Assembly: GCF_032362555.1 (NCBI RefSeq)
Contig: NC_083522.1
Location: 7,170,001-7,234,000 of the forward strand
Direction of reading: 5' to 3'
DNA from: Amyelois transitella
Lineage: Eukaryota; Arthropoda; Insecta; Lepidoptera; Pyralidae
Length of the DNA: 64,000 bases
Shown here: in pieces, positions 1 to 64,000 of the stretch
Position numbering within the stretch: the stretch's first letter is position 1
Layout of the letters: the number at the start of each line of letters is the position of its first letter
Notes under the pieces: model-generated
The model's input: only the letters and a program-made list of their open reading frames with translations
Databases searched by the model: none
What the model was told of the DNA's origin: nothing
Translations under genes and position numbers: made by a program

Positions 1-2057
1 TTTTATATTTTAATGCTAATCGATATTACGATAAGGATAGCTACTTGTCTGTTGATGGGATACGTATTTTATACTTGTGTGTAACTCACTTCACTATGCA
101 CAGAGTATGAGTTGGAATATAATTTTATTAAAAAATAACTCAATTATCGTCAAAAAACTTGGATTAAGAATGTAACCTTGTATAATTTGTTTTGGTGTCA
201 CAAATGTAATGGCCGCCATTACATGAAACCCGGAGAATAAACGAAACGCTTCATAAAGATGATAAATTATGTTATTTTCGTGATGAACTACTGAGTTTCG
301 CACGCGAAGTAAAAACATGTAATGCATATTGTCATGTCTATGTCTAATGGGGTAGACAAAGCCTCATATGTTGTCCGATGCGGTAGTAACTTTTATTAGA
401 ATTTATTTTTGATGTAACGTGACGTTTTGACAAAGCACCAAATTTTCAATATTAGATTATTTGAAGAATACATCTAAAATTTTATCTTGCCCGACGTTAC
501 GATTAATAAAATATTTCCATATTATTATATTTTTTGCTCCCAGACCAAAATAAATTTAAGAAAATGTTTGCGCAAAATGTTACCTGGTCGAACTAAGCCG
601 CGAGTTACGTCCGTTTCCGCAAATGAAAACGGTACGAAGCCTTGCCCTGACGGAGTTTGAGAACAATTGCGAATTCTGTAAGTCCCATTTCAATTACCAA
701 AAATAAAGAGTCTTGCCACAAGTTAAACGAGAATATATTAAGCGTTCATTGTTATGCTAATTACTTATCGAGCTCGCAAAATAAGCCCGCCATTTTGTCG
801 TCAACGCATACATAATTTTTGATATAACATCGTATACCTACCAATTATGACTTGTTAAGCGAGATGGCAGGTAACAAATTAATAGAAACTTACATGCTGT
901 GCCGATTCCATGTAAGAAAAACGAAGAATAAGAACCACTAACAAACAAATAAGTAATCGTGTTGGAATGCCTTGCGATCCCATGATGTCCTCAAAATGGC
1001 AAGAAGAGCGCACGGAGTGGTTTTAATGGTGGGTAGGTACACTCTTCCAAATGAAGACCCGGGGGGTCGTCTTTAAAAAGTATTAGTTTACTTTTATTCT
1101 TTTTCATATTTAATTATTTACTAGCGATGCTCCAATGTGACCTTCTGTTTAATTATAATTATTTTGTATATGTAAGCTATAAAATATTCAAAAGATTTTG
1201 CTTGAGTAAGAAACAGGAACAAGTTGTCACGTTATATAACTAATTTGTTTTTGTTGTTAAATACAACTGCTATGCGAACTATAAAAATAAACACCGCACA
1301 AAATGATTAAGTTATAGATATAATTAAAATAAAACCTTCAAATTTGGCTGGACGTAAATAATAGCCCTTTTTTATTTTTTCATATTTCTGTTTTTTTTTT
1401 CCATATATAATAAAGGATTTCTACGCATACTACAAATTCTTATATTGATAAATGAACCAACAACACTGACATCAAACGCTGTATATATTTAAAATATGAT
1501 ATTCAATATTAAAATATTCACCGCTGGCATCAAAAGAATTTCAATTTTGTGTTCTATCTTCCTCTTTTATATTTTAAAAGGTGGTCTTTGGGGAAGAATG
1601 TTGTTAGAATGTTTAGTTGTAATATTTTTTGAATTCTTATTTTCTTTGTTACTTACTATATATAAAAGTCTACTTTGTATTGACCGTTATCGGTCAATTC
1701 ATACTCGTAATACCTCAGTGTTTTGTTAACGATACTCAATACAACTGTCATCCAGCTTTCTCTATCTTTTCAAGACTGTTGGCTCTGCCGTTACATTGAC
1801 GTGACGTTTGTATATTTGTAACGAACAAATTCAAAACTACAGGACTGATTTTCACAAAATTAAAAAAAATGACCTTCAAAAGTGATATAGGCTACAACTT
1901 TTCTGGAATTTCCCACGGTAGCGAAGCCCCGCGCAAATGCTAGTAATATATATAATGTGCTTATATTAAAGTTAATTAATTTGTCTTGTCTTTCTACGAC
2001 TCGAGCTTATGAGTCTCCTGTAAATTTTTAATTAATTAAGATATTGTTTGTTCACAG
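1..2057. other. Presumed phosphatase intron; no exon identified
   Basis: The sequence is AT-rich, with one retroelement fragment at 1797-1945. The exon that should supply the KNRY loop of D1 was not found here and probably lies further upstream. Confidence 0.5.
1797..1945 (+). repeat. Lepidopteran retroelement 3' fragment
   Basis: A stretch with 'ACGGGATTTTCACA'-type wording, ending in GCGAAGCCCCGCGCAAATGCTAG, matches the style of widely dispersed insect LINE or SINE 3' ends. It is like the fragments at 22350 and 28025. It is not coding. Confidence 0.4.
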
Positions 2058-2134
2058 ACGACTACAATCGAGTGGTGCTAGATACCGTAGACCGGGAGCC
2101 TGACTCCGATTATATTAATGCTTCCTATATAGAT
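2058..2134 (+). CDS. PTP exon a: D1 DYINASYID segment
   Basis: Acceptor ttcacag and donor GTGAGT flank 77 bases. The translation ends [10 protein letters not shown], a conserved PTP strand. The exon enters with two bases of a split codon and leaves in phase 0. It is the first PTP exon visible; upstream exons were not found. Confidence 0.93.
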
Positions 2135-5100
2135 GTGAGTATGAAATAAAGTTTATTTTTGTCTGGTTAAAAAGAGTAACGCTGGAAGGAAATGACAACG
2201 AAAAGGATGAATGTACCTTGAACGAATCGGGGACTTCCACACATACAGATCAGGAAAAATACGTGCTCAGGCACGGCCAAGATTAGTCTTGACCCAAAAT
2301 AATGCTCTTTTATATAAAAATCTTCTATTTATCTAAATTTATTAAAAAGGAGACACGGACTTAGATAATGACGCACAGCCCAGTAAGTCAGACCATCTGA
2401 CCTGTAGGGATTTCTAGAAATTTCCGCTGGAGAGACGAAACAGGAAATAAATTCTTCTTTCATTCAATGAAATGAAATTCTCCGCGGGACTTAAGTTTGG
2501 AAAACAATGTCGATGTTTTCTATTTAATTCCTAGACAAAGTAGTAGGATGAAAAGACTCAGTAACATGAACTCTGTGATTTGATTAAAAACTGATTTCAG
2601 TTCACATTTCAGTGAAATAAAATATATTTGTATATGAATTTTTGAAAGTATAAATATCTATTTCTTCGATATGTGTATGTTTTTCTGGTTTCTGTTTGTA
2701 CGTACTAACATATACTCACGTCAATATCCCTTGCGGGGTAGACAGAGTCAACAGTCTCGGAAAGAATGATAGGCTACGCTTAGCTGTATGGTTATGATGA
2801 AATTGAGATTCAGATAGACTGAAAGGGCACGGTGAGTTATATAGTTCAATGATGGAATGGCCCAAAAGAAGAAGAGAAAAAGCGAAAAAGAAAACGAAAA
2901 GAATCCAAGTTATAAGCCTTTAGACGCAAGAAATGGCGTGGTCCTGAACTAATGTGCCGGGAACCACACGGCTTCTGTTCGATTCTTCCTCATTCTTATC
3001 GTTCTTTGATGTTATTGGAGTCTTAGATGTTCACCTACTTTATTACGTTTCTTTTTTGACTCATTATCCTTGAGACACCATTTTCGAACTACATATATTT
3101 GTGTGATTCCTCCTTTTATATTTATTTACCTCCACTATGTACTATAATTGTAGGCCACTAAAGCAACCTAACCCAGGATTTTTTTCATAACTGGACGCCG
3201 CCGTCCTTTATAACGTCATGACTTGCGATAAGAGGGATTGACCCTTGTCATCTCAGAAAGTATAAGTATGCTCTTGGGCCGGCATTGTTGGGCACCAATC
3301 CGATTGAATGTTTTTGCAAATATTTTACTTACATTGCATTGATGCAATGACCAGGATGGAGGGAAGATTGTTTCTAATATTAATCCTCTTTACGAGTAAA
3401 AGCCTTTTTAAAGCGTGTGAGTGCATAGATATCGCTGGAACTGGCAAATATTAATCATCATTATTATTCAGAGTAAAAACTAATTTTTTTATAACAAACT
3501 CTCTTTGTGACTCTTTCTCTCTCACAGCGTATGTGTGAGTAGGTTGATTAAGCAGTGCCCATAAAAAAGTTAATTATGCAGGCGAGAGAGGCTTTTTTGG
3601 CCATTTTTTTGCTTACAACTCTTTGCCGCTTGATTTTGCCAATATTGGCATTCTTTGACAAGGGTTATATGATCAGTTTGGCGTCAGTTCAGTCCATCTG
3701 CTTGGCCCGGCTAAAATGTTTTCGCTTTTGTTGGGACCAAAGAGAGAGTCGGCAACCCTGATTAGGATTGATTACACGAAGATGAACAGAATATTTAATT
3801 AAAATTATATACACACCGGTGTATATCATGTGGGAAGATAAAGCAATTACAGTTAAGAAATACCTAATTATTACTCTTTCCGTGATCATTTTTAATTGTT
3901 AGCAAGAACCATTTAAAAAATCTTCAAGACTTGGAGCGTCGGTGGTCGAATTGGTAAGGTTCCATGTGAAAATGTGTAATACTCAGAAAGGCACAGGTTC
4001 GAATCCCATCTCGGTAACAAAGTCTATTTTAGAAGTTATGTAGTGCTCTAACGATGAGAGAAAACACCGTGAGGAGACCAGCACATTCAGGCAACTGGAT
4101 GTGTAACCATGATCGATCCAATACGGGTTAGGGTCCCCTGTAAAGGTTTTTTTTATTTTATTTGTTTCAGCTATATGTTTATTTGTCACTAGCTGTAAAG
4201 GTTAGAAAGCTCAGATGGAAGTCACATCAACAAGTAAAGGCATATCCCAGGCTCCTCTCCAGAGTGGTGAGGATGCAACTGAGACTAAATCCAGGAGGAC
4301 TAAAGCAGTAATCCAAGCCTGCGTTGCTCTATAGATCTCAGTTTCGTAACGTCCCAAATTGAATCTAGTAATGTAATTTTTTTCATTGTTTCCATGTGCA
4401 GTTATTTATAACATAATGTTTTGTTCGTAGAGTGTACTAAAACCAAACGCGTACATAGTGACGCAGGGGCCAACCGAGGACACAGTGGTGTGTTTCTGGA
4501 GAATGATCTGGCAGGAGAGGGCGGCGGCCATCGTCATGCTCACCAAGACCTTCGACTTCATCAAAGTGAGTCACCATTTTTTGTTACCTACATATTCGCC
4601 TTGGTGTATGTATATACATGGCTTAATTTTTATTCGTTATCAAGAGATTCCCTAGAAATGGATGGAGTGTCAGAATTAGAGGACACTAAATTTTGTAAAG
4701 TCAAGTAGTGCGCCTTTAAAGAAAGCAAACTCGAAAGCATCTTTTGTAATCGACTTCTTTAATTAATTTTGATGCCCATTATTTTATGTTTAATTATTAA
4801 ATTAAGTCCATTAGCCAAAAAATAAATAATTGTTGGCCATATTATTAACAATGCACAACGATTTTTTTTAAACTGTATATTAATCACATGAGGACAGTCA
4901 GTGTAGCTTGGAAACTGTGTAGATGTCACTGCTACGAAACTCGTAGCACAGCTACGCATGGCGTCTACGACTCTGTACTTGCTACGCGTTTTCTACCTCC
5001 GAAATTTTTTTATATAAACGTGCCCTAATATTAAATTCTAAGCGTTTGACTTAAATTTTATGCGTTTTTTATACGCAGTATATATTTCAGTGAAATTAAG

Positions 5101-8100
5101 GAACGAGCAGTATTTTCTAACTCTGAAGTATCCGAAAATAAATTTATTAGCTATTGGGTCTTAAAAAACAGCTTTCGAAAATCCGATTCCTCGGGACAGA
5201 AAAGTTAAACATACACAAAGACAGAAACAACACAAATTTTGATGGAACAAAAACAGGATTAAATCTTATTAAGTAAACTCTTTGTTTTGTTATTGACTTG
5301 TATAATCTGCCAAAAATTATTTTATTTCGAAGATAAATTGTAAATGTTGCGTTTGAAAGGTTGATCTAAAAATAAGATGTTGTTTTTCCAGCTTTCTGTC
5401 AGAAAACATTTTTACCAACCAAGAAATCATTATTTCTGGAGCCACCTTCCTTATTTCTTTAGATATAGACCATAAGTTAACTCAGAGCCAATTGCTAACA
5501 TATTCTCTCTGTAAATTTTTATTTCTTTTCTTTTATTTTATCATAATCTAAATTTACCTGATTTATTTTAGTGATAAGGTGGCCTATTGCTGCAATGTTT
5601 TTACATAGTGGTTAGTATAACATGTCAAACAGTAGACTTTACGCGGATGAGATGATGATGACGATACTTAAAAAGTGAACCAAAAAGTGGGCCGTTATAA
5701 AAATTTTCACACTGTCCGTGACATCGTAACGACAAAATTTATCATAATCTCCCAAGTTTATTCCCGGTTGTACACTTAGCGGTAGCGCTCGAGAATGGGC
5801 TTTAAAAACAAATTATCACAAGGGAATTTCGGATTCCATTAGACGCAATTCGGTCCCATCACGATTATCCTGCAAGTTTGTCTCAATATCGCGGGCCATT
5901 TTCTAACAAATTGACTAGTACGCCTACACCAGTAGGGTGATCGAATTTCGCCCTAATGGAATAAAGAAAATGGGTGTGCGTGACATACAATATCTTGGTG
6001 GAGATCGGTTTCCCAATGATTTATTTTTACTTCACACCTCGTCACAGATTAATACAAACCTATATTATTTCTCCAAACGTCGGTGGTGGTTGCTATAATT
6101 AAGTTTTTGACTCCAAGATTTGATATAGACCTATTTTTATTATGTTTACATCATTCTTTTATTCGTTCAGGAAAAGTTGTACGAGTGGTACGCATAGCTC
6201 AATTCGCTGGATTTATAATTTGGCAAGTTTGTTCCTTACCAGGTCTAGTGGAATTCCTGCGGGAATTTCTTAAATTCCCCCGAGTGGGGATATTCACGGG
6301 ATTTATTATTTCACTTAAGTGAAGCTTGCTTGAATAAAAGAAACTTATGTGACCAACACATGCAATATATTTCAAACTGTTTTCACAATTTCAGCTAGAG
6401 CGCTCGTGGCTTCACTAAACCCCTCTGAGGTTAAACGTCTGGGTTAGAGTAACTTTAAGCCGCGTCGCTCTCGAATTCACGCGCCTCTGAAATATTCAGA
6501 GAAACGACGAACAAAACAACAGACAAATCCTTCACTCTCTTTCTGGAACCAGTGAAGAGTTTAACATTTCACATTTATGTTCAGAGTTACGCCTTCTGAC
6601 GAATCGTATGCTTTGTATTAGTTCATTATTTGGGATTGCATTATATTTTTTTTTGCATTATTATTAATTTAGAGATTTAACAGATTTATTAATAGTCACA
6701 TATCACATATTTATCCTTCATGGAATAGTCAGAACTTGTCATAAGATTAAGGCCCTGTTAAACTGAATGCCTTAATGATGGAATCGAAATTCAGAGTTAG
6801 TGACAACATCGCCTAAAAGGATAGAAGAAGAAGTTACCAATAGATTGAAAACTTGTGATATAAATATATTTGGAACTAAATATATTTATATCACAAGTTT
6901 TGGAAGCACAGGAATCTGGAAATTTCAAAGGAACAAATATTAGACTAAAGATTTATCATGGTGGTCGGAGATATAAAATACCTTAAAGAGTAAGGCAATT
7001 TTTTTTCAATATTTCACTGGTTAAAATTTATATTGTTGTTTTTGAAATAAATAAATATGAATATAGAAGCACTGCGCAAAACTTAGTTCTTAACAAAATG
7101 TGGGTAAAAATAGTACAGAATAAAATATATTTCCCATCGATTAATTTGAGCAATGCGTTGTAAAAGGATCTAAACATCAAAGAAGATGTGTTCCCTCAAT
7201 CCGTTTAAGATGTGCGCTTGAACGAGCTCGTACCTTCAAGGTTTGAAGTTAAGTCAATACATGTACAAGTACCTACTTATCTACATACACAAGGGTGGTT
7301 TAAAAGCTTAGTAAACATTTTCTGTTGGAGATTTTGGTTCACATTGTGCCCACTAAGAGAATTTATTTTGCGAATTAACTGTCAATTGGAACTATCCCTG
7401 TATCTGTCTTCCCAGATACATTCAACTTGGGGATTATCAAGGCAAGAGTGAATTGGCATTGAGTTTGCGTGCACCACCTTAGTTAGGTCTTATCTTGCTT
7501 ACCACCAGGCGGCTTTATCGCATTATGCAATTTCGTCCAGGCAACAACACACAACAAGAACATTTCGTGAGAGAGAATTTGCTTGCGGAGAGGTTTATAT
7601 TTTATTTTCGTCGTTCATTGTATTTATAGCTTCAAAACATGAGACAGTGACATCGATATCTTTTAAGAGGATACAAAGCAATATCGCATCCTCTGTTTCC
7701 TATAATGATGCACGGTGTGAAAGAGGACGAGTTACCCAGTGGAGCGGTGAGCAAAAATTTGCGAATATTTTTCGCTCTATTTGGCGGCGTTAGAGCCGCA
7801 AATAGCGAGATTCCCGAAGAACAACCCATGTGTTTACAATCAAGCTTTCCATCCGTTCACAAGGAACACATTGATAAATAGATTTTTCTTTATTTACACG
7901 TATAATATATTCGATACACTGCGCTGCCTCGAAATGCCCGAATATTTGTATAGGCTAATGTATATTCAAAGTTTCTCGTATATAATGTATATAATTCAAA
8001 TAAAAGCCCGTGTATAATTAAAATAAAAATACCCCAAATTAAATTACAATTATCTATTCAATGGGTTTGATCGGAAATAAATAAAATATGAGAATCATTA

Positions 8101-11100
8101 CGTGGTTCAAACTAATTTTATTGTAACAACTCTGCAATCTCATGTCCGAGTAAACGTGGCTTTCTTAGGCCTGCGAATATTGGCTCTTTAAACTTGTATG
8201 TACGTGGAATGTGTGTAATTTTAATAAAGATTAAGTATTTATTGTAGGGTTGGTTCTGTTCACTTTTAATTTGGGATCTGCGCTGCTCGTCCAATTTTCT
8301 TTACATTATGAAACGCCGCATGTTCCTAACTAGAATATGCGATGGGGCGATTTTTAATAAATCTAAAATGGCGGAGTTGCTTAATATTAGTTCGTAGTTC
8401 CCGTCGTAAAAATAAGTTTCTTATTTAGTCTTCATTGCAGGAATTAAGAGAGGAGAGGATTGTGAGATCATTAAGTGATTCGTCCCTTTTATATGGGAAC
8501 AAATCACTTAAATTGTGTTATCCAAAAGCACGTTATTGTAATCAGATGTAGTTTGACCTACGGTGATGAAGCATTTTTAATAAATTATTAAGGCAAAAGC
8601 GTAATATTGTTCCAATTTGTTCAGATGCCAGTGGACATGCACGTTGAAGTCAGGTTGAGGTTATTTATATTATCTTGAGGGTATAACAAACCTCATCACC
8701 GCCCCAGGACGTGATATTATATGTAGTCTTGCATTTGTTACTAGTGACAACATTTACGAAATGCCTTTTGGTAACTGGTTCAAACCCTTTGGTTAGATTT
8801 CCCTGCAAATGCTGCGGAGGTCAACCGGGAATCGCTTCGTGAAAAAAATCTGACTAACTCTATGATCATGGTCAAATTGCGCACCTCGGGATCCTCTCCT
8901 GAGTGATGAGGATGTAACCGGGACTCAAGCCAGGAGGAAGAAGACTAAGTTTATGAACAGACGTATTTATTTGATGATTTTTTTAAAGGTAATGTGCGTG
9001 CAGTACTGGCCTCCAAATAAGGAGAAGGACGAGACTTACGGCGACATCAGCGTCGGCATCGTGCAAGAGGAGGAACTGGCTAATTTCCACATACGCACCT
9101 TCAGGCTTTACAAGACTGAGAAAGATGTAAGTATTCAATAATGAAAAAGAAGAATAAGAAGTAAAATCAATTGTTGACTTACCCTTATTTGAGATCTTTT
9201 TCTATATATAACCCCTAAAAATAAAATCTTAATACCCCTAATTTTTACTTTAATACCGTTGCTAATGGTGTTGTATTGAAGAAGAAGGTATTTCATTTAT
9301 TTCATTTAAATCGAAATCATAATTAGATTAAGTTCCATGATATCTTGATAAGTACAGAATTTTAATATTTTTATCAAGTTTTAAAATTGAAAGATAAATT
9401 TACATACATACATACATATCGTCACGTCTATATCCCTTGCGGGGTAGACAGAGCCAACAATCTTGAAAAGACTGAATGGCCACATTCAGCTATTTGGCTT
9501 AATGATAGAATTGAGATTCAAATAGTGACAGGTTGCTAGCCCATCGCCTAAAAAAGAATCCCAAGTTTGTAAGCCTATCCCTAAGTCGCCTTTTACGACA
9601 TCCATGAGATAGAGATGGAGTGGTCCTATTCTTTTTTGTATTGGTGCCGGGAACCACACGGCACGGGAGAAAGAATTAAAGATAAATTTAATTAAACAAA
9701 ACTTAAGGTACGTTTGTACAAATAATTACAATGGTGGTCTTCATTTTTTAAACTGTTTTACCTAAACATGATGCTATACCTTAGAAGATACCGGAATAAC
9801 CTGACAATGGTGACGTTTTTCCAGGTGGTGGTGGAAGAACGTTTCATCCTACAGTTCCACTACACGCAATGGCACTCTCACACTTGTCCGTTCAGCAACG
9901 CTTTATTGGAGTTCCGCAGGCGGGTCCGCGCCGTCGTCGGCCGACGATTGGCCACCAATCCCGCCGCTGGACCTATGGTAGTTCATTGCAAGTAAGGACA
10001 TATCAAAACTATATATAATTTTCTGATCATTCTTTTACTTTTCCCACTTTATGTTTTGGGTCTAATACCTATATGTTAGTTTTTATATGTAAGTATAGAA
10101 TACCGATTTCGATAGTTTTCTCTGCTAAATTATGTCATTTGCCATCATTTGACACTCTTAATTCTGCCTTTGGCAAAAAAAAATTTGAATTTTATACAAT
10201 ATTTATTCCCCTTCGTCAAAATCATTATGGGGAATCTTCCCATATTTTTTTAACTGATCTAGGAATGTTTCTTACTAAACTTTAAAACCAGAACCGGTTA
10301 TCAAATACCTTATCCTAATTTTCCTCTTTTAGTGACGGAGGAGGTAGATCCGGAGTCTACTTAGCAATTGATGCAAATCTCGAATTAGCAGAAGAAGAAG
10401 ACTGCTTTGATGTTTATGGCTATTTGAAGAAGCTGCGACAATCTAGAAAAGGCCTTATAGAAAACGAGGTATTGGAACATAAATTTGTTTCAGAACTAAT
10501 TTTCATCATATCTTAGAAACTCTTATATATATCCGTTCTTGGCTAGAGTGGAGAATTTTTACAAATTCTCTTCTCAAAGTTGCAGATATCCTTAAAGTTT
10601 TACATATACATAGAACTTGGCATAGACAGTAATTATTCCGATTTTGATCTCATAATTTAATCATATAAAAAGGCTGAGAATACCACTGCAACACAAAGAT
10701 GATACAGAGAGAGCGTCATTAATCAAACGTCTTTCAAACCAACAGGAACAATACAAATTCGTGTACGACACATTAGAGGAGCATGTCGTCTGCGGCGTGT
10801 CCTGGTTTCCTGTGTCGGAACTGTCACAAAGACTGAAGCAGAAGTCCCAAAGAGACCCGGTGTCGAAGCTGAATGAGTACCAGAAGGAGTACCAGCAGAT
10901 CTGCAAGCAGACGCCGAGGTTCACAATAGGAGACTGCGCTGGGGGTCACAGGGGAGACAATAGAGAGAAGAATAGGGACGTTCTCGTGGTGCCACGTAAG
11001 TTTAGAAAGTTCACTGACAATATTGAAGCTAATATTGAATTAAGGATGAATGAAGCTAATATTGAATTAAGGATGAATGAAGCTAATATTGATAAAAGAG

Positions 11101-14043
11101 GCATTGGTTAATTAAGCATTAGCTCTGAGTGATAGTTTGATTTTTTGAGGTAAAGAGAGCAGATTTTCAATAAACCTAACATAAGAATTATATAATTCAT
11201 TCTTACTAATTTGTTATATTAGTTGCATCAAGTAAGTTAACAGGTTTTTAGAACAATTGTTTCTTTACAGCTGACAACTTTCGTCCGTACCTAACATCAT
11301 TCCAAGGAAACAGTTTTACGGACTACATCAATGCCGTATTTGTTGATGTAAGTTGAGTCCTTAAGTTTTTGGTTATTTCTTCCCTACCAGGTCTATTTTT
11401 AATAAGTATTTGTTTCTAGGGTTACACCAAACCACGCGAATATATAGTCACGGAATGGCCTCTTATAATGACCCAAGGAGAATTCTGGTCTTTAGTTTAC
11501 GACTACGAATGTGCTGCAGTAGTAGTACTATGTGTTCCTCCTAAAAACTCAGTAAGTATTTTACAATACCTGCCTAAAATATTATACCATTTAAAGTAAT
11601 AAATAAGATTTATAACTAACTACATTTTTCTAATACCAATATCAATTATGCTAGATTTCAAATTCACCTTTGATTACTTTGGAAGTATTATTTACATTAA
11701 ATATTTATTTGTCACAAATTTCATTGAACACTCCCTCAATATCACTCTCTCTCTTTCTTTTTCAGTTGGTAGATTTTTATTACATGGTTAAAAAATTAAA
11801 TTATTATAATTTGGTTTTAACTTACAGCAACAATTTCCTCCTTTCTGGCCTGAAGGGCGCCACTCCAAGAAGTATGGCCCAGTGTTCACGATAGACCACG
11901 TCTCTCATAACCACTACACTAATATCAAGACCTGGATATTTAGGATTAACAAGAAGGTTTGTATTATAATAGTGATTGTATTATTAAGTTTCCATAAGTA
12001 TATCAAATTTAGTTTCTTTAAAAGAGAACTGTTTTTCAACACCCAAATGCAAACTCATGTCAGAACATCATCATCTGAGCGTGTTTGCACCCTTAGCGAT
12101 GTTGCTCAGAGCTCAGCAACCATCACAAGCGAACATAGGTGATTTGACGAGCCTACTGAATTTTTTAAGCAATCTTTTTCCTAGAGCTAGACCAAACCCT
12201 ATCCTGTGAATGATTTATAGATAGAAAATTGAACTTAAAATATTGCGATCTATATTCTTAAACCTGAACTTTCAATAGCAGACCTAAGGCCCCAGGAATA
12301 ACAGATAATAGGATAACTGAACAACACGCCAGTATAAATGAACATTTCAATACTCTCCCATAGATCGTGTCCCTAACAGAGTTGATGGCCGGTGTCAAAG
12401 CTCCACCGAAGACGGTACAGCTGTTCCAACTGACGTGCTGGCCCATGGGCCACAAGGTGCCGTCGTCGACCAACTCGCTGGTGGAACTCATGAACATGGT
12501 GGAGCGTTGGCGGCAACGCACCGACTATGGGCCAGTTTGTGTGGTTTCGCCGTAAGTATTTCTGCCACAAACTGTATTTTCCTCCTGTCCTCCTTCTCTT
12601 TGGAGAGGAGCATGGGGTGTGTCCTTTGATCATGATCCTGGGTTGCTTAAAGCAGGTTTTTACACAAAGCGTCTCCCGTATGACTTCCACGACCATGGGA
12701 ACCTAACCCATATTGATAAGATAAAAGCTGCACTTTATGAATGTGCCTTTAGCAGTTGCGATTTACGACATCCGAAAGAGACGGTTCTATTCTTTATATG
12801 GCCTAATGTCTAACAGAAGCGAACTTTCTGCAGGTAGTTCAGATATATGCAGATCGTAATCTAAATTACATTAAATTGATTAATACAATTTCTGGATAAT
12901 ATCTTCATTCAGTTTTACTATACCAAGGTTATGATAAAACATTGTATAGGAGTATAGAACGTGGTTTGCCAAATAATAACCACCTGAAAAATACATCATC
13001 CATAAAAATTTTAAATTCCATTTTAAAATAAAACCCAAATGTCTATTTTCTGTGTACTGATTTGAATATGAATTTGCTTTTAATTATATAACTAAAAACG
13101 GCAGCAGTAGTTATACAACAGTTATATAAACGGGTTACAAGTTCCCGAAGCAACAACCCTCAAAGTCAAATTAGAGAAAATTTCATACGGAATTACGTGG
13201 AACAAATTAACTTCGTTTTGATTACAACGTTATCTCTTGTCGCTTTAGCTGCTGTAATCCGGGCTAACGAGAAGCCTTTGAAGTTGGTACAAATATCAAT
13301 GGATTTTAATGTAGTTTTAATGTCGGTGTGGAATAGTTGCCCATATGAAAAAATAAATTTTTAGATAGGTATTTAAGTAACTGACTCGTAAAGGTTTATG
13401 TTGACATCAGCAATTTTACTAAGTTCTGGGTACAGTAATTCATTATCTTAACTTGTTTATTGGCTCGAGGAATAATGCCCTAGCATTGAGACAAGAAGTT
13501 AAATTTTTTAGGAAAAAGATAAGCAAAAGCTATTCGAATAAATTAAATATACTTATTAATAATCATGAAAACTTAACTGTGCGACCGAGCTTAGCTCGGT
13601 GTTTTGTAAACTGTTTCAGTAGATATCAGAAAAACTAGTTTTAAGTAAAAAAAAAAAAGTTTTGATACCTAAATTCCATGAAAGCAATTCAAGTGTTCGA
13701 TAAGATCAAAATTTTTTTACCTTCTTTATTCCTTCTTATCTCAGAGATGGCCGCAGTCGTGCCGGCGTGTACTGTGCCGCCAACGCCTGTATCGAGCAAG
13801 TCATCAAACACGGAGAAGTTGACGTTTTCCAAGCCGTCAAGACCGTTCGCCGGCATCGACCACAACTAGTCGAGAATATGGTGAGAATCATTTAAATCCG
13901 AATATATTTATTGTAATAATAAAGTAAAAACATTATCATTAATTTAATTTCTTTTGATGCAGACCGAATACAAATACTGCTATGACCTCGTGCTCCACTA
14001 CGTGCTGCACTATTTAAATAAAGATATGAACGAAAAGAAGTGA
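2058..14043 (+). CDS. Receptor tyrosine phosphatase, R2B (kappa/mu-like) class, cytoplasmic D1 and D2 domains; 5' partial
   Basis: Twelve exons join in consistent phase: 2058-2134, 4431-4565, 8989-9126, 9825-9991, 10333-10468, 10746-10995, 11271-11347, 11420-11551, 11828-11956, 12364-12551, 13745-13880 and 13963-14043. D1 runs from DYINASYID through VTQGP and YWPP to HCNDGGGRSG. D2 runs from DYINAVFVD through FWPE and WPM to an inert signature loop. The linker and D2 ([39 protein letters not shown]) resemble vertebrate PTPRK/PTPRM more than LAR or PTPRG, from memory of those families. The ectodomain, membrane segment and start of D1 (KNRY loop) lie upstream of the window. Catalytic residues are missing in both domains: WPD is WHS in D1, and the HC of D2 is VS. 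The protein probably works as a pseudophosphatase in cell-contact signalling, or has weak D1 activity. It ends at TGA 14041-14043, but the frame continues open (see the 14044-15894 entry). Confidence 0.93.
2708..2972 (-). repeat. GCCGTGTGG-family SINE, diverged copy
   Basis: It carries the internal block CCTTGCGGGGTAGACAGAG at its left and ends with GTGCCGGGAACCACACGGC at its right. The sense strand of this family begins GCCGTGTGG, so this copy is on the minus strand. It lies in a phosphatase intron. Confidence 0.75.
3935..4165 (+). repeat. tRNA-derived SINE with B box
   Basis: A Pol III B box GGTTCGAATCCC lies at 3997-4008, with an A-box-like GGTGGTCGAATTGGT about 50 bp upstream. A non-tRNA body follows and ends in a T-rich tract. 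Acceptor-stem pairing expected of a real tRNA is absent. Confidence 0.6.
4431..4565 (+). CDS. PTP exon b: D1 VTQGP / FWRMIW segment
   Basis: This 135-base phase 0 exon encodes A-Y-I-V-T-Q-G-P followed by C-F-W-R-M-I-W-Q-E and I-V-M-L-T-K. These are hallmark PTP motifs. Acceptor ttcgtag and donor GTGAGT flank it. Confidence 0.95.
6848..6901. repeat. Perfect inverted repeat, 24-bp arms, 6-nt loop
   Basis: Left arm 6848-6871 and right arm 6878-6901 are exact reverse complements around loop GGAACT. It sits in the large phosphatase intron between exons b and c. It is probably a young palindrome or a hairpin RNA source. Confidence 0.85.
8761..8945 (+). repeat. Dispersed repeat with GAGGATGTAACCGGGACT motif
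   Basis: The block GTGATGAGGATGTAACCGGGACT...CCAGGAGGAAGAAG just before exon c recurs in diverged form near 4253-4305, 34890-34930 and 62220. It is likely the 3' part of another SINE family. It lies only ~45 bp upstream of the exon at 8989. Confidence 0.5.
8989..9126 (+). CDS. PTP exon c: D1 QYWP segment
   Basis: The 138-base phase 0 exon encodes V-M-C-V-Q-Y-W-P-P, then Y-G-D-I and the I-R-T-F strand typical of PTP domains. Donor GTAAGT follows at 9127. Confidence 0.93.
9403..9677 (-). repeat. GCCGTGTGG-family SINE with 13-bp target-site duplication
   Basis: The (CATA)n tail lies at the left and CCACACGGC at the right. AAAGATAAATTTA flanks the element at 9390-9402 and 9678-9690. About 13 extra bases lie between the usual end and the right duplication. 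It is in the intron between exons c and d. Confidence 0.85.
9825..9991 (+). CDS. PTP exon d: D1 WPD-loop position (W-H-S) and VVHC
   Basis: The segment [12 protein letters not shown] stands where H-F-T-x-W-P-D-H-G-V-P is expected, so the general-acid Asp is absent. The exon ends inside the codon after the catalytic Cys (V-V-H-C), in phase 2, at donor GTAAGG. Confidence 0.95.
10333..10468 (+). CDS. PTP exon e: D1 P-loop remainder
   Basis: Joined to the preceding exon this gives H-C-N-D-G-G-G-R-S-G. Cys and Arg of the C-x5-R loop are therefore kept. The Q-loop position reads I-E-N-E rather than V-Q-T-E. Confidence 0.95.
10746..10995 (+). CDS. PTP exon f: end of D1, inter-domain linker, start of D2
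   Basis: The 250-base exon encodes E-Q-Y-K-F-V-Y-D and the linker. It then encodes N-R-E-K-N-R-D, the D2 counterpart of the KNRY loop. It leaves in phase 1 at GTAAGT. Confidence 0.94.
11024..11094 (+). repeat. 27-bp tandem repeat, about 2.6 units, in a phosphatase intron
   Basis: The unit GAAGCTAATATTGAATTAAGGATGAAT-like sequence repeats with 27-bp spacing, 30 bp after the donor of exon f. The frame happens to remain open through it, but the conserved exon-f donor and next acceptor show that it is intronic. Confidence 0.85.
11271..11347 (+). CDS. PTP exon g: D2 DYINAVFVD segment
   Basis: This 77-base exon has the same length and phase as the D1 exon at 2058-2134 and encodes the equivalent strand. 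That is a clear trace of the ancestral duplication of the phosphatase domain. Confidence 0.93.
11420..11551 (+). CDS. PTP exon h: D2 VTEWPL / FWSLVYD segment
   Basis: The 132-base phase 0 exon encodes Y-I-V-T-E-W-P-L where active domains have V-T-Q-x-P. F-W-S-L-V-Y-D-Y follows. It lies 72 bp after the preceding exon. Confidence 0.93.
11828..11956 (+). CDS. PTP exon i: D2 FWPE segment
   Basis: The 129-base exon encodes P-P-F-W-P-E-G and K-Y-G-P-V-F, the D2 counterpart of the Q-Y-W-P region. Acceptor ttacag and donor GTTTGT flank it. Confidence 0.92.
12364..12551 (+). CDS. PTP exon j: D2 WPM loop and degenerate P-loop start
   Basis: L-T-C-W-P-M-G-H stands at the WPD loop; vertebrate R2B D2 domains also have W-P-M there. 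The exon ends V-C-V-V-S-P(split), putting Val-Ser where active domains have His-Cys. Confidence 0.94.
12594..12830 (+). repeat. Dispersed repeat fragment in phosphatase intron
   Basis: The wording GGAGAGGAGCATGGGGTGTGTCC...GATCATGATCCTGGGTT recurs near 31910-31985, 32625-32670 and 57918-58070. It appears to belong to one dispersed family. No coding potential is supported. Confidence 0.5.
13745..13880 (+). CDS. PTP exon k: D2 P-loop remainder
   Basis: Joined to exon j this gives [13 protein letters not shown]. The Arg is kept but the Cys is replaced by Ser. Next come [10 protein letters not shown] and L-V-E-N-M. Confidence 0.94.
13963..14043 (+). CDS. PTP exon l: last D2 helix and TGA
   Basis: The exon encodes 26 residues, including [16 protein letters not shown], and reaches TGA at 14041-14043. 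The sequence AA|GTGAGAG across the stop also makes a reasonable splice donor at 14040. Confidence 0.93.
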   Translation, partial: TEYKYCYDLVLHYVLHYLNKDMNEKK

Positions 14044-15894
14044 GAGTGCGAACTCAAGGACGAACTCTGGTTCATCGAGTTCGGGCGCGGCGCCGCTCTG
14101 CCCACCACGCCGGAGGAGACCAGCCCATCAGCTAAGCGCGCCCCGCAGCCCGCACGCCCGTCCCGTCCACGCCGTGGTCTGTCGCTGGACCGCTTGCTGC
14201 CTTTAGCGCGACCGCCCATACCGCATGCTGCCACCGTTGAAGCTCAACCGCAGCGCCCGCGCCGCGATCGTCCTCCATTACGCCGTTCCATTCGACTCGA
14301 AGATGAGGATGGAGCGGCTGAGGAACGACGACGCGTCTTCCATCACGGGCCACGCGCTCCTTCCTTCGACGAGGGAGACGCTAGTGACGGCCACGAAGAG
14401 TGCGACTGCGTGCGGACATCGCTAGAGCGCTCTGGGCCATCGACAGACACGCCCCTCGAGGACGAATACGAACCGGAGTTCGCCATCTCACCACCGGCCG
14501 CCGAACCGACCCCGCCCCCGCGGACGCTTCGCGGCGTTTCTTCTGATCGGGTTCTGGCCGATCGGCACGACGGACCGTTTGTACCACGCGGTCCAGCCCG
14601 AGCTCATTCACAAGGTGTGTTTGAACGGCGCTTGCCGAAAATTTACAAGTTTGGCTTAATGGATAAGTCGAAAAGGGCGAGTTCGAGTGCTCTTTATGAA
14701 CGAACAGACCGGTCTCCGACTGAAGCTTTTTATAATGCGACTGGATCGACACGTCTTAGTTCCCAAGAGTTATTTGAAAAATTTTGTTCGGAAGAGTTTA
14801 CGTCACTTTACGGACGGGAAGACTACCGTCGACGACGACCTCCGCATTCTAAGTCAACAGGAAGTAGTGGATCTGACGTTCGACACGAAAGGACATGCTG
14901 TCGCCGACCTCCTTGTGGTTCACAACCAGCTTTAACCCGTCGGCACGTATGTCAAGTACCTCGCTCGGACCGCTCCACAGACTCCGATGAAATATCACCT
15001 CGTCGTACAGCCCCTCATTCATTGCCTCTCGATCCTGATGCGGTACATGCTGACGATTGTTCACGATCAGCTCCATTATTAAGTCCAGATCGATTCGAAG
15101 CTCGTTTTACTTTCGATATCTCAGAGCGTAGTGAAGTAACTTCCAATCGTGATGAAACGCCGTCTGATGCAACAGAAACACGAAATTTGACTCTTTATGA
15201 GGAGCCACATTCCGATAGAACAAGTCTCTGTGAGTTGTATGATGCCGCATTCACATCTCAACGACCGTCGTTCAGACGAGATAGTTCACGTCGTCGTGGT
15301 GGAGGACCTTTCGATTTGAGTGCTCTAGACTTCCGCGCTATTGATGACGAAAGTCCTCACGCTAGTCGCCGCACATCACAGCGTAGTGTTGATGAAACTT
15401 TACGCCAAAACTCAGAATCACGAAGTTGGGCGTCAGATTCGGTATTCGCTACCCCTGAGCGCCGGCTACGCGAAATATCATCACCAACATCTGTAGATAC
15501 CAAACGATCAGCGGGCAACGTGACCGAATCCCGTGCTGATTCGGCCGCAGCCGATTCCACTCTTGCTGATACAACCGTTATCGAAGAGGAAGTGCCGAGC
15601 GTTATCGAGCGTACGGAATATGTACTAGCCCTTCGCCTCGGACGAATCGATCTAGATGACGACACATTATCGGAAAGAGCTGTATCAACACCCATCGCTG
15701 ACGGAGCGAGGATGTCAAGTCGTCCTTCAATGCACAAGTTAGAGCCTATCGAACCGGAGCGTTTATGCGGTGGTGCTAGTAGGGGTGTCGAGAGTGAAGG
15801 CGACGCTAGCAGCGTGCGGTCGGGCATGTCTGGGCGGCGACGGCGCGGGGCGTCGGAGCCGCCGCGGCGGTCGGCGCGCTGCTTCCCGCTCTGA
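14044..15894 (+). CDS. In-frame 616-codon C-terminal extension of the receptor phosphatase, beyond a TGA
   Basis: The frame continues from the last D2 codon across TGA 14041 and stays open until TGA 15892-15894. The translation is low-complexity and disordered in character, rich in Arg, Ser, Asp, Glu, Thr and Pro. It has clusters such as K-I-Y-K-F-G-L-M-D-K-S-K-R (around 14635-14676). It also has short related motifs: S-A-L-Y-E-R-T, S-S-Q-E-L-F-E-K-F, T-S-L-Y-G-R, L-T-L-Y-E-E and S-L-C-E-L-Y-D. The first in-frame ATG is near 14659, so an independent upstream-initiated protein is unlikely. The tail is probably made by readthrough of the TGA or by removing an intron at 14040-14123 (84 nt), which keeps frame but has a weak pyrimidine tract. 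An ORF this long by chance is very improbable in this genome. Its function is unknown; the tyrosines and charged stretches suggest a docking scaffold. Confidence 0.8.
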   Translation, partial: ECELKDELWFIEFGRGAALPTTPEETSPSAKRAPQPARPSRPRRGLSLDRLLPLARPPIPHAATVEAQPQRPRRDRPPLRRSIRLEDEDGAAEERRRVFHHGPRAPSFDEGDASDGHEECDCVRTSLERSGPSTDTPLEDEYEPEFAISPPAAEPTPPPRTLRGVSSDRVLADRHDGPFVPRGPARAHSQGVFERRLPKIYKFGLMDKSKRASSSALYERTDRSPTEAFYNATGSTRLSSQELFEKFCSEEFTSLYGREDYRRRRPPHSKSTGSSGSDVRHERTCCRRPPCGSQPALTRRHVCQVPRSDRSTDSDEISPRRTAPHSLPLDPDAVHADDCSRSAPLLSPDRFEARFTFDISERSEVTSNRDETPSDATETRNLTLYEEPHSDRTSLCELYDAAFTSQRPSFRRDSSRRRGGGPFDLSALDFRAIDDESPHASRRTSQRSVDETLRQNSESRSWASDSVFATPERRLREISSPTSVDTKRSAGNVTESRADSAAADSTLADTTVIEEEVPSVIERTEYVLALRLGRIDLDDDTLSERAVSTPIADGARMSSRPSMHKLEPIEPERLCGGASRGVESEGDASSVRSGMSGRRRRGASEPPRRSARCFPL

Positions 15895-18800
15895 CTGCGG
15901 ACGGCGGCGTCGGTCCCGCGCCGCGCCGCAGCCTCGCCCTCCCGTGCCTTTCCGCCAGCTCTGTGCCGTCTTCGCCTCTTGGCCTTATCGAGCCCGCGCC
16001 ATTCCATTGCGCGCTTTGTCCCCAATAAGTCCAACATTGTACTCGCTACGTAACTTCAAGCCTCCGATGTAAGCCACCAATTTAACTTTGCACTTATTAA
16101 ATCCGTAAAATTGTAACTCTAAGAAATAGGTTAGACACTATCTAATATTAAATTATACATGAGGTAAGGATATAAAAAGCGAAAATTTAATACATTACAT
16201 CGCAGTTCCGTGAAGTATGAAATCGGCTTTTCCTAGATGGCTTCATTCGGAGGCAAAACTATTAGGGTCGTGCCATATGTAGCTTAGCGGGACCGCGGAT
16301 CCCTTCCTTACCTTAGTCTCGTCGTTCACCTACTGCCAAATTTTCTAAAAATGTAAATTTAAATAATTTAGTATATGGCCGTCTATTCGGCATTAGATAG
16401 GCAGTGCCTAGACTAATCGCTACGTGCGTAGAGCGTAGATTCTAAATCTCGTAGATAGAAATTTGATCCCGAGTTCGCCACAGGCGCTCGGTCGCAGTCC
16501 ACGACTGACACAGGGTCAACTTTAGCTAATAAAAAACGTTCTATATTACCGTTGGTACACGCAGTACTGTGCACGCGTCAATATGGAACCAAATCGCTAT
16601 AAGATCTACGCGATGTATGAAGCCTTATGTAGAAAATTTATTCCACAATGAGTGAGAATTTAAACTATTTAAGAAAGTAATTGGAGCCCATTCTTTTGAC
16701 TGTGTTGCGAAAGATTCTAGGAGACTTATGAATCAATTGTAACCTCAAAATTTTTGTCTCAAATAATTTAAATTTATGGTAAAAAATTACACTCACTGTG
16801 GTATGGGTGTAGACATTAGGCAATAGTATAACTAGCTAGTATTATGAAAAAAATCATTTGAGAAGTTTTATGTGATTTTGTAATGCCGAAAAGCAATTAG
16901 GTGTAAACCATTATTTACTTTTTATTTATGGAGGGTCAATTACTCCGAAGTTTTGCAGACTGAGCGTGAAAATATAAAAATATTCCCTTCGAACCTTCTT
17001 CCAAAGTATAACTTAAGTTTTACGTTAAAATTTTGATGTCCTGAGTCTTGGTGTTAGTGTTTGTAGTTTATTCCAATTGTTGTAGCATGACATTTAAGAG
17101 AAGCTTTAGATGTGATGCGATCGGGAAAATCTGCAAATAAAATATTTACATAAAGATTTTTCGACCTTGTGGTAATGATGACTGACATTCGTTCGATATG
17201 TCACTTAGGCGTTTTAAAAATCCCCGGTCGAAGTACAACATCTAAAACTACCCTTATCTTTAAATAATATTTGTAGCTTGTATTTGGCAAAATAAAAAAA
17301 TATAATAAGTTTGTATTGAGAATGTGCCAATTTTTCATTGATTTCAGATTTTAAACTATGTTTATAATATTTAGATGTTACATATATATGTTTATTACGA
17401 GCTTGGAGCTCTTGTTTAGTAATTAAATAAGGATCAATTTCCAATTAATTAATTATTTAATGAAACATAAGCAGTTGATTTTATAAATGTGTAATTTTAC
17501 GCTTCGATAAATTAATATATATTTTACTAAATAATGTTTATGATATATTTATTTTAGATAAATGTAGAATTGTGCTGTATGTATTGCGTTAAGATATAGT
17601 TTCTGTAGCTAGCTTAATGAATAATGCGTCCGTAAACATTTAATGGATTGATTTGTATATATTTCTTTGCCATCATCGTGTCGTCTATGAGATCCCGTCA
17701 ATCACATTAAATATTCAACTTTCACACATATTCTAATTCAAAAAGTAATTTTTTATGTATAATCAGTCTATTAAGTTTAATTTTTCATAACAGGAAAAAC
17801 AGACTGAAATTACGTACCAACTCACAGCCGAAACAAGTTGATTCTTTAATTTTTTTTTCTCAGTAATATAACTATATTACTTTTTTTTTGTTTTGTTATA
17901 AAACGTTTAAAAATCCTATCTTTCGTCGTTAGTTGGAATTTTATGTCAGTTTCTGATCTTTTTTATTAAAAATAAAACAAATTAGTCAATTTCGTAATAA
18001 ATAAATAATTATTAATAGTTATGTATATAAAATTTAAATATTGACTTTTAAATTTTGGCAAAAAACGGTATTCCTTGATGACGTTATATTATGAAACATA
18101 CAAATTAATTGTGATCTTAATTCATCATTGTAATAAATTACCTAATGATTTTATCATATAGGAGAAAAACCAGCTAAATGAATAGTCGACACGCTTACAC
18201 AAACTAAGTACACTTCGCATAGTATTTATATTGTAATAAGTTATGTTTTAATATTTATATTTTAACGAATAATAACGCACAACCTAAAGCCAGACCTAAT
18301 GTTTATTGTAATATAGCATATACCAATAGGAAAAACATACAATTTTATGTAAGCACCTTACCCTCGACTGCAAAGATTTTGATAGAAAATTTTACGATAA
18401 TATGCTTTTTAAACAGCGGCAAGTTTAGTATATACGAGAACACAAGTGTAATGCCACTTGATGTGAAATAATTAAATGCTGAATTATCTTTGCACTTTTA
18501 TAATACAATACTCCAATTATTTGTACTAACTGCTGTTTTTAAAAAGGCAATTTGCTATCTCAACAAATAAGATAGAAATATTATCGATCTTTCAAATATA
18601 CCAGCAAAATTCCATCATCCCAGCAGCATGCCTTACAAAAAGTCAAAAATTATTTGACCTTTTCAAGTCAAGAGAAAAGCGCTTTGTATTATTTTCTGAT
18701 TCAGATATGATCATAAATTTCTACACAAAAACAATTACGTATAAGTGAAAAAGAGAATATAATCATGTACTGTGCCAATTTCGTAGTTAATAAAAAATCG

Positions 18801-21173
18801 ATGCTGTTTCGATCTCTTTCGTATTGTTATCTTCGCGCATATAATTTATATATTTATTTAAGTAGTTACCTAGTAAAGATGTTGTAAATGCTTTGTTGTA
18901 AGTTAAAATTTCATGTGGACCATTATTCGATTTTTTTAGTACTAGTATAATAAATTGTAAACAAAAAATTGAATTTTCTTTAAAATTAATAATTTTATTA
19001 TAATAAATAAAATCTCGCCGCACCGACCATCTTTTATATGTAAATAATAATAAATAGAAGAAACAACAAAGAATTTTGTAGTCAAAAGTACTACTTACAC
19101 TAAATTATACCAAATTATTGTATACCATATACTTATACATATTAATGAACTTGATTATATAGAAGGGAAATTGTAACGTAATATAGATATATAAATTATA
19201 TAGGAACATTGTGATTTCAAGTTTTCAACTTCCAAAATATTGTAAAATAACATATTGAAATATTGTTGTCATGAATGTTATTTAAAAAGTAATTTTAAAA
19301 TTTATACATGGAACTTAATGGAAAATATATTTATTTGTTGTATAAAATAATTTGTTTTACTAATCAAAAAGCTCACTGATTAGTTGCCCAATTGTTGTAT
19401 AACTTTAAATATTTTGAAGTAGGTATTATGGCTTAATTTTTAACGTTCCAAAGGAAGGTGGTCGCTTTGTTCACCACAATACTAAGGACTTGGGTTCTCA
19501 CTGAAAAAATAAAAAATTCTGTGGTACAGCCTGCACAGCACCTGAACTCGCCGCCCTACGCCCAGGGTCCAACCACCGTCCGGTTATGCGACCCGAATCA
19601 CGTTCGGAGTGCGCTGCTCTTGCGCTTGCTCAACAGCACTTTTTTTTATAGGGAAAGCTTTTGTTTTTTCCCCTTCAAAATAATTTTAGTGCCCATTTAG
19701 TTCTGTATTTCTCACCTCTATTCTAGGACACTGACGATACACGTTAAGCCTCGCGGAGATTTGCTATCGCCGAATTTCCAGTTATCAGGTCCTCCGAAAA
19801 CAGAAATACAATTCATACTTATATAGTTATTACATTAATCTCATCACCGAGTATTGCCGCTTGAACGTATCAATATTGTGATACAGTATGTAAGTATATT
19901 ATGAGATTCAACACAGCCCCCGGGCACACAATGTAATATAATTAACGAGCGTTGCTAGGCGACAAGGGACAGGAAATATCGTGTTTTATTATTATAGAAC
20001 ATAACTGGGAAACGCCCGCGGCTCCACCCGCGTAAAAATATCCTTGAAATTTTTGGAATATCACCTCTAAACAATGATACATGCCAAAATTCAGCTTCGT
20101 GCGCCAATTAGCATTGACGGAACCTACATTCAGTTACTCGGTAATTTTAATATTTTATAATTTATAAGGTGAGATTTATGTTTAATTAAAAAAAAAATTA
20201 TGACACTTTTTAAGATTTTTTTAACGAACCCCAGTTCTTGGCATTGTGGCTGAATATACGCACAAAGATGAGAGACTCCATTTTTTTTTTCATATTATGA
20301 ATGTTCATTGCGGTTTTGATTACAATATATAATGTATGGTATAACGACGTTCGCCGGCTGCCGAGCCAATCATCTTGCCATTTCTGCGGTCACGCCTTCT
20401 AAGATGAGTGTGTTGATTGTAGCGGAATTATAACAAGAATACCTGTATTTAATTTTTGGGAAAGACATACATAGAAAGTGTTAAATGTTTGTACTTAGAA
20501 GCGATTTTCTTTTATAATCTTATATTATCACAGATTACACACATGATTAAAAAAATCATAAAATATAGGGAAATATATTATTATCACTTGTATATCTTCA
20601 CGAGGTAGACATAACCAAATAGACAAAATAGTAAGAGGTAACGGATGGGTTCAAACCATTTGTTTTAGAATAAAAGGGACGTTCATCAAAACATAAATTG
20701 TATAAAATTTTACCGCTATTTATATACATATGTATATGCATAAATAAATGTTGTTTTCATTTAATTGTGCAAATATATCAAAACACATATTCCGAATTTT
20801 TGTTTTCTATATTTTCATTTAGAATCATAAAATTTTTACTACAAATTGAGGCAGCATTTTCCCGAGGCAATGTAAAAAATATTTTACAAACAAAAAATAC
20901 ATTATCCGCAACACGTTTCGTAAAAAAAAATACACAGAGTAAGCTGCAGCTTTTTTAATATGCTTTATACACATTGATTAGATAAGGACATTACTCGGCT
21001 TCGTTAGCACAAATTGTCACTCTCAACTTCTTTGACTATATTAGATTACCAATCAAAATGGCTAGCCCAGTAAATTTCAAAATCGAAGTTCTAGACGCTA
21101 ATTATTTGTGCTAACAAATACCTTTCTAAGCTTTGGTCTGTTTTAAGATCGGTCCAGTTGGTCGTCGCTAGTT
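15895..21173. other. AT-rich 3' untranslated and intergenic stretch
   Basis: After the second TGA the first kilobase or so is probably 3' UTR. The remainder is very AT-rich with no convincing ORF. A short GC-richer patch at about 19450-19630 has no recognisable product. Confidence 0.6.
16528..17141 (+). other. Candidate polyadenylation signals downstream of the phosphatase gene
   Basis: AATAAA hexamers lie at 16528-16533 and 17136-17141, the first ones of note after the TGA at 15892. Either could end the phosphatase transcript. Many later AT-rich hexamers make the exact site uncertain. Confidence 0.3.
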
Positions 21174-21689
21174 TTACCTCCCTAGACTGGGCAGTTTAGG
21201 GGCTTCGGGCAATTTCGGGGTGTCGGGCAGTTTTGGGGTATCGGGCACTTTTGGCGTATCAGGCGCCTTGAGGTCTCCTGGCATGTCCAGACTGACAGCG
21301 ACCGACGCCAACATCAGCAGACACACGAGAAACTGTAACATATAATTTATTTTTAAATCCAATTTAAACATAGAATTTTCTTTCACCAGCAACGTACCCG
21401 GTATTTTTTTCGGTTTAAATAAATTAAGATCGACAACAACAAAAGCAAGTCTTATGTTTAATATATTAAAGTCGTAAATACGTAAAATTTTAAATCATAT
21501 ACATATGTTCGAAATTTTCCACGTTATTAAATGAAAACTTTAAAATGTGTCGATTACAATAATATGTAAAGGAATTATACATGTAAAGGCTGGCATACAC
21601 AATGTGTTTTCTTTACTAGCAGAACATCAAATAAATAAATTGTTAAAATAAAAAAAAATTAAATAATACGTTACCACAACCCGCGACAT
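21174..21689 (-). CDS. Small secreted proline-rich repeat peptide (57 aa), two exons
   Basis: On the minus strand, exon 1 (21689-21675) encodes M-S-R-V-V and ends at donor GTAACG. Exon 2 (21332-21174) follows acceptor gttacag in phase 0 and runs to TAA. The first ~19 residues form a signal peptide with core F-L-V-C-L-L-M-L-A-S-V-A-V. The mature part starts near L-D-M-P-G-D and has five [D/E]-[T/A]-P-K-[V/L]-P-like units. It has no Cys and ends P-S-L-G-R. A terminal Gly-Arg could allow Arg trimming and C-terminal amidation. A longer ATG-initiated reading through exon 2 (from 21392) lacks the N-terminal signal and ignores the good acceptor, so the spliced form is preferred. I do not recognise the family. 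A short immune, salivary or cuticular peptide is possible but not shown. Confidence 0.7.
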
Positions 21690-21740
21690 TGTCAAGCTTC
21701 TGGACTCCTGTAGTGACAGTGGAGACAATTCTCACATGTC

Positions 21741-21748
21741 CTTTTATA
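21741..21748 (-). promoter_or_regulatory. TATA box of the small secreted peptide gene
   Basis: TATAAAAG on the minus strand lies about 52 bp upstream of the ATG at 21689. A start site ~25-30 bp downstream would give a 5' leader of roughly 25-30 nt. The position suits a TATA-dependent gene; no other regulatory site was identified. Confidence 0.6.
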
Positions 21749-22349
21749 CATGTTAAAAACGCAAGTCAATCATCGGCTATTACTAGCATAAAACAATGAC
21801 ATCACAAAAAAAAGTAAGCAAAGATCGTTCGAGAATATCTGTTGTAGATAATTCATTTCTGCTTTAAACAAGCGCTGACTCTACACTTTACAACTCTGCT
21901 GCGCAATGTTATGTGAACAAATGCTTTAACAATGAGACGTTATAATTATAGATCAATTTTCTAAGAAATTGATTGGTCGTTATTTTCTGACGCGATCATT
22001 AACGTTTTTATGATATTTACGTTATAATTATGCCTTGTTTTGCTCTGCATCAAGTAATTAAATGTAAAACTTCACTTTTTTACGTGTGGATAATTTTATA
22101 AGTTCAACAATAGACACGGGAGATTACAGATACATATGTACCAAAATTTAGCAATAAAAGGCTGCCAACAGATAGGTAACTATCAAAATATTTACCAAAT
22201 TAATAAAAAAAAAAATACACAAGTACCCTAGTTGTTTATAACTATATTCGGCAAAATGTCATCTAATCGGTTTATACGTGAAATCGTTACAGACGAACTT
22301 TCGCATTTGTGATATGAGTATAGGCCCAGTACCCAGTAATTTATGAAAT

Positions 22350-22533
22350 ACTAGCGACCCGCCCTGGCTTCGCACGGGTGCAAAATTCGAAAAAAATTAT
22401 ACATAAAAACCTTCCTCTTGAATCACTCTACCTGTTACAAAAAACCGCATCAAAATCCGTTGCGTAATTTTAAAGATTTAAGCATACATACAAACAGACT
22501 AAAATAGCGACTTTGTTTTATACTATGTAGTGA
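22350..22533 (+). repeat. Retroelement 3' end fragment (CTAGCGACCCGCC type)
   Basis: The segment begins CTAGCGACCCGCCCTGGCTTCGC, contains AAAACCGCATCAAAATCCGTTG and ends ATACTATGTAGTGA. This is a very common insect dispersed sequence that I recognise as a LINE-linked 3' end or SINE. Confidence 0.65.
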
Positions 22534-22707
22534 TTTACCCGTGTAAAATTTAAAATTCCCGCTTATTCCCATTCCGAATTTCGAATAATCTCCATTAGCG
22601 CATATACTTAATTTCAGATTTCCACACCAAGCGACTTGTGCAGTACGTTATCACAGCACAAACCGCTTGGTCACTCGGAGGGAAGAGTTTTATAGATAAA
22701 AACTAGC

Positions 22708-22932
22708 TGTGCCGGCAAACGTTTTGCCATATAAATAATTTTTAAGTAATTTTTAGTTTAAAAAAAATGTTAAGGGTGGACAACTCTTATCACTAAGGCG
22801 TATGAAAAATAGAGGTTAGCCGATTCTCAGACCTACTCAATATGCTCACAAAATTTCATGAGAATCGGTCAAGCCGTTTCGGAGGAGTACGGGCACGAAC
22901 ATTGTGACATGAGAATTTTATATATAAGATAA
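22708..22932 (+). repeat. Dispersed repeat with CATGAGAATCGGTCAAGCCG block
   Basis: The order TGCCGGCAAACGTTTTGCC, ACAACTCTTATCACTAAGG and CATGAGAATCGGTCAAGCCG is typical of a frequent lepidopteran dispersed element. It lies ~175 bp after another fragment, so this is a repeat-dense patch. Confidence 0.6.
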
Positions 22933-24562
22933 CAATACAAAGATACTTTTGCGAACATAAAAATACTTCTACAACAATAGTTCTTACATTCCTTTAGGTA
23001 AGTATAACTAATATGCTTTTAACATCCGCATAATGCGCGGCGCTCGCTAATCCCTTCGTCCAAACTACATGAAAACCGTTTTTGCTGCGCACCACTAGCG
23101 TACTAATTTATCAGGTATATCAACGATAAAACCTAAACTTTGTTATTCGACTCTGCCCGTTGCCCTGCTGTTGTTTTTCAGCAATTTTTAGAAGATATCT
23201 GCTAGATTCTATTGTAACATCTTTTCGACGTTAGTCCTGGGTAAGGCCTCACCTTTGGCTCAGACCTGCAAATGACTATGATTAAAATGGGTTCTGTTAG
23301 TCTGGTTTTATACGAAGCTCTTATTATAAGGCCCGTGCTGCGTGCCTTATAATAAAAGACCATTTTCTTTCTTCATTTGAAAAGTTACTTATTTTTAATT
23401 CGTACTTCTTTAATTTACAAGCTAGCTATTATCGATGAAGTTAATGGAACGTCCTCCATTTTTTTTTCTTTATTTATTTAGCAATCGTATCGCAAGGAAG
23501 TAGCAAACGTAATCAGTTCTATTTGTTTGATACAAACACGTTGAGAGCATGAAAATCCTCCGTCGTACATTCGTAATAGAATATCAATAAAATACCGCCC
23601 ACATTATCTTCTCATTCCGGCCCAGAGAGCATGTTTCTACTTGGTTTACGCGATTTATTTCATCCAAGATCTCAATACCTAGGAGTAAACTTCCAAATGT
23701 GAATTAAATACTTTACTACTAATAATTATCATTTCTTTCATCCCTTGGAACTGTCCTGGTTGCATTTTTAACTTTAATTTTAGAGTCGTGGTACTATTGA
23801 TAATTTAGTGGTTGTCAAACTTATTCTTAAAATTATAGGTACTTTAAAACTGCTGTGTTTTTTTATTTATCTAAAATACGGCGACATTTCCACTCGTATT
23901 AGTAAAAACACAATTATTTTTGGCTGCATTCTGGCTTTATTTAATGTAGAAACTCAACCCCACAGGGTTTCACTAAACAGAATTAAATGACAGACAAAAC
24001 AAACGATTACACCTAGCCACAATCCCTGCATACATGACGAAATGAGATAGTCAGACGAGACGCTACGCAAACCGCATTTTGGCAGAACCAGAATCTTTTG
24101 ACCTGTGAAAACCGCACCACATCATATAAATGAAGTCATAAAGACATAAATCCCTTGCTGCGTTTAAACTACATACATACATATAATCACGTTTAAACTT
24201 TTATGTCTTTAGATCAGAAATTATAAACATTATCATACTAAGAAAATCCAGCAGGTTAGTAATTTTAGGGAACAATCCTAAGGCACCATTTGGCGTTCGA
24301 GGAAAAAAATTCGTTAAAGTTAAGTTTAAGAGAGTTAAAAAAACAAGACTTGTTTTTCGCTTGACATATGTCGTCGTCTAATACCTATATGCATGGCAAA
24401 AATATAAATATCCTACTGACACTTAGTAATTTAGAACCTTACAATGAAGTTTTCTGCTTTCTCATTAGTGATAGATACTTCTACCATTTAGTTCGCTTAT
24501 TGTGCTTCGTCTGTATTTTGTACAATTAAGTTTCAATAAACTGTCGTGACGTTTCAATAAAT

Positions 24563-24800
24563 GCCGTGTGGTTCCCGGCACCAATACAAAAAAAAATAGG
24601 ACCACTCCATCTGTTTCCCATGGATATCGCAAAAGGTGACTAAGGGATAGGCTTACAAATTTTTTAGGCGATGGGCTAACAACCTGTCACTATTTGAATC
24701 TCAATTCTATCATTAAGCCAAATACCTAAACGTGGCCATTCAGTCTTTTCAAGGCTGTTGGTTCTGTCTACCCCGCAAGGGATATAGACGTGACCATATG
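24563..24800 (+). repeat. GCCGTGTGG-family SINE with 12-bp target-site duplication
   Basis: A full-length copy from GCCGTGTGGTTCCCGG to GACGTGACCATATG. GTTTCAATAAAT flanks it on both sides (24551-24562 and about 24800-24811). The duplication length points to LINE-type target-primed insertion. This copy gives the family's sense orientation. Confidence 0.9.
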
Positions 24801-25750
24801 TTTCAATAAATTTCGTCAATGCTCGACCTACTATTTTGTCTAAAACACAACAACGAATTGCCTTCTCGACTCATTCCAAATATGAGTCGAGAAAGGTCCA
24901 TATAAACCGGACAGCAACTAGACTTCAGTCGTGCATTGCACTACTAACTGTGCGCGAAGAACAAATGTAATTATTAGCCAGTCTGTAACAACATCAGGGA
25001 GAATTCCAGAGTTTTCTTTCCGATCGCACATATGTAGTGTTTCGCCTAGAGGGGCAGACAGAACAAATGCCAACCAAAGTTTTATGGCTTATTAAATATA
25101 ATTGAGATTTATTAATTATATTTATTGTAATTCGCTTACTCATATAATTGACATTCAGAATAGTGGGAACTTTCTAGCTTATCGCCAAAAAAATATTTTT
25201 TTAAATATTTGCCAAAACATTTTGTTCAAAACTTTATAACCTAGTTACATCTATTTTAAAATTTAATAATGACTTATCTTAATGCATCTACAATTTTGAC
25301 AGTCTTTCTCTTGGCTTTGTGCTCTGTATATTTCGTTAATCATAGATCGTAATAAATCCCGATTCAATCTGTGGCATCCTTTTTTTTTATTTAATATATT
25401 AACTCTTCAAATCACATTCTACTTGTATATTTGCTGTGTCAATCTGCTATCTTTCATTCGTTAGGCCACGATCAGCTGTTAGGCTTATGTTAGAAATGAG
25501 ATGTAAATTTTAAAATGTATTCAATATAATTTCTCTTACAATATAGGTCATACACGTTTCAGTATATGACGAAGTTCACCTACTGGATCCACATGTTTGT
25601 GATATCATCCTGCAAATGCAGTATAGGATGCAATTTCCTTCCAACACAAACATACAAACCAACTTGTTTAGCTGAAAGCATTTGTAAGGGGTTTTAGCTC
25701 AGCAAACGACATTGGTGTTTGTTGAGAGGAAGCTAGTAAGTTGTGCAAAT

Positions 25751-25987
25751 ACATACATACACATAGTCACGTCTATTATCCGTTGCAGGGTAGACAAAGC
25801 AAACGGTCTCGAAAAGACTAACAGTCTATACAGCCTAATGGTTTCATATTGGAATTGAAATTCAAATAGTGACAGGTTGGTAGCCCATCGCCTACAATAA
25901 GAATACCAAGTTTATTAGACACCTTTTACGACATCAATGGGAAGATACGGAGTGATCCTATTCTAAAGTTCCGGGAACCCCACGACA
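25751..25987 (-). repeat. GCCGTGTGG-family SINE, diverged
   Basis: The copy has an ACATACATACAC tail, then TCACGTCTATTATCCG, and ends GGGAACCCCACGACAC. Several small deletions and substitutions mark it as old. Confidence 0.75.
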
Positions 25988-28024
25988 CAAATACATAAAA
26001 TCCCGCTTCTTTCCCGGACGGGTCAACGGGGGCTTTCTTCATTCGACTCTTTCCACTAAAAATAACGTATTAATGTACCACATATTAAACATTTTATACA
26101 GTAATTTAATAAAGTAAATGCGTTAGTAGTCTATGAAGTTGTTTTAGTTTTCGAAGCCTTGAAACAAACTTGCAAATCCGGGAGTTGACGACAGGGAAAA
26201 TTGAATTTAGAACAAAACGGTCGTAAACCGAACATATATAAGATAGTTAAGTGAGATTCCGATATTCTTCAATCTGTAAAAGAGGCAAAGAGAAACAAAA
26301 AATACTAGCCAGTAACAATAGTATTAATACGAAAATTATGTAACCCATTTATAAAAAAAATAGTATAACCATCGATACTTTAGTAAGGGCTGCATTTAGG
26401 CAGCTGTTATATTTTTCAGGTCTTGTTCGCAAATATTTCAATGGAAAAGTTTCCTTCTATATTGTCATAATCTCTTGGACTGAGGGTAACCTTCGAGTAA
26501 ATCCAAACCTATTCTTCGGTCACTCCCAAGATCTAAATATGATTGGAGAATAAATGTTACCATCGCGAAAGTTTTGATGGTTTATTAATGATATTTTGTG
26601 AAATCTGTATTATGCACAATTTAAACGAATCTACACCAGATTCTTTACTGAATTAGAATGTGGAATAATGGATAATCTTGTGATTATTTTAAATTATTTA
26701 TAATGAAAAAAAAAAACTGATGTTAGCTGTACTTCCCTGGTTTAATCAACTTATTTTACAGGAAATTTCAACAGAAGCTAAACGTCAGGCCAAACTCTTG
26801 TAATTTATTAATTAATGATTCGCTAACAGTTCATCTTCCCAAACTGTAACTATCATTAATTTCAGCGAAGCGTTGGTGTGTAAAATTCAACTGTCTCTAA
26901 GATACGGCATTCCAGACTTCGCATAGCCGCCCGGAACTGACGGGAAGACAAAAGACTATTTATCTATGTACAGAAGAATGCACAATGTTGCTACAGTAGA
27001 GGATTTAAACATACTTAGTTGGAAACATCCAACTACAGCCTGGGAAATTCAAAATTTATTTTGTGGATATATATTTTTTTTAATTGCACCTGGTTTTTTG
27101 TAACGACGGTATTTTTGAAGACAATATTGGTGTAATTATTGAAACTTAAGCGAAAAGTAATATAACTTTTCAAAACAATTTTATGTTCCAATAAAATAAT
27201 TACTAACTTCCTTACTTGCAATTTTAATTTCTCCGAATATCTGTAAAAAAGTGTACTTATTTGTATATAAAAGAATTAAGATGCTGACTGACTACAAATT
27301 TGGCATGGAGAATACTTGTGTGGGCTTGAGAACAGAAATTATTGGAATTTATCGTTTTACGCGAGTAGTGTATTTTTGTATCTTTTCTTCATATATTTTT
27401 AAGCATTTTTTTCATTTAATTCAAGCGTGCGAAAACTTTCTTGCATAAAAATAAGACACAAGTCTCCCATTGGCAAAATACCTACCAACTCAAAAAGACA
27501 AGAACTGAAATCAATGTCTAGCAAATCCGTTCATCGGACCGGATTCTAATACTTTATCTGTGTGGCTCTGAGATTGTCTGTAATCGCTCATTCGGGAACT
27601 CCAGACCGTTTCCCAGTCCCGGGGGAAAAATCAGGCGATTACTCTTCCGCGATATCATGTTAGCGCGACGGTCTTATGTTTTGCTAGCTTTGGCTTCGGT
27701 TATACTCGTGTTAATGGTAGCATGTGTCATTCTGATGTATAAGCGATTCCTTTAATTTGTAGTTTTTGTTTAAAATTTGCATGTGTAACAACATACTCAA
27801 AAACTTTCGTTTTCATGATTACTTACTAGTTCATGTGTAATCAATGCGTACGATATCTCCACTAATCATGTGGTAGAATCGTCGGTGCTGATAGAATTGT
27901 ATAATGAGTATTTTTTCTCGAGATGTTGCAAAATAACGCGTACCTAATGTAATTCAGTTAGTTAGTATTATTTTGTTCCATATAATTTTAAAACATTCTC
28001 GTGGACTATGACGTGTCTATCTAT

Positions 28025-28150
28025 ATTAATACTATTCGTATATATATTATAAATGCGAAAGTCTGTCCGTCTGTTCCGCTTTCACAGCAAAAACCGCTGA
28101 ACCGATTCGAATCAAATTTGGTATGCATATTAAAAACCCCCAAAGTACTA
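28025..28150 (+). repeat. Retroelement fragment (AACCGCTGAACCGATTCGAA type)
   Basis: The words GCGAAAGTCTGTCCGTCTGTTC and AACCGCTGAACCGATTCGAA are typical of a widely dispersed insect retroelement 3' region. The short open frame through it is not a gene. Confidence 0.55.
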
Positions 28151-29055
28151 AAACTTGGGTTAAGTTTACGAGTATATAAAATGTATCATAAATGCTACCC
28201 GTGATATTATATGTTATTTATTTCTTCTATACCTACTACAGTCATATATTTCTGTAAAGGTCTCCTTGGTTTAAAGAAGAAACTGTGTATATACGATTAC
28301 ATGCCGGCCAAACGGGTGATCGACTGACGCCGATCAATCTTGGAGGATTCAGCGCGAAACGTGGTGAGAAAATACCTACATTACTTGCTTGTTTACCGAA
28401 CGGTCAGGTCAATCGATAATGGACACCCTGGTGTCACATTTAGAGTTTTATTTGAAAAATCCTCTCCGCCATGACAGTTAAATTGTGGAAAAACGTGACA
28501 AACCTAGATATACAAATCAAACTTATAATCCTCCTCCTTTTGAGTCGGTTTAAAACTAAACTTATTCAAGAATTTCGTACGGAAAATCTCCTAGTGCTTT
28601 ATAATAGCAAGATCGGCTAAGCAAAATTATTCAACCCTTACCGACCAGGTTAAAAAAAATACACCGAGAATTTGAACCGACGACCTCCAGGTCACACACA
28701 CTATAACGTCTTCATCCCTGCAAGATGTACAGAGCCAAAATTCACAAGATTTGAAGGCTTTATTTAAATGAATGGCTTAATGATGGAATTGTGTTTCGGG
28801 TGCACGGACAGGTAGGTAGCCTATAAGAAAAATTCGTAGAAGCAGCCGGCCCACACTATGTTTTTACTTTTCTACCAGATCAGCATGGGACTTTGTTAGA
28901 CGTCTTGCATATTAGAGTAGATTCTACATCAATCGTTACAAATAATTCGAAAGTATTTTAGAAGGTATCACAATTTTTTAAGCTTTCATTAGCATGGAGA
29001 TAGATTAGGTCTTTGAGAGGTTACCTACCTATAACTCCTTTTTCGTGCATCCGCC

Positions 29056-29112
29056 AGGTCAAAGCATTCGCAAATTTCTTATGTATAAAGAAATTTGCGA
29101 ATGCTTTGACCT
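29056..29112. repeat. Perfect inverted repeat, 25-bp arms, 7-nt loop
   Basis: Left arm 29056-29080 and right arm 29088-29112 pair without mismatch around ATGTATA. The right arm abuts a decayed GCCGTGTGG-family SINE (29113-29305). Confidence 0.9.
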
Positions 29113-29305
29113 AGTCTACCGACTATCGACATGGCCAACAGTATCGAAAAGACTGAAAAGCCATGTTTAGTTATATGGCTTCATGATGGAATTGTGATTC
29201 AAATATTGGCAGGTTACTAGCCCATCTCCAACAAGAGGAATCTCAAGTTTATAAGCTTAAAATATGTAGTGGTTCTATCCTAAAGTATTGGTAAATACGC
29301 GACAC
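29113..29305 (-). repeat. GCCGTGTGG-family SINE, decayed
   Basis: GGCCAACAGTATCGAAAAGACTG, a GATTCAAATATTGGCAGGTTAC block and a worn CGCGACAC end identify a heavily mutated copy. Confidence 0.6.
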
Positions 29306-31197
29306 ATTATAAAAATCAAACAAAGCCTTTTAAAGCCTCTAAATTTTAATAACAAAACTAACTAGTCGTCTCGTTCCCTTGATTGCAATGGAAGAAGTGT
29401 ACTTCGCTGTATTATATTCCCGTAATTCCCAATGAAAGTCTCCAACCACGTGTAATGTAATCCCCAACAAATAAAGGATGCGGAATCCCAAAAGCCGCAT
29501 TCTTTCTCCGACACAATAAATTACTTATAGAACGCACGTTTCGATTTAGTTAAGGGTTGCTTTATATATAGTTGAGCCAGTAGTTTCATTGGGGACTTTG
29601 TAAGATTATTGGTATATTTCAGCTATATATAGAATTGGTTCTACTCAGAACATCACCTATACATGTATATTTTCTTGCATTTCGATTGTATAATTGACGA
29701 CAGAAACAGTTAATTTTCTTTTCGAATATTCCTTATTAAATTGAAGACTAAATAAAATTGTTCCCTCTATGGATTACCATTTAAAAGTCCACTGCTGAAC
29801 TCAGGCCTCTCAGAAATGGGGGGAAATATTTTACACATAATCACCAAGCTGGGCCGGCGGATTGCTGACCGCAGTGCCTATTGATTCTGGACTATGTTGT
29901 CATATCAGCGTAGGAAGCGCGCGTTGGAACCTTCGGCTTAATCCCTTAATGGCCTCTTACGATACCCACGAGAAGATATGGGATAATGCTATTCTACTCT
30001 GCCGGCACTACACGGTCATCTCACAGTCATCTCTATGGATTATGATTCATATAAATTGTATAAGGAGTGAGATTTATTCACACCCTGAGTATAATTATGG
30101 TCTTAACAAGATTTTAATTAATCTGTCTATTATAATTAATTAGTCAGGAAAAAGGTAGGAGAATAGTTTGCATCTCGATAGAAGTATGTATCGTGAACAG
30201 TTTGCATTCATCAATCCCGTATCAATCTCATCAATTAATTACGGTACTCTTGACCTAACCTTTAAACCATTCGATAATTATTTTACTACTGACTTTGGCG
30301 GTCATTAAACCTGATGGGTTTAAAACCCGAGGTCCTAACTAACCTCAGCTATCTTTAAATTAATACCTACTTAGTCAAAATGGAAGCTTATGTAAATGTA
30401 ACACAACCCTAAATACAAAGGCCTTGAGACTTGGGACTACATGAGAATCATTTCAAGCGTACTGGACCCAAATTAATTAATTTTAAGAGAATTCGGACAC
30501 TCGAATAATTACAAATCATGTTTGTTTTTATGCAGAAACAATGTTTATGTTTTTTTCTTAACGTATCTTTTAACTATGCCTTGATCCCATATTGCTGTTG
30601 ATAGTAAAGAAAGAATTAATTTAACTGCAGTAAAATAAATTATTTCTTTACTTTAATGAACTGAGAAAAATTTAAAAGTCACTTGCATAAATTTTATATT
30701 TGAACATTGTAAAAAAACGGGAAGTAGTACCTGTCACTTTCTCCTTATCTCAACAATAAGCTATTCAGATAAACATGGCTTTCGACACTTGTTCTCTGTC
30801 TATCCCTTAAGGGATGAAAACTTTATAGTTATAGTTACTTTATGTAGTAGGACATAGATCACTGATTGCGCCGGAAGAGGCGGCGAGCCAACGAGGCTTA
30901 TATCGTTAACATAATGTTCTAGGTCAATGCACAAAAGTGATTGATCGTGCTAACGAGTGGCCCACAGAGATGAAAGACTAGATGTATGAAAAACTAGAGC
31001 GCACCACGGCTTCCCCGCATAAACCAAAATTTAATTTAATTAAGCGTTTATTTCTATTTCTGCAGGAATTTATAATTTGTCTCTCTAAGTTTACCCTCCG
31101 ACCACTCTAGGATTGCCATGAAAATATAAATCTGTTTATCCTGGCGCAATGGGAACAGGGTTGGATAAAGAAGAATGATATTCAATAAGCATAAAAC

Positions 31198-31345
31198 TAC
31201 GCCCCGTAGTATGGCACACGCGACGCCAATTTTAATGCTCGAAAAACTATCGCTGAACCGTTTCATATCTTAATAAAAAGCGAAACAATGATAGCTTTTC
31301 GCGCGATAAAAACGGCGTCGCGCGTGCCATACTACGGGGGCTGTA
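31198..31345. repeat. Imperfect hairpin with ~58-bp arms
   Basis: CCCCGTAGTATGGCACACGCG on the left mirrors CGCGCGTGCCATACTACGGGG on the right. Pairing continues for about 58 bp with scattered mismatches around a ~35-nt centre. It could be a MITE remnant. Confidence 0.7.
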
Positions 31346-32989
31346 TGTATTATGTCTTATCTACCTATCTTTACGTGTTCCCGTTCATAGCTCCCTCCAC
31401 CGCTATGCATCGAGGTCTGGCATCCGCTAATATAAATCTAAAAACACAAGAGTATAATGATTTATTTACTGATGCGTCAACGCACAGTCCAACCACCTGA
31501 GTCTAGCGATTTGAAATTTAGCATGTAGGTTCCCTATGCAGTTTAGGGACGCACTAGAAGAGGAAATCCCGAATTTTCCACGGAAACAGAAATAAACAGG
31601 ATTTTTGTTGTCATGCGGACGTGTCTAGTAAAAAATAAGTAAACATCTACTCTAGTAAAAAAAAATATTACGCTTCACCTTTCGCGTCAGGTCTCAAATG
31701 ATGGAAGTTTGAAACTAAAATATGATAAAAATTCATCTCATTTTGTGCGAAACCCGAGCTTTCCTAGTAATGTCTGAAACGGGCGGGCACTCCTCTCTGT
31801 CAACAGACGTAATGCAGACGCTCACCAATTATAGAAACTACAGAAAATTCACTGGAAGGTAAGAGCAAGATCGCAATCTCTTCTGCTTGCCTGCTATATC
31901 TTAAACTGTATGGAGAGGGGCCCTGGGTATGCCTTTTCACCATGATCCCGGATAAGTCAGGTTACACGAAATGTTTACACATCCAGCCTAGAAAATGTGG
32001 TTGATGCCAGCTACACAGTTTTTAGGTATACACATTCTATCCGTAACCACTTGAAGTAAAAAATGCCGCAATATTCATCAAAAATAATTGTATGCTTTAC
32101 ACTATTAAAATATTTATACATCTACCTAAAAATAAATTATAAGAAAAAACGAATTAGATACATTTTTTAATCAAGAGAAACTATAGTTACATACAGGCCG
32201 CGCCAAGCGCCGGGATAAATAAATGAGGTATGTAATTCTGTACAATTTATATTATTGGTTTATTCGTCTTTTATACAGGAGACCTAAAAGCACCTAAAGA
32301 GAGGCTTGAATTTCTCTCTCAAACTAAAAAACCGTCACTAAAATTTAATATTGTCTTTAAATACATAGCTAGAAAGCAACGGTCCATACACAACTATGAT
32401 GGCTCACATAATTTTGTGAGTTCATAGTGAGCTCCGTATATCCGTACATATAATTATAGGTATGAATGCAAAAGTCCGCCGTTAGACCAAAGGCTTTCAT
32501 GCCTTAATGAAATTTCAAGAATTTCCAAAGACAAACGTCGCTACTTTATTTCTGAAAATGAACATGGGTACGGAATTTTGAGCATAACCCGGGCTAAGAT
32601 GTTTTAATTAGTTATCATCATCTCTTTAGAGAGGAGCCAGGGGTGCACCACTTGACCATGAGCTGCGCGTAAGCAAGCTATACTAGCTTCATATAAATTA
32701 TTTTAAAGAAAATTATTTAAAAACTATCCAATGCTTTTCCCTATCAAACCTGTAACTATGGCCGACATTACTGAACAATTTCGTTTGATATTCAGGGCTG
32801 GCGCTCGGGACGTGTCACCGCAACTGACGTCACGTCAGGGCTCCCACAAGCCGACAACAGCGAGCGTTGACAGCCCTTGTTTGTACGCAAAATACTGGGG
32901 ACATTTTAATTTATATTGATTTTTCTTTTACTGCAAAAGACTTTCTAACTAAAAAGTTTTTTTTAAAAATACTAATGCAAATTGTTTTT

Positions 32990-33235
32990 ACATACATATA
33001 ATTACCTCTATATCCCTTGCGGGGTAGACAGAGCCAACAATGTTGAAAATACTAACAGGTCAGCTGCTTACTGATAGAATTGAGATTCAAAGAGTGACAG
33101 GTTGCTCGCCCATCGCCTAAAAGAAGAATCCCAAGTTTATAAGCCTATCCCTTAGTCGCCTTTTACGACATCCATGGGAAAGAGATGGAGTGGTCCTATT
33201 CTTTTTCTTTATTGATGCCGGTAATCATACGGCAC
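32990..33235 (-). repeat. GCCGTGTGG-family SINE
   Basis: A near-complete copy from a TACATACATATAA tail through CCCTTGCGGGGTAGACAGAG to GCCGGTAATCATACGGCAC. Confidence 0.85.
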
Positions 33236-34003
33236 TTGTTTTCATTTCGTTTTTTTTTCTACCCTTCACGAATCCGTTTAGCACCCATTTCCGTGAAAAT
33301 TTGATCCTTTGATCGACGAATATCGGATTTTAGAACCTTTATATTGTTTTACTAAAGGGGTCAGGGGACGAACACTGACAAGAAGCCCGCATTCAATCAT
33401 GCACCAATCTCCAGAAGACCTTGGAGCAGGCGCCACATTATGATGACCTTGACATCAGTACACACTCCCGACATAAATGGTGGGTATAATGGTTCATAAA
33501 TATAATGGTTCAGAATAATTTCGTGAAAGTATTAAAAGACGATATGCTTTCTTGTTTTTACTTTAAAATAAGGCCTTTTCATTATTCCCCCTGGATCTCG
33601 AAAAAGGTATATCATTTAAGATAAGCGCATTTATCTATATAGTGCAATATCTGATCTGACCATATAAATAAGAATAATACATACAGATTTCTATGTATCT
33701 CTCATCCTCTAACGGTAAACTGTTTGCATCAAGACTACATGTTTCCAATGGATGCTATTCAGAGCAAAATTGACCCGTTCAAAATCGGGGATAAAGGGCG
33801 TTGCCCTTGTTCCTACTTCTAAGAGGCCGGGCTGTAAAACATGAGGAATACAGAAATATATTATGTTTTTGTACCATGACAAATAACAACATTAGGTGTT
33901 TCAAAAAATATGAAGTGGAGCTAACCTAATCCAAGATAAGAAAGAAATATGCCAAAAATGAAACCCTTATAATTTCGCCTATTCTTTCTGTCTGTCACTA
34001 TGT

Positions 34004-34264
34004 TACATACATACATACACACATAAAGACACATCTCGATCCCTCAAAGACTTGGGGTAGGCAGAGCCAACAGTCTCTAAAAGACTAAAAGGCTTCTTTC
34101 ATCTGTATGGCTTTATGATGGAATTGAGAATCAAATAGTGATAGGTTGCTAGCCCATCGCCTACAAGAGGACTCCCAAATATATAAGCCTATCCCTTAAT
34201 CGCCTTTTACGACAACTATGTGAAGATATGTAGTGGTTCTATCCTAAAGGAAACCACATGGCAT
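34004..34264 (-). repeat. GCCGTGTGG-family SINE, diverged
   Basis: A TACATACATACATACAC tail, the GGCAGAGCCAACAGTCTC block and the end GGAAACCACATGGCAT identify this copy. Confidence 0.8.
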
Positions 34265-34954
34265 ACCCTAATGTTACAGCCATTTTATATTAAAAAACTG
34301 TGTACTATTATGAGTAATTACTTGGATGGTGTGTATTCTATTAACCGCAAAAAAAAATTGTGCAGTGCATGTATCTTAGGAATAAAAAAATAACCTTTAA
34401 TAATTGTAAAAATTACTGTTTTTTTAAATATTCCAACAATTTAATTCATTTATTAATATTATCTATCATTTATAATTCAAAACTGTGTTTCTGTACGCTA
34501 GACATTTGCAATCAGAAGGTCAGTCACGCACTGCCCAATGAAGTGTTCCCTCGGGGGGGGCCGGGGTCACCTACTGATCGCTGCCAGGCGTGTTATTGCA
34601 GGCTTACTGCTTACCTCCCTGATTGAAGCAAGCTGCTGTCACGTGCCTTACAATACTTTCCTTTTTTCAATCTCTCCCTGTTGATTTTGTAATTTATTTT
34701 TTTACCTATTAAACCACCGTGTTTCCGGGCACTTTGAAAAAAGGATCACTCTATCTCTTTCCCATGAATGTGTTAAAAGGCGACCAAGGTATAGGCTAGC
34801 AACTTGGGATAAACTTGGAATTTTCTGAAGGTTTCAATTCACAGTTTGTGTAACTTACACAATAATGATGAAAAGGCTCACACCGGACTTCTTTCCAGAG
34901 AGCTGAAGATGACGCCAGGAGGAAGAAGAATTATTACCTAGCCTGGAGTTGGTA

Positions 34955-35213
34955 ATACATACATACATATGGTCACGTCTATATCCCTTGCGGGGTAGAC
35001 AGAGCCAACAGGCTTAAAAAGACTGAATGGCCACGTTAAGCTATTTGGCTTAATGATAGAATTGAGATTCAAATAGTGATAGGTTGCTAGCCCATCGCCT
35101 AAAAAAGAATCCCAAGTTTGTAAGCCTATCCCTTATTCGCCTTTTAAGGCATCCATGGGAAAGAGATGGAGTGGTCCTTTTCTTTTTTGTACTGGTGCCG
35201 GGAACCACACGGT
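34955..35213 (-). repeat. GCCGTGTGG-family SINE
   Basis: A well-preserved copy. Flanks AGTTGGTAAT (left) and AGTTGGCAAT (right) differ by one base and look like an ageing target-site duplication. Confidence 0.88.
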
Positions 35214-36849
35214 ACCAGTTGGCAATAAATTACGTGAAATATAATTGCATACTGTTCCAATTGTCACTGATTAACGATCCCGTCTGATAATTTGCAGGCT
35301 ACTATTGCGTATTATATATACCTTAGCTAACTTAAATGTGAGGTAAGTTAAAATTATAAATCATAAATAATAATAATTGAATCATTTACAACATCTTATC
35401 AAAGTGAAATGGGTGTTTTAAAGGGATTTTAACCGACTACCTTTAGTTTAGAGGCGAAACATTATACAAATAAGTCAATCATAAAAAAAATATGAGAACT
35501 ATCCACTATGCCAAGAGTCTGTCGTATAAATCATAATCTAAAAAAGGAAATCCTGTAAACATTCCATGCAATTCGTTCTACACGTAAAAATTTTGTATAT
35601 CTCATAAAAATTTCATGCACTACTCTCGCACTCAAAGTCTACATTCCAAGTGATATATGAGTTTGTATCTATACATCTTTTGCTTACGAATTTACTTTTG
35701 CGCTTGTTTCGACTTCATAAATCTCTGCAGTTACTTTATTTTCTGTTGATGCAACAACGGCAATAGCCCGCACGGGGTAAACAAAGCCAACCGACGAGAA
35801 AAGAAGCCGTTTCATTAAGAGCCAGATAGCGACAGGTAACTAACCCAATACCTAAATAAAAACGCCTTTAAAGACTGTTTATCGACAGCGCCATCTAATT
35901 ATTTTCTGTGAACATATTAAGAATGGACACGCATCGAAATGTATTGATTGCGTTGTAGTTCCACCGATTTGCACTAGATGTCATGGTTATGATTTTACCG
36001 ATATGCACTTTTTTTATACTCTGTGTATTTCCGATTCCGATCCGATGTAAAAAAATATTCTGAAATAAACATGCAGACTACGAAGCCACGCTTCTTTTAT
36101 TTTCTATATCTTTATAAACCTATAAATCCATGACATTGCTTGGCATTTCTTCTGATTGTGTTTGTCTTTTTATGTTTCAGATGTTATAAATTCTATTGAT
36201 CAATTTCGTAACTTCGTGCCTTTTCAAACCATGACATTGGCATGAACATCGGAAATCCGGTGGAAGCCATTAATGTAGAAAAGAATGAAAGAAAAGTCTT
36301 TCCCTTGTTTGACTTTTACCATCTGCTGGGAAAGAGAAGCAACTAGCACGCACAGTCTTTTTTCATCTCTAACAAACCAGTATGATACATACAACTTAAA
36401 AATATTTGAGAATAGGTGGAATGACAAATTGATATGTAAAAAATGGAAAATGTCTGATGTCTGTAAAAATGTGACATACCGCATCAATGTGCATTATATT
36501 TATATTTTCTTAATTCCTAGGTGTCTTATTTTATACCCTTTCATTTGATCGTGCAAGTACTTTCCCAATTAACCATAGTAGATGTGGACTATTTTTTTTC
36601 TTAGACACAACTTAATTATGTTCTTCTCAACGTAATTAGTGATTCTATCGAATCTTCTCAAACTACATAAAAGCCGGCTTTCTGTCAGTATAAACGGAGC
36701 AATTACTTAATTGCTGTTTCGCTAATGAAGAGAAACTAATGACATAGTAACACTAATGCTTGCGATGCTTAAGCCTCGTTCATATTGGGCGAACTTGTAA
36801 TGATTGATATTTTGGGAGCCTTATTTACAACTTTATCCTTTTCATTCAT

Positions 36850-36934
36850 TCAGTCATTCATATAATCACGTCTATATCCTTTGCGGGATAGACAGACTCA
36901 GCAGTCTTGAGAGACTAACAGGCCATATTCAGAT
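36850..36934 (-). repeat. GCCGTGTGG-family SINE 3' fragment (repeated at 43290-43374)
   Basis: Only the tail-proximal part remains: TCACGTCTATATCC, GCGGGATAGACAGACTCAGC and GAGACTAACAGGCC. It belongs to the duplicated unit and is truncated in both copies. Confidence 0.7.
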
Positions 36935-37485
36935 TTATCCTTTTCATTTTCGATAAAAGAGCAAATATATATATTATTATTAAGATTATTATCTCGAATA
37001 AAGAGATATCTCTTCTATTTGTGCAATTGTTAAATTAAGTTGTTATGAAATAAAATAGACAGTCTTCTTCCTTCTAGCGTTTCTCCCGGTTACATCATCA
37101 CTCACCCTGGAGCGGAACATCGAGCACTTTTTGACCTGGATCTTGGAATAGGTGCGTCAATTTTTTACACACAGATCTTATCTGACCTCCTTTGCATGGG
37201 CAACTAAGCCATTATTGGAATATCGTTACACATTCAATTCCCTGAATGTGCAGTCTTCCTTAAATAGCTATTCATTTACTCAAAATGACTCAAACAGAAA
37301 AGAAACTCTAAGCATTTGTATTAATTTAAACTTATTTGCAAAACAAATTTAAATGGTGCACTTTAAACCGTGGGCAGCTCTAATTGACCAAGTTTGTTTT
37401 CCAGAAATAAATAAAGTACCTAACTCTGTCCAAATCTGTCAATCCAGAAACTTCTGCGAAGTAATTTCCCCGATACAAATGTCAC

Positions 37486-39704
37486 TTAAAGTTCATCTTT
37501 TGGGAGTTTGTCGGCGAAAAAATCAGTTTGCAAGCGATCCCAAAACTCCATTCTTTGGAGTTCGGGAACATTGAGCAGTTTTAGTTTTCGACCTAGACTG
37601 AGAACTTGGGCTACTTTGTGTCGCTGAAGCGGTAACCACTCAAGATCACCTAAGACATCGTCTTCCTTGATCGGCGTTGGGTTGCTGAAACAAATTTATA
37701 TTGTATGTATTGCAATGTTATTGTTTAAATTATTTATATGATACAGAATAAAAACTTAAAAAAACGACAACAAAACACAAACCAGATGATTATTTCGATA
37801 ATTTAAAAATATAACAAGTTAGTTACACTTGATAGATAATCAAAAAGAAATCGTTACTTGAGTAAAAAGAAAAGATTATTTAACCATCTAATTTCCATAA
37901 CAATTTACTGTTCATTTGAATTAAATTTTACACCAAACAACCGCTATTCTGCAGTAAAGAATGAGAACCATTACCTACCCAAATTTAACGAAATTCGCCA
38001 ATAATCTCGCAATTTTCTTAATGAAGTGCCTTTCATCCGAGACGCCGGTGCTATTGTAAGCGTCGTTTACTGATTTGCACTTGAATAGGTAGCAGATTTC
38101 GTCCCCAGCTGTCGCCCCGCGCCAATCTAAACCCGGCACAGTAATGTTCCAAACGACATTCAACACTCCCTTAAAAGAAAATCTATACAGGTAAACATTG
38201 TCACTTGATCCCTCCGTATGGAGCCTCGCCTGACGAAGCAACGGATAAATCACTTGATCCGAGACGTATTTCGCATACCGCCTCAAGCTCCCCTCCCCTA
38301 TCGTGCCATTAACGAAATAAAAATCCATTATCCTTCGTCTTATCTCACGATACCTCTTCGAACCATATTCGTCCTTTGAGCCTTCGAACGGTAATACGTA
38401 TTGGAAGTTATAATTTAAATACTTCAAAAGCTGCCTATTCTTCTCAAACCCCTGCAATTTGTAAAGGGACTCCAAACTCGTATATCCCATCATTACCTCG
38501 ACGTTGTTATTAGCGAGTTTTCGTTTGTAAACTGATAAAGGAGTTTTATTCATAAAAAAGTTCCTTGTCCTCTCAACAGTAGGGCCGAAATTATTGATCA
38601 ACCTTTGAGCGTCTCTAACTTCCGTGCTATCAAACAGATCTCGTGATGCCAATAACAAAGTATCAACAAGAGTATTTGAAAGTAATTCATAAAGCCTCGT
38701 TCGATTCAATTTCTCGAATGGTCCGTAAAGATTCCGATATAATTTATTGGCGACATCGAAATTGTAATTTCGGTAATCTGCCGGGGATAACGCCGATCCA
38801 CCTTGTATGATAACTCTGGCGAATAAACCTTCTGCCGCGGGGGACAGTAACAAAGAGGCAACCAAAACGGCACTTTTCTCCGATCCAACTACTGTCACCT
38901 CGTTCGGATTTCCATTGAAATGGCTGATGTTATCTCTGATCCATTTCAGGGCTAGTAATATATCTTTGCCTCCCATATTGCCTTGGGCGAAATCGTCTTC
39001 AGTGTTTAGAAATCCGAGTATTGCCGTTCTGAATGAGACGGATACTACAATCAAACCTTCGTCTATGAGGAAATCTGGGCCATGATGAGTAGAATCTTCG
39101 TGCGTCCAAACTAAGACAGGCATATGTGTTTGTTTATCGGATATCGGCATGTGTATGGAGAGATGAAGGCAATCCTCTTCGAACTGACGCGCGCACGTTT
39201 TTCTATTTGCAGAGCTGTGGTCTGATGTGCCGTTAGTGCAGAGTTGTGTAGCTTTTGGTGGCTGGAAATTATATTTTTGCCTTGCATTCTTTTCAAGACT
39301 GTTGGCTCTGTCTTCCCCGTAACGGATAAAAACTTGATTTTTATATATGTATGTTAATATAATTTGTTTAAAAATAGAAAAAAGTAAAATAAAATGGTTA
39401 AGTATACTTAGTAGATATAAACTTTTGCCTTAAATTAAAATGTCATTTACAACAACAAAAAGTATTCATAATAAAAGAAGAAATCCATGAAATTAATAAG
39501 ATAAATATATACTTTTACCTTAAACCTCAACTCTCCTACGGGTGATACCCCATACGGTATATCCCAAAAACTTGCATACGATCTGTTGTCAAATATCGTG
39601 TTAAATTTTCTGCCAATAACTATACAGTTTCCAAGATTCACATGTATTTTATCACCACGTCCATAGCTGAATATTACGAACAAAATTATAGAACATGGAC
39701 ACAT
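37486..39704 (-). CDS. E1: ER-retained carboxylesterase-like protein without catalytic triad (copy 1)
   Basis: Minus-strand exons 39704-39519, 39261-37979 and 37684-37486 give about 555 residues. Residues 1-17 form a signal peptide. The esterase landmark Y-A-S-F-W-D-I-P-Y-G ends exon 1, and introns fall at the same two places as in the paralogues. The nucleophile elbow G-E-S-A-G is G-S-E-K-S (Glu ~190). The HGG oxyanion hole is T-H-E-D-S (~115-119), and the His position before G-D-E is Ala (~447). The acid Glu (~326) may remain. Several N-glycosylation sequons are present. The C-terminus is K-L-P-K-D-E-L, an ER-lumen retention signal. Exon 2 starts unusually short, lacking the W-x-G segment of the others. 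The gene is divergent from E2, with 669 bp between start codons. It is probably a luminal binding or chaperone-like protein rather than a hydrolase; that role is inferred. Confidence 0.9.
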
Positions 39705-39911
39705 AACTTGACTTTATAATAAAACCCAACTTTACGTTTTTAGAGTTTTGTTTCACTTTAGTTCTTTGCATTTGAGGAAATATTGCGAAATTAAAGATTC
39801 TGTATATGTATCAAGTTGATTCCACGTCATATTAAACAAATTAATAACCATGCAATGTTTCTTCAAACAAAGATTTTTATACAGTATATTATTTTTAAAC
39901 ATTAATATTTA

Positions 39912-40125
39912 GCCGTGTGGTTCGCGGCACATTAGAATAGGACCACTCTCTCTCTTTCCTATGATTGTCATAAAGAGCGACTAAGGGATAGGCTAATAAA
40001 ATTGGGATAACCTGTCACTATTTGATTCTCAATTCCATTGTTAACACACAGCTGAACGTGGCCTATCAGTCTTTTCAAGACTGTTAGCTCTGTCTACCCC
40101 GGAAAGGATTTAGACGTGACTATAA
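39912..40125 (+). repeat. GCCGTGTGG-family SINE in the E1/E2 divergent promoter (repeated at 46352-46565)
   Basis: The copy starts GCCGTGTGGTTCGCGGCAC and ends near TTTAGACGTGACTATAAG, with several deletions. It was inserted before the 6,440-bp duplication because both units carry it. Confidence 0.85.
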
Positions 40126-40168
40126 GAAGGTATGTTATTTTTAAAAATACAATAAAGACGTGAAAATA

Positions 40169-40215
40169 CGCTAAGTGATTATACAAATAATAATTATAAA
40201 TATAATCACTTAGCG
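40169..40215. repeat. Inverted repeat, 15-bp arms, between E1 and E2 (repeated at 46609-46655)
   Basis: CGCTAAGTGATTATA (40169-40183) pairs perfectly with TATAATCACTTAGCG (40201-40215) around a 17-nt AT-rich loop. It lies 158 bp upstream of the E2 ATG. Confidence 0.85.
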
Positions 40216-40373
40216 AATGTTTGGTCCAAAATGTTTTATAGCGGCACTAAACCCATTCATTTTACGAGGTTAGAATCAAGGAGTATCGTTAATTCCTAAT
40301 ATCAATAATTTTACGACTGATATTAATTCTGATAGGCGATAACACTCATTTCTGTACTTACCATGCTACCATA

Positions 40374-42206
40374 ATGTCGAAATTATGCGTTATGTCCGTC
40401 CTTGTTATTGTTTTATTAATAGCACCCGTGTTTATGACGGGGGGCAAAGTGCCAGAAGTAATGACCACACATGGCAGGGTAGAAGGGACCACTTTGAGGA
40501 CTCTGATTCGTGATACTCAGTACTATGGGTTCATGGGAATACCTTTCGCGAGACCACCAGTCAACGATTTGAGATTCTTGGTATGTGATAAAAAATTTAT
40601 ATTCATAGGTAAAAATTTTTATGCAAAAAAATACATACAAAAATAAAACATTTTTTAATACACACTAATTTTAAGGTTACAAAATTTAATGAAATAAAAA
40701 TAGGTCTTACTTACGTATGTACTTGATGTAAAATTGCAATTCAACATGCTTTCTCAAAAAGAAATAGAATTACTTTTTAAAAACAAGTCTCATTTTAATA
40801 AAAATTATCTTTGTCAAAATTCCAAAGAAAAGTTTCATAAACTCTTTCTTCTTTTTCATGTAAATTAATAAATCTTGCAATCAATACCTATAGTAAAACT
40901 ATTTGAATCTCAATTCCATCTTTGGGCCATACAGCTGAATGTGAACTCTACCTTTTAAGGGATAAGGACGTGATTATATTTATGTTTGTTACCGCTAATG
41001 ATTTCGCTGTAAGCTACTGCGGAGTAAGAAAGATGAAACAGTAAGTAATACAAAGACGATAAATTTTATTATTACCAAAATTTTATTAGAACATAGAATG
41101 TTTCGAATAAAAGATTTTTCTTTTTTTTCAAAAGTGTCATTTTTCATATAATTTCTTATAATGGTGATGCATCTTATTAATTCAGCCATTGTAAAAGATT
41201 AAGAAGTTGGTTCAAATGTTTATTGAGAGAGATTCGGATGCAGAGTTTACTCTATAAACGTGCAACGAATTGCAAATATAGTCGTATAACGATATTAAAT
41301 AATTTCAGATACACGAGGACTTGAGCGGAAAGTTGTAGTAGAAAACACGTAGTCCATTCCAAAATCTCATGTTTTAAGAACATGCCAGCCTAATATTTTA
41401 TTCATTTGATCCTTATTGCATGAAATACAATTTGAAGAGCACAATAGGCCGACTCCATGTTAAAAGCGTTATCTACCAGACAACTATTTTGAACGAAAAC
41501 TTTTATAATAAAACTAAAACATTGTGTATAAATACTGAGAGTGGCGTAAAAGCCTCTTTTTTCATACGTATAGGATTGCACTTGCTCTTACGTTGATTGG
41601 AAAATATTCCAATATCGAATCGTATTTTAAATGAATAATACATTTTCTCTCAAATAGAATTTTCATTTCGTGCAATTTTATTGTTAAAAGCATTAATAAG
41701 ACTTCTTATATTGGTAATAATTGAGTAACCGATTTTTCCAGCCTCCACAACCTATTAAATCTTGGGACGGCGTTCTGAAAGCGACTAAGGAAAAACAAGC
41801 ATGTGTCCAGTATAACACCAACATAAAAAAGGGTCAAAGTTTGGGGGTCTACGGGTCAGAAGACTGCCTTTATCTGGATATTTTCACACCCGACTTAGAT
41901 CAAAACAAACGCCCTGTAATTGTGTTTGTCTACAACGAGAATTTCGCAATCTCTCACAACAAAACAAAGGATTATACTCCAGATTTTTTTATCGAAGAAA
42001 ATGTATTGATTGTTACTATTAGTCACCGACTGTCCGTATTTGGCTTTCTTTCTTTGGAGGATGAAAGTGTGCCCGGAAACTCTGGATTAAAAGATATAGT
42101 TGAAGGCTTAAAATGGATAAAAATTACGAATTTACTTTTGCGCTTGTTTCGACTTCATAAATCTCTGCAGTTACTTTATTTTCTGTTGATGCAACAACGG
42201 CAATAG
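40374..42206 (+). pseudogene. E2 copy 1: esterase-like gene truncated at the duplication joint
   Basis: Exon 1 (40374-40580) encodes the signal peptide and ends with G-F-M-G-I-P-F-A-R-P-P. Exon 2 starts at 41742 and matches E2 until 42123. Unit 2 then begins in mid-exon, adding 27 unrelated residues before a stop at 42204-42206. The predicted product is about 223 residues. It lacks the nucleophile elbow, acid, His region and ER-retention tail. It may be transcribed from a normal promoter, but there is no matching 3' end or poly(A) signal of E2, so a stable product is doubtful. Confidence 0.88.
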
Positions 42207-45200
42207 CCCGCACGGGGTAAACAAAGCCAACCGACGAGAAAAGAAGCCGTTTCATTAAGAGCCAGATAGCGACAGGTAACTAACCCAATACCTAAATAAA
42301 AACGCCTTTAAAGACTGTTTATCGACAGCGCCATCTAATTATTTTCTGTGAACATATTAAGAATGGACACGCATCGAAATGTATTGATTGCGTTGTAGTT
42401 CCACCGATTTGCACTAGATGTCATGGTTATGATTTTACCGATATGCACTTTTTTTATACTCTGTGTATTTCCGATTCCGATCCGATGTAAAAAAATATTC
42501 TGAAATAAACATGCAGACTACGAAGCCACGCTTCTTTTATTTTCTATATCTTTATAAACCTATAAATCCATGACATTGCTTGGCATTTCTTCTGATTGTG
42601 TTTGTCTTTTTATGTTTCAGATGTTATAAATTCTATTGATCAATTTCGTAACTTCGTGCCTTTTCAAACCATGACATTGGCATGAACATCGGAAATCCGG
42701 TGGAAGCCATTAATGTAGAAAAGAATGAAAGAAAAGTCTTTCCCTTGTTTGACTTTTACCATCTGCTGGGAAAGAGAAGCAACTAGCACGCACAGTCTTT
42801 TTTCATCTCTAACAAACCAGTATGATACATACAACTTAAAAATATTTGAGAATAGGTGGAATGACAAATTGATATGTAAAAAATGGAAAATGTCTGATGT
42901 CTGTAAAAATGTGACATACCGCATCAATGTGCATTATATTTATATTTTCTTAATTCCTAGGTGTCTTATTTTATACCCTTTCATTTGATCGTGCAAGTAC
43001 TTTCCCAATTAACCATAGTAGATGTGGACTATTTTTTTTCTTAGACACAACTTAATTATGTTCTTCTCAACGTAATTAGTGATTCTATCGAATCTTCTCA
43101 AACTACATAAAAGCCGGCTTTCTGTCAGTATAAACGGAGCAATTACTTAATTGCTGTTTCGCTAATGAAGAGAAACTAATGACATAGTAACACTAATGCT
43201 TGCGATGCTTAAGCCTCGTTTATATTGGGCGAACTTGTAATGATTGATATTTTGGGAGCCTTATTTACAACTTTATCCTTTTCATTCATTCAGTCATTCA
43301 TATAATCACGTCTATATCCTTTGCGGGATAGACAGACTCAGCAGTCTTGAGAGACTAACAGGCCATATTCAGATTTATCCTTTTCATTTTCGATAAAAGA
43401 GCAAATATATATATTATTATTAAGATTATTATCTCGAATAAAGAGATATCTCTTCTATTTGTGCAATTGTTAAATTAAGTTGTTATGAAATAAAATAGAC
43501 AGTCTTCTTCCTTCTAGCGTTTCTCCCGGTTACATCATCACTCACCCTGGAGCGGAACATCGAGCACTTTTTGACCTGGATCTTGGAATAGGTGCGTCAA
43601 TTTTTTACACACAGATCTTATCTGACCTCCTTTGCATGGGCAACTAAGCCATTATTGGAATATCGTTACACATTCAATTCCCTGAATGTGCAGTCTTCCT
43701 TAAATAGCTATTCATTTACTCAAAATGACTCAAACAGAAAAGAAACTCTAAGCATTTGTATTAATTTAAACTTATTTGCAAAACAAATTTAAATGGTGCA
43801 CTTTAAACCGTGGGCAGCTCTAATTGACCAAGTTTGTTTTCCAGAAATAAATAAAGTACCTAACTCTGTCCAAATCTGTCAATCCAGAAACTTCTGCGAA
43901 GTAATTTCCCCGATACAAATGTCACTTAAAGTTCATCTTTTGGGAGTTTGTCGGCGAAAAAATCAGTTTGCAAGCGATCCCAAAACTCCATTCTTTGGAG
44001 TTCGGGAACATTGAGCAGTTTTAGTTTTCGACCTAGACTGAGAACTTGGGCTACTTTGTGTCGCTGAAGCGGTAACCACTCAAGATCACCTAAGACATCG
44101 TCTTCCTTGATCGGCGTTGGGTTGCTGAAACAAATTTATATTGTATGTATTGCAATGTTATTGTTTAAATTATTTATATGATACAGAATAAAAACTTAAA
44201 AAAACGACAACAAAACACAAACCAGATGATTATTTCGATAATTTAAAAATATAACAAGTTAGTTACACTTGATAGATAATCAAAAAGAAATCGTTACTTG
44301 AGTAAAAAGAAAAGATTATTTAACCATCTAATTTCCATAACAATTTACTGTTCATTTGAATTAAATTTTACACCAAACAACCGCTATTCTGCAGTAAAGA
44401 ATGAGAACCATTACCTACCCAAATTTAACGAAATTCGCCAATAATCTCGCAATTTTCTTAATGAAGTGCCTTTCATCCGAGACGCCGGTGCTATTGTAAG
44501 CGTCGTTTACTGATTTGCACTTGAATAGGTAGCAGATTTCGTCCCCAGCTGTCGCCCCGCGCCAATCTAAACCCGGCACAGTAATGTTCCAAACGACATT
44601 CAACACTCCCTTAAAAGAAAATCTATACAGGTAAACATTGTCACTTGATCCCTCCGTATGGAGCCTCGCCTGACGAAGCAACGGATAAATCACTTGATCC
44701 GAGACGTATTTCGCATACCGCCTCAAGCTCCCCTCCCCTATCGTGCCATTAACGAAATAAAAATCCATTATCCTTCGTCTTATCTCACGATACCTCTTCG
44801 AACCATATTCGTCCTTTGAGCCTTCGAACGGTAATACGTATTGGAAGTTATAATTTAAATACTTCAAAAGCTGCCTATTCTTCTCAAACCCCTGCAATTT
44901 GTAAAGGGACTCCAAACTCGTATATCCCATCATTACCTCGACGTTGTTATTAGCGAGTTTTCGTTTGTAAACTGATAAAGGAGTTTTATTCATAAAAAAG
45001 TTCCTTGTCCTCTCAACAGTAGGGCCGAAATTATTGATCAACCTTTGAGCGTCTCTAACTTCCGTGCTATCAAACAGATCTCGTGATGCCAATAACAAAG
45101 TATCAACAAGAGTATTTGAAAGTAATTCATAAAGCCTCGTTCGATTCAATTTCTCGAATGGTCCGTAAAGATTCCGATATAATTTATTGGCGACATCGAA

Positions 45201-48200
45201 ATTGTAATTTCGGTAATCTGCCGGGGATAACGCCGATCCACCTTGTATGATAACTCTGGCGAATAAACCTTCTGCCGCGGGGGACAGTAACAAAGAGGCA
45301 ACCAAAACGGCACTTTTCTCCGATCCAACTACTGTCACCTCGTTCGGATTTCCATTGAAATGGCTGATGTTATCTCTGATCCATTTCAGGGCTAGTAATA
45401 TATCTTTGCCTCCCATATTGCCTTGGGCGAAATCGTCTTCAGTGTTTAGAAATCCGAGTATTGCCGTTCTGAATGAGACGGATACTACAATCAAACCTTC
45501 GTCTATGAGGAAATCTGGGCCATGATGAGTAGAATCTTCGTGCGTCCAAACTAAGACAGGCATATGTGTTTGTTTATCGGATATCGGCATGTGTATGGAG
45601 AGATGAAGGCAATCCTCTTCGAACTGACGCGCGCACGTTTTTCTATTTGCAGAGCTGTGGTCTGATGTGCCGTTAGTGCAGAGTTGTGTAGCTTTTGGTG
45701 GCTGGAAATTATATTTTTGCCTTGCATTCTTTTCAAGACTGTTGGCTCTGTCTTCCCCGTAACGGATAAAAACTTGATTTTTATATATGTATGTTAATAT
45801 AATTTGTTTAAAAATAGAAAAAAGTAAAATAAAATGGTTAAGTATACTTAGTAGATATAAACTTTTGCCTTAAATTAAAATGTCATTTACAACAACAAAA
45901 AGTATTCATAATAAAAGAAGAAATCCATGAAATTAATAAGATAAATATATACTTTTACCTTAAACCTCAACTCTCCTACGGGTGATACCCCATACGGTAT
46001 ATCCCAAAAACTTGCATACGATCTGTTGTCAAATATCGTGTTAAATTTTCTGCCAATAACTATACAGTTTCCAAGATTCACATGTATTTTATCACCACGT
46101 CCATAGCTGAATATTACGAACAAAATTATAGAACATGGACACATAACTTGACTTTATAATAAAACCCAACTTTACGTTTTTAGAGTTTTGTTTCACTTTA
46201 GTTCTTTGCATTTGAGGAAATATTGCGAAATTAAAGATTCTGTATATGTATCAAGTTGATTCCACGTCATATTAAACAAATTAATAACCATGCAATGTTT
46301 CTTCAAACAAAGATTTTTATACAGTATATTATTTTTAAACATTAATATTTAGCCGTGTGGTTCGCGGCACATTAGAATAGGACCACTCTCTCTCTTTCCT
46401 ATGATTGTCATAAAGAGCGACTAAGGGATAGGCTAATAAAATTGGGATAACCTGTCACTATTTGATTCTCAATTCCATTGTTAACACACAGCTGAACGTG
46501 GCCTATCAGTCTTTTCAAGACTGTTAGCTCTGTCTACCCCGGAAAGGATTTAGACGTGACTATAAGAAGGTATGTTATTTTTAAAAATACAATAAAGACG
46601 TGAAAATACGCTAAGTGATTATACAAATAATAATTATAAATATAATCACTTAGCGAATGTTTGGTCCAAAATGTTTTATAGCGGCACTAAACCCATTCAT
46701 TTTACGAGGTTAGAATCAAGGAGTATCGTTAATTCCTAATATCAATAATTTTACGACTGATATTAATTCTGATAGGCGATAACACTCATTTCTGTACTTA
46801 CCATGCTACCATAATGTCGAAATTATGCGTTATGTCCGTCCTTGTTATTGTTTTATTAATAGCACCCGTGTTTATGACGGGGGGCAAAGTGCCAGAAGTA
46901 ATGACCACACATGGCAGGGTAGAAGGGACCACTTTGAGGACTCTGATTCGTGATACTCAGTACTATGGGTTCATGGGAATACCTTTCGCGAGACCACCAG
47001 TCAACGATTTGAGATTCTTGGTATGTGATAAAAAATTTATATTCATAGGTAAAAATTTTTATGCAAAAAAATACATACAAAAATAAAACATTTTTTAATA
47101 CACACTAATTTTAAGGTTACAAAATTTAATGAAATAAAAATAGGTCTTACTTACGTATGTACTTGATGTAAAATTGCAATTCAACATGCTTTCTCAAAAA
47201 GAAATAGAATTACTTTTTAAAAACAAGTCTCATTTTAATAAAAATTATCTTTGTCAAAATTCCAAAGAAAAGTTTCATAAACTCTTTCTTCTTTTTCATG
47301 TAAATTAATAAATCTTGCAATCAATACCTATAGTAAAACTATTTGAATCTCAATTCCATCTTTGGGCCATACAGCTGAATGTGAACTCTACCTTTTAAGG
47401 GATAAGGACGTGATTATATTTATGTTTGTTACCGCTAATGATTTCGCTGTAAGCTACTGCGGAGTAAGAAAGATGAAACAGTAGGTAATACAAAGACGAT
47501 AAATTTTATTATTACCAAAATTTTATTAGAACATAGAATGTTTCGAATAAAAGATTTTTCTTTTTTTTCAAAAGTGTCATTTTTCATATAATTTCTTATA
47601 ATGGTGATGCATCTTATTAATTCAGCCATTGTAAAAGATTAAGAAGTTGGTTCAAATGTTTATTGAGAGAGATTCGGATGCAGAGTTTACTCTATAAACG
47701 TGCAACGAATTGCAAATATAGTCGTATAACGATATTAAATAATTTCAGATACACGAGGACTTGAGCGGAAAGTTGTAGTAGAAAACACGTAGTCCATTCC
47801 AAAATCTCATGTTTTAAGAACATGCCAGCCTAATATTTTATTCATTTGATCCTTATTGCATGAAATACAATTTGAAGAGCACAATAGGCCGACTCCATGT
47901 TAAAAGCGTTATCTACCAGACAACTATTTTGAACGAAAACTTTTATAATAAAACTAAAACATTGTGTATAAATACTGAGAGTGGCGTAAAAGCCTCTTTT
48001 TTCATACGTATAGGATTGCACTTGCTCTTACGTTGATTGGAAAATATTCCAATATCGAATCGTATTTTAAATGAATAATACATTTTCTCTCAAATAGAAT
48101 TTTCATTTCGTGCAATTTTATTGTTAAAAGCATTAATAAGACTTCTTATATTGGTAATAATTGAGTAACCGATTTTTCCAGCCTCCACAACCTATTAAAT

Positions 48201-48563
48201 CTTGGGACGGCGTTCTGAAAGCGACTAAGGAAAAACAAGCATGTGTCCAGTATAACACCAACATAAAAAAGGGTCAAAGTTTGGGGGTCTACGGGTCAGA
48301 AGACTGCCTTTATCTGGATATTTTCACACCCGACTTAGATCAAAACAAACGCCCTGTAATTGTGTTTGTCTACAACGAGAATTTCGCAATCTCTCACAAC
48401 AAAACAAAGGATTATACTCCAGATTTTTTTATCGAAGAAAATGTATTGATTGTTACTATTAGTCACCGACTGTCCGTATTTGGCTTTCTTTCTTTGGAGG
48501 ATGAAAGTGTGCCCGGAAACTCTGGATTAAAAGATATAGTTGAAGGCTTAAAATGGATAAAAA
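42124..48563. repeat. Tandem segmental duplication, unit 2 (6,440 bp)
   Basis: Second copy of the unit. Its right end at 48563 runs into the rest of E2, so the E2 gene here is intact while the one in unit 1 is cut. The near identity means a very recent event or an assembly duplication. Confidence 0.97.
43926..46144 (-). CDS. E1: ER-retained carboxylesterase-like protein without catalytic triad (copy 2)
   Basis: Exact-offset copy of the gene at 37486-39704. Exons are 46144-45959, 45701-44419 and 44124-43926, and no coding differences were noticed. It has the same degenerate nucleophile elbow G-S-E-K-S and the same K-D-E-L terminus. It is divergent from the intact E2 at 46814, again with 669 bp between the ATGs. 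If the assembly is right, the genome has two active doses of E1. Confidence 0.9.
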
Positions 48564-50055
48564 ATAATATAGAACACTTTGGAGGAGATCGTAACAAAAT
48601 TACCTTAATGGGAGTGCAAGGTGGTGCGGCGGCTGTAGATTTATTGATTCATTCCAATGCACGAGAATTATTTAACTCTGCAATTTTGCAAAGTGGTTCG
48701 GCCTTATCAACAGCGTGCCTACAAGAAGGAGCTCGGCAGCGAGCGTTCGAACTGGGTAAAATATTAAAATTTAGTACAAGTAGCCCAACCAATCTTGTGT
48801 CATTCCTTAGAAACTTGACACCTGTAAAACTGTTAAGTAGAGACATACATGCAAGCCCGAAAGATTATTTCAAAGAAACTCAGAGAGGTATTCAACCATT
48901 TGGTCCCATAGTTGAGAGGCAATCTGATGGCTTAATAACTGAATATCCAGAAAAATCTACGAATGATATAAATATGCCTGTAATGATTGGTTTTAACTCT
49001 CGTGAAGGACTCGAATCATCATTCCAATATCTTATTGAGCCGAGATATCTTACATATGTTGATAAGGACTTTCCATTTATGATGCCAGTTCGTCTAAATT
49101 TCAAACTTGATCCTGTTCATGAAGATTTTTATAAAGCGATAGATGATATAAAGAATTTCTACTTTCGCAGCAGCAAAGTGCACGTGAAAGATGTTGCTGA
49201 ATATATATCTTACATCGGTGATGTTGCCATTTCGTATAATGTGGATTACACTGCTAAAATGTATAGTAACAAATCTTCGAACCCGGTGTATTATTATTAT
49301 TTTGATTACTACAGTGAGTTGAATGAAAATAAAAATAATATTATGAAGCTTTCGACTGTAGAAGAGGGAACATGGGGAGCTGCTTCTGGAGACGAATTGT
49401 GTTATTTATTTAAATGCCCAAGTTTGAAAGAAGCATATTTGAGACATCACAAGTCTTTATCAGAAGAAGACAATATACGAATTAAGATGGTCAGAATGTG
49501 GGCTAATTTTGCAAAATATGGGTATGTTTTTTGATTGGCAATTTGCAAATATTATTATACATACATTAAGAATAAAAATATATTACATTATTTTTATAGA
49601 CTTCGGGTTTAGGGACAAGAATGTTACTCTTACGACATACAAATCGTCAGTTAAAACATTTTTTTTCTTTACGATAAAGTTAATAATTTTTGAAGTCATT
49701 ACATTAGAAGATTACTCTCATTATGTACAGAGCACAACACAATTTAACAACATTATATAAAAATGCTATAATGGATACTGTGATATGGCGTAATTACAAT
49801 AAATCTCTAATTAATTAATTGTTATTTTTTTTTTCTTTCAGTGATCCCACGCCAGATGACGACACATTACTTGAGGGATTCAAATGGCCTCATTATAAAT
49901 TGGACACAAAACAATATTTACACATTGACAAAACTTTAGAAATTAAATCAAATTTATACCAAGACAGATTCGAGTTTTGGGATCAATTTATATTTAAATG
50001 GGGAAGTAAAAGTAAATTAATTACAGAATCAAAGAATAAAAATGATGAACTGTGA
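46814..50055 (+). CDS. E2: ER-retained carboxylesterase-like protein without catalytic triad (intact copy)
   Basis: Exons 46814-47020, 48182-49521 and 49842-50055 give about 586 residues. The signal peptide is roughly residues 1-23. Landmarks are Y-Y-G-F-M-G-I-P-F-A (near residue 50), G-S-E-D-C-L-Y-L-D-I-F-T-P and W-I-K-N-N-I-E-H-F-G-G-D. The elbow is G-V-Q-G-G, with Gln ~215 for the nucleophile Ser. The oxyanion hole HGG is Y-N-E-N-F (~133-137). The His position in G-A-A-S-G-D-E-L is Ser (~471). The acid Glu is kept in N-S-R-E-G-L (~344). The C-terminus is K-N-K-N-D-E-L, a recognised variant of the KDEL signal. AATAAA follows at 50067. Exons 1 and most of 2 lie in duplication unit 2; the remainder is single-copy. 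Confidence 0.92.
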
Positions 50056-50171
50056 ACCAGAGTTATAATAAACGTAAAATGATCTAGTGTGTTAAAAAAA
50101 AACCTATTTGATAGATTTTTTTCTTAACACATGTGCTTAAACATTTATTAATATCATCAATTTAAATTTAA

Positions 50172-50562
50172 GCCGTGTGGTTCCCGGCAGTGCCGTGTGG
50201 TTACCGGCACCAATACAAAAAAGAATAGGACCCCTCCATCTCTTTCTTCCCATGCATGTCGTAAAAGGCGACTAAGGGATAGGCCCTTAGTCGCCTTTTC
50301 CGACATCCATGGGAATCCTTACAAACTTGGGATTCCATTTTGAAAAAATAAAGATTGATACAAAAAGATTGATAGCCCACGTTTAACTGTTTGGCTTAAT
50401 GATAGAATTGAGATTCAAATAGAGACAGGTTGCTTGCCCATCGCCTAAAATAAGAATCCCAAGTCTATGAGCATTTCCCTTTAGTCGCCTATTATGGCAT
50501 GCATGGGAAAGCGATGGAGTGGTCCTATTCTTTTATCTATTGGTGCCGGGATCCACACGACA
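50172..50562. repeat. Head-to-head joined GCCGTGTGG-family SINEs
   Basis: A sense copy starts at 50172 with two tandem 5' ends, the second spelled GTGCCGTGTGGTTACCGGC. It runs to ACTAAGGGATAGG, then flips into antisense sequence CCTTAGTCGCCTTTTCC. A second, antisense copy then ends at 50562 with GTGCCGGGATCCACACGAC. It lies just downstream of E2. Confidence 0.85.
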
Positions 50563-51559
50563 TTTTGCCTTTCAACTAGCGTTATTTTAGAATGTAACCT
50601 TCTTATCAGACTTTTGAATTAATTATTACCATCTCAAAAAAAAGCTATCTACTTTTTTGGAATGAAACAAATTTTTTTATTTGTATTGTAAGTAAAATCA
50701 ATAAATCTTTCTAAAGTTAATATGTGACTAAATATTTTATCCTATTTGCTAAAATATTAATTTCCTTTAAAAAACAAGATTCAAAAGATACGGTGTAAAA
50801 TTATATACAGGGTGACATTTAAAACAACTGCATCCTTTTAAACATAGACTATACCCATGCTTCTGAGCCGTTTGAGCCTATTTTTATTTAATTTAAATGT
50901 CATCATTTTCACATTTAAAAAACTCTCAAAAACTACGTCACACGCTTTATTAAAGACCAATACTACAAAAAGAAATTAAAACTTAACATGTAAATAAATG
51001 TTTGAAAAATAATTTTTTTTTCTAGTATCAAGATCAAGTAAAGTACAGAGTTGACGAGATCGCTGAGCTGAATGAATTGTGTCGTTGACCTCTGAATCTT
51101 ACGCGTCGCTTTTCCGCCGGCCGGGGTGATATTACGTATTTAGGATCGTGTATTTAAATACTTTTATTTTTTTTCGTACTTTCTGAAATATGAACCGATA
51201 TTTTTCTTTTAACGTTTTTAAATATCCTTAAGATGAGTACACTTAACAGTTAAATTTATGCAGTTGAATTAAAAGTCAGCCTGTATATAAAAAAGAATGT
51301 TTAAAGCAACATTTTGCATGATTTTCATAATAATATTTGTATACCTATAAGGTAATTGGCTTTCACTACCGTTACCAAGATAATAAGCCATAATTCTTTA
51401 TCCAGTGTTATTATCACTAATAATAGATAATAATATAACTGTCACACATGTTGAGTATTACATAGAGATTAGTATTGATTGTTTATCATTAAGGACACGT
51501 CATGTCCCACTAGTAATTTTTTGGTTCAAACAAACGATTTCTTTGTAATTGCTAGTAAA

Positions 51560-53694
51560 ATGACTGGGTATCTTATAATTTTGGGTTGTATCGTAGTAAT
51601 AGTAAATGGAGACATTATTGTTGAAACAGAAAGTGGAAAAATTGCCGGTGTGGAAGTGAAGTCTATAATTAATAATGAAAAGTATTATTCGTTTATGGGT
51701 ATTCCGTACGCGGAGCCACCTGTCGGTAAACTAAGGTTTATGGTAAGTTTGTTATCATTTATTATGTTGTAATTTTCATACATATAATCAAACAATTTTT
51801 TTTACTCATAATAACAAAAACAACTTAATTTTAATAACCAACAATAGCCGTTAGTGTATTCGATATTAATCGTCGAATAAAAATCTTTGTTATTTATAAA
51901 ATATTTAACACTCAATTTTAATTAATTTTCAGCCCCCGAAACCCCATCCAGGATGGAGTGATATTTTAAAAGCTAAGAAAGAAAAGAAACCATGTGCACA
52001 ACAAAACCTATCAATAAGAAGTCGAGAGAAATATGGATTTTGTGGAACTGAAGACTGTCTATACCTGAGTATACATACTCCCCGACTTCCAAATGATCAA
52101 CCCCTTGATCTTCCAGTTATAGTATTCCTATACAACGAGAATTTCAAAATGTCCCACAATTCGTCCAAAGAGTTCGGGCCTGACTTCTTTATGAATGAAG
52201 ACGTAATCATAGTAACTATTCAACATCGAGTAGGAGTTTTGGGATTCTTATCTTTTGAAGATGAATTATTACCTGGAAATAATGGAATCAGGGATGTGAT
52301 ATTGGCCGTCAATTGGATCAAACAAAATATCAAATATTTCGGTGGAAACTCAGATAAAATAACACTGATGGGAAGTGACGGTGGTGGTGTTATAGTTGAT
52401 ATATTGTTACATTCTCCGAAAGCAAAAGGATTATTTAGTGGTGCAATAATACAGGGTACTACTTCCTGGGGATCATCGTTTTTCAATGGTGATGGTAAAA
52501 AGAGAGCCATGGCTTTAGCTGAAAAACTGGAAAGACCGGCAAAAACTAGTACGTCTTTACTAAAAGTGTTCGATGACTTCTCGTCAGAGATACTAACTGA
52601 AAATGAAGACTATGCAGTTCATGCTGATGAACCACGAGCTAAACAAATAGGTGTTATATCATTCGGTCCAATCATAGAACATGATCATCCTGATGCCATA
52701 ATAACAAAACTGCCAGACGAAAGTGAAATCAACATTGATATTCCTATCATGATCGGTCGCAACTCCAGAGAAGGTATAGAACTATGCGAAAGATACTACA
52801 AGCGACCTCAATTCCTGACATTTGCTGATCGCGATTTACTTTTAGTTTTTCCGATAAGAGTTAACTATCATTTTGAAGTAACCCATAATAAATATTTTGA
52901 GGTAATCAAAGAATTGAAAGACTACTTTTTTGAGGAAGGATACGTGAGAGTGGGGGGTATGTCCGAATATGTTACTTATTTGACTGATATGCTGGGCATG
53001 TATCCTTTGGATTACACAGTTAAACAGTATGTTAATGCATCTAAAGCTCCTGTGTACTATTACACTTTTGACTATAGTGGGGAATTTAACTACAGGAAAC
53101 AGCTTGCTCTAAAGGACGCCGCAACTATCGATGGTACCTGGGGAGCGACTATATCAGATGATTTGTGTTACTTGTTTGTGTGTAAACCTATCAAAAAGGC
53201 TTACGTTCAGGCGTTGAAAGAAGAGGACTCGGATGATATGAAGGTTTTGAGACATATGGTTAAAATGTGGACCAATTTTGCTAAAACAAGGTTAGTATTA
53301 ATTTTTTTTTCTTGTACATAATGTTCTATATATGATATGATGATTTCAAATACCGAATTCTGCTTCATACTTGCTTTCATTTCGGTATTGGCTAATTAAA
53401 AATATACCTGTAGTTTTCTTTGAATTTTAAAACAATAGTTCAGTAAAAAGGCAGTTCCATAATGCTTAGTTTTTTTTACTTTTCAGAGATCCAAACCCAT
53501 CTGGAGGAGATTTTAAGTGGACGCCAGCAACCAAGGAAAACAGAGATACTTTGCTTATCAATGAAGATCCAGAAATGAAGAAGAAAATCAATGATGAAAT
53601 TGTCACGTTTTGGGACAATTTCATAGAAAAATACAGAAATCTCGCAGTAGACGGTGTCATAAAGGACGATGACACTGAGAAGGATGAACTTTAG
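51560..53694 (+). CDS. E3: ER-retained carboxylesterase-like protein without catalytic triad
   Basis: Exons 51560-51742, 51933-53290 and 53487-53694 give about 582 residues. I chose the ATG at 51560 because a clean signal peptide (M-T-G-Y-L-I-I-L-G-C-I-V-V-I-V-N-G) starts there. Landmarks include Y-Y-S-F-M-G-I-P-Y-A-E-P-P and G-T-E-D-C-L-Y-L. The elbow is G-S-D-G-G (Asp ~210), the oxyanion segment is Y-N-E-N-F (~128-132), and the His position is Ile in A-T-I-S-D-D-L (~468). Glu ~341 of N-S-R-E-G-I is retained. The tail is highly acidic and ends E-K-D-E-L, a canonical ER-retention signal. Introns are short (190 and 196 bp) compared with E1 and E2. AATAAA lies at about 53722. Confidence 0.93.
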
Positions 53695-54784
53695 TAGAAA
53701 AAAAAAGATTTCTCATTTTACAAATAAAAATAAAATGGTTTTTCAAAGTCTGTAATGTCACAATAACTGTAATTTGATGCATTTAATGTGAAACAAACGA
53801 ATTTCTCATGTTTTTTATTTTAATAAAGTAAGAGTTAATCTGATGTGTGTTATATATGAAGTTTATATTCAAGCAGATATTCTCTTTCAATACGATGCAC
53901 ATTTATCAGCTATTTAAAGTATCCTCAAATATACATAAATAAGGACAAAAGGGACAAACGTTAAGAGGATAAAAATAAATTCAAAATTCAAACTTTTATT
54001 TGAATAATATGAGTACAACAAGGTCTTAAATATTATGTATAACAGATCTTCATATTTACCCTTTCGGATGTTGCAAACATTTTTATGTATTAGTAGACAT
54101 ACAATAAAAATAGGTATCCTTCAATTACCCGCTTTTTCAGCCATAATCTAGGGAGATTAGAGCAAAGCAATCGTGACAGGATCTAAATCAAAGGATAAAT
54201 ACCAAATTGGATAGAAATACTTATAAATAAAAAGGAAAATATCGCATAAAACTAACATTCTAAGTAAACAACAAATGCCAAAGAAAATCTTATTATTATT
54301 CTTTTGTTTTTAATTTATAAGGATTTTTTTTTATAAATTATTAGTATAATTTACTGTGCAAGCGATATGATTTAATGTTACCCATTTAAGTCAGAATATT
54401 TAAAGTTAAGTAAGGCGTTAGTTTAGTATATTGCCCATTTTCATATTTTATTAAATATCCATTACAACATTTATTCTCATAAATACTTTCGATACAGAAT
54501 TTAACTAAATTTATCTTAACATTGGTGTAATCAAATACTCATAATTCATGTAATGGATTACCAGAAGGAAATTCCCGGTTAAAACCGACAAACTGATAGT
54601 AAATTATTATCAAAGATAATGCTTAAAGTACACGTAGGTACACTCTTATCAGTCTCTACTTTACTAACCAATCAGTATAGAAATAATATCAATTAAATAA
54701 TCATCTTTTTTGCACAGAAAATAAATAAAAAAAATAAACATTATAAATTAAGTGTCTAATTCTCATTTTATTGGTTTAGACAAA

Positions 54785-57132
54785 ATGAAACGTATTGTAT
54801 TTGTAGCATTCATATGTATTGAATTAAGTATTTCTGCTGATGTTGAAACAGTTAAAGTGGAATTAGAACAAGGATTATTATCCGGGACTGTGGAAAGTAC
54901 TCTCGTAAAGAAACAAAACTATTATGCTTTTAAAGGAGTACCTTATGCAGCGCCACCCACGGGGGATTTGAGATTTAAGGTAATTTATGATTCTTCAAAA
55001 AAAAAATATACTTATTAACTCTTGACCAAAATTCTTGGAAAGGAAGATTAGCCAGTCTCTCTTTAAAAGTGTCTATTTTTAATATAATAAAAACGATTAT
55101 ATTGGCCAAAGATTCGATATTATTTTTTTTCGTTTGTAAAGAGATGTTATTCCGGTAAATAACGAAGATTCTAAACTCAATTGATGCAAAATTTTATACT
55201 TAGAATTTTATGTATTTACATATTCAAAATTTCAGCCTCCAATTGCTCACAATGGCTGGGAAGGAACTTATGATGCTCATGAGAACAAACCAACATGCTT
55301 ACAACTTAACTCTCGTATGCGATTAGGAGAACCATTCGGGATATCTGGATCAGAAGACTGTCTTTATGTCAACGTTTTTACTCCAGACCTTAAAGGATCT
55401 AAACCAGTAGTGGTGTTTGATTATAATGATAACTTTAGAACTGGATTTAATGGAACCAAGACATATGCTCCAGTATTTTTTATGGAAGAGGACGTTATTG
55501 TTGTTACCATCAGTCATCGACTTGGTATCCTAGGATATTTGACTACAGAAGATGAAGTTATACCAGGCAACAATGGCATTAGGGATTTCATATTAGGTTT
55601 AGAATGGATAAAGAACAATATTAACAAATTCGGTGGAGACCCAAATCGAGTCACAATAATGGGCAACAGAGGAGGTGCAGTTATAGCCAACCTACTTCTC
55701 TACATTAAACAAGCTCGTGGAGTATTCAATGCTGTCATAATGCAAAGTGGGAGTGCGCTAGAATCTACAATATTTCATCCAAATCCTAAACGAGCTACAT
55801 TAAAACTTGCAGAACTAGTTAATATTACCGCGGCAAATACTAAAACATTACTAGAAGAACTCCAAAATGTTGACGCCAATATTTTATTATCACATGAAGC
55901 TGACGTTGTTTACTCTGAACCGCTGGAAACATATCAAATGGCAATGTCTCCTTTTGCTCCAGTCATTGAACCTCAATATCGAGGTGCTTTGATTACAAGT
56001 TATCCAGAAAAAAGCAAAGTAGTTAACGATGTACCCGTGCTTGTTGGATTCAATTCTAATGAGGGACTGGATTTAGCATCACCTTATCTATTTCGCCCGG
56101 GAGCAATAGAAACGCAGAATGAGGAATTTTTCTTTAACTTCCCTATAAGACCTGGATTTAGATTTGATATAAATAGCACTGCATATGAACAGGCAATTGG
56201 CGAAGTTCGTAAATTTTATTTTGACGATGAATCTATTAATTCGAGAAACATATTGAAATACGGTAATTATATAGGTGATGCTTTACAAATTTATGCTTTA
56301 AACACTGCAGCAAAAAAGTTAAGCCATGAATTAATATCTCCAGTATTTTACTATGTGTTTGATTTATATGGAATGCTCAATGAAAATACCATTCATATAA
56401 CTAAATTGGCCATGGCTGATTTGGAAAATAAAGGAGCAACAATAACCGATGAGCTGTGCTATCTTCATTTATGCTCTAGAATTTATAAAAAATATACACC
56501 TTTAATAAAACTAGACTCTGAACCGACTGAAATTAAAGTATTGAAGAAAATGGTTCGCATGTGGACAAATTTTGCCAAAATAGGGTAAGTTGCTCATTCA
56601 AGTCTTTACTTTCAGGTTCAAAAATAAAACTACTGAGTACTACGAGGTCACATATAAAACTTGTCAAAACATTTATTTTTTATTAGTATATATAGTTTTT
56701 GTTTTATAAATAGAGTAAGACCCGAGAAATGTGTTTGGAGTATTAGGTTGTTTACTTTTTATAATTGTAACTACTTACTAATCAATAAAAATACCGAAAG
56801 ACAGAGACACGCCTCAGAAAAAGTGGAATAAGGTGGTAAATAAGTACTCAGTGTTATCACTCATAACGTCTTAAATCTAAAAACTTACTACTTACAGAGA
56901 TCCAACTCCGAAACGGAAAATTCAGGATAATGTACTGAAAGACTTCATTTGGCAACCAGTGAGAAAAGATACAGGAAGGTTGAACTACTTGCACATAAAC
57001 AAGAAACTAAAGATGAAAGAAGATCCCCTGGGTATCCGAGAAGACTTTTGGAATATTTTTCTGGAAAAATATTCCAGAATGGCAGATAACGATGGGATAG
57101 TAAAGTATAACGTAGCTAGAGATGAGTTTTGA
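54785..57132 (+). CDS. E4: carboxylesterase-like protein without catalytic triad, ending RDEF
   Basis: Exons 54785-54979, 55236-56584 and 56898-57132 give about 592 residues. The signal peptide is M-K-R-I-V-F-V-A-F-I-C-I-E-L-S-I-S-A. Landmarks are Y-Y-A-F-K-G-V-P-Y-A-A-P-P, G-S-E-D-C-L-Y-V and W-I-K-N-N-I-N-K-F-G-G-D-P. The elbow is G-N-R-G-G (Arg ~210) and the oxyanion segment is Y-N-D-N-F (~128-132). The His position is Ile in A-T-I-T-D-E-L (~468), and Glu ~341 of N-S-N-E-G-L is kept. The last residues are A-R-D-E-F, close to K-D-E-L but with Phe last, so ER retention is less certain. Sequons such as F-N-G-T and V-N-I-T support entry into the secretory path. It follows E3 in the same direction at 1.1 kb. 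Confidence 0.92.
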
Positions 57133-57352
57133 ATATAACAACTTTTTTTTTTAACTTGAAGGAGTTTGTGTGATCATTTTATTGAATTGTTTTATCAAAT
57201 ATCCATATTTATATATTTTGTTTAATATCTAGCTCTACCAAATTTGTTTATATTGTGGTAGAAGCCTCGTTTCTTTGTTTGACTTGAGGTTTCAAAGAAT
57301 TTTTGTTCAATCACCATCCTCCTGGCGCTAGTTACAGTTACGTCCATACCGT

Positions 57353-57508
57353 GCCGTGTGGTTCCCGGCAGTGCCGTGTGGTTCCCGGCAGTGCCGTGTG
57401 GTTCCCGGCACCATTACAATAAAGAATAGGACCACTCCATGTCTTTCCCACGGATGTCGTAAAAGCCGACTAAGGTATAGGCTTATAAACTTGGGATTCC
57501 TCTTTTGT
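57353..57508 (+). repeat. Truncated GCCGTGTGG-family SINE with three tandem 5' ends
   Basis: Three successive 20-bp units reading GCCGTGTGGTTCCCGGCA(GT) lead into a SINE body that stops at TTGGGATTCCTCTTTTGT. A complete copy follows immediately. Confidence 0.92.
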
Positions 57509-57769
57509 GCCGTGTGGTTCCCGGCACCAATACAAAAAATAATAGGACCACTCGATCTCTTTCCCATGGATGTCGTAAAAGGCGACTAAGAGATAGGCTT
57601 ACAATCTTGGGATTCTTTTTTAGGCGATGGGTTAGCAACCTGTCACTATTTTAATCTCAATTCTATCATTAAGCCAAATAGCTGAGCGTGGCCATTCAGT
57701 CTTCTCAAGACTATGGCTCTGTCTACCCCGCAAGGGATATAGACGTGACCATATGTATGTATGTATGTA
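57509..57769 (+). repeat. GCCGTGTGG-family SINE, full length
   Basis: A complete copy from GCCGTGTGGTTCCCGG to a (TATG)n tail, directly after the truncated copy at 57353-57508. Confidence 0.93.
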
Positions 57770-57770
57770 A

Positions 57771-57801
<31 letters not shown>

Positions 57802-57802
57802 A
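57770..57802 (+). repeat. (GAAA)n microsatellite
   Basis: About seven GAAA units follow the SINE tail at 57769. Confidence 0.95.
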
Positions 57803-59655
57803 ATCTTTATTTGGCGCAAGATGTAACATAACATTTTCATTCTTAAACATAGAAATAAAAATAAAAAAAATACATGATGCGACCAAAAGGGTTGTACGTA
57901 TGTACGTCCATACCTGTCTGGAGTGGAGCCCAGGGTTGATCTATAACAGGTATCAGATACCTATCAAAGGTATCAGTTTTTACACGAAGGACACCCATCT
58001 AACCTCCACAAAATTTGCAGGGGAACCTTACCCATATGGGATCTTGTTTACACATCCAGTTGTTTGAAACTTTAGATTACTTATAATGTTGTCGCCCCTC
58101 GCCGTAAGAAAATTGTTGTTTTTTTAACAAATTATTTCATGACAAATAACTTACCTATTCAATATCGCAGGTGCTTGTATAAATTGTACAAGTAGGTATT
58201 TGCCGTATGAGATGAAGAGGAATACCAACCGCTAGTTCTGCCGTGATACAGAGGTCGTATGTCTAAGTTGAGACTGAGTAGGTACTTGTCTGATCACTAG
58301 TAAATTTCTGGGAAACTGTGACATGACTGAGTATTTCTATACCATGACGATAAATCTTTGTATGATACTGTTTATCATCAATCAATTGTAAGGTATGAAA
58401 AAATTTAGTACCTGTTTAAACTTATCATCTTAGGTAGAACAATCATTAGTCCTTGAATATTTTCCGCAAAAATAATTATCTAGTTTTCAGCAGTTATACT
58501 TTTTTACTTATAAGAATAAAACAACTAATACACATATCACATCTGTAGCATAATTAAAATGAAACGGAGCAGGCAGAACCAATAGGAGACAACATTGTTT
58601 ATTCTGGATCTAATTATCTGAATTTATACTGGTAACGCCATCTGTATCGTCAGGCTAAATGTTGTAGCTGCTCTTTTCGACGACAGATGGCGCACGCTTA
58701 ATACTTTGTTCTTGCTACTTGCCGCTAGTTGGCGTTAACAACAAAAACAATCAAATATTGAAAGTCTACAGAAATGAACAATATCGAATAGGTAATATAC
58801 AAATCATACATGGAACTTAAGCTTTCCGCGTAGTTACAAAACTCGTAGGTCTCTGAAAATAACGTCCTAATTTAACTGAATAAAACGATCCTTTTTTACT
58901 ACTCTTTTTTATATTATTGCAGGAACATAGCATTAAATTAGTCACTTACATATTCCGTTTAGGCCTTTGTAAATCATTTCTTTCCGTGTGCCTACATTAT
59001 TACGGCGATTGTTACATTCGTCATTCATCACCTGTCTATCCCCGCAACAATTTCGCATACATAAATAATCCATGAATTCCATTCCATACCATCACATTTC
59101 TTCATATTAATATAGTATGTGAGCGTATATGTATGTTTATTACATTTTCACACTAAATCTGTTAAATAGATTTAAATTATTTCTGTTCAATGTTTTGGAG
59201 ATTACCTAAGTGGGAGTAGCGCAAACAAAAAAATAACACAATTTAATGCCTACATGATTACTATTCTTTATTCCTTACATGGGTAAAAAGACCCGATATT
59301 CGCAAAGACTCAAATAGCTGAACAGCTCAATGATGGGATTAAGATTTAGATTGACGGTTTGCTGGCCACACAACATAACTTTCCATTGGCATTACAATAC
59401 CAATACTCCCTTGCTCTTTGTGATAAATAACAATAAGCGCGCGCGAAACCAGAGGCATAATATAGTTCAAAATAAATTGATGGTTTTGCACTGCAGTGGA
59501 TTATTCCACAAACCGTATTCTATTAGCCATGCACTGATCATGCATCAAACATCAAATCAGACAGCTGTAATTACATAGCGTCACGGTTCTTGGGAATTAA
59601 GGGGCCCCAAATACTCGGGGTCTTTTTGGTAGCACCTAAGCAGCTAAGATACTTA

Positions 59656-59870
59656 CATACATACATATAAACACGTCTATGTCCCTTGTCCGGGGTAGAC
59701 AGAGCCAACAGTCCTGAGCGGACTGATAGGCCACGTTCAGCTATTTGACTTTAAGATAGAATTGAGATTCGAATAGTGACAGGTTGCTAGCCAAGCTAGA
59801 GTGGTCCTATTCTTTTTCTCTTTTGTATTGGTGCCGGGAACCACACGGCACATGCCTGGAACCCCACGGC
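59656..59870 (-). repeat. GCCGTGTGG-family SINE with doubled 5' end and 11-bp target-site duplication
   Basis: The tail is at the left. At the right GTGCCGGGAACCACACGGCA is followed by a second worn end, TGCCTGGAACCCCACGGC. TAAGATACTTA flanks the whole unit at 59645-59655 and 59871-59881, so the doubled end was inserted with the element. Confidence 0.92.
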
Positions 59871-61233
59871 TAAGATACTTAATACCTCTATTTAGTTTGT
59901 CTACGCAGCGTCGGCACAGCGTCGAAGTAGCTGTATACATGTGCATCGTACGTAGGTGCACGCCGCATATACGCTAGCAAGACGGACACTCGAAAGACGC
60001 CCAGTGTGAGGGTGCCCTAAGTCCACTGAAGTGACACTGCCGTGGACAGGCGGCAGTTGAAAACGTCGCTCGTTCTATATTTTGATACTAACTTTTGCAT
60101 TAGGTTTCGCACCGTTGGGAATTTTTAGGAAAACGTGGCCTTTGTTTAACGCCGGATAACCATACTAGATATCGTACTAATAAGAGTAAAAAAAAAAACT
60201 TTTGTATCATATTTTTTGTCTACTAAACTCAAAGCCCATAAGTCCGATTTTGATGATTTTAAGCACATAGGTAGACAAAACCTTCAGGAGTTAAGAAACA
60301 TTAACTTAGTTTTTCTATAAAGTCCCACAGGAACGAATCTGCTGCGCAGAAGCAAGTAAAGAATTATACATACACATTAGAACAAATACAACCAATAAAA
60401 TCATAATACATAAACTATCTACATTTTGTATAGTTGTTTTATAAAATTGCATTTAATAGGTGGATCACGTAATCTTATATCATAGCTAATTGCCGCCCAC
60501 ACAAACGTACTAACAATGCAATTAATTCTAATTTGAACTCAAATTATTTGCCTAAACAAATTAATTATTTGCAACTACCTTTAACCCGTCCACTCGTCCG
60601 TTTGCGTGAACTCGACAAACTTCGTCCGCCATATAACAAAAAAAAACAGCCTATACTGCTCCTTAGCAAATGTACTCCACTTTTAAGCCAAAAACATAAA
60701 AGAAAACCGCATATCGAAGCAATAGTGTTGCCAGTACAAACTTACAGACAAATTTAATTATTTTTGCTACTGTTGGTTTTAAATAGATCTCCATATCGAT
60801 GTTTTCACAATATATTTCAAGTACAGAAATCGGTTAGTTAGTTTGCATGCACCCTCAGATAGGCCATAATAAATCTGTTTTTGGATCAGTACATTGAAAC
60901 GCAGCCTTAGAACTGGTATGGCAAGTGTAACCCAGATTGCCGTTATATAACAACGATAACAGGCAGAAAACAGGTTTTTGTTTATACACATTCTACTGGA
61001 AAATACTTCAACAGCTTTAAAAAGAGAATTATTCTTATAGAAGAGCAGACTTTCGTATAATATGGAAAATTACCCAAGACCAAAGTAATGGTAAACAACT
61101 TTAAAAAGCCAAGCTAACAAAATACCACATGAAAAGGAACGATTTATATTATTTACTGAGGACGCTATAGCGTAGGTAAGCGTAGTGTACCTGAAAGCAG
61201 TGGATCCAAGAGGTTAAGAGGAGACATAAAGCC

Positions 61234-61467
61234 ATACGATAAATAAATAAAATAAAAGAAAATCTTAAACCAGCTATCTATTTTTTTATAAGTAGATGAT
61301 GGAATGGATCTCTAAATGGACGTTATCACTAGGTTTTCGGACTGAAAAGGTATGGTGCAATTTAGTAAACCTAGTGATTACGTCCTTTTAGAGATCCATC
61401 ATCTAGCTATCAAAAAATAGATAGCTGGTTTAAGACTTTTTTCTTTTATTTTATTTATTTATCGTAT
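61234..61467. mobile_element. MITE-like hairpin element, ~100-bp terminal inverted repeats
   Basis: ATACGATAAATAAATAAAAT at the left mirrors the right end. Pairing continues through TAAACCAGCTATCTATTTTTT and ATGGATCTCTAAA with few mismatches to a ~30-nt centre. There is no coding capacity. No clear target-site duplication was seen. Confidence 0.8.
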
Positions 61468-61970
61468 TGTTTTTTTTATTTATTTAGGTATATTTAATTA
61501 TCATGCTAAGTAATGTGATTTTACAGGAGATTTAGGTTACTCGTATATGCACGCACAACAATCTGCTGTAGGTGAGCCAAACACGACAACCCTCGTAGTT
61601 GCGTCGTGATTTCGTCCACCCCTAAATTACACCGAGGGTGGCAATTTTCAGGCCATGATGTAAATTAGACAATCAATAACCATTACAATAATAACGAAAA
61701 AATAAGTTTTACTTCAAAATAGGGCAATTATTGATCCTAATATGTTTTTTGGTGATAACAATAAAACAAACAACGACTCCTTCGAGACTTATGTAGCGGA
61801 ACATTAGTTTAAATTCCAATCAACTGATGTGAAACCATGGCCCAATAGATAAGTACCTACCCCTGCTGATATGGAAAAGACAGAAGTCGCTTCGTGAAAA
61901 AACAAGATCTTACCTAATCCAGGATGGCAAGTTATAAATGTACTCCGCGTTTCTCTACAGATTGTTATCT

Positions 61971-62210
61971 GTCTCTGTGGCGCAGCGGTAGTACGCTTGT
62001 CTGTGACACCGGAGGTCCCGGGTTCGAATCCCGGCCAGGGCATGATGAGCAACGAACTTTCTCTGATTGGCCTGGGTCTTGGATGTTTATCTTATATAGA
62101 TATAGATAGATATATAGATAGATATTATTATAAAATAGTATCGTTGAGTTAGTATCTCGTAACACAAGTCTCGAACTTACTTCGAGGCTACCTCAATTCG
62201 TGTAATTTAT
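61971..62210 (+). repeat. tRNA-derived SINE (noctuid type)
   Basis: GTGGCGCAGCGGTAGTACGC (A-box region) and GGTTCGAATCCCGG (B box at 62021) are followed by ATGATGAGCAACGAACTTTC and the TCGAGGCTACC block. A (GATA)n stretch lies inside at 62096-62126. The anticodon arm does not form properly, so this is not a functional tRNA. Confidence 0.85.
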
Positions 62211-62348
62211 ATTTTATAAGTGAGGACGCAACCGGGACTAACATCAGAGCGGTTAGTGCGAGTTTTACTCGATCAAACGCGTCGAGCACGAATTTGTATG
62301 GAATTGCATTAGTTCCATCGCGTTACCACTAGGTGGCGCTGATCAAAT

Positions 62349-62393
62349 CACATAAAAATTCGCGTTTACATGCTCGACGCGAATTTTTATGTG
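62349..62393. repeat. Perfect inverted repeat, 17-bp arms
   Basis: CACATAAAAATTCGCGT (62349-62365) and its exact complement (62377-62393) enclose an 11-nt loop that contains GCTCG. A related GCGTCGAGCACGAA word occurs ~70 bp upstream. Confidence 0.85.
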
Positions 62394-62890
62394 TGGAGAA
62401 TGACGAACCATAGAATGGGAACAAAAACGGCATACGAACGCTGTTACAAACCGAAACAAAGCGTCCAAAACTCTTGCTTATAAAAAAAGTCATAACGCAC
62501 TTATTGTGCACTTAATTATAAGTTACTCGGTACAAATACTACTTACATAATACGCAATTAGATTACGTTGCAGAACGGTAACAAGCGGGTAAGTGTTCGT
62601 CACGCCCCCATCATTTCCTGGTTCCCGTAATTATGTGATACGGGTGATACGTAACATACTGCTGGATGGATGGATCAAGTTGGCACTTGTCTCTCTATAT
62701 TAGGTACTCATTTTTTATTTACATGCTTATAGAAGTGACCGGTAAATGTGATGTCGTGAGTAATTTGCTTCTGAGATTTATTCGACGCAGAAAATTGCGT
62801 GCAAATCAAAAAACGACAGAATTCCTGTAGTTTCAATTAAACAAACAAGTAGGTACAATAAATCCCTTTTTATTAGGTATTCCTTTCTAT

Positions 62891-63152
62891 GCCGTGTGGT
62901 TCCCGTCACCAATAGAAAAAAGAATAAGACCACTCCATCTCTTTCCCATGGATGTTGCAAAAGGCGACTAAATAATAGGCTTATAAACTTGGAATTCTTC
63001 TTTTAGGCGACAGGCTAGCAACCTGTCACTATATATAAATCTCAATTCTATCATTAAACCAAACAGCTGAACGTGGCCTATCAGTATTTCCAAGACTGTT
63101 GGCTCTGTCTACCCCGCAAGGGATATAGACCTGATTATATGTATTTTCTTAC
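62891..63152 (+). repeat. GCCGTGTGG-family SINE with 9-bp target-site duplication
   Basis: CCTTTCTAT lies at 62882-62890 and 63153-63161, bounding a full-length sense copy. Confidence 0.88.
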
Positions 63153-64000
63153 CCTTTCTATCAGGATACTGTAGACTAATTCGTTTTTAGCCACGTTCCC
63201 CATGCATTTCCGTTTGCCTACACCTTGGATATGTCGTAAGAGGTGCCTGAGGGAAAAGCCAGTGGACAATCGCCAGGAGAATGAGTAAGAAAGTTGTCAG
63301 TCCAGTGTTTTATTAAAATTAAAACAAGAAATTTTTCCAAGATTTAAAATTTTATTCAAATTGTATATTAACAAATGATCTTGTTACATGATCTTTTGAT
63401 AACATGGTAAAATCAATATCAGAAATAATTTTGCATGGTTGCTTTACTACTACTCACACATACAACACTTACTATACTAGTAGCAATGCTAGCTAGCTAA
63501 ATTATTTCTAAATGATTTTTGATATTAATTCATAATTTTTCATGACTTGCAATATTGGAATCAAGATTTAAAGGGAATTCATGACATTGAAACGGTAAAG
63601 ATTATATTTCTAAAAACCTAAGTAACTCAAACAAACAGATTAAATGATTTACACATAGCTACCTAATCGACCAAATTTATTGATTGTGATATGATATAAA
63701 AATTTGAGTAAAGTACTTATTTCTGACGGGAGTTAAACCCCAGAGTTAGAAACCATGTATGTAGATAATATTATCCAACCAATTTCATAAGTGGAGTAAG
63801 TTATCCTTGGGGAATTAACTACAAAGTAACAATTGTTCCCCATTCTATTTAGAAGATAAGACCACTGTTGTTAGCGTACTCTTTTTCATCTAACACGCAA
63901 AATAAAATTCATAGACAATATTCTATATTATTAAGTAAAAATTACATTCGAAATTAAACACTAATTATTTCTAACTTCTAGTCAAAATAACCGTTATATG

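Follow-up and report, generated by a model that had tools for sequence, protein, structure and literature searches.

A candidate stop codon readthrough extension in a tandem receptor-type phosphatase gene of Amyelois transitella

Most of the insects tested show abundant stop codon readthrough (PMC5100048), and UGA is described as the leakiest stop (PMC13170385). A C follows the stop in 49-63% of fly and mosquito readthrough candidates, depending on the group, i.e. this base is enriched and not universal (PMC5100048), and readthrough extensions are enriched in disorder (PMC4528330, PMC8417969). Over half of the functional extensions are estimated to be shorter than 10 codons (PMC5100048), so that the 616 codons described below count as long. 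In Drosophila Ptp10D, a receptor tyrosine phosphatase, programmed readthrough has been reported in the brain (PMC13170385, PMC8417969), and the stem-loop predicted just past its stop raised the readthrough of a reporter (PMC13170385).

Here we present a new candidate from a 64-kb window (the whole stretch of DNA analysed) of Amyelois transitella. The locus resembles insect readthrough genes (kel, hdc, Syn, oaf, dfr/vvl, and the hundreds of candidates in Drosophila and Anopheles) in its UGA first stop, its long multi-exon gene, its long in-frame second ORF with coding bias, its probably disordered extension and a possible hairpin just past the stop. It differs from them in the base after the TGA at 14041-14043, which is G instead of the C of the leaky UGA-C context, and in being known from the sequence of one genome alone. 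With Ptp10D it shares a receptor-type phosphatase and, here as a candidate, readthrough. However, Ptp10D has a single phosphatase domain and the gene in our window has two degenerate ones, and judging by this domain layout it is therefore most likely not a Ptp10D ortholog. Readthrough itself is known and common in insects, Ptp10D included; none of the matches listed in a literature search dealt with this gene or with readthrough in a tandem receptor phosphatase.

Exon structure and phosphatase domains

The gene comprises 12 exons on the forward strand from 2058 to the TGA that ends at 14043. All are bounded by GT-AG with the frame kept, and their joined translations (547 codons) matched the Y_phosphatase domain (PF00102, E 1.3e-120) twice, in two stretches. 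Residues 1-535 aligned to LAR/PTPRS, with seven tandem structures listed, e.g. 1lar and 2fh7. The 11 introns have a G+C content of 20-37%, and two of them measure 72 and 82 nt. The exons were placed by the gene model together with PF00102, and the signature-bearing ones by alignment. The first exon found inside the window (2058-2134) encodes part of the first domain (D1), followed by D1 exons at 4431-4565, 8989-9126 and 9825-9991, the last of which reads WHS where WPD is expected from the structure alignment. The D1 signature HCNDGGGRSG is split between this exon and the next (10333-10468), and the end of D1 and the linker are encoded at 10746-10995. The second domain (D2) is spread over 11271-11347, 11420-11551, 11828-11956, 12364-12551 and 13745-13880, where the D2 signature carries Ser in place of the catalytic Cys and the exon ends in phase 0. 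The final D2 codons and the first stop (13963-14043, from the gene model and ORF) belong to an exon that runs on into the tail.

Tandem receptor phosphatases of the LAR/PTPRS and PTPRA type likewise possess two tandem Y_phosphatase domains and a stop shortly past the aligned end of D2. In contrast to these, the D1 of our gene keeps Cys and Arg and has WHS for WPD, and in its D2 the catalytic Cys is replaced by Ser. Given the catalytic roles of Cys, Arg and WPD in D1 and of Cys in D2, both domains look inactive and enzyme activity has probably been lost. An earlier note on this DNA had spoken of a receptor phosphatase; the word phosphatase needs qualifying, as both domains lack catalytic residues. 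The label receptor derives from the tandem domain layout, from which the protein would be membrane-bound. A motif and ORF scan of the 50 kb upstream yielded no obvious upstream receptor exons, and no fn3 domain was matched near the gene among the 150 of 234 candidates scored.

The open frame behind the first stop

As the earlier note had stated, the last D2 exon reaches a TGA (14041-14043), past which its frame runs without a stop over 616 codons (14044-15891) until it closes at the TGA at 15892-15894. The first in-frame ATG is at 14659, with others at 15712, 15730 and 15826. This second ORF (14044-15894 with its own stop, forward strand) is the longest stop-to-stop frame of the window, the next five reaching 484, 484, 470, 467 and 457 codons. 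Markov models of the tail DNA gave on average 20.0 (order 1) and 19.6 (order 2) stops and remained open in 0 of 2000 simulations each; when only the first 205 codons were considered, 2.5% (order 1) and 2.8% (order 2) of the simulations stayed open. For 49 other coding pieces of the same genome, reading on in frame beyond the next stop gave at most 57 open codons, and for ten phosphatase-domain pieces 0-30 codons, many of the stops in these controls probably being intronic. The TGA at 14041 is located 12 residues beyond the last domain-aligned residue (535 of 547), presumably about where receptor phosphatases usually end. No AATAAA or ATTAAA starts between 14018 and 16095 and thus none between the two stops, so that mRNAs of a short form probably carry the tail as well. 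The 3' flank (15895-16533, forward strand) extends to the first AATAAA at 16528, and the first ATTAAA is found at 16096.

Codon-position chi-square values of 21.3 (14044-14658) and 65.3 (14659-15891) were reached in 0 of 500 simulations each, compared with 1.9-3.1 in four 300-nt control blocks of the 3' flank and 7.8 (P 0.22) in one intron block. The position bias spans most of the tail, is already present in the 205 codons that precede the first in-frame ATG, and does not extend into the 3' flank; taken alone, neither the first 300 nt (P 0.17) nor the last 333 nt (P 0.54) of the tail reached significance. All along the tail, frame 0 had negative codon-table log-odds. It ranked top of the six frames under all three codon tables in 14044-14658 (narrowly under one of them) and under two of three in 15559-15891, and in 14659-15558 under the A+T3-rich table only, the G+C3-rich and pooled tables scoring other, closed frames above it. 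Because A+T-ending codons are used in this middle part, codon-usage scoring is no single proof there, and given the preference of two tables for closed frames and the negative log-odds of frame 0 we dropped it as sole proof of coding. It is very likely that the tail is translated in this frame now or was so recently. The earlier note had claimed that it must be translated; the tail does look coding, but "must" is too strong from one genome, since a nonsense change of recent date or a mistake in the assembly would give the same picture.

The encoded tail is rich in Arg, Ser, Pro and Glu. Modelled from its single sequence it had a mean pLDDT of 38, which fits disorder and equally a poor model, and the sole stretch modelled as helical comprises residues 225-256 (14716-14811, forward strand; pLDDT up to 63 in a 10-residue block). 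The tail is probably disordered. Pfam and NCBIfam gave nothing above cut-off, and a search of its own genome returned one match, the single-copy tail itself. No relatives were found among 45 pattern matches from a prokaryote collection and five from IMG/VR, where insect DNA is not expected. Among ten motifs tried, RxxSxP (4 vs. 1.1 expected) and PxxP (11 vs. 5.4 expected) exceeded expectation without correction for the ten motifs, and the kinase-site motif R-x-x-S/T showed no enrichment in the tail.

Proposed readthrough and its alternatives

With moderate confidence, we regard readthrough of the UGA at 14041, adding the 616-codon tail, as the best explanation of this arrangement. Of the two routes put forward in the earlier note it is the better supported one, and the other, the 84-nt intron, is weakened by its acceptor and composition. 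As the frame past the stop looks like protein, the ribosome may sometimes read on and add a long flexible tail. A short receptor form would then truly end at this TGA, while some of the ribosomes would decode UGA via a near-cognate tRNA and translate the 616 codons behind it in the same frame. Two proteins would arise in this way from a single mRNA whose last exon is uninterrupted. The short one would be a receptor phosphatase with two tandem domains, probably without catalytic activity, the long one the same protein with a long disordered cytoplasmic tail that might recruit partners or kinases.

A 35-nt hairpin (14049-14083, forward strand) with a perfect 7-bp outer stem and -11.7 kcal/mol starts 5 nt past the TGA and might help readthrough. 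Its stem length was equalled in 39 of 2000 shuffles and at 10 of 582 tail codon starts, and in the fold of 13990-14200 six of the seven outer pairs reached a pair probability of about 0.86. The hairpin is not part of the best fold of either the first 70 or the first 80 nt, it misses the published stem-loop rule by one bulge base (19% of shuffles pass, 35% under a relaxed rule), and the fold energy past the stop is ordinary. Hence, the hairpin lends weak support to readthrough. RNA structure after the stop is found in about 10% of insect readthrough candidates and is therefore not required. The position of the hairpin, +9 to +43 relative to the stop, is near that of the dfr readthrough element at +10 to +58 (PMC13170385).

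The alternatives differ in how the TGA is bypassed or came about. Removal of the TGA by splicing is unlikely, whether through an exitron (an optional intron inside a coding exon) at 14040-14123, from the donor at 14040 to a later acceptor, or from an upstream exon to an acceptor in the tail. In a splice model built from 11 introns only, the donor at 14040 is a good one (8.2; real donors 0.9-10.1). Of the 3282 GTs in the window, 34 score as high, a number that includes this donor and the real ones; this leaves some weight with splicing, though two other GTs of the tail score as high. The optional 84-nt intron that the earlier note had proposed (14040-14123, forward strand) is a multiple of three, not far in length from the two short real introns, and like exitrons it is G+C-rich and has a usable donor. 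Its acceptor at 14123, however, ranks near the bottom of the AGs in the tail (-8.7, 96th of 104 in 14060-15894) and scores lower than every one of the 11 real acceptors (-6.5 to 8.7), with zero T in the 19 nt before the AG against 0.21-0.63 in real ones, and its G+C content of 0.65 is set against 0.20-0.37 in the 11 real introns. The weak acceptor and this composition led us to reject it as the main route. Stronger in-frame acceptors exist deeper in the tail (15782 and 15275), and the phase-0 acceptors at 14115, 14253 and 14373 (0.0, -0.8 and -0.4) score above the three weakest real ones and are compatible with the phase-0 end of the exon at 13880. Yet later acceptors would leave the position bias of the skipped part unexplained, and skipping the exon at 13963 would cost D2 its last residues and with them its final helix.

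It is quite unlikely that the TGA interrupts what is normally a continuous long receptor, be it through a nonsense change of recent date (fixed or polymorphic) or through a mistake in the assembly. One genome cannot tell a nonsense change from readthrough and the coding bias of the tail would persist for long; it is on grounds of recent nonsense changes that Jungreis et al. (2016) discard readthrough candidates. On the other hand, a random nonsense change in the 628-residue extension would fall as early as 12 residues past the last domain-aligned residue in about 2% of cases, and no further stop accompanies it in 616 codons. The strongest codon-position bias begins near 14659, where G+C and third-position composition shift as well, as would suit a separate unit that starts at this ATG or is joined to other upstream exons and is in frame by accident. 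Such a unit is very improbable, as 14044-14658, which has no in-frame ATG, also shows position bias and best-frame codon scores, the ATG is embedded in ttaATGg, which we take to be a weak start context, and agreement of the frames by chance would be expected in one of three cases. Recoding of the UGA, a stop that is in general open to both selenocysteine and A-to-I editing (to UGG), is the least probable alternative of all. Rfam, which includes SECIS, gave no match of any kind in 13700-18500 at E values up to 1, and the A to be edited sits after G, a context generally disfavoured by ADAR. Moreover, selenoproteins appear to have been lost in the Lepidoptera examined (PMC2500217).

Implications for insect receptor phosphatases

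Returning to readthrough of the UGA, a more far-reaching and doubtful view is that both phosphatase domains are dead, that the main signalling output resides in the 616-residue tail made by readthrough only, and that termination might serve as its on/off control. If readthrough is true, an annotation that ends the gene at 14043 would miss 616 codons of this protein. The insect readthrough genes would then gain, beside Ptp10D, a receptor with tandem pseudophosphatase domains and a long extension, which would hint at readthrough as a recurrent means by which insects set the tail length of receptor phosphatases.

The receptor gene and its open tail

The assembly holding the window spans 327 Mb in 33 contigs. 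Twelve exons of a tandem phosphatase-domain gene were reassembled on the plus strand (2058-14043), with GT-AG at all borders between exons and an unbroken frame of 547 codons; the model begins at 2058, and any earlier exons lie outside the window or were not found. The product contains two Y_phosphatase stretches (Pfam, E 1.3e-120) and is matched across residues 1-535 by LAR and PTPRS. In printed alignments, the first domain (D1) has HC-x5-R (HCNDGGGRSG) and WHS at the expected WPD, and the second (D2) reads VVSPDGRSRAG, with Ser at the catalytic Cys position. As these are catalytic positions, the product is probably a pseudophosphatase. A motif and ORF scan of the 50 kb upstream gave no obvious further exon, so the label 'receptor' derives from the tandem domain layout. 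At the start of the intron that follows the linker exon, the exon frame remains open (10996-11111), and a perfect 27-base tandem repeat (11024-11092, 2.6 copies) maintains this frame up to 11111; the stretch is possibly an alternative longer version of the linker exon.

As claimed in the earlier note, the frame ending at the first stop (TGA 14041-14043) is then open for 616 codons, here called the tail (14044-15891), until a second TGA at 15892-15894, with its first in-frame ATG at 14659. Markov models of the tail predict on average ~20 stops in such sequence, and none of 2000 simulations stayed open, whichever model order was used; over the initial 205 codons (G+C 63-66%), 2.5-2.8% did. The same-genome control, 49 other coding pieces from 21 of 30 phosphatase loci (those without internal stops, the gene itself excluded) and 28 of 30 kinase loci, had 0-57 open codons past the next downstream stop, and describes genome background rather than true gene ends since many of these stops are probably intronic. 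Ten phosphatase pieces reaching or almost reaching the domain end had 0-30.

Codon-position chi-square was 21.3 for 14044-14658 and 65.3 for 14659-15891, both exceeding all 500 simulations, and 1.9-3.1 in four blocks of the 3' flank beyond 15894. Sliding 300-nt windows gave 12.7-45.5 for starts from 13963 to 15523 and 1.4-5.4 beyond. Of the six full 300-nt blocks of the tail, all but the third have their highest G share at codon position 1; the short remainder at the tail end also departs from this pattern. Taken alone, neither the first 300 nt (P 0.17) nor the last 333 nt (P 0.54) of the tail is significantly biased. Log-odds in the receptor frame, from codon tables trained on the 49 control pieces, are negative throughout, so the tail differs from the training genes in its codon and residue composition. 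Among the six frames, the receptor frame ranks first with all three tables in 14044-14658, with two of three in 15559-15891, and only with the A+T3-rich table in 14659-15558. Third-position G+C is only 27-34% in the middle part of the tail, 0.32 to 0.76 across the gene's exons and 0.25 to 1.00 across training pieces; such swings do occur in this genome. The tail looks coding within limits: the open frame and the position bias speak for translation, the lack of significance in the two end pieces and the negative log-odds against it. Antisense to the tail end runs a 232-codon minus-strand frame (15357-16055) with no Pfam match, probably a by-product of tail codon make-up and high G+C.

Readthrough, splicing or a recent nonsense change

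A single mRNA can encode both products, since the last exon is uninterrupted across the two stops and the stretch from 14018 to 16095 contains no start of an AATAAA or ATTAAA hexamer. Readthrough, i.e. ribosomes passing the first stop in frame, is favoured over splicing, though not decisively. The optional 84-nt intron (14040-14123) proposed earlier as an alternative has a good donor, with a score of 8.2 where the 11 real donors range from 0.9 to 10.1. Of the 3282 GTs in the window, 34 reach this score, including two more in the tail (14615, 14947). The acceptor of the proposed intron scores -8.7, below the real ones (-6.5 to 8.7), ranks 96th of 104 AGs and has no T among the 19 preceding nt (real acceptors 21-63% T), and G+C of the segment is 65% compared with 20-37% in all 11 real introns. 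As the splice model was built on 11 introns only, splicing is weakened and no more than that. Middling acceptors compatible with the exon ending at 13880 exist at 14115, 14253 and 14373. Donor 14040 joined to a better in-frame acceptor at 15275 or 15782 could yield a further isoform, but this leaves the position bias of the removed part unexplained. Within the tail, the good donor at 14615 (8.2) and a fair acceptor at 14929 (5.8) would delimit another optional intron, 315 nt long and in frame, containing ATG 14659.

Alternatively, TGA 14041 might be a recent nonsense change in a normally continuous protein. However, the alignment to solved tandem phosphatases extends to residue 535 of 547, which puts the stop 12 residues further on, close to the usual end of proteins in this family, and by our own estimate a random stop in a continuous 628-residue extension has a ~2% chance of falling that early, which is an argument rather than proof.

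Regarding readthrough itself, UGA is described as leakier than the other stops when tested in a fly reporter (PMC13170385). It is also the commonest stop among conserved candidates of flies and mosquitoes, at 61-76% depending on the group (PMC5100048), although it made up just 25% of events in a ribosome-profiling study (PMC3840789). Abundant readthrough is reported for most insects tested, except Tribolium and honey bee (PMC5100048). The stop is indeed followed by G, as the earlier note had it, whereas C follows in 49-63% of fly and mosquito candidates by group (PMC5100048). A hairpin (14049-14083) whose outer stem is 7 bp long and perfectly paired begins 5 nt past the stop, placed like the element reported at +10 to +58 in the Drosophila readthrough gene dfr (PMC13170385), and lends weak support to readthrough. 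Stems as long occurred in 39 of 2000 shuffles, and six of the seven outer pairs have a probability of ~0.86 in a 211-nt context. The hairpin forms part of the optimal structure when the first 50 or 60 nt are folded, is beaten by a competing pairing at 70 nt and is absent at 80 nt; it fails the published stem-loop rule, satisfied by 19% of shuffles, by one bulge base. CGAACTC occurs twice (14049-14055, 14061-14067) and either copy can pair with GAGTTCG (14077-14083), so two alternative hairpins compete.

Other features of the window

An esterase-like gene cluster occupies both strands of 37975-56588, and the two frames tested (51909-53318, 55185-56585) matched PF00135. A tandem duplication (35684-42123 versus 42124-48563, shift 6440 bases) has only two internal mismatches (36781, 41044) and is either very recent or an assembly artefact; it carries the same 484-codon esterase-like frame twice (37975-39429, 44415-45869), as well as a third esterase-like gene whose frame is truncated near the junction. 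A short minus-strand frame (21174-21494) has a signal-peptide-like stretch (MLQFLVCLLMLASVAVSL) and PDTPKLP repeats, with an 18-base repeat unit (TRF) at 21189-21264.

The predicted tail and known readthrough genes

The tail is rich in Arg (14.3%), Ser (12.8%), Pro (9.4%) and Glu (9.1%), with a GRAVY of -0.97, and none of its 19-residue stretches is strongly hydrophobic. Single-sequence structure prediction had low confidence over the whole tail and showed a single short helical segment (residues 225-256). PxxP and RxxSxP are somewhat commoner than in shuffled tails (ten motifs tried, uncorrected). The tail might act as a docking platform. Fly readthrough extensions are reportedly enriched in disorder (PMC4528330, PMC8417969).

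Among known cases, Drosophila Ptp10D comes closest; this receptor phosphatase is reported to undergo programmed readthrough in brain and to have a stem-loop that increased reporter readthrough (PMC13170385, PMC8417969). The Amyelois gene carries two degenerate domains and is most likely a different family member. Readthrough of this kind is already known, and the gene is a new candidate for it; what is unusual about it is how long the extension is and that the receptor is probably dead.
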